A program made the translations under genes and the position numbers. From the NCBI GenBank assembly GCA_026388655.1, contig JAPLJI010000059.1:1-36681 (forward strand): a DNA stretch of 36,681 nt, given 5' to 3'. This DNA is from Pseudomonadota bacterium. GTDB lineage: Bacteria; Desulfobacterota; JAPLJL01. Positions 1 through 36,681 of the stretch are shown here, one piece after another. Position 1 is the stretch's first letter. Each line of letters starts with the position of its first letter. The notes under the pieces were generated by a model that did not search any database, was not told where the DNA came from, and worked only from the letters and a program-made list of their open reading frames with translations.

Positions 1-283
1 GTTTCTTCGCCTCCAGGAAAAACTTGCGGGCGCCCCCGATCCGGAAACAGTAATCCGGGGCCTTGGTGGCCGAACCCACCTTGATCGCGTCTTCGCGGAG
101 GACATCTTTATATGCCTCGGCGTGGCCGTTTTTATTGTAGATGTCCCAGCCCAGGGCCTCGAAAAAGGGTTCGAGGAACTCGGAGCGGAGCTGTTCCTCG
201 TTATAGGCCGGGCTCTTGTAGGATTCGAGGTTTTTCTCGAAGCGTTCGATCAGATCGAGGATTTGCTTGGGGGCGGAGGACAT
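1..283 (-). CDS. Type IIG-like restriction-modification protein, N-terminal fragment
   Basis: The ATG is at 283 and the frame is open to the window edge, so only about 94 residues are visible. They read as the N-terminal domain found in large Eco57I-like and other type IIG enzymes, where endonuclease, methylase and specificity domains share one chain. A PD-(D/E)xK pattern is visible: Asp77 in APDYCF, then Glu91 and Lys93 in FFLEAKK. The segment NEEQLRSEFLEPFFEALGWD (29-48) is typical of this family. The methylase part would lie outside the window. There is no good Shine-Dalgarno before the ATG. It could instead be an isolated nuclease-domain protein; the missing downstream sequence decides this. 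Role, by family knowledge: defence against foreign DNA. Confidence 0.68.
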   Translation of the reverse strand, partial: MSSAPKQILDLIERFEKNLESYKSPAYNEEQLRSEFLEPFFEALGWDIYNKNGHAEAYKDVLREDAIKVGSATKAPDYCFRIGGARKFFLEAKK

Positions 284-359
284 AATTGTTGGTAATATAT
301 CATAAGTAGGGTGGTATCAAAAAGAGCATAATCAAGATGGTGCGGTCCATAGAAAGAGA

Positions 360-590
360 TAAATGCGAGATCCTTCGCGAAGTTTATCCTGAGCCCTTCG
401 AGATCCTTCACTTCGTTCAGGATGACAAAAAGCGAAGGACTCAGGATGACAACTTTATGAAACTCTCCCCTCCCCCTCCCTGGACAGGGAGGGGAAATTA
501 AATCCTGGATTCCTGCTTTCGCAGGAATGACAGAAAAGAGGAAAGCGGGAATGACAGGCAGAAGCTTGAGGGGCAGGAATGACAATATAA
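360..590. repeat. Dispersed repeat patch between the RM gene and the acyl-CoA dehydrogenase
   Basis: The 350-bp gap (284-633) holds no convincing gene. It contains an imperfect palindrome of the type ATCCTGAG...GGATCT...CAGGATGAC (about 360-450), a hairpin CCCCTCCC/GGGAGGGG (473-494), and a CATTCCTGC-type palindrome ATTCCTGC-TTTC-GCAGGAAT (about 509-528) with decayed copies to about 583. Related motifs recur near 4300-4450, 8515-8632 and 10200-10285. Open frames across this patch are translations of repeats. Confidence 0.6.
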
Positions 591-633
591 GAAACCTTTG
601 AATATTTCCGCGGTTTGTTGGAAAATATCCCCC

Positions 634-1746
634 ATGCTGCCTGAGGTTATGAATCAACTGGAGAAACCGCTCCAGGATTTTATCGCGCGGGAGCTCGAAC
701 CCCGCTGGGAAAAGCTTAACCGCCGCAACGATGAAATCCTCCGGGAAATCCTCCAAGCTTCCGCCCCGCTGGGTCTTTCCCTGGCCATCGTCCCGGAGGA
801 GCTCTCCGGGCCCGGGTTCCCGCCCCAGGCGGCCGCTTATATTCTGGAGGAACTGGCCGCCTCGGTGCCGGCCTTCGCGACCATCATGGGCCTGCACTAT
901 TCGGGGCTGGCCTTGATCCTCTCCCTTCCCGACCCCGGACAGAAACGGCAGATTCTGGGTCCCCTGACCGGTTCGGGAGATAACCTCCGCCTCGTTTCTT
1001 CCGCCCTCTGGGAGGACCCGGAACCCCGCAACCTTCGTGATTTGCCCGCTTCGCTTTCCACCCGGCTGGAACATAACTCGATAACCGGCGGCAAAACCGC
1101 GGTGATTTTCGGTGAATATACCCAGGGGTTGATCAGCCTGGCCCGGGACCAGGAGGAGGAGTTATCCTGGGTCCTCTTTTCCCCCCGGGATCCAAACCTT
1201 AAAGTCCGGAACCTCCCCGAACCGATGGGACTCCGTCTCTGCCCTTTCGCCCACCTCGAGTTCGATAAAATACCGGTCGCGGCCTCCTGGCCCGCCAATC
1301 CCCTCGACCACTTGATCTCGGTCGACGGCTTTGAAGCCGCGATCGCGGTCGGAATCGCCCAGGGTGCTTTCAACCGGGCTCTGGCCTACACCCTGGAACG
1401 CTACCAGGGCGGGAAAATGATCTGCGACCAGGACGCCGTCCGGAACATCCTGGCCGACCGGGGCATCGCGATTGAAGCCGCCCGGGCCCTGGCTTACCGG
1501 AGCGTAAGCTGGGGATGGGACCAGCCCAACCCGGAAACCGAAGTGGGGGCCTCCGCCTTCGCCGCCGAACTGGCTCCCCAGATCGCCCTCGACTGCATCC
1601 AGCTCCTGGGCGGTTATGGATACATGGAGGATTACCGGCTGGAAAGATTTCTCCGCGACGCCAAGACCTATGAGCTCATGATCGCGCGCGCCGGCCTGAG
1701 AAAATCGTGGTATATCACCGAGATGATCGCCGGAAGCCGGGGTTAA
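634..1746 (+). CDS. Acyl-CoA dehydrogenase family protein
   Basis: About 370 residues, the normal ACAD length. The C-terminal FAD-domain signature is clear: QLLGGYGYMEDYRLERFLRDAK near residues 323-344, cut here to its core GGYGYMEDYRLERFLRDAK. ACADs oxidise acyl-CoA to enoyl-CoA and pass electrons to ETF. The usual catalytic Glu of the YEGT motif is not present: after RDAK the sequence runs TYELMIAR. A Glu occurs instead in VDGFEAAIAVGIAQG (residue 234 from this start), the position used by isovaleryl-CoA and long-chain dehydrogenases. Start: a TTG at 598 is in frame, but ATG 634 and ATG 649 are better candidates; none has a convincing Shine-Dalgarno. It is not contiguous with the CoA-ester genes at 15874-27659, so a link to them is only a guess. 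Confidence 0.85.
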   Translation: MLPEVMNQLEKPLQDFIARELEPRWEKLNRRNDEILREILQASAPLGLSLAIVPEELSGPGFPPQAAAYILEELAASVPAFATIMGLHYSGLALILSLPDPGQKRQILGPLTGSGDNLRLVSSALWEDPEPRNLRDLPASLSTRLEHNSITGGKTAVIFGEYTQGLISLARDQEEELSWVLFSPRDPNLKVRNLPEPMGLRLCPFAHLEFDKIPVAASWPANPLDHLISVDGFEAAIAVGIAQGAFNRALAYTLERYQGGKMICDQDAVRNILADRGIAIEAARALAYRSVSWGWDQPNPETEVGASAFAAELAPQIALDCIQLLGGYGYMEDYRLERFLRDAKTYELMIARAGLRKSWYITEMIAGSRG

Positions 1747-1839
1747 CAGATCAGAGTCGGACCGGATCCAGCTGACGGGAAAAATCATATTTACTGAAAA
1801 CATCTTTCAACCGTCATTACGAGAAACTGAGCGACGAAG

Positions 1840-1856
1840 TCCCGCCGATGGCGGGA
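1840..1856. repeat. Small hairpin TCCCGCC-GAT-GGCGGGA
   Basis: Perfect 7-bp arms with a 3-nt loop lie in the 154-bp gap before the response regulator. The same arms with loop AGT occur at 31561-31577. No T-run follows, so it is listed as a dispersed palindrome and not as a terminator. Confidence 0.5.
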
Positions 1857-1900
1857 CCACGCCCTTGACAAAGTCGGGCTCGCCATAACAAAAGTAAGAA

Positions 1901-2488
1901 ATGCCCATCCAAAAAATTTACTGCAACAGCTGCGGGGAAAAGGTTGAGCCCCTGATTGCCCTGAACGCGAAGGGCGAGGATAAAAATTTCTGCATCAACT
2001 GCGGACTGCCCCTGGAAGACAGCGCCTCCGAAGAGGCCCACCAGCTCGAGCATGTGGTGATCGCCGAGGATTCCCCCCTGATCCAGGAAATCATTTCCGA
2101 TGTCCTGGTGGGGCAGGGTTTCGCCCGGATGCTTTCCACCTGCATCACCGGGGAAGAGATGATCGCCCGGTTGACCAACCTTTTCGCCCACGGCCGGTCG
2201 CCGGACCTGATCATCCTGGATGTCAACATGCCCGGGATGAACGGGATCGAGTGCGCCGTCAGCCTGCGCTCCCTGGAGCAGGGAATGTCCACCAAGGAAC
2301 CGATTCCCATCCTGTTCTTTACCGCCGAGCAGTGCGACGAGAAATTCAAACAGACCCTGCGCAGCCTGAGCCCGGCCATGTACGTGAACAAGGGATCGGA
2401 CTCTTCCCCCGGGCTGCTGGAAAAACGCTTTCAGACCGTAATCATCAAGCTCATGGAACTCCGGAAAAAACAAGCAAGCAACCGGTAG
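1901..2488 (+). CDS. Response regulator receiver protein with N-terminal zinc ribbon
   Basis: 195 residues. Residues 1-38 hold a treble-clef or zinc-ribbon pattern, CNSC (Cys8, Cys11) and CINC (Cys31, Cys34). Residues about 50-188 form a CheY-like receiver: acidic pair Glu56-Asp57, phosphorylation site Asp107 in LIILDVNMPGMNG, Thr141 in FFTA and Lys164 in VNKG. No output domain follows, so it should act by protein-protein contact, with the zinc ribbon as a possible docking or nucleic-acid-binding part. No histidine kinase is nearby. Start ATG 1901 is preceded by a purine-rich AAGTAAGA. The fusion order (zinc ribbon first) is uncommon. The partner kinase and target cannot be inferred from the window. 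Confidence 0.85.
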   Translation: MPIQKIYCNSCGEKVEPLIALNAKGEDKNFCINCGLPLEDSASEEAHQLEHVVIAEDSPLIQEIISDVLVGQGFARMLSTCITGEEMIARLTNLFAHGRSPDLIILDVNMPGMNGIECAVSLRSLEQGMSTKEPIPILFFTAEQCDEKFKQTLRSLSPAMYVNKGSDSSPGLLEKRFQTVIIKLMELRKKQASNR

Positions 2489-2590
2489 CCGCAGGCTTCA
2501 GCCTGCGCTAAAGAGCAAAGCGCATAGCGCAGAGGGCAGGGAGCACAGAGCAAATCGCAAAGGACATAGCCGCAGGCTTCAGCCTGCGCT
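2485..2590. repeat. Two copies of a GTAG-type mini-palindrome
   Basis: The motif AGCCGCAGGCTTCAGCCTGC (stem GCAGGC/GCCTGC, loop TTCA) occurs at 2485-2509 and 2566-2590, separated by purine-rich spacer. The first copy overlaps the last codons of the response regulator gene. Related copies with different stem bases lie at 6881-6902, 11657-11678, 15811-15832, 32658-32676 and 35628-35650. Confidence 0.65.
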
Positions 2591-2651
2591 TATAGTGGAG
2601 AGTAGAGAGTGACAAGCAACAGATCGTAGATAATCAATTAAGGAGAAAATA

Positions 2652-4145
2652 ATGAAAATAACCTGCCAGATCGGAAAAACGGAAAAAGTAAAAACCGACG
2701 CCCTGATTCTCTTCGCCTTTCAGGAGCGGAAACTCCCCCGGAGCCTGATCCCGGTGGACCGGGCTGCCCGCGGCCAGATCTCGAAACTGCTCAAATCCGG
2801 GGATTTCAGCGGCAAGGAAGGCGAGGTGGCCGTCTCCTACCCGGAGGGGAAAATTCCCGCCCGGAGAATTCTGGTCGCCGGACTGGGAAAAAAATCCGAG
2901 GTTAACCTGGAAACCTGCCGGCACTCCGCCGGAAAGGCATTATGCCGGGCCCGGGACCTGGGCGCCCGGGAATGTCATTTGCTCCTCCCGGAGATGCCCG
3001 CCGGGGTCGGGTCTGGCCCGCTCGCCCAGGCCCTGACCGAGGGCGGACTGATCGCCCTTTACCAGTACGAGGAATACAAGACTGAAAAAACCAAAAAACA
3101 AATTCTAAAAGTAACTTTTCTGGCCCGGAGCGAGGCCGAGCGTCGCCTGATCAATTCCACGGTCACGAAAAGTCAAATTATCGTCGACTCGGTCAATTTT
3201 GCCCGGGATCTGGTCAACGGGCCCGCCAATAAGGTCACCCCGGAGTTTCTGGCCGGAGAGGCCCGCCGTCTGGCCCGAGAAGAAAGGTTGAAACTGAAAA
3301 TATTCGGCCCGGCCGAAATCAAAAAGATGGGGATGGGCGGGCTCGGGGCCGTCTCGGTCGGAAGCACCCGGAACCTGCCCCGCTTCCTGGTCCTCGAATA
3401 TCCGGGTAAAGGCCGAGCCGGGCGAAAACCGGTGGCGCTGGTCGGAAAAGGGATAACCTTCGACTCGGGAGGAATCTCGATCAAACCCGCCAACGGGATG
3501 GAAGAGATGAAAACCGACATGGCCGGGGCGGCCGCGGTCTTGGGCACCCTCCGGGCCGCGGCCCGGCTTAAGCTTTCGCCCCGGATTGTTGGCTTTATCC
3601 CCGCCACCGAGAATATGCCCAGCGGGTCGGCCTATCGTCCCGGCGACGTCCTGCGCCCCTATTCCGGGCCCACCGTCGAAGTATTTTCCACCGACGCCGA
3701 GGGCCGCCTGATTCTGGCGGACGCCCTGGCTTACGCCCGCGAAAAATACCGGCCGGAAGCCATCATTGACCTGGCCACCCTGACCGGCGCCTGCATCATC
3801 GCCCTGGGCCGGGAAGCCTCGGGCCTCCTCGGCAACGATCCCAAGCTGATCGAGAAAATCATCCAGGCCGGGGAAGAGTCGGGGGAACGGGTCTGGCAGC
3901 TCCCGCTCTGGAAGGAATACGACGAGGCGATCAAGAGCGAAGTGGCCGACATCAAGAACACGGGCAACCGCGAGGCGGGGACCATCATCGGGGGGATTTT
4001 CCTGAAACGTTTTGTCGGGGAAACCCCCTGGGCCCACCTGGATATCGCCGGCACCGCCCGGGAGGAAAAGGGACGCCGTTACCTCGGCAAAGGCGCCACC
4101 GGCGTAGGGATCAGGCTCTTAATCCAGCTTCTGCAGAACTGGTAA
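2652..4145 (+). CDS. pepA: Cytosol (leucyl) aminopeptidase, M17 family
   Basis: 497 residues, full length for M17. The C-terminal catalytic domain has all metal and catalytic residues in their usual order: Lys266 and Asp271 in KGITFDSGG, Lys278, Asp289 in KTDMAGAAA, Asp348 and Glu350 in STDAEGRL, and Arg352. The Asn usually opening the NTDAEGRL signature is Ser here. It removes N-terminal residues from peptides in the cytosol using two divalent metals, as hexamers in characterised relatives. The start is supported by a strong AAGGAG (2640-2645) six bases before the ATG. The downstream CDS is on the other strand, so it is probably monocistronic. Confidence 0.95.
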   Translation: MKITCQIGKTEKVKTDALILFAFQERKLPRSLIPVDRAARGQISKLLKSGDFSGKEGEVAVSYPEGKIPARRILVAGLGKKSEVNLETCRHSAGKALCRARDLGARECHLLLPEMPAGVGSGPLAQALTEGGLIALYQYEEYKTEKTKKQILKVTFLARSEAERRLINSTVTKSQIIVDSVNFARDLVNGPANKVTPEFLAGEARRLAREERLKLKIFGPAEIKKMGMGGLGAVSVGSTRNLPRFLVLEYPGKGRAGRKPVALVGKGITFDSGGISIKPANGMEEMKTDMAGAAAVLGTLRAAARLKLSPRIVGFIPATENMPSGSAYRPGDVLRPYSGPTVEVFSTDAEGRLILADALAYAREKYRPEAIIDLATLTGACIIALGREASGLLGNDPKLIEKIIQAGEESGERVWQLPLWKEYDEAIKSEVADIKNTGNREAGTIIGGIFLKRFVGETPWAHLDIAGTAREEKGRRYLGKGATGVGIRLLIQLLQNW

Positions 4146-4164
4146 TTTAAAAAAGTTTCGGGTT

Positions 4165-4447
4165 TCCCTCCGGGCCCGCTTCCAGCCCGTAGGGCTTACA
4201 GGCCGGAGGGTAGGCCCTAACGGGCCGGAGGCTGGTTTCGAGTTTCAGGTTCAAATTTCAAAGTTCAAAAACAAGGTAAAAAAATAATCTTCTTGCCGGT
4301 CATTCCTGCGGCCTCCGGCCCTGTAGGGCCTACGGCCCGGAGGGAAGCAGGAATCCATCTGAAAATAATCTCACACTACCTTCCAGGAAAAAGGTATGGA
4401 TTCCCGCTGGAGTTTATCCCGCACTCTGATGCGGGACGGGAATGACG
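4165..4447. repeat. Composite intergenic repeat block with a nested palindrome
   Basis: This covers most of the 335-bp gap between pepA and the XRE-cupin gene. 4165-4231 holds a GC palindrome cluster built from CCTCCGGGCCCG, CCCGTAGGGCTTACAGGCC and CGGGCCGGAGG. A near-identical stretch is at 27809-27853. At 4309-4344 a similar CCTCCGGCC...GGCCCGGAGG palindrome sits exactly between the two arms of a CATTCCTGC/GCAGGAAT repeat, as if inserted in its loop. Another pair of related arms (GGATTCCCGC, GCGGGACGGGAATGAC) lies at about 4398-4445. No gene is seen. Confidence 0.65.
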
Positions 4448-4480
4448 GAAGGGGTCAGGGGCTTTGAACTTGCCAATTTA

Positions 4481-5098
4481 TTACTTGTCGGAAAGCTTCT
4501 TTAAATCCTCGGCGAAGGAAACCTCAGGGTGGAAGATGGGCGGGGTCAGGACATAAACCATCTCCGCTTTCTCTTTGCCGGGGTTGCGCCAGGAATGCAG
4601 CTTGGAAGACTTGTAGTGAAAACTGTCGCCCTTTCGGAGCAGAAATTTCTCCTCCCCCAGGGTAATCTCGATTTTACCCCGCAGGCACAGGATCAATTCC
4701 TCCCCCTCGTGGTAAAGGTTCTCGTCGCCGGTCTTGCCGCCCGGTTCCAGGGTCACCACCGCCGCGAATATTTTCCAGTCCTTGATCCGCCATGCGATGG
4801 TCTCGGCCATAATCCGGCTTTCATTGCTGTAGAGAGCCGTCCGGTCTTTCCGGCGCACCAGCTCGAAATCCCGGACTTCTTCCACCGCCTCATCCAGGAA
4901 TTCCCCGACCTTGTGTCCCAGGGCGTGGGCGATCCGGATCATCGTCACAACCGAAGGGGTCATCCCGTCGGTCTCAATCTTGTAAATCCCGGCCGGGGAA
5001 ACCCCGGAAATATCCGCCAGTTTCTGGATCGAAAGGTTCTGGTCCTGGCGGAATTTACGGATTTTTTCCCCCACCCTGAGAATTATTTCCCTGACCAT
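4481..5098 (-). CDS. XRE-family transcriptional regulator with C-terminal cupin
   Basis: 205 residues. Residues about 10-65 are a lambda-repressor-like helix-turn-helix (KIRKFRQDQNLSIQKLADIS, then GVSPAGIYKIETDGMTPSVV). Residues about 108-200 are a cupin barrel with LYHEGEELILCLRGKIEITL and LRKGDSFHYKSSKLHSWRNP. Such regulators bind DNA as dimers and sense a small ligand through the cupin; relatives control polyamine, amino-acid or antibiotic-related genes. The ATG lies 23 nt after the stop of the Sir2 gene, so the two are probably co-transcribed, and Sir2 may be part of its regulon. The effector is unknown. Confidence 0.88.
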   Translation of the reverse strand: MVREIILRVGEKIRKFRQDQNLSIQKLADISGVSPAGIYKIETDGMTPSVVTMIRIAHALGHKVGEFLDEAVEEVRDFELVRRKDRTALYSNESRIMAETIAWRIKDWKIFAAVVTLEPGGKTGDENLYHEGEELILCLRGKIEITLGEEKFLLRKGDSFHYKSSKLHSWRNPGKEKAEMVYVLTPPIFHPEVSFAEDLKKLSDK

Positions 5099-5121
5099 GT
5101 TAATTTCCCCTTATGGGCGTA

Positions 5122-5946
5122 TTATTTTTTCTTCTTCCTCTTCTTCACTTCTTCCACGATCAGGGGCAAAGCCACCGCGGCTTTTTCCCGGATATAAACA
5201 TCATTTTTCGAGGCGAAAACCACTTCGGTGGGGTTAATCTCGATCAGGACGGCCCCGGCTTTTCTGGCCTCCTGGGGAACCATGGCCGCCGGGTAAACCA
5301 CCCCGGAGGTCCCGAGAATCAGCATCACATCGCTCTGATGGGCCTCAAAAATAGCTTCGCCCAGTTCCTGAACCGACTCCCCGAACATCACCACGTCCGG
5401 CCGGCTTACCCCTCCGCAGGAACAGCGGGGGACCCGTTCCATTATCCCTTCCAGGGAAAGCGGTCCCGAGCCCCGGGCGATATCCCCCAGCCGTTCGAGA
5501 AAATCGCTCCGGTCCACGAAAAACTTGCTCTCGCAGTTAAGGCAGCGAAACCGGTAAAGATTGCCATGCACCTCGAATACCCGGGTGCTGCCCGCCTCGC
5601 GGTGCAGGTTATCGATATTCTGGGTGATCACCGACCTGGCCACCCCCATTCGTTCCAGCTCGGCCAGGGCCAGGTGCCCGGCGTTCGGACGGGCGAGGGT
5701 AAAAGCCTCCACCACTTCCCGGATAATTTCCCTGATCGTATCCCCTCCTTCCGATAAAAGGGACATGATCCCCGGCGCGGTTCCGACTTCCGCCGGATCG
5801 AAACGGTCCCAGAGGCCGCCGGGGTCGCGGAAGGTGGCAATCCCGCTCTCAGCCGACATCCCGGCCCCGCTGAAAATAACCGCCGACTTGGCTTGGGAAA
5901 GGATTTCCGCGGCTTTTTGTATCTCTTCGGACAGATTGTTTTTCAT
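5122..5946 (-). CDS. Sir2-family NAD-dependent protein deacylase
   Basis: 274 residues. Visible motifs: NAD-binding GAGMSAESGIATFR (27-40), TQNIDNLH (108-115), catalytic His127 in FEVHGNL, and a zinc knuckle with Cys135, Cys138, Cys175 and Cys177. It removes acyl groups from lysines, consuming NAD and producing nicotinamide and O-acyl-ADP-ribose. In an organism with many acyl-CoA intermediates, deacylation of CoA enzymes is a plausible use (inference). The C-terminus ends in a basic tail, KKRKKKK, beyond the normal fold. The start ATG 5946 lacks a Shine-Dalgarno. It is first gene of a two-gene unit with the XRE-cupin regulator and is divergent from the SRPBCC gene. Confidence 0.92.
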   Translation of the reverse strand: MKNNLSEEIQKAAEILSQAKSAVIFSGAGMSAESGIATFRDPGGLWDRFDPAEVGTAPGIMSLLSEGGDTIREIIREVVEAFTLARPNAGHLALAELERMGVARSVITQNIDNLHREAGSTRVFEVHGNLYRFRCLNCESKFFVDRSDFLERLGDIARGSGPLSLEGIMERVPRCSCGGVSRPDVVMFGESVQELGEAIFEAHQSDVMLILGTSGVVYPAAMVPQEARKAGAVLIEINPTEVVFASKNDVYIREKAAVALPLIVEEVKKRKKKK

Positions 5947-5983
5947 GGGATGGGGACCCTGCTTTATTATTTTGGTAAATAAA

Positions 5984-6058
5984 ATAATACTATAATAAAT
6001 GCCAAGTCAAGTCGGGCCTTCAAACCGGCTTTATTGATGTTCTCCTATCTAATATAAT
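5984..6058. promoter_or_regulatory. Divergent promoter region between Sir2 and SRPBCC genes
   Basis: On the minus strand TTGACT (6005-6010) and TATTAT (5984-5989) are 15 nt apart, a somewhat short spacer, upstream of the Sir2 start. On the plus strand a perfect -10 hexamer TATAAT lies at 6053-6058, about 64 nt before the SRPBCC start, without a clear -35. The spacer is AT-rich against GC-rich flanks. Confidence 0.4.
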
Positions 6059-6121
6059 TCCAAAGGCCAAGCCCAAACGGTTGAAAATATTTCCCGGGTC
6101 ACCGAGAAAGAGAGGCGAAGA

Positions 6122-6823
6122 ATGAAGGTATTTCCCGTTCAAGGAAGGAAGAAGTTTCCGGCCGGTTTCGGCTTAATCCTGCTTCTCACCCTGCCCCTGA
6201 CCTGCCTTATTTCTTCCGCCCCCGCCCGGGCTTCGGAAGAAATGTCCATAGTTCGCCTGAAGGTTGATCCGAACACGGTGGAAAAGCTCCTGAAAGAGGG
6301 GGAAATCCTTATTATCAAGGAAAACGAACATGGCGGCCGATTCAAATTCGTCACCGCCGGGGTCTTGATTAACGCCTCCCCGGAAGAGGTTTGGAAAACA
6401 ATCACTGACTATGCCCATTACCCGGAATTCGTCCCTGATTGCGAAAAGACCGAGGTCATCCCCGGCGAAGCCGAAAATATCGTCTACACGAAAATTGTCG
6501 TCGCTTTCAAGTTTTCAATTATCAAATATAAAGTCCGCTATACCCTGCGCCAAGTCCATCAAAAGGACAAACTCCGAATTGACTGGACCCTGAAAGAAGG
6601 CGATCTGGCCGAGGCCATCGGCGCCTGGGAGCTTATTCCCTTGAAAGGCGGCAAGATGACCGGGGCTTTCTATTCCGCCTACTCCGACCTCCGCTCCCTC
6701 GGGTATCTGGTCAAATTCTTATTCAAAGAACAACCGGTCATGGAAATGGCGATTACGAGCACGACCGCGATCCTGATGGCCCGCGCCGCCAAGGCCAGAT
6801 CGGAGGGAAAAGAATTAAAATAA
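6122..6823 (+). CDS. Exported SRPBCC (START/polyketide-cyclase-like) protein
   Basis: 233 residues. Residues 1-38 form a signal peptide: basic MKVFPVQGRKKFPAG, a hydrophobic core GLILLLTLPLTCLISS, and a probable cleavage after APARA. The rest is an SRPBCC-type helix-grip domain, with INASPEEVWKTITDYAHYPEF (split over 84-104) and a C-terminal amphipathic helix. These domains form a deep hydrophobic pocket for lipids or other apolar ligands. Export places it in the periplasm or on the envelope. It is the first of four consecutive exported-protein genes, with about 95 nt to the next. Substrate unknown. Start ATG 6122 follows a weak GAGG. Confidence 0.8.
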   Translation: MKVFPVQGRKKFPAGFGLILLLTLPLTCLISSAPARASEEMSIVRLKVDPNTVEKLLKEGEILIIKENEHGGRFKFVTAGVLINASPEEVWKTITDYAHYPEFVPDCEKTEVIPGEAENIVYTKIVVAFKFSIIKYKVRYTLRQVHQKDKLRIDWTLKEGDLAEAIGAWELIPLKGGKMTGAFYSAYSDLRSLGYLVKFLFKEQPVMEMAITSTTAILMARAAKARSEGKELK

Positions 6824-6880
6824 CTGGGGTTCACGGTTCCAGGTTCAAGGTTCAAAAGTTCAAGGATTCTGATATGTAAT

Positions 6881-6902
6881 GTAGTTGCCCGATTTATCGG
6901 GC
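6881..6902. repeat. GTAG-type mini-palindrome
   Basis: GTAGTTG followed by the stem CCCGA/TCGGG around loop TTTA, located directly upstream of the next gene. A copy with the stem changed to CCCAA/TTGGG is at 11657-11678, so the pairing is kept while the bases change. Confidence 0.55.
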
Positions 6903-6918
6903 CGGAAAGGGGAATAAA

Positions 6919-8502
6919 GTGAATAATAAAAATCTTGGCGTTTTTTTAATTTCCCTTGTTATCTCCTCTTTTGTTCTGAGCTGCGGGGAAAAGCCGCGCG
7001 ACGCTTCCCGGCGGGATGAGGTCCGCCAGCATTCCGACCAGGCCATGGCCGAGCTGGACCGCGAGGTTAAGGGCGGGCCAACTCCGATAACCACCGCCGG
7101 GAAACCGGAACGGACCCCGGCCCCGGCACCAGCAGCAGCCCCGGCCAAGGAAAAGTCCGTATCCAGCGAGGCGCCCTTCGCGAAAAAACGCCCGGGTTGG
7201 GTCCAAGCCACGCCTTCTGATCCTAATGACATTTATGGAGTGGGAACCGGCTCGGATCTGAAATCAGCGGACGACGCCGCCCGGGCCGAAATCGCCGCCC
7301 AGCTCAAGGTAACCGTGAGTTCGTCGTTCTCCAACACGGTCCAGGAAGCCATTAAAAGTTCCACCCAGGGCAAAAAACAAACCACGAGTTATCAGAACCA
7401 GGAGGTCTCGGAAAGCCAGGTCCGCTCCCTGGTTGAAAACACCACCCTAAAAGGGGTTACCATCCAGGAACGCTGGCAGGAAGGAATCAAGATTTATTCC
7501 CTGGCGGTACTTTCCAAAACCGGTTTCCGCGACCGGGCCCTGAGCCATCTCGAGGAAGGAAACCGCAATCTCAACGCCAAGGCAATCGCCCCGGCCCTCC
7601 GGGAATACCTCCGGGCCCTGGGGGAGGCCTGGGTTATCCCTGATCTCACCGCCCCCGGAGGCGGGGAAAGCCTCGCCGTCGTGGCCGAGAGAAACGCTCT
7701 CAATCTCATTAATGATATTTCCGCCCAGGTAAAACCGGCTAATCTTTCCCTGACCTCCCGCCAGGGCCTCCCGGCCACGGTGGAAGTCCAGATCCTCTAT
7801 AAAAATGAAACCCCCATCGCCGACCTGCCGGTGGCCGCCGGGTTTGTCAGCGGGCAGGGCCGCCTGGAAGCGGGAATGGCCAGTGACTCCGGGGGAAAAC
7901 TCCACTTTCAGATTACCTCGCTCTCCCCTTCCTCCCGGACCGCCTCCATCGTCCTGGGACCGGATCTCACCCGCCTGGCCGAGCTCCCGCCGGACCTCAA
8001 TTTAAACCGGATTTTCCCCCCCTTCCGCGGAGGGCAGGTACAGCTTTCCGCCCCGGCCCCTAAAATCCTGGTGGCCATCAGCGAGGAAAACCTGGGAAAG
8101 CCGCAGAAGCCTTCCTTCGTGGAATCCGGCCTGACCGAGGGTCTGGCCCAGGAAGGATTCGTGCTTATCCCCCGCCGGAACCTGGGCCAGGAGCCGGACG
8201 AGCTCGCGAACAGCGGGTCGGAATCCTTGAAAGAAGCCGGGCAGAAAGCCAAGGCTGATTTCCTGATCCTCGGCACGGCCAAAAGCGAGTATTACAAAAA
8301 CATCATGGGCAAGATGGAAGCCAGCCGGGTCCGGGTGAATCTCAAGGTGATCGACGGCAATACCGGCGAGGTCCTGACCGGCCTGGACCGGAGCGACCTG
8401 ACCGGCACGGGCGCGACCGTGGAGCTGTCGGCCGTCAACGCCCTCAAGGAGGCCGCCAAGAAGGTCCCGGAACTGGTCAAGGACAAATTAAATCAGATAT
8501 AA
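6919..8502 (+). CDS. LPP20-like lipoprotein
   Basis: 527 residues. A GTG start at 6919 follows a purine-rich GGAAAGGGGAA. Residues 1-22 are a lipoprotein signal with lipobox VLSC (Cys22). A Pro/Ala-rich linker (about 65-80) leads to an LPP20-type domain beginning KRPGWVQATP (about 90-200), with the characteristic GVGTG and ADDAARAEIAAQL. A middle domain (about 270-355) has an Ig-like or bacterial adhesion look. The C-terminal part (about 375-527) resembles the CsgG/FlgT type of domain, with LEEGL-like ESGLTEGLAQEGFVLI and ADFLILGTAKSEY. It should be anchored in a membrane and face the periplasm or surface. LPP20 proteins occur in flagellar accessory and envelope systems, but no flagellar gene is nearby. 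Exact function unknown. Confidence 0.78.
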   Translation: MNNKNLGVFLISLVISSFVLSCGEKPRDASRRDEVRQHSDQAMAELDREVKGGPTPITTAGKPERTPAPAPAAAPAKEKSVSSEAPFAKKRPGWVQATPSDPNDIYGVGTGSDLKSADDAARAEIAAQLKVTVSSSFSNTVQEAIKSSTQGKKQTTSYQNQEVSESQVRSLVENTTLKGVTIQERWQEGIKIYSLAVLSKTGFRDRALSHLEEGNRNLNAKAIAPALREYLRALGEAWVIPDLTAPGGGESLAVVAERNALNLINDISAQVKPANLSLTSRQGLPATVEVQILYKNETPIADLPVAAGFVSGQGRLEAGMASDSGGKLHFQITSLSPSSRTASIVLGPDLTRLAELPPDLNLNRIFPPFRGGQVQLSAPAPKILVAISEENLGKPQKPSFVESGLTEGLAQEGFVLIPRRNLGQEPDELANSGSESLKEAGQKAKADFLILGTAKSEYYKNIMGKMEASRVRVNLKVIDGNTGEVLTGLDRSDLTGTGATVELSAVNALKEAAKKVPELVKDKLNQI

Positions 8503-8514
8503 TGAAATCGTCGC

Positions 8515-8632
8515 AAAATGTCCCAAAGGTCACCCTGAGCAACAGCGAAGGGTCTGGTTTTTCCGTCTTCTCCGACAGAAGAGAGATTCTTCACCCCCGC
8601 TACAGGCGGGGGTTCAGAATGACAAAGCAGAG
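8515..8632. repeat. Dispersed repeat with ACCCCCGC/GCGGGGGT hairpin
   Basis: The 183-bp gap before the barrel-like gene carries CACCCTGAGCAACAGCGAAG...CAGAATGAC arms enclosing a hairpin ACCCCCGC-TACAG-GCGGGGGT (about 8595-8614). It is related to the patches at 360-470 and 10200-10285. A 64-codon frame across it (8502-8696) is repeat translation. Confidence 0.55.
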
Positions 8633-8685
8633 GTTTTGCCACGTTTCCATATTTTCAAACTGGAAAGAAAAGAAAGGAGGCCAAA

Positions 8686-10194
8686 TTGAAGTTTAAAAGC
8701 ATCGCCAGCGGGGCAATGATTCTGGTTCTCTTCTCCCTGGGACCGGTCCGGGCCCAAGAGGGAGCCACCAAGGAAGAAGCGGAAAAGGGAAAAATCGGCA
8801 AATACGAAAGAAAATCCATCTCCTATTTTAAAACTTATTATCAGGCCCAGATGGATCAGCGGCATCAGGAGGTGATGGAGAAAGGCATCCGGGGGGCGGT
8901 GGAACTCGGGCGTTTCGATTACAACGCGATCCCAATCGAGGTGGAAAACATCAGCGACCTGGCCCAGCTGATCGCCAATTATGTGGACCAGGTGAAGCTG
9001 GACCGGGCCAAGGCTCAAGGCCGGGAAGACTACCGCTTCAAGGAAAAACTCGTCACCGGCGGCGATCTCGAGCGGATCATCAATTCCGCTTACATTTATA
9101 CCCCCACCGTGACCAAGTTCCAGCTGGAAAGGCTCAGCAAAACCGTTCACGACAAAATGACGGGGAAGACCACCACCAAGAATTACTGGCAGGCCACCGT
9201 GGGCGCCGAGGTTACCTTCTACCATGTTATTCCCCAGTATGTGAACGGCCAGATCGATAATGTCCAGCTCTCGGTTTTAAAAACCATTTCCCAAGAATCC
9301 ACACAAAATAAGGAAATCAACATCTTGAATCCCGAGGAGAAGGCCAAATGGGGCGCCTTCGACTCGGCGGTCAACAACCCCTTCCTGGGCCTGGCCCGCC
9401 AGATCCAGGTTGAGCTCCGCAAGATCACGGAATTCCAGCTCACCGCCCAGGTCCAGTCCTCAGGTTGGAACTCCGTCGAGTTCGAGTTCGGAAAACAGAG
9501 CGATGTCGAGCTCGACGCCGGCTACAAGGTTTACGAAGAGGTCGCGGGTAAGGGAAAAACTTACATCGGCTACGCGAAGGTGCGCCGGGTGGGTGACGAG
9601 AAGGGCCAGCCCCCGGTTTCCTCCCGGGCCCAGAAAATAATTTCAAAGGAAAAAATCGAGGCCGGCACCGAGCTCAAGGAATACCCCCAGCTCCTGGTGA
9701 ACGGATATCTTCGCGGTGGCATCCTGCCGGTCGACTGGCCCGATAATTCGGAAGCCAGCTCCGTGGCCCCGGCTTTTCTGGGCGGCCTGGAATATGACCT
9801 CGCTCGTTTCGTCGCGATTCCCGAGCTCTGGTTCTTGGCGGAAGGATTCATCGCGCTGAGCAGTGACATGTATTATTACGGCGTCGAGGGAGGGCTGGTG
9901 AAGAAATTCTACGTCCGCCGTTTGGCCCTGGACCTCGGAGTTCGGGGAGGATGGTCACGGGTGACTATTTCCGACGGAGGATCAATGGACAGCTATATGC
10001 AGGATCAGTATGGTGTTACCCCCTATGGAGGATTGGAGCTCCTGCTCGCGCCCTGGTTATCCCTAACCGGACAGTGTGGGTACCGGATTTATTCCTCCGG
10101 CGTCGATTGGCAATATGAAGGAACCACCCAATCCGGCTCTGAAGTAAAGACCTCTGGATTGGCAATTACTTTTGGAATAATGGGAATGTTCTAA
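8686..10194 (+). CDS. Exported protein with predicted C-terminal outer-membrane barrel
   Basis: 502 residues. The TTG start at 8686 is chosen because a full AAAGGAGG (8673-8680) sits five bases upstream. A signal peptide covers residues 1-24 (FSLGPVRA then QEG). The middle (about 30-280) is an unrecognised periplasmic region rich in charged helices. Residues about 283-310 (KVYEEVAGKGKTYIGYAKV) resemble the small C-terminal domain of FlgT-like proteins. From about residue 335 to the end the sequence alternates as short beta strands with aromatic girdles and ends in Phe (IMGMF), as expected for an outer-membrane barrel. A soluble beta-rich domain is the alternative. It is probably co-transcribed with the flanking lipoprotein genes. 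Function unknown. Confidence 0.7.
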   Translation: MKFKSIASGAMILVLFSLGPVRAQEGATKEEAEKGKIGKYERKSISYFKTYYQAQMDQRHQEVMEKGIRGAVELGRFDYNAIPIEVENISDLAQLIANYVDQVKLDRAKAQGREDYRFKEKLVTGGDLERIINSAYIYTPTVTKFQLERLSKTVHDKMTGKTTTKNYWQATVGAEVTFYHVIPQYVNGQIDNVQLSVLKTISQESTQNKEINILNPEEKAKWGAFDSAVNNPFLGLARQIQVELRKITEFQLTAQVQSSGWNSVEFEFGKQSDVELDAGYKVYEEVAGKGKTYIGYAKVRRVGDEKGQPPVSSRAQKIISKEKIEAGTELKEYPQLLVNGYLRGGILPVDWPDNSEASSVAPAFLGGLEYDLARFVAIPELWFLAEGFIALSSDMYYYGVEGGLVKKFYVRRLALDLGVRGGWSRVTISDGGSMDSYMQDQYGVTPYGGLELLLAPWLSLTGQCGYRIYSSGVDWQYEGTTQSGSEVKTSGLAITFGIMGMF

Positions 10195-10199
10195 CATAT

Positions 10200-10285
10200 T
10201 CGGTGTCATCCTGATACCGGCAAAGCCGGGAGAAGGATCTCGAGATTCTTCGTCTTGATATCGGTTCAGGACTCAGAATGACGGA
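10200..10285. repeat. Dispersed imperfect palindrome
   Basis: This carries CATCCTGATACCGG, GGATCTCGAGATTC and GGACTCAGAATGAC, the same arms as near 360-450 and 8520-8630. It fills the gap between two genes of the envelope cluster. Confidence 0.5.
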
Positions 10286-10307
10286 ATTGTAAAAAAGGAG
10301 GAAAAAA

Positions 10308-11528
10308 ATGAAGAGAAGCAAAATGAATGGATGGATGATTACGGCGCTCAGCATGTTCCTGGTGATCGGGATGGCCATGGCCGCTTGCGCGGGGTCGCCC
10401 CCCAAGCCCAACCTGCAGCAGTCCACCCTGATCGAAAGCCTGGGTCCGGACGGGGTCCGGGTCAAGGCCGCCGGCGAGGGCAAAGACGCGGGCAAGGCCC
10501 TGGATGACGCCCGCCTCTCGGCCATCATCTACGCCAAGGACCAGATTATCACCACCCCGGAAGAGCGCGCCGCCTTCACCGCCAAGGAAGGCGATTTCTA
10601 CGCCAACGCCAAGCAGTTCATCACCGCGGAAGACGCCGACCTCCTGAGCCGGGTCAAGCAGCCGAACGGCAAGATCCGGGTCGAGAAGATTTTCGTGGTT
10701 AACCCGATGAAGGTGCAGACCTGGCTCTCCGACCGGGGAATCATCGCCGCCAAGAAGGATATCGTCGGCGCCATCGGCAACCCGATCATCATGGTTCTCC
10801 CCGAGGAAGCCGCCAAGGGCCAGCAGTGGGCCGGGTTCGCCGCCACCGCCATCCAGCGCCACCTGACCGCCAAGCGCTACGAGGTCAAGGTCGCCGACCA
10901 GGCCCAGAACATGCAGTCGTTGACCGGCGCCCTCCGCGACCTGAAGGGCCACCTGGATGATGTCGCCGCCCTGATCGCCATGCAGTCCGGCGCGGACATC
11001 TACATCAAGTACAACGTGGACCTGACTGCCCGGCAGATGGGCTCCGACACCGTAGGCAAGGCCTCGGCCACGGTCAACGCCTTCGAAACTACCACCGCCC
11101 GGGCCCTGGGCTCGGCCACCGGCTTTTCCCGGGAACGGTCGGTCAGCGACCGGAACATCCTGGTCGAGGAAGCGATCGTGGACGCGATTGACAAGGTTCT
11201 GAACAACGTGGACGCCTACTGGAAGGAAGACGCCGTCAACGGGATCCAGTACCGCCTCATCTTCGCCGGCGATTTTACCACCCAGAAAGGCCGGGCCTCC
11301 CGGGACGCTATCGTCCGGAGTCTCCGGCAGATCGCCAAAACCACCAAGCCGATCCTTTCCACCGATAAAACCCAGGATTTCCAGATCTGGGGAACCCAGA
11401 AGGATTACTTCGAGGTCAAGGACGCCCTGCAGGACGCCTATGGCAAGAATTTCAAGGGCGCCGGCCCCGCCCCCGAGCTCATCGATGAGCAGCTTTTCTC
11501 CAAGATGCTGATGTTCAAAGTGGAATAA
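10308..11528 (+). CDS. Predicted lipoprotein of unknown function, last gene of the envelope cluster
   Basis: 406 residues. A strong AAGGAGG (10295-10301) precedes ATG 10308. The signal peptide ends in MAAC (Cys27), a probable lipobox, followed by AGSPPKP. The segment VRVKAAGEGKDAGKALDDAR (about 51-70) has an LPP20-like helix pattern. The segment GNPIIMVLPEEAAKG and the region to about 260 resemble CsgG/LpoB-like envelope domains (ATAIQRHLTAKRYEVKVAD, then SGADIYIKYNVDL). The C-terminal part (YRLIFAGDFTTQKGRASRDAIV on) looks like a second small alpha/beta module. I do not recognise the family with confidence. Codon use is strongly GC-biased, which suggests a native, well-expressed gene. It is followed by a terminator. 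Confidence 0.72.
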   Translation: MKRSKMNGWMITALSMFLVIGMAMAACAGSPPKPNLQQSTLIESLGPDGVRVKAAGEGKDAGKALDDARLSAIIYAKDQIITTPEERAAFTAKEGDFYANAKQFITAEDADLLSRVKQPNGKIRVEKIFVVNPMKVQTWLSDRGIIAAKKDIVGAIGNPIIMVLPEEAAKGQQWAGFAATAIQRHLTAKRYEVKVADQAQNMQSLTGALRDLKGHLDDVAALIAMQSGADIYIKYNVDLTARQMGSDTVGKASATVNAFETTTARALGSATGFSRERSVSDRNILVEEAIVDAIDKVLNNVDAYWKEDAVNGIQYRLIFAGDFTTQKGRASRDAIVRSLRQIAKTTKPILSTDKTQDFQIWGTQKDYFEVKDALQDAYGKNFKGAGPAPELIDEQLFSKMLMFKVE

Positions 11529-11570
11529 CCAGGGGCAGGTATCCAGTAGCCAAAAACCGGTAAATCAACG

Positions 11571-11602
11571 GGGCGGGGAGTTCGTTCTCCCCGCCCTTTT
11601 TT
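11571..11602 (+). terminator. Intrinsic terminator after the envelope cluster
   Basis: A 10-bp perfect stem GGGCGGGGAG/CTCCCCGCCC with loop TTCGTT, followed by TTTTTTC. It lies 43 nt after the lipoprotein stop codon. Confidence 0.93.
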
Positions 11603-11618
11603 CTTCAACGATCAATTG

Positions 11619-11760
11619 TGGTCCGCCGATTCATCGGGCGGGGTTGAATTTTTCCCGTAGTTGCCCAATTTATTGGGCGAAAATCGCCGATCCCGCCCAG
11701 TGACGGGACAAGTCCCTCCTTTGTCGGGATAAATAAATCGGCAAACTACATTGTTGTGAT
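11619..11760. repeat. Cluster of CCGAT-type mini-palindromes
   Basis: Between the terminator and cysS are several short palindromes: CCGATTCATCGG (about 11624-11635), GTAGTTG with stem CCCAA/TTGGG (11657-11678), TCCCGCCCAGTGACGGGA (about 11694-11711), and a half copy ending GCAAACTAC near 11750. No gene is seen here. Confidence 0.5.
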
Positions 11761-11775
11761 GATTTCGGACTATTT

Positions 11776-13284
11776 TTACTCCACCTTCCAGATTGTTCCC
11801 TGCGGGGTATCCTCGAGAACAATCCCCATCGCTTTCAGTTCGTTCCGGATGCGGTCCGCCGCGGCGAAGTCCCGGGATTTTCTCGCTTTTACCCTTTCGG
11901 CGATCAGCCGCTCGATCTCCTCGGTATTAATATCCTTCGAGGCCGTCTTGGTCATTTTCCGTTGTTCAAGATAGTGGTCCGGATCCAGTCCGAATATTCC
12001 CAGGACCCCGCTGATTTCATTGATCTGGTCAATAACAGCTGAAAGATGATCGATGACAGCTGATTCTTTATGACTGATGATTAAAAGCTTGTTCATTTCC
12101 CGGATGGCTTCATAAACATAGCCGATCGCCAGAGCGGAGTTGAAATCATCATCCATCGCCGACAGGAATTGATCCTTTAGATTAATGCTGGGAAGCTGGA
12201 ACGCTGGGACGCCGGGAGGATTTGTCTCATTTTGAACTTTGAACTTTGCCTCCGGCCCGTGAGGGCCTACGGCCCGGAGGGAACTTTGAACTTTGAACTC
12301 TTTTTTGGCTTCCCGCATCGCGGTGTAAAACCTTTCCAGTGCTTTTTCCGATTCCGTCAGGGTCTCCTCGGTAAAATCCAGGGGGCTCCGGTAGTGGGCG
12401 GAAAGCAGGAAATGTCTGACAACCTCGGGGTGATGCCGCTTAAACATTTCCCGGATCGTCAGGAAATTTCCCAGGGATTTAGACATTTTCTCGGCATTGA
12501 TATTGACAAACCCGTTGTGGAGCCAATAGCGGGCGAAAGGCTTCCCCGTCGCCCCCTCGCTCTGGGCGATTTCGTTTTCGTGATGGGGGAAAATCAGGTC
12601 CTTCCCGCCCCCGTGGATATCAATAGTCTCTCCCAGGTATTTCATGCTCATCGCCGAGCATTCGATGTGCCAGCCCGGCCGGCCATCTCCCCAGGGGGAG
12701 GGCCAGGAAGGCTCACCCGGCTTGGCCGCCTTCCAGAGAGCAAAATCCAGGGGATCATGTTTCCGGGAATCCACATCCACCCTGGCCCCGGCGATCATCA
12801 TGTCCTTGTCGCGGTTGGAAAGCTTTCCGTATTCCGGGAAAGACTCGATCCGGAAATATACATCTCCGTCAACCACGTAGGCCCGGTCCCGATCCAGGAT
12901 CTTCTGGATCAGCATCTGGATCTCGGGGATGTGATCGGTAACCCGAGGGACAATATCCGGGGGCCGCGCCCCGAGCGCGGCCATATCCTCTTCATACTCC
13001 CGGGTATATTTCTCGGAGATGCTCCGGGAGCTGGTCACCTCTTCCTGGGCCCGCTTGATGATCTTGTCATCAACATCGGTAATATTGCGGACATAGGTAA
13101 CCTTCAACCCCCGATACCGGAGGTACCGCACGATGACATCGAACACGACGGCCGCCCGGGCATGTCCCAGGTGGGCGGAATCGTAAACCGTCGGCCCGCA
13201 GACATAGATTCCAACATTTCCTTCCTCCCGCGGCTGGAAATCCTCTTTTTTCTTGGTCAGGGTGTTATAGACACGGAGAGTCAT
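11776..13284 (-). CDS. cysS: Cysteinyl-tRNA synthetase with an in-frame repeat insertion
   Basis: 502 residues from ATG 13284 (MTLRVYNTL). The frame is open upstream to 13380, but that extension is translated tandem repeat and is rejected. Class I motifs are present: HLGH (38-41), KMSKS (266-270) and zinc ligands Cys29, Cys209, His234 and Glu238 (in WHIECS and PHHENE). It charges tRNA-Cys in the cytosol. It is about 40 residues longer than the E. coli enzyme. The excess lies between ALERFYTAMREAKK and the MDDDFNSALA motif, where residues about 329-352 are encoded by an intergenic-type palindromic repeat. Residues 408-421 also hold a duplicated SAVID. It is last in an ispD-ispF-cysS unit, a common bacterial order. 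Confidence 0.96.
   Translation of the reverse strand: MTLRVYNTLTKKKEDFQPREEGNVGIYVCGPTVYDSAHLGHARAAVVFDVIVRYLRYRGLKVTYVRNITDVDDKIIKRAQEEVTSSRSISEKYTREYEEDMAALGARPPDIVPRVTDHIPEIQMLIQKILDRDRAYVVDGDVYFRIESFPEYGKLSNRDKDMMIAGARVDVDSRKHDPLDFALWKAAKPGEPSWPSPWGDGRPGWHIECSAMSMKYLGETIDIHGGGKDLIFPHHENEIAQSEGATGKPFARYWLHNGFVNINAEKMSKSLGNFLTIREMFKRHHPEVVRHFLLSAHYRSPLDFTEETLTESEKALERFYTAMREAKKEFKVQSSLRAVGPHGPEAKFKVQNETNPPGVPAFQLPSINLKDQFLSAMDDDFNSALAIGYVYEAIREMNKLLIISHKESAVIDHLSAVIDQINEISGVLGIFGLDPDHYLEQRKMTKTASKDINTEEIERLIAERVKARKSRDFAAADRIRNELKAMGIVLEDTPQGTIWKVE
12231..12300. repeat. Palindromic repeat inserted inside cysS
   Basis: CCTCCGGCCCG...GGCCCGGAGG (12249-12280) is the same palindrome type found in the spacers at 4165-4344, 26700-26731 and 27806-27926. 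It is flanked on both sides by GAACTTT heptamers (12231-12248 and 12281-12300). The block is 70 bp, yet the cysS frame stays open, so the surrounding insertion must total a multiple of three. It encodes residues around EFKVQSSLRAVGPHGPEAKF. Confidence 0.85.
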
Positions 13285-13320
13285 GTTGGTAACTTGCCGG
13301 GCGAGACGCCCAGCCTCCTG

Positions 13321-13376
13321 TTGGTCTGCTGGTCTGTTGGTCTGCTGGTCTGCTGGTCTGTTGGTCTGCTGGTCTT
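13321..13376. repeat. 8-bp tandem repeat, TTGGTCTG/CTGGTCTG, seven units
   Basis: Seven contiguous 8-bp units alternate T or C at the first base; the last ends in T. It fills the spacer between ispF and cysS and ends 8 nt from the ispF stop. It creates a spurious N-terminal extension of CysS with repeated DQQTNRPA. Confidence 0.9.
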
Positions 13377-13383
13377 TCACTCT

Positions 13384-13869
13384 CTACTCTTTACTCTTTA
13401 CTAAAAGGACCACGGCATACGCTGAGATTCCCTTCCCCTCCCCGATCTCCCACGTCCCTTCCGCGGTTTTAGCTTTCACCCCCATCGCGTCGGGAGAAAT
13501 GCCCAGTAAAACCGCGGTCTCCTCTTTGATCGCCGGGATGAAACCGGAAAGCTTGGGCTTCTCCGCCACAATCGTGGAATCCACATTGATAATCCGATAG
13601 CCTTTTCCGGCGATAATTCCGAGAATCCCCTCGATGATTTTTTTGGAAGAGATATCCTTATTGCGAGGATCGGTATCAGGAAAATGATGACCGATGTCCT
13701 TCTCCCCCGCCGCCCCCAGGAGCGCGTCCCCAACCGCATGAAGAAGAACATCGGCGTCAGAATGTCCGAGCAGTCCCTTCGCGAATGGGATTTCCACCCC
13801 CCCGATGACAAGTTTGCGCCCCTCGACCAGCCGATGAAAATCCCAGCCAAACCCAACCCGAAGATCCAT
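13384..13869 (-). CDS. ispF: 2-C-methyl-D-erythritol 2,4-cyclodiphosphate synthase
   Basis: 161 residues from ATG 13869 (MDLRVGFGWDFHRL); an in-frame TTG at 13875 is less likely. The zinc-binding DxH pair is Asp10 and His12, with His44 in LLHAVGDALLG. The motif HHFPDTDP and a C-terminal KAKTAEG are as expected. It converts CDP-ME 2-phosphate to MEcPP with release of CMP, the fifth step of the MEP isoprenoid route, as a trimer. It follows ispD (95 nt gap) and precedes cysS. The gap to ispD contains a duplicated ATAGCTTAYGGCAAACG (about 13884-13921). Confidence 0.95.
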   Translation of the reverse strand: MDLRVGFGWDFHRLVEGRKLVIGGVEIPFAKGLLGHSDADVLLHAVGDALLGAAGEKDIGHHFPDTDPRNKDISSKKIIEGILGIIAGKGYRIINVDSTIVAEKPKLSGFIPAIKEETAVLLGISPDAMGVKAKTAEGTWEIGEGKGISAYAVVLLVKSKE

Positions 13870-13964
13870 GGTCAAATCAAAGAATAGCTTATGGCAAACG
13901 GCGGATAGCTTACGGCAAACGACTCTGTTTCAGCGCCAACAACCCATTTCCCATCGCTCATAAT

Positions 13965-14729
13965 TCACCCTGAGTCTGTTAATGTGCTCATCCTGCTTTT
14001 CTGTTTTTCCCGGGCGATTGCCTCCGCCATCCAGAGATCAAATTGGGTGGTGATTTTGATATTTTCCGGCTCCCCGGGGATCACCCGCACCGGGGCTCCC
14101 GCCAATTCCACCAGGCTGGCATCGTCGGTAACCATTAAACCGCCCTGTTTCAATATCTTGTACCCCTTAACCAGAATTGAAAGCCGGAAGCCCTGGGGGG
14201 TCTGGATCTCCCGGAGCTTATCCCGGGCCGGGGTCTTTTCCACGAGACTATTCCTGGGATCAACCAGTTTGATCGTATTTCTGGGCGTCAACCCTGGAAC
14301 CACGGCCCCATATCTTTCCGCCGATTTTATCACCCGGCGAATCAATTCACCGGTGGCGAGCGGGCGGGCTCCGTCATGGATCAAGATAATCGGATCCGCG
14401 GATTTCCCCTCCGGTCCCCGGCTTTTTCCCAGGGCTTGAACCAGCTTTATAACGGCCTCCAAGCCGATCCTTACCGAGTCCTGCCTCTTCTGCCCTCCGA
14501 TGACAACTTTGATCGGCTTTTTTAGCCCGAGCTTTTCCGCCTCTTTCCGGATGGCCAGAACCTGGGCCCGGGGAACCGCTAAAACGATGGCCTTAACCGA
14601 ATCAGAATCGGCAAAAGGCTGCAGGGACCGGAGCCAGATAGGAACACCCCCAAGCTCAAAAAACTGCTTGGGCACATTTCCCCCGAATCGTTTTCCCTGC
14701 CCGGCAGCGACAATTAAGGCGATTACCAT
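13965..14729 (-). CDS. ispD: 2-C-methyl-D-erythritol 4-phosphate cytidylyltransferase
   Basis: 254 residues, slightly long. The nucleotide-binding LIVAAGQGKRFGGNVPKQF (5-23), GGQKRQDSVRIGL, IHDGARPLA and TDDASLVE are the IspD signatures. It joins CTP and MEP to give CDP-ME, the third step of the MEP pathway. A stretch QALGKSRGPEGKSADP (about 100-115) is longer than the corresponding loop in most homologues. It is the first gene of the ispD-ispF-cysS unit; upstream is the long AT-rich spacer. Confidence 0.95.
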   Translation of the reverse strand: MVIALIVAAGQGKRFGGNVPKQFFELGGVPIWLRSLQPFADSDSVKAIVLAVPRAQVLAIRKEAEKLGLKKPIKVVIGGQKRQDSVRIGLEAVIKLVQALGKSRGPEGKSADPIILIHDGARPLATGELIRRVIKSAERYGAVVPGLTPRNTIKLVDPRNSLVEKTPARDKLREIQTPQGFRLSILVKGYKILKQGGLMVTDDASLVELAGAPVRVIPGEPENIKITTQFDLWMAEAIAREKQKSRMSTLTDSG

Positions 14730-14832
14730 AATGAAATAGTATGAGCCTCCGCTAAATTTTGCAATCGGAACCTTTGGCTCCGCGTTTCCAATACATTAAC
14801 TAATTGCCATCCGCGGCCTTCTTTACCAGCTA

Positions 14833-14861
14833 TTGACAAGGATTTTAAAGAGACTGATAAT
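14833..14861 (+). promoter_or_regulatory. Near-perfect sigma-70 promoter, TTGACA-N17-GATAAT
   Basis: TTGACA (14833-14838), a 17-nt spacer and GATAAT (14856-14861). Transcription would start near 14868 and run into the helix-hairpin-helix protein gene, giving a leader of about 310 nt. Confidence 0.72.
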
Positions 14862-15177
14862 TCACGTCGAAGTGAACTATTTATTGTAGGATTTGCTTGT
14901 GATACAGTTTGCGTTCAAGATACAGTTCTTTTATGTCAAATTATCATTTATTTAATCTTGAACGGTTTCTTCCCAACGCATCCTAACTCTTTTCATAAAC
15001 TAAATGAGAAAAACAAATCTTAACGAGCTTGAACATCTCGTTAATCTCAGAAACAAGCTTTTTTCCTTTTATCACCATCCCCCTCCCGCTTTTTGAGCAA
15101 TAGTTCGCTGTTTATCTTTTTTTTTCACTAATTCATGGTTGTTTTCTAAATAATTGCCGAAAGGAGGCAAGACCAAG
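14862..15177 (+). other. Long AT-rich leader with three stem-loops
   Basis: This is the longest part of a 448-bp gap (14730-15177) with base composition clearly lower in GC than its flanks. Stems seen: TTCAC/GTGAA (14861-14876), CGTTCAAGAT (14912-14921) with ATCTTGAACG (14955-14964), and TTAACGAG (15020-15027) with CTCGTTAA (15037-15044). GATACAGTT occurs twice (about 14901 and 14919). A 17-codon frame starts at 14933 without a Shine-Dalgarno. It could be a regulatory 5' leader, a small RNA overlapping the gene, or a remnant of transferred DNA; the sequence does not decide. Confidence 0.4.
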
Positions 15178-15711
15178 ATGAAAAGTTTAAAAAGTGTTGT
15201 TGCAGGGTTGGCATTGGTAGCCGGGCTGTTAATGGTTCCGGTCCTTCTTGCTCACGCCCAGACCGCCCCGGCGGCCCCGGCTCCCGCAGCCCCGGCCCCA
15301 GCGGCCCCCGCTGCTCTGGCCCCCGCGCCCGCCGTAGCCAAAGAAGTGGTGAACATTAACACCGCTACCGTCGATCAGTTGGAACTCCTCAAGGGAATCG
15401 GTCCCAAGCTGGCCAAAGCCATCGTTGACCATCGGACCAAGATGGGAAACTTCAAGGCCGTCGACGATCTCAAAATGGTCAAAGGGATCTCCGACAAGCT
15501 CATCGCCAAGATCAAAGACAAGGTAGTGCTGGAAGGCGAGACCACGATGAAGGCTGTTGAGAAAGCCACCCCGAAGAAGAAAGCCGTCAAGAAAGAGCCC
15601 GTCCCGAAGAAAGAGGCGGCTCCCAAGGTTGAGGCCCCCGCTGCTCCGGCTCCGGCCGCTCCAGCCCCGGCCGCTCCTGCGGCTCCGGCTCCCGCCGCTC
15701 CCAAGAAATAA
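15178..15711 (+). CDS. Secreted helix-hairpin-helix (ComEA-like) protein
   Basis: 177 residues. AAGGAGG (15161-15167) ten bases before ATG 15178 decides the start over an in-frame TTG at 15154. A signal peptide (1-27) ends in AHA. An Ala-Pro linker (30-54) follows, then a ComEA-type double HhH (about 57-116) with VNINTATVDQLELLKGIGPK and FKAVDDLKMVKGISDKLIAK. The tail is Lys-rich (123-150) and ends in an Ala-Pro repeat. ComEA proteins bind double-stranded DNA outside the cytoplasmic membrane during uptake. Here no comEC is nearby, so DNA binding outside the cytoplasm is likely but a role in transformation is only possible. It is monocistronic, between its own promoter and terminator. Confidence 0.87.
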   Translation: MKSLKSVVAGLALVAGLLMVPVLLAHAQTAPAAPAPAAPAPAAPAALAPAPAVAKEVVNINTATVDQLELLKGIGPKLAKAIVDHRTKMGNFKAVDDLKMVKGISDKLIAKIKDKVVLEGETTMKAVEKATPKKKAVKKEPVPKKEAAPKVEAPAAPAPAAPAPAAPAAPAPAAPKK

Positions 15712-15741
15712 CGCGGCAGATTTAAATCTCTAGAACAAAAC

Positions 15742-15777
15742 GGGAGGGGAACCAATTGGTTCCCCTCCCTTATTTTC
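15742..15777 (+). terminator. Perfect-palindrome terminator, probably bidirectional
   Basis: Arms GGGAGGGGAACCAA and TTGGTTCCCCTCCC (15742-15769) form a 14-bp perfect palindrome followed by TTATTTTC. On the minus strand the hairpin is followed by GTTTTGTT, so it could also end the thiolase transcript. Confidence 0.9.
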
Positions 15778-15810
15778 TAGACCTGTTAATCGCTTCTTTT
15801 TTGCAAGGCT

Positions 15811-15832
15811 CAAGGCTAAAGCCTTGCCCTAC
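15811..15832 (-). repeat. GTAG-type mini-palindrome
   Basis: On the minus strand it reads GTAGGG then stem CAAGGC/GCCTTG around loop TTTA. It lies between the terminator and the thiolase stop. Confidence 0.5.
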
Positions 15833-15873
15833 TTTCCAACCACCTGACTACCCAACAACCAAGCCACCTATCT

Positions 15874-17058
15874 TTAGGGCCTTCCCACCACCGCCACGCA
15901 GGCGACCGTGCCCGGCCCGCCCAGGGTATGGGCCAGCCCCACTTCGGCTCTCTTGACCTGTCTCTTGCCGCAGCGCCCCCGGATCTGGTCGCAGACCTCT
16001 GAGATCATCCGGATTCCGGAGGCCCCGATCGGATGCCCGGAACATTTCAGCCCGCCGCCGGTGTTGACCGGAAGCCGTCCCTCGAGTGTGGTTACCCCTT
16101 CCTCGATCAGCCGCCAGCCCTGGCCCCTCGGGGCGAAGCCCAGATCCTCGTAGTTGATGATCTCGGTGATGGTAAAACAGTCATGGCAATCGGCCACATG
16201 AATCTCCTTGGCCGGATCGGAGATGCCGGCCTGCCGGTAGGCTGATTTCGCGGCCTCCTGGGTGGCCCGGAAACCGAGAAAATCAAAATCCGGATCGAAC
16301 TGGATAGTGAAGTAGCCTCCGCTCGTGGCCGCGCCGAAGCCCTTGATCAGAAGATAATCCTTGTTGAACTTCGCCGCCAGTTCCTTCCGGGTCAGGATAA
16401 CCACGGCCGCCCCGTCGGTGGTCGGGCAGCAGTCAAACAGTCTCAGGGGCTCGGCCACGGGGGGAGCCTTGCGGGCCTGCTCGAGGGTGATCTCACGCTG
16501 GAAGTGGGCCTTGGGGTTCAGGGAACCGTTATGGTGGTTTTTAACCGCCACCTTGCCCAGGATCTCATCGGAAAGCTTATTGACATGGAGATATCGGCTG
16601 GCCAGCAGGGCGAATATCCCCGGGGCCGTCCGTCCCTTGCAGTAAACCGGGTGCCCCTTCTCCACGTGCTGGGCGACCAGGCTCCCCCGCCCCGGGACCT
16701 CCCGCATCTTTTCCACCCCGCAGGCCATCACCACGTCGTATTCCCCGCAGGCCACGGCAAAGGCGGCGTTCCGGACCGCCTCCAATCCCGTCGCGCAGTA
16801 ATTCGAAACCCGCACCACCGGGATCGGAGAAAGCGCCAGGGTGTCGGCCAGGGTGCTTCCCGACACCCCTTCGAATCCCCAGGCATAGGGAAGGTAGGTC
16901 CCCAGCCAGGCCGCTTGGATCTGCCCGGGATCAATCTTGGCGTCGGCGTAGGCCTGGTAGGCCGCGTCAATCATCATGTCCTTATAATCCCAGTCGAAGT
17001 TCTCCCCGAACTTCGTGTACCCGGTTCCGAGAATGGCTACTTCACCCGCGATCGGCAT
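15874..17058 (-). CDS. SCP2-type thiolase (acyl-CoA acyltransferase)
   Basis: 394 residues. Nucleophile Cys88 in NYCATGLEAV; His292 in DCHDCF; His342 in GHPIGASG; and a C-terminal LGGPGTVACVAVV. These match the SCP-x/archaeal-type thiolases that work with a DUF35 partner, not the bacterial AtoB type. It would cleave a 3-oxoacyl-CoA with CoA or run the reverse condensation. The gene follows the HMGCS-DUF35 fusion by about 120 nt on the same strand; in archaea a thiolase, HMG-CoA synthase and DUF35 protein form one complex with a shared CoA channel. A GGAGG lies before the ATG. The terminator at 15742-15769 is downstream. Confidence 0.9.
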   Translation of the reverse strand: MPIAGEVAILGTGYTKFGENFDWDYKDMMIDAAYQAYADAKIDPGQIQAAWLGTYLPYAWGFEGVSGSTLADTLALSPIPVVRVSNYCATGLEAVRNAAFAVACGEYDVVMACGVEKMREVPGRGSLVAQHVEKGHPVYCKGRTAPGIFALLASRYLHVNKLSDEILGKVAVKNHHNGSLNPKAHFQREITLEQARKAPPVAEPLRLFDCCPTTDGAAVVILTRKELAAKFNKDYLLIKGFGAATSGGYFTIQFDPDFDFLGFRATQEAAKSAYRQAGISDPAKEIHVADCHDCFTITEIINYEDLGFAPRGQGWRLIEEGVTTLEGRLPVNTGGGLKCSGHPIGASGIRMISEVCDQIRGRCGKRQVKRAEVGLAHTLGGPGTVACVAVVGRP

Positions 17059-17181
17059 TGCTTTCCCTCCTCCCTCTATAATCTTTTGGCGCTTCCCCCC
17101 TCACCTTACCTCTCCTCACCAGGGGGAGAGGCAGAGCTGGGAAGCTTTTTATTTGTTACCCTTCTTGCTTTTCACTTTTTA

Positions 17182-18582
17182 CTAAATTGGCCGCATTTTC
17201 CAGAAATAATTGATGAACCCCGAGCCCTCGTGGAGCCGGCGGAAAGTCAGTTCCACCTCCATTCCGATCTCCGCCTTGGCCGGGTCGCAATCGGCCATCT
17301 GGCCGTAGAAGCGGCCCCCACCCTCGATATCGGCGGAGGCCATGATCACCGGTGGATCCGGCGTGGGGGGCAGATGATCCTTGGTCAAGGTATAGATTTT
17401 CCCCCGCCGGCCGAGTTTCCAATCCTCGAATTTATCCTTGGCCCGGCATTTCTTGCAGATCCGGCGGGGCGGGAAATAGCGCTCCCCGCAATTCTGGCAA
17501 CGGACTCCGTGGAGGCGGATAATGGCCGATTCCTCGCGGTTCAGGATGATCGTGGAGGTATAAGGGTTGACCTTCTCCGCCGGCAGGTTGCCGCGGAACT
17601 GGAGAAATTTTCCATAACTGGAAATCGCCCGGCGGGACTCCAGGGCTTGGGCCAGTATTCCCCGGTTGGGAAAAGACCCGATTTTATCCGTTGCTTCCAG
17701 CAGAAAGGCATCACACCCTCCTCCGTAAGCCAGCCAGAGAATCCGGTCGCCCGGTTTGGCGGTCTCCAGGGCCTGGATTAACAGGAGAACGGGCAGGGCC
17801 GCCCCTACATTTCCGATCTTCTGGTAAAGCTCAACCGCCGGATAGGAGGTTTCCGGAAATCCCAGGGATTTCTGAAAAGTCTGGGAGGTCCGAGCGTCCG
17901 GGGCCGTGTAGACCACTTTGTTAATCTTGTCCTTGGTCAGGCCGGCCTTTTTCAACAATTTCTCCGCCGCTTCCTTCAACAGGGGCAAAATGGCGTTTTC
18001 CCGGATAAAACGGGCGTCTTCCTCGTGGGGATAGATCTCCCCTTCCCTCCGCCAGACATCCACCATCTCGCGGGTGAGTGAAATGGTTTCTTTTATTTCG
18101 GCGATGACGTTATCCGATCCCACCATCAGCCCGCCCGCCGCGTCCCCGACCTCGAGCTCGGCCGGCGAACCGGGTTCGGCCTGCCGGAGATCCGAAACCG
18201 CGACCAGGATGGATTTGGCCATCCCGGCCTTGACCCCGTTGACCGCGGAAAGAAAAGCCGAGGCCCCGGCCCGGAGCGAACCGGCAAAATCAGCCGAATG
18301 AATATCGCGGGCCAGGTCCAGGGCCGAGGCGACCAGGGCGGAATTGCCCATTTCGAGATATGGCAGGGAGGTCGAGGCCAGATAGATTCCCCCTACCTCG
18401 CCCCGGGGTTTCCCGGCCAGGCACGAATCGAGCGCGGCCCAGGCCATCGTGACCGCGTCCTCGTCGTAATTGGCTACCGCCCGCTCCGTCTTTCCTCCCG
18501 GACCTCCCCAGGCCGCCCCCACGGCCTGGCCGGTCAGACGGTAGCTCGGGATGTGAACGCCATAACCAGTGATACCGACCAT
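17182..18582 (-). CDS. HMG-CoA-synthase-like protein fused to a DUF35 zinc ribbon/OB domain
   Basis: 466 residues. Residues 1-345 are an HMG-CoA synthase-like thiolase fold (ITGYGVHIPSYRL, LEVGDAAGGLMVG, AYGGGCDAF at 285-293). Residues about 355-460 are DUF35: a zinc ribbon with Cys362, Cys365, Cys376 and Cys379 (CQNCGERYFPPRRICKKC) followed by an OB fold. The nucleophilic Cys expected near residue 103 is absent; the segment reads FAGSLRAGASAF, and the region where the catalytic His would lie reads YTAPDARTS. It is therefore probably not a classical HMG-CoA synthase; it may position a partner thiolase and CoA ester, or catalyse a different condensation. GGAGG four bases before ATG 18582 supports the start. 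Confidence 0.85.
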   Translation of the reverse strand: MVGITGYGVHIPSYRLTGQAVGAAWGGPGGKTERAVANYDEDAVTMAWAALDSCLAGKPRGEVGGIYLASTSLPYLEMGNSALVASALDLARDIHSADFAGSLRAGASAFLSAVNGVKAGMAKSILVAVSDLRQAEPGSPAELEVGDAAGGLMVGSDNVIAEIKETISLTREMVDVWRREGEIYPHEEDARFIRENAILPLLKEAAEKLLKKAGLTKDKINKVVYTAPDARTSQTFQKSLGFPETSYPAVELYQKIGNVGAALPVLLLIQALETAKPGDRILWLAYGGGCDAFLLEATDKIGSFPNRGILAQALESRRAISSYGKFLQFRGNLPAEKVNPYTSTIILNREESAIIRLHGVRCQNCGERYFPPRRICKKCRAKDKFEDWKLGRRGKIYTLTKDHLPPTPDPPVIMASADIEGGGRFYGQMADCDPAKAEIGMEVELTFRRLHEGSGFINYFWKMRPI

Positions 18583-18706
18583 GTTTCCTCCTCAGGTCAA
18601 AAGATAAAAAGTTTCGGGTTTCGAGTTTCTAGTTTCGAGTTTTTAATCTGGAAATTAGGGTTTGTTGTTGGCGATTTAAGGTGATGACAATATTCATAAC
18701 CGTTGC

Positions 18707-19543
18707 CTAACTGAGAAACTGTTTCTTGGGATCAAAGGTCCGCAGCCGCCAGATCTCCTCCCGGGTGGGGGGAGAAATCCTCCGGAGACCGGGAGCCGCC
18801 TTGATCTCGAAGCCGCAGGCTTCCTTCACCCGGCGGACCGCTTCCTCTTCCTTGATTCCCGCCGGCCAATCGGGATAGGCGATCATCGTGAGCTCTTTCT
18901 TCCCCTGATCTTTACCGAAAACCGCGAGGTCGGAAACCACGAAGCTCACGCGGTCGCCCGGGCTGCTGATATAATTGAGCTTGTCGACGTATCTCCGCTT
19001 CCCGAGCGGCGCGCTGACCACCACCTCCTGGGCCATGGAGGCCACGTCGTTGCCCCCGCCCGGGCCGGTGAGATAAAGCTTCTGCTCCGGGATTTTCGTG
19101 GTGTTGATATTCCCGAGCTTGTCCACCTGCCCGGCCCCCAGACTCCCGATGCAGCGGGCGTTGGCCCCGCCCATGAAAATACCCATCACCTCGTCGATCT
19201 GGCTGAGCATCCGGCAGGTGTGGATATTCCGGAGATTAAAAATAAAGGGGTCCGCCGGGCAGGGGTCGTAACCGTAAAACCCCACCTCGGCAATCAGGCT
19301 GACCGGGTTCCCTTCCTTTTTCAGGGACTTGGCCGCCAGCCAGGCCGCCAGGTTAGCGGTGCCGATCCCGGCCAGGATGGTTTGGTGATCCCGTTTCTTC
19401 ACCTGCTCCTCGATGATCCTCCCGGCCATCACCGCCATCAACTCCAGGCTGCTGGGGGGCGCGTCCGGATTCTCCCCCAGCCCCATCTCGCGGAAATCGG
19501 AAACCCAGGAGTCGGCATTGGAGCGGCCCTTGAGATAAAGCAC
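18707..19543 (-). CDS. Class I CoA-transferase, beta subunit
   Basis: 278 residues as written, GTG start at 19543. The family core starts at LELMAVMAGRIIEE (34). Glu86 in LIAEVG sits where the acyl-enzyme glutamate of glutaconate-type CoA-transferases is found. GAGQVDKLGNINTT (136-149) and GPGGGNDVAS (160-169) are typical of the GctB/IpdB-like branch. With the alpha subunit it would move CoA between carboxylates, or hydrolyse a ring-type CoA ester as IpdAB does. Its first 106 nt overlap the end of the alpha gene in another frame. The N-terminal 30 residues look protein-like (RSNADSWVSDFREMG), so the true junction may be a frameshift rather than an overlap. Confidence 0.85.
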   Translation of the reverse strand: MLYLKGRSNADSWVSDFREMGLGENPDAPPSSLELMAVMAGRIIEEQVKKRDHQTILAGIGTANLAAWLAAKSLKKEGNPVSLIAEVGFYGYDPCPADPFIFNLRNIHTCRMLSQIDEVMGIFMGGANARCIGSLGAGQVDKLGNINTTKIPEQKLYLTGPGGGNDVASMAQEVVVSAPLGKRRYVDKLNYISSPGDRVSFVVSDLAVFGKDQGKKELTMIAYPDWPAGIKEEEAVRRVKEACGFEIKAAPGLRRISPPTREEIWRLRTFDPKKQFLS

Positions 19544-20397
19544 CCGGTCCCTTCCTTCCGGAGGTCCACCATGAAATCATAATCGTCGGCATAGGCGGGA
19601 AACTCCGGGAGCCCATAATTGGAAAGCCCGCCGGGATGCGCCCCCAGCTCGGCCGGGCAGACCGCCTTGACGGCGGCGGAAGGAATCCGGACCAGGTGGG
19701 AATGCGACCGGATGAATTCCGGGGAAACCACCTGTTCCACCGAAGCGATCACCCCGCCCCGGGAAGCCAGGGCCCCGTAAATCCCCTCCCCGTAGGGCGG
19801 GCACATCAGGATATTCCCCTCCGGGTCGGCCGCCTGGCCGTGGACGAAGGTGAGATCGGGCCTGAGGGCCCGGGCCATTCCGATTTCCCGCCCGTCGGGA
19901 AGCTTGACCTTGCAAAGATCGTTTTTATTCTCCTCCTCCATGCTGGACCCGAAAACCGAGGGGATCGGGATCCATTCCATCCCCATCGCCCCGGCCCGCA
20001 TCCGGAGGGGAAAGGAAAGAATCGTCCAGGATTCAAATTCGCAGGTGCCGTTCCGGTAAGCCTCCTGGTAAATCGGGCTGGGAAGCGCCGCCGGATAGGA
20101 ATCCCCGATAAAAGTGGACAGCACTTTTTTCACGAGCTTCCCGTAAACCAGGGCAAAAGAGGAGGAGGTCAGTCCCAGGCTCAAAATCGTGAAACCCGGG
20201 TCTTTCCCCCAGAACTGCCGGACAATCTCGTGGATGGCGGCGTTCGGCCGGGTGTGGTGGGTGCTGAAATGCAGGGTCATCCCGGGCCGGACGAATTGCT
20301 GCACCGCCCGGGAAAGCTCCATCACCTTGCCCCGGGACCTAAGACTCAGGTCATAATTGTCTTCAAAAATAAATTTTTGTAGGTCCATCACAGCCAT
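19438..20397 (-). CDS. Class I CoA-transferase, alpha subunit (3' end possibly frameshifted)
   Basis: 319 residues as written. Residues 1-284 are a coherent CoA-transferase alpha subunit of the glutaconate/IpdA branch (VRPGMTLHFSTHHTRPNAAI, GVIASVEQVVSPEFI, YADDYDFMVDLRKEG). After about residue 284 the sequence turns into Arg/Pro-rich FISRAAPMPTPGFPISARWG, which is the shadow of the beta frame. The natural C-terminus is likely different: either the alpha reading frame shifts near AAGGAAGGGACCGGG (about 19545-19560) into the beta frame to give one fused chain of about 560 residues, or a base was lost there. It lies 12 nt after the ferredoxin stop, clearly the same transcript. Confidence 0.82.
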   Translation of the reverse strand: MAVMDLQKFIFEDNYDLSLRSRGKVMELSRAVQQFVRPGMTLHFSTHHTRPNAAIHEIVRQFWGKDPGFTILSLGLTSSSFALVYGKLVKKVLSTFIGDSYPAALPSPIYQEAYRNGTCEFESWTILSFPLRMRAGAMGMEWIPIPSVFGSSMEEENKNDLCKVKLPDGREIGMARALRPDLTFVHGQAADPEGNILMCPPYGEGIYGALASRGGVIASVEQVVSPEFIRSHSHLVRIPSAAVKAVCPAELGAHPGGLSNYGLPEFPAYADDYDFMVDLRKEGTGCFISRAAPMPTPGFPISARWGWGRIRTRPPAAWS

Positions 20398-20409
20398 AAA
20401 CTTCCCGGA

Positions 20410-20616
20410 CTAATAATTTTTTATAATCTCCACCGACTTGTTCTTACACCTTTCCAGGCAGAGCTCGCAGAAGGTGCATTCGTCTTCGTTTTCCGCGACC
20501 ACCTTCACCTTGCCCCCCTCGAGCTTGAAGATATTGACCGGGCAGACATCGAGACAAGCCTGGCACCCGTCCTGGCACCTTTCCGGGTTCAGTTTGACCG
20601 TCACAAAAAGCCCCAT
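20410..20616 (-). CDS. 2[4Fe-4S] ferredoxin
   Basis: 68 residues from ATG 20616 (MGLFVTVKLNPERC). The longer GTG start at 20622 abuts the Shine-Dalgarno GAAGGAGG, whereas ATG 20616 has a six-base spacing, so the shorter form is chosen. Two cluster motifs are visible: CQDGCQACLDVCP and CTFCELCLERC. It should carry low-potential electrons in the cytosol. It sits between the acyl-CoA ligase and the CoA-transferase genes. The electron partner in this operon is not obvious, since no 2-oxoacid oxidoreductase is present in the window. Confidence 0.92.
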   Translation of the reverse strand: MGLFVTVKLNPERCQDGCQACLDVCPVNIFKLEGGKVKVVAENEDECTFCELCLERCKNKSVEIIKNY

Positions 20617-20653
20617 CTTCACCCTCCTTCAATTGATTTAGTACTTCGGAATT

Positions 20654-21664
20654 TCATTGTTTTTTCCCGCCCTTTTTGGATTTTCTGTTTTTCCCGATCT
20701 TTTTGACGGCCCGTTTGGCCGGGGCGGCTTTTTTCCGCGGGACGGCAATTTTTCTACCCGCCGCTTTCTCTTTTTCCCGCAGAAGTTCTTTCAACGCTTT
20801 CGGAATATCGGAATATACCTCCACCACCTTGACCCCGGCCTGCTGGAACAGGCGGGTTTTGTCCCTGGTCGCGCCCGAGCCGGGCCGCACGATCACGGAG
20901 GCATGGCCGAAACGCATCCCCGGCATGTTGTCCACGAACTTGCCCCCGAAAAAGGCTACTACCGGCTTGGTGAAGTGCCCGGGGATCCACTCGGCCAGGA
21001 CATCCTCCTTGGTCCCGCCGGGCTCGCAGAACAATACCATCGCGTGGGTTTCGGGGTCCTGCTCGAAAAGCGGGAAGAGATCCAGGTAGGTCGAGCCTAC
21101 TACCGAGTCACCCCCCATCCCGATCGCGGTGCTGATTCCCATCCCGGCGTTGGAAACGAGGTTGGCCACTTCCGTACACATCCCGCCGCTCCGGGAAATC
21201 ACCCCGATGTGTCCGGGCCGGAAAGCCCGCTCCGGGTTGTTACCACCCAGGAATCCGAGTTTGCTCCGCTTCGCCGGGCTGATCACGCCGGGGGAATTGG
21301 GACCGATAATCTTTACTCCTTTCAGGTCGGCATAAGCCACCATTTCAATCACGTCCCGCTTGGGGATCCGCTCGGTCAGGCAGGCGATCGGGGAAAGACC
21401 GCAGTCCGCCGCCTCCATCACGGCGTCCTTGGCGAAAGCCGGCGGGACGGAGACCACCGCGGCGTTGGCCTTCTGCTTTTCCACCGCTTCCTTGACCGTA
21501 TCGAAAACCGGGATCCCGTGCACCGTCTGCCCCTGCTTCCCGGGGGTCACCCCGGCCACCACCTTCGACCCGTAATCCATCATGTCCTTGGTGAAGGTCG
21601 CCGCTTCCCGGCCGGTGATGCCCTGCACGAGAATCCGGGTTCTGTCATCTATCAATACTGCCAT
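20654..21664 (-). CDS. SucD-like acyl-CoA ligase (ADP-forming), alpha subunit
   Basis: 336 residues from ATG 21664, which has CGGAGG six bases upstream; the frame is open 14 codons further but without support. The CoA-binding Rossmann part (QGITGREA, GVTPGKQGQTVHGIPVFDTV) and the ligase part with phospho-His254 (RFGHASVIV) match succinyl-CoA synthetase alpha. The GHAGA motif is changed to GHASV. A Lys/Arg-rich tail (about 297-336, PRKKAAPAKRAVKK and on) is an addition not found in most SucD. It would interconvert an acyl-CoA and free acid with ADP to ATP or the reverse. Succinate, malate or another dicarboxylate are possible substrates. A three-copy structured repeat lies 33 nt upstream. Confidence 0.87.
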   Translation of the reverse strand: MAVLIDDRTRILVQGITGREAATFTKDMMDYGSKVVAGVTPGKQGQTVHGIPVFDTVKEAVEKQKANAAVVSVPPAFAKDAVMEAADCGLSPIACLTERIPKRDVIEMVAYADLKGVKIIGPNSPGVISPAKRSKLGFLGGNNPERAFRPGHIGVISRSGGMCTEVANLVSNAGMGISTAIGMGGDSVVGSTYLDLFPLFEQDPETHAMVLFCEPGGTKEDVLAEWIPGHFTKPVVAFFGGKFVDNMPGMRFGHASVIVRPGSGATRDKTRLFQQAGVKVVEVYSDIPKALKELLREKEKAAGRKIAVPRKKAAPAKRAVKKIGKNRKSKKGGKKQ

Positions 21665-21696
21665 GATCAGCCTCCGTATTTCGTTAATCGTCTTAC

Positions 21697-21789
21697 GGTT
21701 GCGCAACTCGTCTCGTTCATAGGAAACGTTTTTCGTCTTGGTTTAAACCCCCCAACCGATTGACGCAACCGAAACGAGCCGCGCAAACC
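21697..21789 (-). repeat. Structured 90-nt element, copy C (upstream of the sucD-like gene)
   Basis: Read on the plus strand, the outer arms are GGTTGCGCAACTCG (21697-21710) and CGAGCCGCGCAAACC (21775-21789), pairing CTCG/CGAG, GCGC/GCGC and GGTT/AACC. The inner block GGAAACGTTTTTCG is shared with copies A (30451-30538) and B (35676-35762). It is the most divergent copy. It fills the gap between the SucC-like and SucD-like genes. Confidence 0.6.
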
Positions 21790-21805
21790 CAACCGTTACC
21801 TCCGC

Positions 21806-23002
21806 CTAACTTTTCCCCATTTCCACGACGTATTTCGCCGCTTCATCCATCGTGTGTGCTCGTTCGAAGTACTTGATCCCGTATTTATTGAGAATCTTGA
21901 ACCCCTCGTCTTCCCAGGCCCCCGGCACTCGGAAGACCACCGGGAATTTCTTCGGGTCGATTCCCCGATTCAGCATCCCCTTGATCACCCCCCGGGCCAC
22001 CAGGTCCACCCGGGTGTTGGAAAGCACGTTGGTGATTACGGCCAGGCGCTTGACCCCCGGTTTGGAAAGGATGAGCTCGGTCAGGAGCTGGACCTTCTTC
22101 ACCGTCGGGTTTCCGCCGATTTCGCAGTAATTCGCCGGCTTTCCCCCGTATTTTAGGATCGCGTCGAACACGGTCAGGCTCGCCCCGCCTCCCCCGATGA
22201 TCAGGCCGGTGTCGCCCTCGAATTCCACCACCCGCCCGGCCACGCCGCGGTGGTCCACCCGGTCGATCTCCGCCCCTTTCCTTTCCAACTCGGTAGGCTC
22301 CCGGCCCCGCTCCTCCCGGGGGAAGATCCCGAACGATTCCAGTTCCTTCTGGCGGAAAAGCGCGTCGTCATCAATCTCCACCCGGCAATCCGCCGCCAGG
22401 TAGGAACCGTTTTTGGTTTTAACCAGGGGGTTGATCTCGGCCACGCTGGCGTCGAATTTCTGCGTCAGGCCGTAAAGCCGGCTCACGATATTGGAAAGCG
22501 CGCCCAGCCCTTTATCCGCAGCCCCCAGGTGCTTGGCCAGCTCCTTGGCCCGAAAGCCAGGAACCCCAATAAAAGGGTCGACATGAAACCGGGCGAAGCC
22601 GGCGCCGGGTTTCTGGGCAATCGCCTCCACCTCGACCCCGCCGGTTCTCCCGGCCAGGAGGATCATCCGCTTCTTGATCTCGTCAATCGTGATTCCCAGG
22701 TACATTTCCTCGATAATCTCCAGTTTCTTTTCAACCAAAACCTTTTCCACCTTCCGGTCCCGGATCTTGCCGGCCAGCATTTCGCGGGTAAGCCTCTCCG
22801 CCTCTTCGGGATCCCGGGCGAACTTGACCCCGCCGGCTTTGCCCCTTCCGCCGAGAAGGATCTGGGCCTTGATCACCACCTCGCCCTTAAGATCCCGGGC
22901 TACCTCCCGGGCCGCCTCCGGGGAATCCACCATTTTCCCCGCCGGGATCGGGATCCCCACCTTCTGGGCCAGGATCTTTCCCTCGTATTCATAAAGACGC
23001 AT
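21806..23002 (-). CDS. SucC-like acyl-CoA ligase (ADP-forming), beta subunit (ATP-grasp)
   Basis: 398 residues. It opens with MRLYEYEGKILAQKVGIPIP. ATP-grasp features include VIKAQILLGGRGKAGGVKFA, EINPLV and the C-terminal ligase domain with GGGGASLTVFDAI and GGNPTVKKVQLL. CGGAGG precedes ATG 23002. It pairs with the downstream SucD-like subunit to make the heteromeric ADP-forming ligase. In a catabolic operon such an enzyme could conserve energy as ATP from an acyl-CoA or activate the substrate acid. Whether it is the TCA-cycle succinyl-CoA synthetase or a specialised paralogue cannot be told from the sequence. Confidence 0.9.
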   Translation of the reverse strand: MRLYEYEGKILAQKVGIPIPAGKMVDSPEAAREVARDLKGEVVIKAQILLGGRGKAGGVKFARDPEEAERLTREMLAGKIRDRKVEKVLVEKKLEIIEEMYLGITIDEIKKRMILLAGRTGGVEVEAIAQKPGAGFARFHVDPFIGVPGFRAKELAKHLGAADKGLGALSNIVSRLYGLTQKFDASVAEINPLVKTKNGSYLAADCRVEIDDDALFRQKELESFGIFPREERGREPTELERKGAEIDRVDHRGVAGRVVEFEGDTGLIIGGGGASLTVFDAILKYGGKPANYCEIGGNPTVKKVQLLTELILSKPGVKRLAVITNVLSNTRVDLVARGVIKGMLNRGIDPKKFPVVFRVPGAWEDEGFKILNKYGIKYFERAHTMDEAAKYVVEMGKS

Positions 23003-23211
23003 GGTTTACCTCCGCTTTTTTCCTGATTTGCTTTACGCTACACGCTACTTACCATTCATTCCACGTTATCTCGATGCCAATGCTATATCAAAAAGGGATT
23101 AAAAATGGAAGTCCATTTAAAACAGCTTATAGCGTATAGAATATAGCATATAGCTTATAAGCTGATGGTCCAAAAATAATAATATAAATTTTTGCGACAA
23201 AGGAAGAAGTT

Positions 23212-23368
23212 CTATCTGCTATCTGCTATCTGCTATCTGCTATCTGCTATCTGCTATCTGCTATCTGCTATCTGCTATCTGCTATCTGCTATCTGCTATC
23301 TGCTATCTGCTATCTGCTATCTGCTATCTTCTGCTATCTGCTATCTGCTATCTGCTATCTGCTATCTG
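23212..23368. repeat. CTATCTG heptamer array, 22 units
   Basis: Sixteen perfect 7-bp units (23212-23323), one 10-bp variant CTATCTTCTG (23324-23333), then five perfect units (23334-23368). It overlaps the last codons of the GRE gene, encoding QQIADSR and the stop. The rest of the 345-bp gap (23003-23211) has AT-rich ATAGC/TATAG-type repeats around 23130-23165 and no gene. Confidence 0.97.
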
Positions 23369-25873
23369 CTGTGCGGTATTTGCCCGCGAAACCCTCTGGA
23401 TTATTTCATCCTGGGCTTCTTTGGTGAGATCGGTGAAATAAGCGCAGTAGCCGGCCACGCGGACGGTGAGCCAGCGGAATTTATCGGGGTCTTTCTGGGC
23501 GTCCCGGAGAACGGCCTCGTTTAAGACATTAAATTGAACCTGCATCCCCCCGAGCTTGAAGTAGGTCCGAAGCAGGGAGGCAAACAGGCTCCCGTTATTC
23601 CCGGAGGAAAAAACCAGAGGATCGAGTCCCATCGTTAGGTTGGACCCGTTGGCGGCCTCGGTAAAATCAATCGCGGCCACCGAGTGTAGGAAGGCGGTCG
23701 GCCCTTTCCGGGTCCCGGCGGCGGACGGGGAAATCCCGAGCGTAAGCGGCTCCCCCGCCCCCCTTCCCGAAGGCAGGGCCCCGGTCCATTTCCCAAAGGG
23801 AATATGGCAGGTCACGCTGTAATATCCCGGCGTGTAAAGTCCGCCCCGCGGATTCCGGTGTTTTTTCACCTCCCGGGCGTAAATCTGAAAAACCTCGTTG
23901 GCGTATTTCTCCGCCAGGCCCTCGTCATCGCCATACTTGGAGACCCGGTTGGTAAGGTAGGCTTTCAGGTCATGATCTCCGGCAAAATCCTCCCTCAGCG
24001 CTTTTAGCAGCGCCTCCATGGTCAGCCGCTTCTGCTGGAACACCACCTCATCTATCGCCGTCAGGGCATCGGCCACCGAACCGACCCCCACCCCCTGGAC
24101 GCCGGTGAAATCATACCGGGCTCCGCCGGAGGTGACATCCTTTTTTTTCTCGATTGTGTCCTGGATCAGGGCGGACAGAAGCGGCGAGGGAAAATATTCC
24201 TTATGGGCGGCGGAAAGCACGTTGGTTCCCCGGACCATCTGGCGAACCAGGTAGGAAACCTGCTCGGTGAAGGCCTTCAGCACGTCTGCCATTGAGCCGA
24301 AGCTTTCCGCCGGGCCGGTCTCGGGACCGATTTTCTGCTTGAGCATCGGGCTGCAACCATTATGCAGGGCAAGATCCAGGCAAAGCCCGAGGTTCAAAAG
24401 CGCCGCGTCGGTGGACCCGAAGGATCTGCCCTGGGGGTTGGGTTCGACGCAACCCAGGGGGGCGTAGTCCCGGGCGTCTTCGAGGCTCGTTCCCACTTTC
24501 ATCATGGCCGGGATGATCACCTCGTCGTTGTAAATCGAGGGATGCGGGCATCCGTTCGCGATGTTGGTTTCAATGGCGCGGAGATAATCCGGGGGGCTAT
24601 CCTGATTAACCCGGGCGAAAAGGTTGGGCTGGTGGGTGTTTACCTCGCGGATGGATTCGAGGATCAGGTAGGTGAGATCGTTGGTGGCGTCCTTACCCTC
24701 CCGATCCACCCCGCCGATCACCGCCCCCTGGCTGGTCATCAGCCCGCTGAAATACTGGTTGAAGAGCTCCGGAAACAGCGGCGGGAAGCTCGACATCTTG
24801 ACCCAGAGGCACTGGAGAAGCTCCTTGGCTTTTTCCCGGGTCAACCGGCCCTCGTCAATATCCTTCCGGTAAAGCGGATAGAGATACTGGTCCACCCGGC
24901 CCAGCGAGATGGATTCCTCGTAATTCTCATGGTGGAGCGCAACCTGGGTTAACCAGATCGCCTGCAGGGCTTCAGGAAAGGTGCGGGCGGGGTTTCGCGG
25001 CGCGTTCTTCAGGTTCTCGGCCATGGTTTCCAGCTCGGCCTTCCGGTCCGGATTATTTTCTTTCTCCGCCAGCGCTTCCGCTTCCCGGGAATACCTTTCC
25101 GCGAATTCCATTACCCCATTGACGGCGATAATCACCGATTCCAGGAATATTCTTTCCTGGTGATACTCGGTTTCCTTGAGTTTTTCCTCGGCACACTCCC
25201 AGACCCACCCGAAACCTTTTTCCACCACCCTCTGGTAATCCGGGGTCACGTGCGAGATCCCGGCGAACTCGGTCAAAACCATAACCCCCTCCAGGGCGAA
25301 AAGTCGGAAGGGGGTAAAACCGATCGGCCTCTTCTTCAGGGAATCCAAATTTACCGACGCCAGGTCCAGGAGTTTCCTTCTCCAGGAAACCGGCATCCTC
25401 CGGAGCGCTTCCACGCCCGCCTTGATCGCCCCGGGCGCGAGCCCCCCGCGTTTTTTATCCCTCAAAATTATTGAGATCGCTCGGTCCGCGACCGTCCGGC
25501 CCAGCCAGAAGGGAAAAATATCCTTCTCCAGCTCCCGGGCTTCCTCTTCCGTCAGGACAAAAGGATTGTCTTTACGCAAATGGATCTTCCGGAGCTCGGG
25601 CCAGAGGGCAACGCTGTCAAACTCGGGGAAAAGCAGCGCCCCCATTTTCTTCTCGGTCATCGCCCCGGCGATCAGCTCGCCGGGGTAGATCTTGACCGGG
25701 ATATGGTTCAGGGCATACCGGACCGCCTCGGCCCGGAGGAGCGGCGGCTCGAGATACTGGTTGGACTGAAAATACCGGGTGACCCACCGCGCCCGCTCGA
25801 GGCTGATGGGCCGGGGGCTGAGATAAAGGTCCTGCTTTAAGCTTTCAATCCGCGGGGTGGGCATATTTATCAT
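23348..25873 (-). CDS. Glycyl radical enzyme, eliminase-type (PFL2-like), substrate unknown
   Basis: 841 residues. The radical loop is RVAGYCAYF with Gly808 near the C-terminus; the thiyl site is Cys475 with Glu477 in GCVEP. The Cys-x-Glu pair is found in glycerol and propanediol dehydratases, choline TMA-lyase, hydroxyproline dehydratase and isethionate lyase, and argues against pyruvate formate-lyase. Other landmarks: SHVTPDY (207-213), ALHHENYEESISLGRVDQY (312-330), and GGLYTPGYYSVTCHIPFGKW. Position 810 is Cys where Ser is common. The residues that set substrate choice do not let me assign one. The last seven residues come from the heptamer array. Start: ATG 25873 or ATG 25864, neither with a Shine-Dalgarno. 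Activase at 26748-27659. The enzyme would be oxygen-sensitive. Confidence 0.92.
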   Translation of the reverse strand: MINMPTPRIESLKQDLYLSPRPISLERARWVTRYFQSNQYLEPPLLRAEAVRYALNHIPVKIYPGELIAGAMTEKKMGALLFPEFDSVALWPELRKIHLRKDNPFVLTEEEARELEKDIFPFWLGRTVADRAISIILRDKKRGGLAPGAIKAGVEALRRMPVSWRRKLLDLASVNLDSLKKRPIGFTPFRLFALEGVMVLTEFAGISHVTPDYQRVVEKGFGWVWECAEEKLKETEYHQERIFLESVIIAVNGVMEFAERYSREAEALAEKENNPDRKAELETMAENLKNAPRNPARTFPEALQAIWLTQVALHHENYEESISLGRVDQYLYPLYRKDIDEGRLTREKAKELLQCLWVKMSSFPPLFPELFNQYFSGLMTSQGAVIGGVDREGKDATNDLTYLILESIREVNTHQPNLFARVNQDSPPDYLRAIETNIANGCPHPSIYNDEVIIPAMMKVGTSLEDARDYAPLGCVEPNPQGRSFGSTDAALLNLGLCLDLALHNGCSPMLKQKIGPETGPAESFGSMADVLKAFTEQVSYLVRQMVRGTNVLSAAHKEYFPSPLLSALIQDTIEKKKDVTSGGARYDFTGVQGVGVGSVADALTAIDEVVFQQKRLTMEALLKALREDFAGDHDLKAYLTNRVSKYGDDEGLAEKYANEVFQIYAREVKKHRNPRGGLYTPGYYSVTCHIPFGKWTGALPSGRGAGEPLTLGISPSAAGTRKGPTAFLHSVAAIDFTEAANGSNLTMGLDPLVFSSGNNGSLFASLLRTYFKLGGMQVQFNVLNEAVLRDAQKDPDKFRWLTVRVAGYCAYFTDLTKEAQDEIIQRVSRANTAQQIADSR

Positions 25874-25945
25874 GTGATCAGTTTATCGTAGATGGCATGG
25901 AGATAATTTTAACATAAAATAAAAAACCTCAGATTAACCTTAAAT

Positions 25946-25972
25946 AAAAAAACCCCTCTTGGAAAAGAGGGG
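25946..25972 (-). terminator. Intrinsic terminator between the small gene and the GRE
   Basis: On the minus strand CCCCTCTT and AAGAGGGG form a hairpin (25953-25972) followed by seven T (25946-25952). It lies downstream of the small gene at 26106 and upstream of the GRE start, so the GRE either has its own promoter in 25874-25945 or depends on read-through. Confidence 0.8.
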
Positions 25973-26010
25973 TAGAGGGAGAGAAACAGAAGGCAGAAAA
26001 GAAAAGGAAG

Positions 26011-26092
26011 GTTGTTGGGTTGTTGGGTTGCTTGGTGGCTAGGTGGTTGGAAAAATGAAAAGAAAGGTTGTTAGGTTGCTCGATGGTTAGAA
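26011..26092. repeat. GGTTGTTGG-type degenerate tandem repeat
   Basis: GGTTGTTGGGTTGTTGGGTT and later GGTTGTTAGGTTGCTCGATGG between purine-rich spacers. It is low-complexity spacer between the small gene and the terminator. Confidence 0.5.
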
Positions 26093-26105
26093 AAAGAAAA
26101 ATTCA

Positions 26106-26288
26106 TTAGGCGTTTCCTTTCAGCCCGGTTTCCAATCCGAGTGTAATGCTCTCAACCGGCACCTGCTCCTTGAATTTTTCTTCCTCCACGCTCTGGTCAA
26201 AACGATAAACCAGCTTTCCCAGGTGCCTGCTCATAACAAAAATTACCTTTGGTTTCTTGTCCCCGGTTTTATCGTTCATTTTCAGCAT
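26106..26288 (-). CDS. Small 60-residue protein of unknown function, GRE-associated
   Basis: The start is ATG 26288 because AAGGAG lies six bases before it; the frame is open to 26327 without support. The product has a Lys-rich N-terminus (MLKMNDKTGDKKPK), a short hydrophobic strand VIFVMSRHLGKLVYRF, then an acidic/amphipathic stretch ending in TGLKGNA. It has no cysteine, so it is not like the Fe-S-binding small subunits of benzylsuccinate synthase. I do not recognise the family. A sigma-54-type promoter lies 53 nt upstream and a terminator downstream, so it looks like a separately controlled single-gene transcript between the activase and the GRE. A regulator-binding, chaperone-like or enzyme-accessory role is speculation. 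Confidence 0.7.
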   Translation of the reverse strand: MLKMNDKTGDKKPKVIFVMSRHLGKLVYRFDQSVEEEKFKEQVPVESITLGLETGLKGNA

Positions 26289-26340
26289 TTTCTTCTCCTT
26301 TTTATTATCGCAAAGATTAAATTTCACATAATTTTAAATA

Positions 26341-26356
26341 TGCAAGTTTTGTTCCA
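26341..26356 (-). promoter_or_regulatory. Sigma-54 (RpoN) promoter, TGGAAC-N5-TTGCA
   Basis: On the minus strand TGGAACAAAACTTGCA has the -24 GG and -12 GC at exactly the right spacing and differs from TGGCAC-N5-TTGCA at one base. The start of transcription would be near 26330, giving a 42-nt leader with a good Shine-Dalgarno before ATG 26288. Confidence 0.65.
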
Positions 26357-26443
26357 AAGTTTTTTTTCAAAATACAGCTGTCTCGGTTTGCAATATTTTT
26401 AAGTAATATTAAATAGTTAGCAAATAAGTATGAAAATATTTCG

Positions 26444-26469
26444 ACCTTTTCAACAAATATTTAAAAGGT
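26444..26469. promoter_or_regulatory. Inverted repeat ACCTTTT...AAAAGGT, possible activator site
   Basis: 7-bp arms (26444-26450 and 26463-26469) with a 12-nt centre, about 115-140 nt upstream of the predicted sigma-54 start, the usual distance for an enhancer-binding protein. The rest of the AT-rich stretch 26357-26600 holds no gene; a 60-codon frame at 26461-26643 has no start signal. Confidence 0.35.
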
Positions 26470-26643
26470 AAAATTACTTAAGGTAATGTCAAAAATTTGA
26501 GCATCAATGAACACATATTCCAGGATGTGGGAAAAAATGGACCAAGAGATCAAGCGTCCGAGGCGTTCAAAATAAAATGTAGGGGCCGATCCCCGATCGA
26601 CCCCAAGAAGGTGCGTTCGGGAAACATGAAAATCCCCCTTCAT

Positions 26644-26731
26644 CCCCCTTTTTTATAAAGGGGGAAATTTAAAAACCCCTCTTTAGAAAAGAGGGGCGGT
26701 CTCCAACCCGTAGGTCTACGACCCGGAGGGG
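26644..26731. repeat. Hairpin and palindrome cluster downstream of the activase
   Basis: CCCCCTTT/AAAGGGGG hairpin (26644-26664), the terminator hairpin (26676-26696), and a CTCC...CCCGTAGG...CCCGGAGG palindrome (26700-26731) of the family found in cysS. GGGGCCGATCCCCGATCGAC (26582-26601) is another intergenic repeat type. Confidence 0.55.
26671..26696 (-). terminator. Intrinsic terminator after the GRE activase
   Basis: On the minus strand CCCCTCTT/AAGAGGGG (26676-26696) is followed by TTTTT (26671-26675), 52 nt after the activase stop. It is nearly the same hairpin as at 25953-25972. Confidence 0.72.
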
Positions 26732-26747
26732 GGAGATTTGAAAAAGG

Positions 26748-27659
26748 TTAAATCACCAGGGCCGTGAAGCCAGCGGAGAGAAAAACCCGGCGGATCTGCT
26801 CGATTTCTCCACTGCTGGGGGGAGAGATTCTTTTAAAAGGCGCGGATTCCCCAATCGGCCCTCGCTTGCTCTCCCCTAACGAATGATAGGGCAGGAGATG
26901 CACCGTATCGAGTGATAAGGCCTTGAGTATCCTGAAAATTCCTTCCAGGTTGCTCGTCTTCATCGTGATGCCCGGGACCAGTGGCACCCGGGGAATCACT
27001 AGGATATGCTCGGAAACCATCCGGGCCAGATTCTCCAGGATTTTTTTATTGCTTTTCCCCGTAAATTCAACATGACTTGGTTCATCCATGATCTTGAGAT
27101 CGAAAAAGACGCAATCGAGGCTTTTTAAGAATCCGGAGACCTCCTCGTAATCGAAGAATCCGCAGGTCTCCATCGCGACTTTGAAACCCGATTCTTTGCA
27201 GAGTTGAATGAAAGGCCCGACAAACGCGTATTGCAGGGTGGGCTCGCCGCCGGAAAGGGTTATGCCTCCCCCCGAATCTTCAAAAAAAGCCCCGTCTTTT
27301 CCAACCTTGGCCAGTAACTCCCGGGGCGTATACCATCTTCCCACGGTTTTGATTGATTCATAGCTGCAGACCTCCACACATTTGAAGCAAGCCGTGCATT
27401 TCTTTCTGTCGATCAGTTCCTCGACATCAATATCCAGGCACTTTTCCGGGCAAACCGGAACGCAATCCCCGCAGCGGATGCACTTGCTGTGATAATAGGC
27501 AATCTCGGGGCGCGGTTTGATTGATTCCGGGTTCTGACACCAGTGGCAATGGAGGGGACAGCCTTTGAAAAAAACCACCGTCCTGATCCCCGGCCCGTCG
27601 TGGACGGAAAATCTCTGGATATTGAAGACCAGTCCGGAATCAGGATGGTTATATTTCAT
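26748..27659 (-). CDS. Glycyl radical enzyme activase (radical SAM)
   Basis: 303 residues. Radical SAM motif Cys34, Cys38, Cys41 in CPLHCHWC, preceded by FSVHDGPGIRTVVFFKG. A ferredoxin-like insert carries two more [4Fe-4S] sites: CIRCGDCVPVC (60-70) and CTACFKCVEVC (88-98), the arrangement seen in activases of dehydratase-type and decarboxylase-type GREs but absent from PflA. LSGGEPTLQ and METCGFF complete the SAM-binding core. It would abstract hydrogen from Gly808 of the GRE using SAM and reduced ferredoxin or flavodoxin. It is upstream of the GRE on the same strand but separated by two terminators and a sigma-54 promoter. No Shine-Dalgarno is clear before ATG 27659. Confidence 0.93.
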   Translation of the reverse strand: MKYNHPDSGLVFNIQRFSVHDGPGIRTVVFFKGCPLHCHWCQNPESIKPRPEIAYYHSKCIRCGDCVPVCPEKCLDIDVEELIDRKKCTACFKCVEVCSYESIKTVGRWYTPRELLAKVGKDGAFFEDSGGGITLSGGEPTLQYAFVGPFIQLCKESGFKVAMETCGFFDYEEVSGFLKSLDCVFFDLKIMDEPSHVEFTGKSNKKILENLARMVSEHILVIPRVPLVPGITMKTSNLEGIFRILKALSLDTVHLLPYHSLGESKRGPIGESAPFKRISPPSSGEIEQIRRVFLSAGFTALVI

Positions 27660-27765
27660 TAATATGAGCCGCGACTAATCAGGGGTCTTTCCCCTAGCCG
27701 TCAGGGGGCATCATATCCCATAGCTGTCCAAATTATTTTTTTTCACCCTCACCCTTTCCCTCTCC

Positions 27766-27936
27766 CCTCGCGTGCCCCGTCAAGGGCGGGGAGGGAAAGG
27801 GTTGGGCCTCCGGCTCCGCTTCCAGCCCGTAGGGCTTACAGGCCGGAGGGTAGGGCTTACAGGCCGGCTTCCTGCCCGTAGGGGCCTCCAGCCCGGAGGG
27901 AGGGTAGGAGCCTACGGCTCGGAGAGGAGAGGGGGC
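27766..27936. repeat. Array of GC-rich palindromic repeats
   Basis: Within the 379-bp gap 27660-28038. GTGCCCCGTCAAGGGCGGGG (27771-27790) is followed by several copies of CCTCCGGCTCCG, CCCGTAGGGCTTACAGGCC, CGTAGGGGCCTCCAGCCCGG and GAGCCTACGGCTCGG. The stretch 27809-27853 is nearly identical to 4165-4211. No gene is seen; open frames here translate the repeats. Confidence 0.75.
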
Positions 27937-28038
27937 CAAATCAATGATTTTCAAATTCAAGTCTCAAAGTCTGTTTTCCCTCGGAGGATACAATCCAATT
28001 TGGACACGCATGATCATATCCGTAGTTACAGTCACCGG

Positions 28039-29226
28039 TTATTTCTTTTTTCCCGGGTATATCGGCGACATTTCCCGGAGCTTCTGGATTATCCCGGGAA
28101 GTGCCTCGAGCACCAGATCGACTTCTTCTTCGGTATTTTCCCGTCCCAGCGAGAAGCGGATGCTCCCCCGGGCCAGTTCCGGCGAAACCCCCATGGCCTT
28201 CAATACGTGGGAGGGGTCAAACGATCGCGAGGTGCAGGCCGATCCGCTCGAAGCGGCAATTCCCCGGAGATCAAGATTTAACAGGATGGCCTCACCTTCA
28301 ATGTAGGAAAAACTCACGTTGGTAAGCCCCGGGATTCTCTTCTCCGGATGACCGTTGAAAGATATGTCTTCGATTTTTTGTTTCAACCCCTCCTCCAGGC
28401 GTTTCTGCAGCCGGCGGAGCCGGAGTGAATTCGCCTCAAAATCGCGCGCGGAGATCTCCAGGGCCTTCGCCAGGCCCACTATCCCGGCTACGTTCTCGGT
28501 CCCGGAACGGAGATTCAATTCCTGGCTGCCGCCGTGGATCAGGTGGGGCATCTTCGTCCCCTTCCGGATAAAAAGCAACCCGATTCCCTTGGGACCGTAA
28601 AACTTGTGGGCGGATATGGAAAGCAAATCCACGGGAAGTTTCCGCAAATCCACGGGGATTTTACCCATCGCCTGGACCGCGTCGGTATGTAAAACGATGT
28701 TCTTTCCCCGTAATTTTTCGGCGATTTCCGCAACCGGCTGGATGGTTCCCACCTCGTTATTGGCCATCATGATCGAAACCAGAAATGTCCGCGAAGTCAG
28801 AGTTTCGGCGAGCGCTTCCGGATCCACGATCCCGAAACGATCGACCCCGAGATAGGTCACCTGGTATCCTCGCTTTTCCAGGATCTCCGCCGGGTGCAGG
28901 ATCGCGTGATGCTCAATCTGGGAGGTGACCAGATGATTGCGCTTCCCGTCCGGCCGGTGGGATTGGGACTCCGCCTCGGCCGGGCCGAAAAGCGCCCAGT
29001 TATCGCTCTCGGTTCCTCCGCTGGTAAAAACAATCTCCTCCGGCCGGGCTCCAACCAGCCCCGCCACCTTTTCCCGGGCGCCCTCGACCGCCTGGCGGGC
29101 TTCCTGGCCGAACCAGTGGATGCTGGAAGGATTGCCAAAAACCTCCCCGAGGAACGGAAGCATGGCCTCACGCACCTCCGGATGAACCCGGGTCGTGGCG
29201 CTGTGATCAAGGTAAATTCGTTCCAT
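28039..29226 (-). CDS. Cysteine desulfurase, NifS/IscS family
   Basis: 395 residues. PLP lysine Lys208 in SISAHKFYGPKG, and catalytic Cys331 in SSGSACTSRSFDPSHVL. The N-terminal YLDHSATTRVHPEV and GTESDNWAL are typical. It converts cysteine to alanine and leaves a persulfide for Fe-S clusters and tRNA thiolation. The order mnmA then desulfurase on one strand suggests it is the sulfur donor for MnmA; Fe-S assembly is also likely since no other desulfurase is in the window, but no scaffold IscU is adjacent. A 9-bp tandem repeat fills the gap to mnmA. Calling it iscS or nifS would be guesswork. Confidence 0.93.
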   Translation of the reverse strand: MERIYLDHSATTRVHPEVREAMLPFLGEVFGNPSSIHWFGQEARQAVEGAREKVAGLVGARPEEIVFTSGGTESDNWALFGPAEAESQSHRPDGKRNHLVTSQIEHHAILHPAEILEKRGYQVTYLGVDRFGIVDPEALAETLTSRTFLVSIMMANNEVGTIQPVAEIAEKLRGKNIVLHTDAVQAMGKIPVDLRKLPVDLLSISAHKFYGPKGIGLLFIRKGTKMPHLIHGGSQELNLRSGTENVAGIVGLAKALEISARDFEANSLRLRRLQKRLEEGLKQKIEDISFNGHPEKRIPGLTNVSFSYIEGEAILLNLDLRGIAASSGSACTSRSFDPSHVLKAMGVSPELARGSIRFSLGRENTEEEVDLVLEALPGIIQKLREMSPIYPGKKK

Positions 29227-29241
29227 TTGGTTCCCTTAGTC

Positions 29242-29297
29242 TCTTTGGTTTCTTTAGTTTCTTTAGTTTCTTTAGTTTCTTTAGTTTCTTTAGTTAC
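29242..29297. repeat. 9-bp tandem repeat TTTAGTTTC
   Basis: About six near-perfect units, with degenerate units at both ends (CTTTGGTTTC, TTTAGTTACC), in the spacer between mnmA and the cysteine desulfurase gene. Confidence 0.88.
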
Positions 29298-29352
29298 CCT
29301 GGTTTTTATTACGCAATCTGCAATCTAAAATCCGCAATTGGAAAGTTCCGCA

Positions 29353-30426
29353 TTATTTAATGATCCCTCCCCCGATTACCTCCTCACCCCTGTAAAAGAC
29401 CGCGGACTGGCCGGGGGCGGCCGCCCGCTGTTTTTCCATGAACTCTATGTCGGCCCGGTCGACAAACCCCCGGATGACCGCTTCGACCGGGGCATGCTGG
29501 GAACGGATCTTGACCTGCCCGACAAACACGCCGGGGGAGCTATTCCTCCGGATCCAGTTGATTCCTTCCACCTGGATGAATTTCCGGCTCAGATCGCTCT
29601 CTTTTCCCACGACCAGCACGTTCTCTTCCGCCTTGATCCGGATCACGTAGTAAACCTCGGGGACCTTGAGTTTCAGGCGCCGCTTTTGACCGATGGTAAA
29701 GGCCGGCAGGCCTTCATGCTCGCCCAGCCGCTTTCCGGAAGTGTCCTGGATCGGCCCCGGGCGGAAAGCTTCCGGGCTCCGTTCCCGGACAAAACCGATA
29801 TAATCCTGGTCGGGCACGAAACAGATTTCCTGGCTTTCCGGCCGCTGGGCCGTCGCGAGCTTGTAGGAAACCGCCATTTGCCGGACCCGTCGTTTTTCGA
29901 ATTCTCCCAGGGGCATGAGCGTCCGGGCCAGGATTCTCTGGGTCATCGGCCAGAGAAAATAAGACTGGTCCTTGGCCGGATCCACCCCCCGCAAAAGCTC
30001 GTAAGCTCCCTCCTTTTGATCAAAAACAATCCGGGCGTAATGACCGGTGGCCAGGAAATCGGAATCGAGCTCGTCCAGTTTTTGAAACAGGCTTCCAAAC
30101 TTGATCAGCTGATTGCAACGGACACAGGGATTGGGGGTCCGGCCCCGGCCGTATTCAGAGATAAAATCCTGGACCACCACCTGGTCAAACTGCTGACGGA
30201 AATCCAAAACGTAATGCCGGATGCCGAGCTTATGGGCCACCCGCTCCGCGCTTTTTATCGCGTCCAGGCCGCAACAGGACGAAGCCGGAATTTTCTTGCC
30301 CTTTTCCACCCTGAGATCCAGGGTGACCCCGATTACCTCGAAGCCCTTCTCCTTCAAAAGGGCGGCGGCCACGGAGGAATCCACCCCCCCGCTCATCGCG
30401 ACGATGACTCGCTTTTTCTTAGACAT
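29353..30426 (-). CDS. mnmA: tRNA-specific 2-thiouridylase
   Basis: 357 residues. PP-loop SGGVDSS (12-18), Cys101 and Cys104 in NPCVRC, and Cys202 in SQEICFVPD, the catalytic pair being Cys101 and Cys202 by analogy with E. coli Cys102 and Cys199. GHYAR and DQSYFLW are further family motifs. It adenylates and thiolates U34 of tRNA for Glu, Gln and Lys. Cys51-Cys52 (SSCCGLDA) also occurs in some anaerobe homologues. It lies upstream of the cysteine desulfurase and downstream of larE. Structured element copy A lies 25 nt upstream of the start. Confidence 0.96.
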   Translation of the reverse strand: MSKKKRVIVAMSGGVDSSVAAALLKEKGFEVIGVTLDLRVEKGKKIPASSCCGLDAIKSAERVAHKLGIRHYVLDFRQQFDQVVVQDFISEYGRGRTPNPCVRCNQLIKFGSLFQKLDELDSDFLATGHYARIVFDQKEGAYELLRGVDPAKDQSYFLWPMTQRILARTLMPLGEFEKRRVRQMAVSYKLATAQRPESQEICFVPDQDYIGFVRERSPEAFRPGPIQDTSGKRLGEHEGLPAFTIGQKRRLKLKVPEVYYVIRIKAEENVLVVGKESDLSRKFIQVEGINWIRRNSSPGVFVGQVKIRSQHAPVEAVIRGFVDRADIEFMEKQRAAAPGQSAVFYRGEEVIGGGIIK

Positions 30427-30450
30427 AGATTGTTTCGTCCATTGTCCAAC

Positions 30451-30538
30451 GGTTACGAGGCCCGTTTCGGAAACGTCTTTCGGTTACGGATTTGTAATCC
30501 GACCGACGTAGCTCAGAGACAACCCGGGCTTCGAAACC
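30451..30538 (-). repeat. Structured 90-nt element, copy A (upstream of mnmA)
   Basis: Plus-strand arms GGTTACGAGGCCCG (30451-30464) and CGGGCTTCGAAACC (30525-30538) pair at 13 of 14 positions, counting one wobble. Inner parts: GTTTCGGAAACG (a small palindrome) and an inner hairpin CGGTTA...TAATCCG. Outside the arms TTGTC (about 30444-30448) can pair with GACAA (30518-30522). It is about 80 percent identical to copy B, with changes that keep pairing. Confidence 0.75.
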
Positions 30539-30626
30539 CTAACTTTAACTTTTCTGATTGGTCTTCATTCGTTAATCGTCAATCTGCAATCGTCAATTTG
30601 TTTGCTTTCCATTCCGCAATCTTTTT

Positions 30627-31433
30627 CTAACCACCTTTTAATTCCTCGTTGAGGCTTCCCACCCGGTAACCATCCAGGTCGACTGAAACATGGGTATATC
30701 CAAGCTTCTTCAGGTCTCCGGAAATTTTTTTCCTGATTTTCAAGTCCAACAATCTTCCGATCTCTCCCGGCATAACCTCGATCCGGGCGGTCTTGCCGTG
30801 ATGGCGGACGCGGACCTGCCGGAAGCCTAGTCTTTTCAACGCTTTCTCCGCCCGGGCAATCATCCCTAAAGCCGCCGGGGTGATCCGGTCTCCATAAGGA
30901 ACCCGGGAAGCCAGGCAGGCCAGGGCCGGTTTATCCCAGGTGGAAAGACCAAGTTTCCGGGAAGCCCGACGGATTTCCTCTTTCCCCAGTTCGGCCTCCA
31001 GAAGCGGAGATCGCACCCGGAACTCCCGGGCGGCTTTCTCTCCGGGCCGCCGGTCTCTCAGGTCGTCCCGGTTCGAACCGTCGGCAATCCAGCGGAGTCC
31101 CTCCCGCCTGGCGATTTTCTGGAGTTCTCCGAAAAGCTCACGCTTGCAGTGATAGCATCGGTCGGGAGGATTCTGGAGAAACCGGGGATTTGATAGTTCG
31201 CGGGTTTTGATCACCCGGTGCCTGACCCGGAGCTTCCGGGCGAGCTTGCGGGCCGAGGCGAGTTCCTCCTTGGGGTAGGTGGAAGAAAAAGCGGTGACCG
31301 CCAGGACCCGGTCACCCAGGACCTCCCGCGCCACCCGGGCCAGAAAAGTGCTGTCCACCCCGCCGGAAAAAGCGACCAGGACGCTTCCCATCCCCTTTAA
31401 TATTTTCCTGAGCTTTTTAATTTTTTCCTGCAT
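30627..31433 (-). CDS. larE: LarE-type ATP-dependent sulfur transferase
   Basis: 268 residues. PP-loop AFSGGVDSTF (21-30), CYHC (Cys93, Cys96) and Cys173 in KPALACLASRVPYG, the site of the sacrificial or cluster-binding cysteine in characterised LarE. LarE thiolates the pyridinium dicarboxylate precursor of the nickel-pincer nucleotide cofactor of lactate racemase and related enzymes. larB and larC are not in the window. Its place among sulfur-transfer genes fits a sulfur-using enzyme fed by the desulfurase. A general PP-loop sulfurtransferase is the alternative. Confidence 0.88.
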   Translation of the reverse strand: MQEKIKKLRKILKGMGSVLVAFSGGVDSTFLARVAREVLGDRVLAVTAFSSTYPKEELASARKLARKLRVRHRVIKTRELSNPRFLQNPPDRCYHCKRELFGELQKIARREGLRWIADGSNRDDLRDRRPGEKAAREFRVRSPLLEAELGKEEIRRASRKLGLSTWDKPALACLASRVPYGDRITPAALGMIARAEKALKRLGFRQVRVRHHGKTARIEVMPGEIGRLLDLKIRKKISGDLKKLGYTHVSVDLDGYRVGSLNEELKGG

Positions 31434-31511
31434 TAGTCCCGGTTTTTTAGCCTCTCACCTTTCCGCTCAACACCGACTCGACTTTTAAACTCGTAAGATT
31501 TTTTCTTTCTT

Positions 31512-31656
31512 GGGGGGCAGGTCTCGCTCCCCAAACAATGCGTGCGATCACGTAACCCCTTCCCGCCAGTGGCGGGACCGAGGGTCGGCTTAAAAGAGTT
31601 TGCGTGCCCCGCCAAAGGCGTGGGGGTCGTGAGGACCTACCCCCCGGCTATTTTTT
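31512..31656. other. Structured spacer element with long closing stem, strand unresolved
   Basis: The 319-bp gap 31434-31752 holds no gene. GGGGGGCAGGTC (31512-31523) pairs with GACCTACCCCCC (31634-31645) over 11 of 12 bases. Inside are hairpins CGTG/CACG (31541-31552), TCCCGCC/GGCGGGA (31561-31577), GACC/GGTC (31576-31586, alternative) and CCCCGCC-AAA-GGCGTGGGG (about 31607-31625). On the plus strand TTTTTT follows at 31651-31656. It may be a small RNA or a compound repeat; parts resemble the spacer at 27771-27790. Confidence 0.4.
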
Positions 31657-31752
31657 GAAAAAACACTACCCATGATTTATTGTACCTCTTACCTCTTACC
31701 TCTTGCCTTTAACCCTTCAGCTTTCACCCTTGACCTTTGACCTTCCTCCAGC

Positions 31753-32073
31753 TTACTTCGTTTCCTCGCGAATCCACTTCAAATAATCCGGATTCCCCGC
31801 AATGATCGACAGGGCGATGATCTCCGGGACCTCGTAGCTATGGCTCTGCTTCACCATTTCCACCACTTCCGGAAACAGGGAGGCCCGGGATTTGGCCATT
31901 AATAAAACCTCCGGGGTTGATTCCCGCTTTCCCTGCCACCAGAAATAGGATTTCACCCCTGGAATCACGTTTACGCAGGCGACCTTCCGCGCGGTTAAAA
32001 GGACATCCGCGATTTTATGGGCCTCTTCAATATTGGCGCTGGTGATATAAATCACAATTTCCTGGTCCGTCAT
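31753..32073 (-). CDS. cutA: CutA1 divalent-cation tolerance protein
   Basis: 106 residues, the usual length. Characteristic VYITSANIEEAHKIADVLLT-type opening, ACVNVIPGVKSYFWWQGK and HSYEVPEIIAL motifs. CutA1 is a very stable trimer with a ferredoxin-like fold; its role in metal tolerance is still debated. It is preceded by AAGGGG. It lies between the MOSC gene (about 43 nt upstream) and larE in the sulfur block; 319 bp of repeat-rich spacer separates it from larE. Confidence 0.95.
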   Translation of the reverse strand: MTDQEIVIYITSANIEEAHKIADVLLTARKVACVNVIPGVKSYFWWQGKRESTPEVLLMAKSRASLFPEVVEMVKQSHSYEVPEIIALSIIAGNPDYLKWIREETK

Positions 32074-32116
32074 GGCATTTTCCCCTTTTCCGTTTCCTTA
32101 ACTTTTTTTATTTCTT

Positions 32117-32590
32117 TCACTGTTTACTATTCACTTTTAACTTTTCACTTTTCACTATTTTAATCCGGTCCCCGGCGCTAACCCTCCCCCCCCGGATAAC
32201 CCGGGCGAAGATGCCTTCCCGGGGCATTATGCACTTCCCGGTCTCCTGCATAATCGCGCAACCGGCATGGCATTCTTTGCCGATCTGGGTAATCTCAAGC
32301 ACAATGTCTTTCCCGATGTGAAGCCGGGTGGAAACCGGCAGGGAGCAAAGGTTGATACCCTCGGTCGTCAGGTTTTCGGCGAAATCCCCGGGGCCCACGG
32401 CATAACCCAGTTTTTTCATTTTTTCTATGCTTTCCATGGCCAGGAGGCTCACCTGGCGATGGCCTTCCGGGCAGGCATGCGCATCCTCAACCAGGCCATG
32501 GTTCTCTCTCAGGACGCCTTCGGTCCCCGCCTCTTTCCGGGTTCCCTTCTTTTCACTTCGACAAACCGCCAGAACTTTAGGCATAGGCAT
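32117..32590 (-). CDS. MOSC-domain protein
   Basis: 157 residues. A small stand-alone MOSC domain with AVCRSEKKGTRK at the start, PGDFAENLTTEGI, and CHAGCAIMQETGKCIMPREG with Cys near the centre, as in many anaerobes. MOSC domains are linked to molybdenum cofactor sulfuration and other sulfur or metal transfer, fitting the neighbourhood of an E1-like ThiF protein, LarE and a desulfurase. The C-terminal KSEKLKVNSKQ runs into low-complexity spacer. Specific substrate unknown. Confidence 0.88.
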   Translation of the reverse strand: MPMPKVLAVCRSEKKGTRKEAGTEGVLRENHGLVEDAHACPEGHRQVSLLAMESIEKMKKLGYAVGPGDFAENLTTEGINLCSLPVSTRLHIGKDIVLEITQIGKECHAGCAIMQETGKCIMPREGIFARVIRGGRVSAGDRIKIVKSEKLKVNSKQ

Positions 32591-32657
32591 TTTTATATCA
32601 ATTGATCAATCGCCAATAACCAATAACTAAATTCCAAACTCGAAAGCATCATTAGCA

Positions 32658-32779
32658 ACGCTGAAGCCTTGCCCTAATTCTTTAGTTTCTGGTCTCTGGT
32701 TTCTGGTCTCTAGTTCAAAACTTTAAACCATTTTCTCTCTCTTATAACTCGAAACTAGAGACTAGAAACTCGAAACTGT
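32658..32779. repeat. Mini-palindrome and TTTCTGGTC / GAAACTAGAG repeat arms
   Basis: CGCTGAAGCCTTGCCCTAA (32658-32676) is a GTAG-type palindrome half. From about 32684 TTTCTGGTCTCTGGTTTCTG runs towards 32715, and GAAACTAGAGACTAGAAACTC at about 32751-32772 is its inverted counterpart. Together these fill the gap between the ThiF-like and MOSC genes. Confidence 0.5.
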
Positions 32780-32809
32780 TTTTAGCCATCCAACATTCCG
32801 GAATTCCCA

Positions 32810-33739
32810 TTATTTACCTTTGGCCCGGCTCCACCAGAACATCTCCAGGCGCTCGGAAACCTTTCCGAACGGACCCTGCAGCAGCTTCCACCAGAATCTC
32901 CTCTGCAGAATAAAAAGGGTGTTGAGATTAAGACCGTACAGACGCTGGACGGAAACCCCCTTCCGGGATACCCAATAATATCTCGGGGCGGACACCGCCT
33001 TTTCCTTGCCGGTCAAGAACTTGAGCGCCTCCCAGGCCCCGAGCGAAGAAGCCAGCCAGACCACCGGGGCGATCTGGGTCAGGGGCCGGCCCTCCTCGAT
33101 GAAATCCCGGTAATAATCCTTTTCCCAGCGGCCCTGGATCACGTAATTGTAGTAAGTGGCCAACTTATAGCGTTTTTCCGTAAAAATCTCCTTCAACCCC
33201 TCGTAATCCAGGCCCCGGGGGACGCCGTGAATCGATTCCGCCGAGGGCCCATCGGGCCTGATGATCGAAACGCAGGCCCATAAACCCGAGGGAACCACGA
33301 GGAGCGCCGTTTTCCCCATCTCCTGTACGCCCCGGAAGCAAAGCAGGCTGAAGGCAAAATCATCCGCGGCCGGGAAAACCAGGTCGGCACGCCGGGCCAG
33401 GATTAAAACCTCTTCCCGGGACAGGAGCCGGGGATGAACCTCCACCTCCGCCTCCGGGTTGATTTTCCGGAGATACTCACCGGCCGCTTCCGCCTTGTTC
33501 CGTCCCAGGGTATCGGTAAAGCAGAAGACCTGCCGGTTCATGTTGGTGGGTTCAAACCGGTCAAACTCGACCAGGATAAAATGGGAAACCCCGCTCCGGG
33601 CCAGGAGGGTGGCTACCGTCCCGCCCACACCCCCCAGGCCGATAATCAGGACGGTGGCTTTCCGGATTCTTTCCTGTTCCTCCGGTTGGAACAACCCCCG
33701 ATTCCTGGAAAAATATTCAAGGTAACTATCGGTCCCCAT
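32810..33739 (-). CDS. ThiF/HesA/MoeB-family E1-like adenylyltransferase
   Basis: 309 residues from ATG 33739; an in-frame TTG just before is less likely. ATP-binding GLGGVGG (35-41), the acidic FDRFEPTNMNRQ (60-71) and DTLGRNKAEAA are E1 signatures. The CxxC zinc pairs of MoeB/ThiF are not seen. From about residue 180 the chain has an unusual region, KRYKLATYYNYVIQGRWEKDYY, and a C-terminal Trp/Arg-rich tail (FWWKLLQG, MFWWSRAKGK) that could touch a membrane. It would adenylate a C-terminal glycine of a sulfur-carrier protein or a related substrate; no ThiS/MoaD-like gene is seen nearby. Its place between cysE and the MOSC gene supports sulfur-carrier chemistry. Confidence 0.87.
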   Translation of the reverse strand: MGTDSYLEYFSRNRGLFQPEEQERIRKATVLIIGLGGVGGTVATLLARSGVSHFILVEFDRFEPTNMNRQVFCFTDTLGRNKAEAAGEYLRKINPEAEVEVHPRLLSREEVLILARRADLVFPAADDFAFSLLCFRGVQEMGKTALLVVPSGLWACVSIIRPDGPSAESIHGVPRGLDYEGLKEIFTEKRYKLATYYNYVIQGRWEKDYYRDFIEEGRPLTQIAPVVWLASSLGAWEALKFLTGKEKAVSAPRYYWVSRKGVSVQRLYGLNLNTLFILQRRFWWKLLQGPFGKVSERLEMFWWSRAKGK

Positions 33740-33952
33740 CAATTCCCACCCGAAAACTCGAGGTCAAACTCAAATCCATGCGGAAAATTCCGCTCATTCA
33801 GTATATACCGAACGACTGATTTTAGAAAAATTTTTCGAGATCGGGAGATACAGTTTCAGGTCTTGAGTTTCGGGGGCTGGCTTTAAATTTTGAGGGTTAT
33901 TGTTTTCTGCTTGTCTATTGGTCATTGGCGCTTAGTCATCATCCAATCAGAA

Positions 33953-34621
33953 CTAAGGCTTGGGCTGGGCGCAGGAACCATCCTTGCCCTCCAATTTTCG
34001 GAGGCGTTCATCCAGTTTTCTCTGGTCGTCCATGATCACCCTCAAGGCGTCCGCCACCGGGTCCGGAAGGCTTCCATGATTCATTTCCTCGGCAATCCGG
34101 CGTTTTTCCTGCTTGTTCACCACCCGCCCGGGAACACCCACTACCGTGCATCCGGAAGGCGCCGATCGGATCACCACCGAGCCCGACCCGATCATAACAT
34201 CATCCCCGATCTCGATCGGGCCCAGGACGCAGGCGTTGGTCCCCACCACCACCCGGTTACCCAGGGTGGGATGTCGCTTCTTCTTCTCGGTGCTCACCCC
34301 GCCCAATACTACCCCCTTGAACATCACGCAGTCATTGCCGAGTTCGGCGGTCTCTCCGATCACGATTCCCATCCCATGATCGATGAAAAGCCGGCGCCCG
34401 ATCTCCGCCGCCGGATGAATCTCCACCCCGGTCAGAAACCGGCCGAGATGGGAAAGCACCCGGGCCGAGAACTTCAAGCCCCTTTCCCAGAGCCAGTGGG
34501 CTACCCGGTAAATCCAGATCGCCTGGAGGCCGGGATAGCAAATCACGATCTCCAGCCAGCCCCGGGCGGCCGGGTCCTTGGCCCGCGCCGCCTGAATATC
34601 TTCCCGAATCAGAGTTAACAT
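33953..34621 (-). CDS. cysE: Serine O-acetyltransferase
   Basis: 222 residues. Left-handed beta-helix hexapeptide repeats begin near GVEIHPAAEIGRRLFIDHGM (65-84) with His in FIDHGMGIVIGETAE, KGVVLGG and HPTLGNRVVVG. The length and short N-terminus match the EpsC-type CysE. It makes O-acetylserine from serine and acetyl-CoA, the acceptor used by CysK. Its start lies 14 nt after the cysK stop, so the two are certainly co-transcribed. The C-terminal 40 residues form a helical tail. Confidence 0.95.
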   Translation of the reverse strand: MLTLIREDIQAARAKDPAARGWLEIVICYPGLQAIWIYRVAHWLWERGLKFSARVLSHLGRFLTGVEIHPAAEIGRRLFIDHGMGIVIGETAELGNDCVMFKGVVLGGVSTEKKKRHPTLGNRVVVGTNACVLGPIEIGDDVMIGSGSVVIRSAPSGCTVVGVPGRVVNKQEKRRIAEEMNHGSLPDPVADALRVIMDDQRKLDERLRKLEGKDGSCAQPKP

Positions 34622-34635
34622 GCTGAGACCTTTCC

Positions 34636-35601
34636 CTAACCAACCACCCCGAAAAGGGCGGTAGAAAGATAACGTTCCCCGGTATCGGGCAGAATCACCA
34701 CAATCAGTCTGCCCCGATTCTCCGGCCTCCGTCCCACTTCGAGCGCCGCCCAGGCGGCGGCCCCGGATGATATCCCCGCCAGGATCCCTTCCTCCCGGGC
34801 CAGCCTCCGCGCCAGTTCCTCCGCGTCCTCGTTTTTCACCTTGATCACCTCGTCAATCAGGTCGGCGCGGAAGACCTCGGGGACAAATCCGGCCCCGATC
34901 CCCTGGATCCGGTGGGGGCCTGCTTTCCCGCCGGAGAGCACCGGCGAGGTCTCCGGTTCCACGGCCACCGCGCGCAGGGAAGGTTTCCTTTCCTTGAGCG
35001 CCTCGGCGATCCCGGTGATCGTTCCCCCGGTTCCTACCCCGGCGACCACGATCTCCACCCGTCCCTCCGTATCCCTCCAGATTTCCTCGGCCGTAGTCAG
35101 TCGGTGGATTTCGGGATTGGCCGGATTTTTAAATTGCATCGGTAGATAGGAATTCGGGATCTCTTTTTTCAATTCCTCGGCCTTTTTCACCGCCCCGGTC
35201 ATCCCTTCCAGGCCCGGGGTCAGGACCATCTCCGCCCCCAGGATCTTGAGGAGTTTTCTCCGCTCCATGCTCATGGTTTCGGGCATGGTCAGGATCAGGT
35301 GGTAGCCCCGGGCGGCGCAGACAAAAGCCAGGGCGATCCCGGTGTTGCCGCTGGTCGGCTCGATGACCACGGTATCCTGCTTGAGCAAGCCCTTTTCCTC
35401 GGCATCCAGGATCATCGCCACCCCGATCCGGTCCTTGATGCTGCCCAGGGGATTAAAGGATTCGAGCTTGGCCGCCACCTCCGCTCCCACTCCCAGGGTA
35501 ACCCGGTTAAGGCGGACGAGCGGGGTATTTCCAATCAGCTCGGTGGAATCCCGGGCGATGCCGCGATAGATATCTTTAATCTCAATCCCTTTATATTTCA
35601 T
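34636..35601 (-). CDS. cysK: Cysteine synthase A (O-acetylserine sulfhydrylase)
   Basis: 321 residues. PLP lysine Lys56 in [12 protein letters not shown], substrate loop TSGNTGIAL, and [15 protein letters not shown] for the phosphate. An N-terminal extension of about 12 residues ([14 protein letters not shown]) precedes the usual start. It makes cysteine from O-acetylserine and sulfide. AGGAG precedes ATG 35601. It is first structural gene after the Rrf2 regulator. Structured element copy B lies 75 nt upstream, and a GTAG mini-palindrome (35628-35650) lies between them. Confidence 0.96.
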
Positions 35602-35627
35602 TTTTATTCTCCTGCTCGCTTCTATTA

Positions 35628-35650
35628 CGCAAGCTAAAACTTGCGGCTAC
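35628..35650 (-). repeat. GTAG-type mini-palindrome
   Basis: On the minus strand GTAGCC then stem GCAAG/CTTGC around loop TTTTA. It has the same frame as the copies at 2485-2590 with a different stem sequence. Confidence 0.5.
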
Positions 35651-35675
35651 CATCGGTTTTCGTCTATCGTCCTTC

Positions 35676-35762
35676 GGTTACGCAGCCCGTTTCGGAAACG
35701 TTGTTCGGCTACGGATTTTTAGCCGACCGACGTAGCCCATAGACGACCCGGGCTTCGTAACC
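35676..35762 (-). repeat. Structured 90-nt element, copy B (upstream of cysK)
   Basis: Plus-strand arms GGTTACGCAGCCCG (35676-35689) and CGGGCTTCGTAACC (35749-35762) pair at 13 of 14 positions. An inner hairpin CGGCTA...TAGCCG (about 35706-35725) replaces CGGTTA...TAATCCG of copy A. Outside, TCGTC (about 35667-35671) can pair with GACGA (35742-35746), where copy A has TTGTC and GACAA. Confidence 0.75.
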
Positions 35763-35799
35763 CTAACCTTTGCCTTTTTTTCTTGCTACTCGCTACCTG

Positions 35800-36240
35800 T
35801 CATATGTAATACATTTGCTCCGGGCTTTTCCCTTCCTTCTCAATTTTGATCAGATCTTCCAGCGTGACCGAATTCAAGGTCTTATTGATGGAATCGCTGA
35901 GCTGGCACCAGAGGGCCCGGGTGGCGCAGACCGGGACCCGCGCGCAGGAACCCGGCTTCTCCACGCATTCCACCGGTGAAAGGGAGCCTTCCAGGGCCTC
36001 GACCACCTCCCCCACATGGATATCAGACGGGGAACGAGCCAGTGTATATCCGCCCCTGGCCCCGCGGGAGCTTTTCACCAGGCCGGCTTTTTTCAGGTTA
36101 TGAACTATTTGTGCCAGGTATTTTTCCGGGATGTCCCTGGCTTTGGCGATTTTAGAGGTCTGTATCGCCTTTTCCCCGAATCGGCTTGCCAATTCGAGGC
36201 AGGCTCTAAGCCCATATCGACCCTTGGTTGAAATTCTCAT
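35800..36240 (-). CDS. Rrf2-family transcriptional regulator with Cys cluster (IscR/CymR-like)
   Basis: 146 residues. MRISTKGRYGLRACLELA is the Rrf2 opening, with a winged helix to about residue 75 (GARGGYTLAR). Cys92, Cys99, Cys105 and Cys112 could bind an Fe-S cluster as in IscR. It heads the cysK-cysE block on the same strand, with about 200 nt to cysK, so it probably controls cysteine or sulfur supply, either by sensing cluster status or, as CymR does, by complex with CysK (inference). There is no Shine-Dalgarno; the promoter places transcription start at the ATG. Confidence 0.9.
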   Translation of the reverse strand: MRISTKGRYGLRACLELASRFGEKAIQTSKIAKARDIPEKYLAQIVHNLKKAGLVKSSRGARGGYTLARSPSDIHVGEVVEALEGSLSPVECVEKPGSCARVPVCATRALWCQLSDSINKTLNSVTLEDLIKIEKEGKSPEQMYYI

Positions 36241-36246
36241 TTTTTA

Positions 36247-36290
36247 AACATAACTATATTAATCATTTTTGTCAATATTTAATAAATATT
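36247..36290 (-). promoter_or_regulatory. Promoter of the Rrf2 gene with overlapping palindrome
   Basis: On the minus strand TTGACA (36270-36275) and TATGTT (36247-36252) are 17 nt apart; the -10 ends 6 nt from ATG 36240, which implies a leaderless or near-leaderless mRNA. AATATTT-AAT-AAATATT (36274-36290) overlaps the -35 and is a plausible autoregulatory operator. Confidence 0.5.
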
Positions 36291-36344
36291 TCAATTAAAT
36301 TAAATACTTAAACCGATTATGATAGATTTGTAATGTTTGAAATT

Positions 36345-36681
36345 TTAATCCAGGCCGGACACCTGAAAAACGGAAAACTGGACCTCGCCATCCAGGGTGT
36401 AAATGTAATAATAGCCGGAATTCTCATCTTTAAAAGCTTCCAGTTTCGCAATAATGTAATCTGGTTCCAAGCCGAGCATATTTAATGACCTGGGATTGGA
36501 AATGTCGACGATCGCCAGGCCCGCCTTTAAAGATTCGATCCCCGCTCCCAGCACGGCAAAGTTTTCAAACGCCTTCACCGTGGAAAAAATCCGGTCGTTA
36601 TCCCCGGTAATCGCGATGCGGGTGACCTCGGTGATAGCCCCCGGGAAGGTCAGGTCCAAAACCCGGAGATTGACCCCGTCG
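36345..36681 (-). CDS. LVIVD-repeat-like protein, C-terminal part
   Basis: About 111 residues before the stop at 36345; the frame is open to the window edge, so the N-terminus is missing. The residue pattern LAIVDISNPRSLNMLGLEP and the regular spacing of short hydrophobic strands (ITEVTRIAITGDNDRIFS, FAVLGAGI) suggest a beta-propeller built from LVIVD-type repeats, usually surface or periplasmic proteins. The last residues (YTLDGEVQFSVFQVSGLD) look like a closing strand. It is separated from the Rrf2 gene by about 100 AT-rich bases. Function unknown. Confidence 0.6.
   Translation of the reverse strand, partial: DGVNLRVLDLTFPGAITEVTRIAITGDNDRIFSTVKAFENFAVLGAGIESLKAGLAIVDISNPRSLNMLGLEPDYIIAKLEAFKDENSGYYYIYTLDGEVQFSVFQVSGLD

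Follow-up and report, generated by a model that had tools for sequence, protein, structure and literature searches.

A family of dispersed intergenic palindromes, probably ERIC-like mobile repeats, in uncultured deltaproteobacterial lineages

Three imperfect palindromes in the window, the whole stretch of 36,681 nucleotides that was analysed, belong to a dispersed repeat family that is best read as a new sequence family of interspersed palindromes of the ERIC/YPAL/REP type. Its members are very probably small, non-autonomous palindromic DNA repeats, presumably moved in trans, in the manner of ERIC, YPAL and REP sequences. The family fits the class of small non-autonomous or MITE-like palindromes (ERIC, YPAL, RUP and NEMIS), which are shorter than 200 bp, dispersed, multi-copy and intergenic and form a long stem-loop. 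It is absent from Rfam, which returned no match in the window at the gathering score (only a chance match for copy 3 and none for locus L018), and no published description of it was found in the literature searched. A well-delimited ERIC-like palindrome family is thereby added for uncultured deltaproteobacterial lineages. The case also serves as a caution that compensatory changes among dispersed palindromes can mimic an RNA family.

An earlier note on this DNA had described a structured element in three copies. All three are present at the positions given there, were confirmed as related by BLAST or by covariance-model matching, and are imperfect palindromes that form long hairpins. The genes around them are all encoded on the minus strand. 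Copy 1 (21677..21798, minus strand) occupies the spacer between a sucC-like ATP-grasp gene (21806..23002) and a sucD-like CoA ligase gene (20654..21664), with the arm GGTTGCGCAACTCGTCTCG at 21697..21715 and the opposite arm CGAAACGAGCCGCGCAAACC at 21770..21789. Copy 2 (30433..30549, plus strand) lies between a gene for a PP-loop protein (30627..31433) and mnmA (29353..30426), and its 5' and 3' outer arms span 30451..30464 and 30525..30538. Copy 3 (35658..35770, plus strand) separates an Rrf2-family regulator gene (35800..36240) from a cysK-like PLP enzyme gene (34636..35601). Its outer arms (35676..35689 and 35749..35762) enclose an inner hairpin (35704..35726) and, on the 3' side of the hairpin, a one-sided 7-nt bulge, CATAGAC (35738..35744), where the family consensus has GATNGAC.

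Copies 2 and 3 share 85% identity over 111 nt (BLAST, E 4e-29) and represent subfamily I, which carries CCCG/CGGG pairs. Copy 1 carries CTCG/CGAG pairs (subfamily II) and was matched by the covariance models with 77 bits (R1) and 84 bits (R2), at E values of 2e-16 to 1e-24, far better than chance would give; it was among the sequences used for the models, yet it aligns throughout with independent copies. It is alignable only as the reverse complement, its core being inverted relative to copies 2 and 3. On the plus strand, however, the outer flanks of copy 1 look like those of copies 2 and 3, so that its core seems to be flipped relative to the flanks; another copy (L013) is arranged in the same way. 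The hairpin energies of copies 2 and 3 were better than those of shuffled sequences (z -3.6 and -4.4, respectively), whereas that of copy 1 was not (z -1.3 on the plus and -1.6 on the minus strand). The hexamer CCTCCG bounds copy 1 on both sides (21671-21676 and 21799-21804) and occurs once in the empty spacer of the sister species G002, which may be chance.

The pair differences listed in the earlier note stood for the most part. The exchange of CCCG/CGGG for CTCG/CGAG is correct if the note's A, B and C denote the copies at 30451, 35676 and 21697 (copies 2, 3 and 1) and not the coordinate order, and the inner hairpin pairs CGGTTA/TAA of copy 2 and CGGCTA/TAG of copy 3 were verified. At the fifth outer pair, A/T in copy 3 and G/C in copy 1 proved right, but copy 2 has an A-A mismatch. 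The 'GGAAACGT' of copy 1, taken in the note for an inner block common to all three copies, is the complementary palindrome arm and not the homologous block.

Covariance models were built from 8 copies (R1) and from 22 copies (R2). Alignments of 22 and 47 copies gave the consensus hairpin GGTTGCG..GCTCGTTTCGGTTGNGTTNTACGGTTGCGG-TTTAAAA-CCGANNGACGTNGCC-GATNGAC-GAAACGAGC..GCGCAACC, with a core of approximately 95 nt and a length of approximately 130-135 nt including the outer arms. The 7-nt bulge GATNGAC is found on one side of the stem only (the 3' side), and many copies have an additional outer stem past a second 7-nt bulge, e.g. GATCAAC. An informal look at the copies revealed no obvious attC boxes (GTTRRRY/RYYYAAC) or cassette array.

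The covariance-model search that the earlier note had proposed identified approximately 30 distinct copies on both strands of the source genome (3.56 Mb, 194 contigs, 94% complete) with models R1 and R2, and more in relatives. The opposite strand of most copies was also matched, more weakly, because the element is a palindrome. Among 79 genomes of the phylum, including the source genome, two congeners and one member of another family (G068) contained many copies and three others a few, and 72 contained none. The congeners, the sister species G002 and G001, have approximately 20-27 copies each; the copies examined numbered 26 in G002, 20 in G001 and 19 in G068. A motif scan of 84,980 named species found the element in metagenome-assembled genomes labelled Deltaproteobacteria, Desulfobacterales, Proteobacteria or simply 'bacterium', mostly with several copies each, including STA_72, LacPavin MAG_56_8, CSMAG_2661 and AB_3033_Bin_63. 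The sole exception was one contig labelled Planctomycetota, which was not confirmed by the model at E 1e-6. The phages, plasmids and viral contigs searched contained no match to the element.

Genes were called by codon usage to analyze the context of 96 copies, none of which lies within a predicted gene. The copies were located in co-directional (68), convergent (18) and divergent (4) spacers or near contig edges (6); counted over 87 copies, 18 are in convergent spacers. The background of element-free spacers of at least 140 bp was 63 co-directional, 10 convergent and 14 divergent, and the balance of convergent and divergent spacers differed from it (p = 0.007). In the co-directional spacers of four genomes (n = 64), the core was oriented with the genes in 31 cases and against them in 33. 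The preceding stop codon was closer than the next start codon in 49 of these 64 cases (median distances of 41.5 nt to the stop and 80 nt to the start; p = 4e-6), which may partly be explained by the room that promoters and 5' leaders occupy. Many copies are found between the genes of probable operons, e.g. between sucC and sucD.

Comparison with the sister species G002 revealed turnover of sites. The mnmA-cysK region is syntenic there and encodes proteins that are 85-90% identical. Three spacers of G002 lack the element, those that precede mnmA and cysK and the one that separates sucC from sucD; the mnmA spacer contains a possible 20-nt remnant of an arm. Three further sites (L011, L013 and L030) are empty in G002 and two (L022 and L025) are common to both species, so that 6 of 8 compared sites are empty and 2 of 8 shared. 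These eight were the sites at hand and not a random sample, and the copy on contig C120 was left out as its left neighbour differs. The empty spacers are also compatible with loss of the element in G002. When the C19 locus was used as a DNA query, most matches were copies of the element itself. In a tree the copies from three species were intermixed, with no grouping by genome. The second of the two possibilities raised in the earlier note, a REP-like mobile palindrome, is supported by dispersal in several genomes, random core orientation, copies in convergent spacers and sister-species spacers that lack the element.

The other possibility was an unreported leader RNA family, that is, a structured cis-regulatory RNA, possibly with a pseudoknot, that controls the downstream genes. 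Long hairpins and some compensatory pairs would agree with it, as would the location of the window copies 25-75 nt before start codons. These distances are correct, but two copies sit nearer to the preceding stop, at approximately 17 nt (copy 1) and 38 nt (copy 3); copy 2, approximately 88 nt away from its stop, does not. A leader RNA is difficult to reconcile with the 31:33 core orientation and the 18 copies in convergent spacers, an outcome that the earlier note had itself named as refuting an RNA function, with a sucD copy that is inverted and belongs to the other subfamily, and with the lack of conservation before sucD, mnmA and cysK, whose upstream spacers are empty in the sister species. 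Covariation appeared weak. In 47 copies, evaluated at 40 pairs, the share of paired cells was 79.4%, barely more than the 78.5% of column shuffles. The covariation score of 0.156 lay above the shuffled value (0.136) and above the slid controls (no more than 0.078), whereas the 48 doubly changed cells compare with 28-55 in slid controls. Where a cell differs from the most frequent Watson-Crick pair (635 cells), the pair is broken in 388 cases, G-T in 184 and compensated in only 63, and about half of the compensated cells disappear when the subfamilies are treated apart. Compensated changes mainly separate the subfamilies and private changes mostly break pairs. The pseudoknot proposed from the TCGTC/GACGA pairs is not conserved, being present in only 6 of 47 copies, and Rfam is without a match. 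The leader RNA was rejected for its orientation, its context and the lack of positional conservation, and is highly improbable. A bidirectional terminator or a stabiliser of mRNA 3' ends that is under selection behind genes would account for the symmetrical hairpin, the closeness to preceding stops and the relative excess of convergent and deficit of divergent spacers. Such a role is nevertheless unlikely, as the stem is not followed by a T-tract in any of 47 copies, whichever strand is read, sites are mostly unshared between sister species, many copies lie inside probable operons such as sucC-sucD, and the pairs are mostly broken by private changes.

A special case of the preferred explanation is a REP or TIR element that is mobilised by the genome's own Y1 (RAYT/TIRYT) transposase. 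RAYT-type Y1_Tnp genes are indeed present, with seven in the source genome (L040-L046) and ten in three relatives. Two features suggest that one single strand may matter, namely the bulge on one side of the stem and, on one strand, the greater number of G-T than of A-C mismatches (140 versus 42); the G-T surplus is a weak hint, because the 3' arm is also more variable and contributes part of it. However, no full element and no R2 match was found beside the 17 Y1 loci of the four genomes: one weak, truncated match at the end of a Y1 locus was not reproduced with R2, and the copy on contig C191 lies more than 1 kb from its Y1 gene. No short stem with a neighbouring GTAG or CGTC tag was seen, and the element is several times the length of a REP. 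Mobilisation by these Y1 enzymes is therefore conceivable but doubtful. A further reading appears improbable, namely a lineage-specific hairpin that is mobile in single-stranded form, its strand being recognised by the conserved one-sided bulge, that flips its core within its flanks, and that also acts as an mRNA-stability module behind genes and as a favoured landing site for two other palindromic repeats.

The family as such is best explained by interspersed palindromes that move in trans. The copies are non-autonomous. Sister species have gained and lost them at different spacers, and the mover is presumably an enzyme that acts on the hairpin or on the inverted repeats. An autonomous version with long-spaced inverted arms was not found in the source genome, which does contain single arms that look like decayed or truncated copies. 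Direct repeats flanking 47 copies had a mean length of 5.85 nt compared to 5.58 nt in shuffled pairs; as no target site duplication was detected, the family is called ERIC-like and is not counted among the strictly defined MITEs. To our knowledge, such duplications are not universal, none being known for RPE, CIR and RU-3. Copies probably survive where they are least harmful, namely outside genes, mostly behind stop codons and seldom between divergent promoters. Where transcribed, they would place a long hairpin into intercistronic or 3' regions of mRNAs, which may alter mRNA stability case by case.

Several copies are themselves interrupted or extended by other repeats. Nested in the arm, either at an equivalent position or at the mirror-image one, a 34-nt palindrome (TCACCGCCTCTGGCGGGATTCCGCCAAAGGCGGA; GGCGGGATTCCGCC) occurs in nine copies from three species (L027, L030, L035, L038 and L237 in the source genome; L117, L118 and L120 in G002; L137 in G001). 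The repeat TCCTTCGACAGGCTCAGGACAGG or variants of it are inserted at one identical position in four G068 copies, with L150 and L152 of this genome among the carriers, and at other positions elsewhere. Either these composites multiplied as a whole, or insertions favour the arms of the palindrome. Together with the empty spacers, these nested insertions provide material for studying how repeats move without an identifiable transposase.

Further repeats were observed around the element and elsewhere in the window. Six copies (L101, L102, L107, L122, L123 and L127) have tandem CCAATNACCAAGC-like units in their 5' flanks and AATTAGAAATT-like units in their 3' flanks, which perhaps belong to a larger composite repeat. 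L232, L233, L235 and L236 are truncated copies of the element; a different repeat, which contains AAAATGCGATTGAATCCGTT and CCGATTCATCGGCGG palindromes, is joined to them or comes after them. Within the window, an array of approximately 24 tandem copies of the heptamer CTATCTG is located downstream of a large gene (23198-23384), and similar drift of short units is seen in other spacers (TTTAGTTTC at 29217-29306, CTGTTGGT at 13318-13381 and GTTTCGAGTTTCTAG at 18606-18641). A second dispersed palindromic family (GCCTCCGGCCCGTAGGGCCTACGGCCCGGAGGG) has several window copies in both orientations (4167-4353, 12233-12283 and 27807-27908).

Known repeats provide a frame for this family. ERIC sequences have TA termini and target duplications, and REPs are palindromes of 20-40 bp with an unpaired GTAG or CGTC tag, the RAYT gene being flanked by the repeat. 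The family described here differs from REPs in its size (approximately 95-135 bp), in the absence of either tag from the 22- and 47-copy alignments and in not lying beside Y1 transposases. It differs from ERIC in that neither TA termini nor target duplications were found and in its occurrence in a different phylum; the likeness to ERIC is one of architecture and context, and no sequence relation is claimed. Like ERIC (IRU, 127 bp), it consists of long imperfect palindromes of similar length that are intergenic and dispersed in tens of copies, that also occur between co-transcribed genes and for which a transposase is not known (PMC2229807). An autonomous parent is also unknown for most published small palindromic families (PMC2229807). 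YPAL (RU-2, 168 bp) of Yersinia is likewise palindromic, not A+T-rich and without TA termini, but has target duplications of 3-26 bp, of which none were detectable here; its mobility was demonstrated through empty and filled sites (PMC2229807). REPs and the TIR repeats of TIRYTs resemble the family as palindromes that are found behind genes and in convergent spacers and that show nesting (PMC3733652). Some REP and TIR families also lack an adjoining transposase, and nesting comparable to that of the element has been reported for REPs (PMC3733652).
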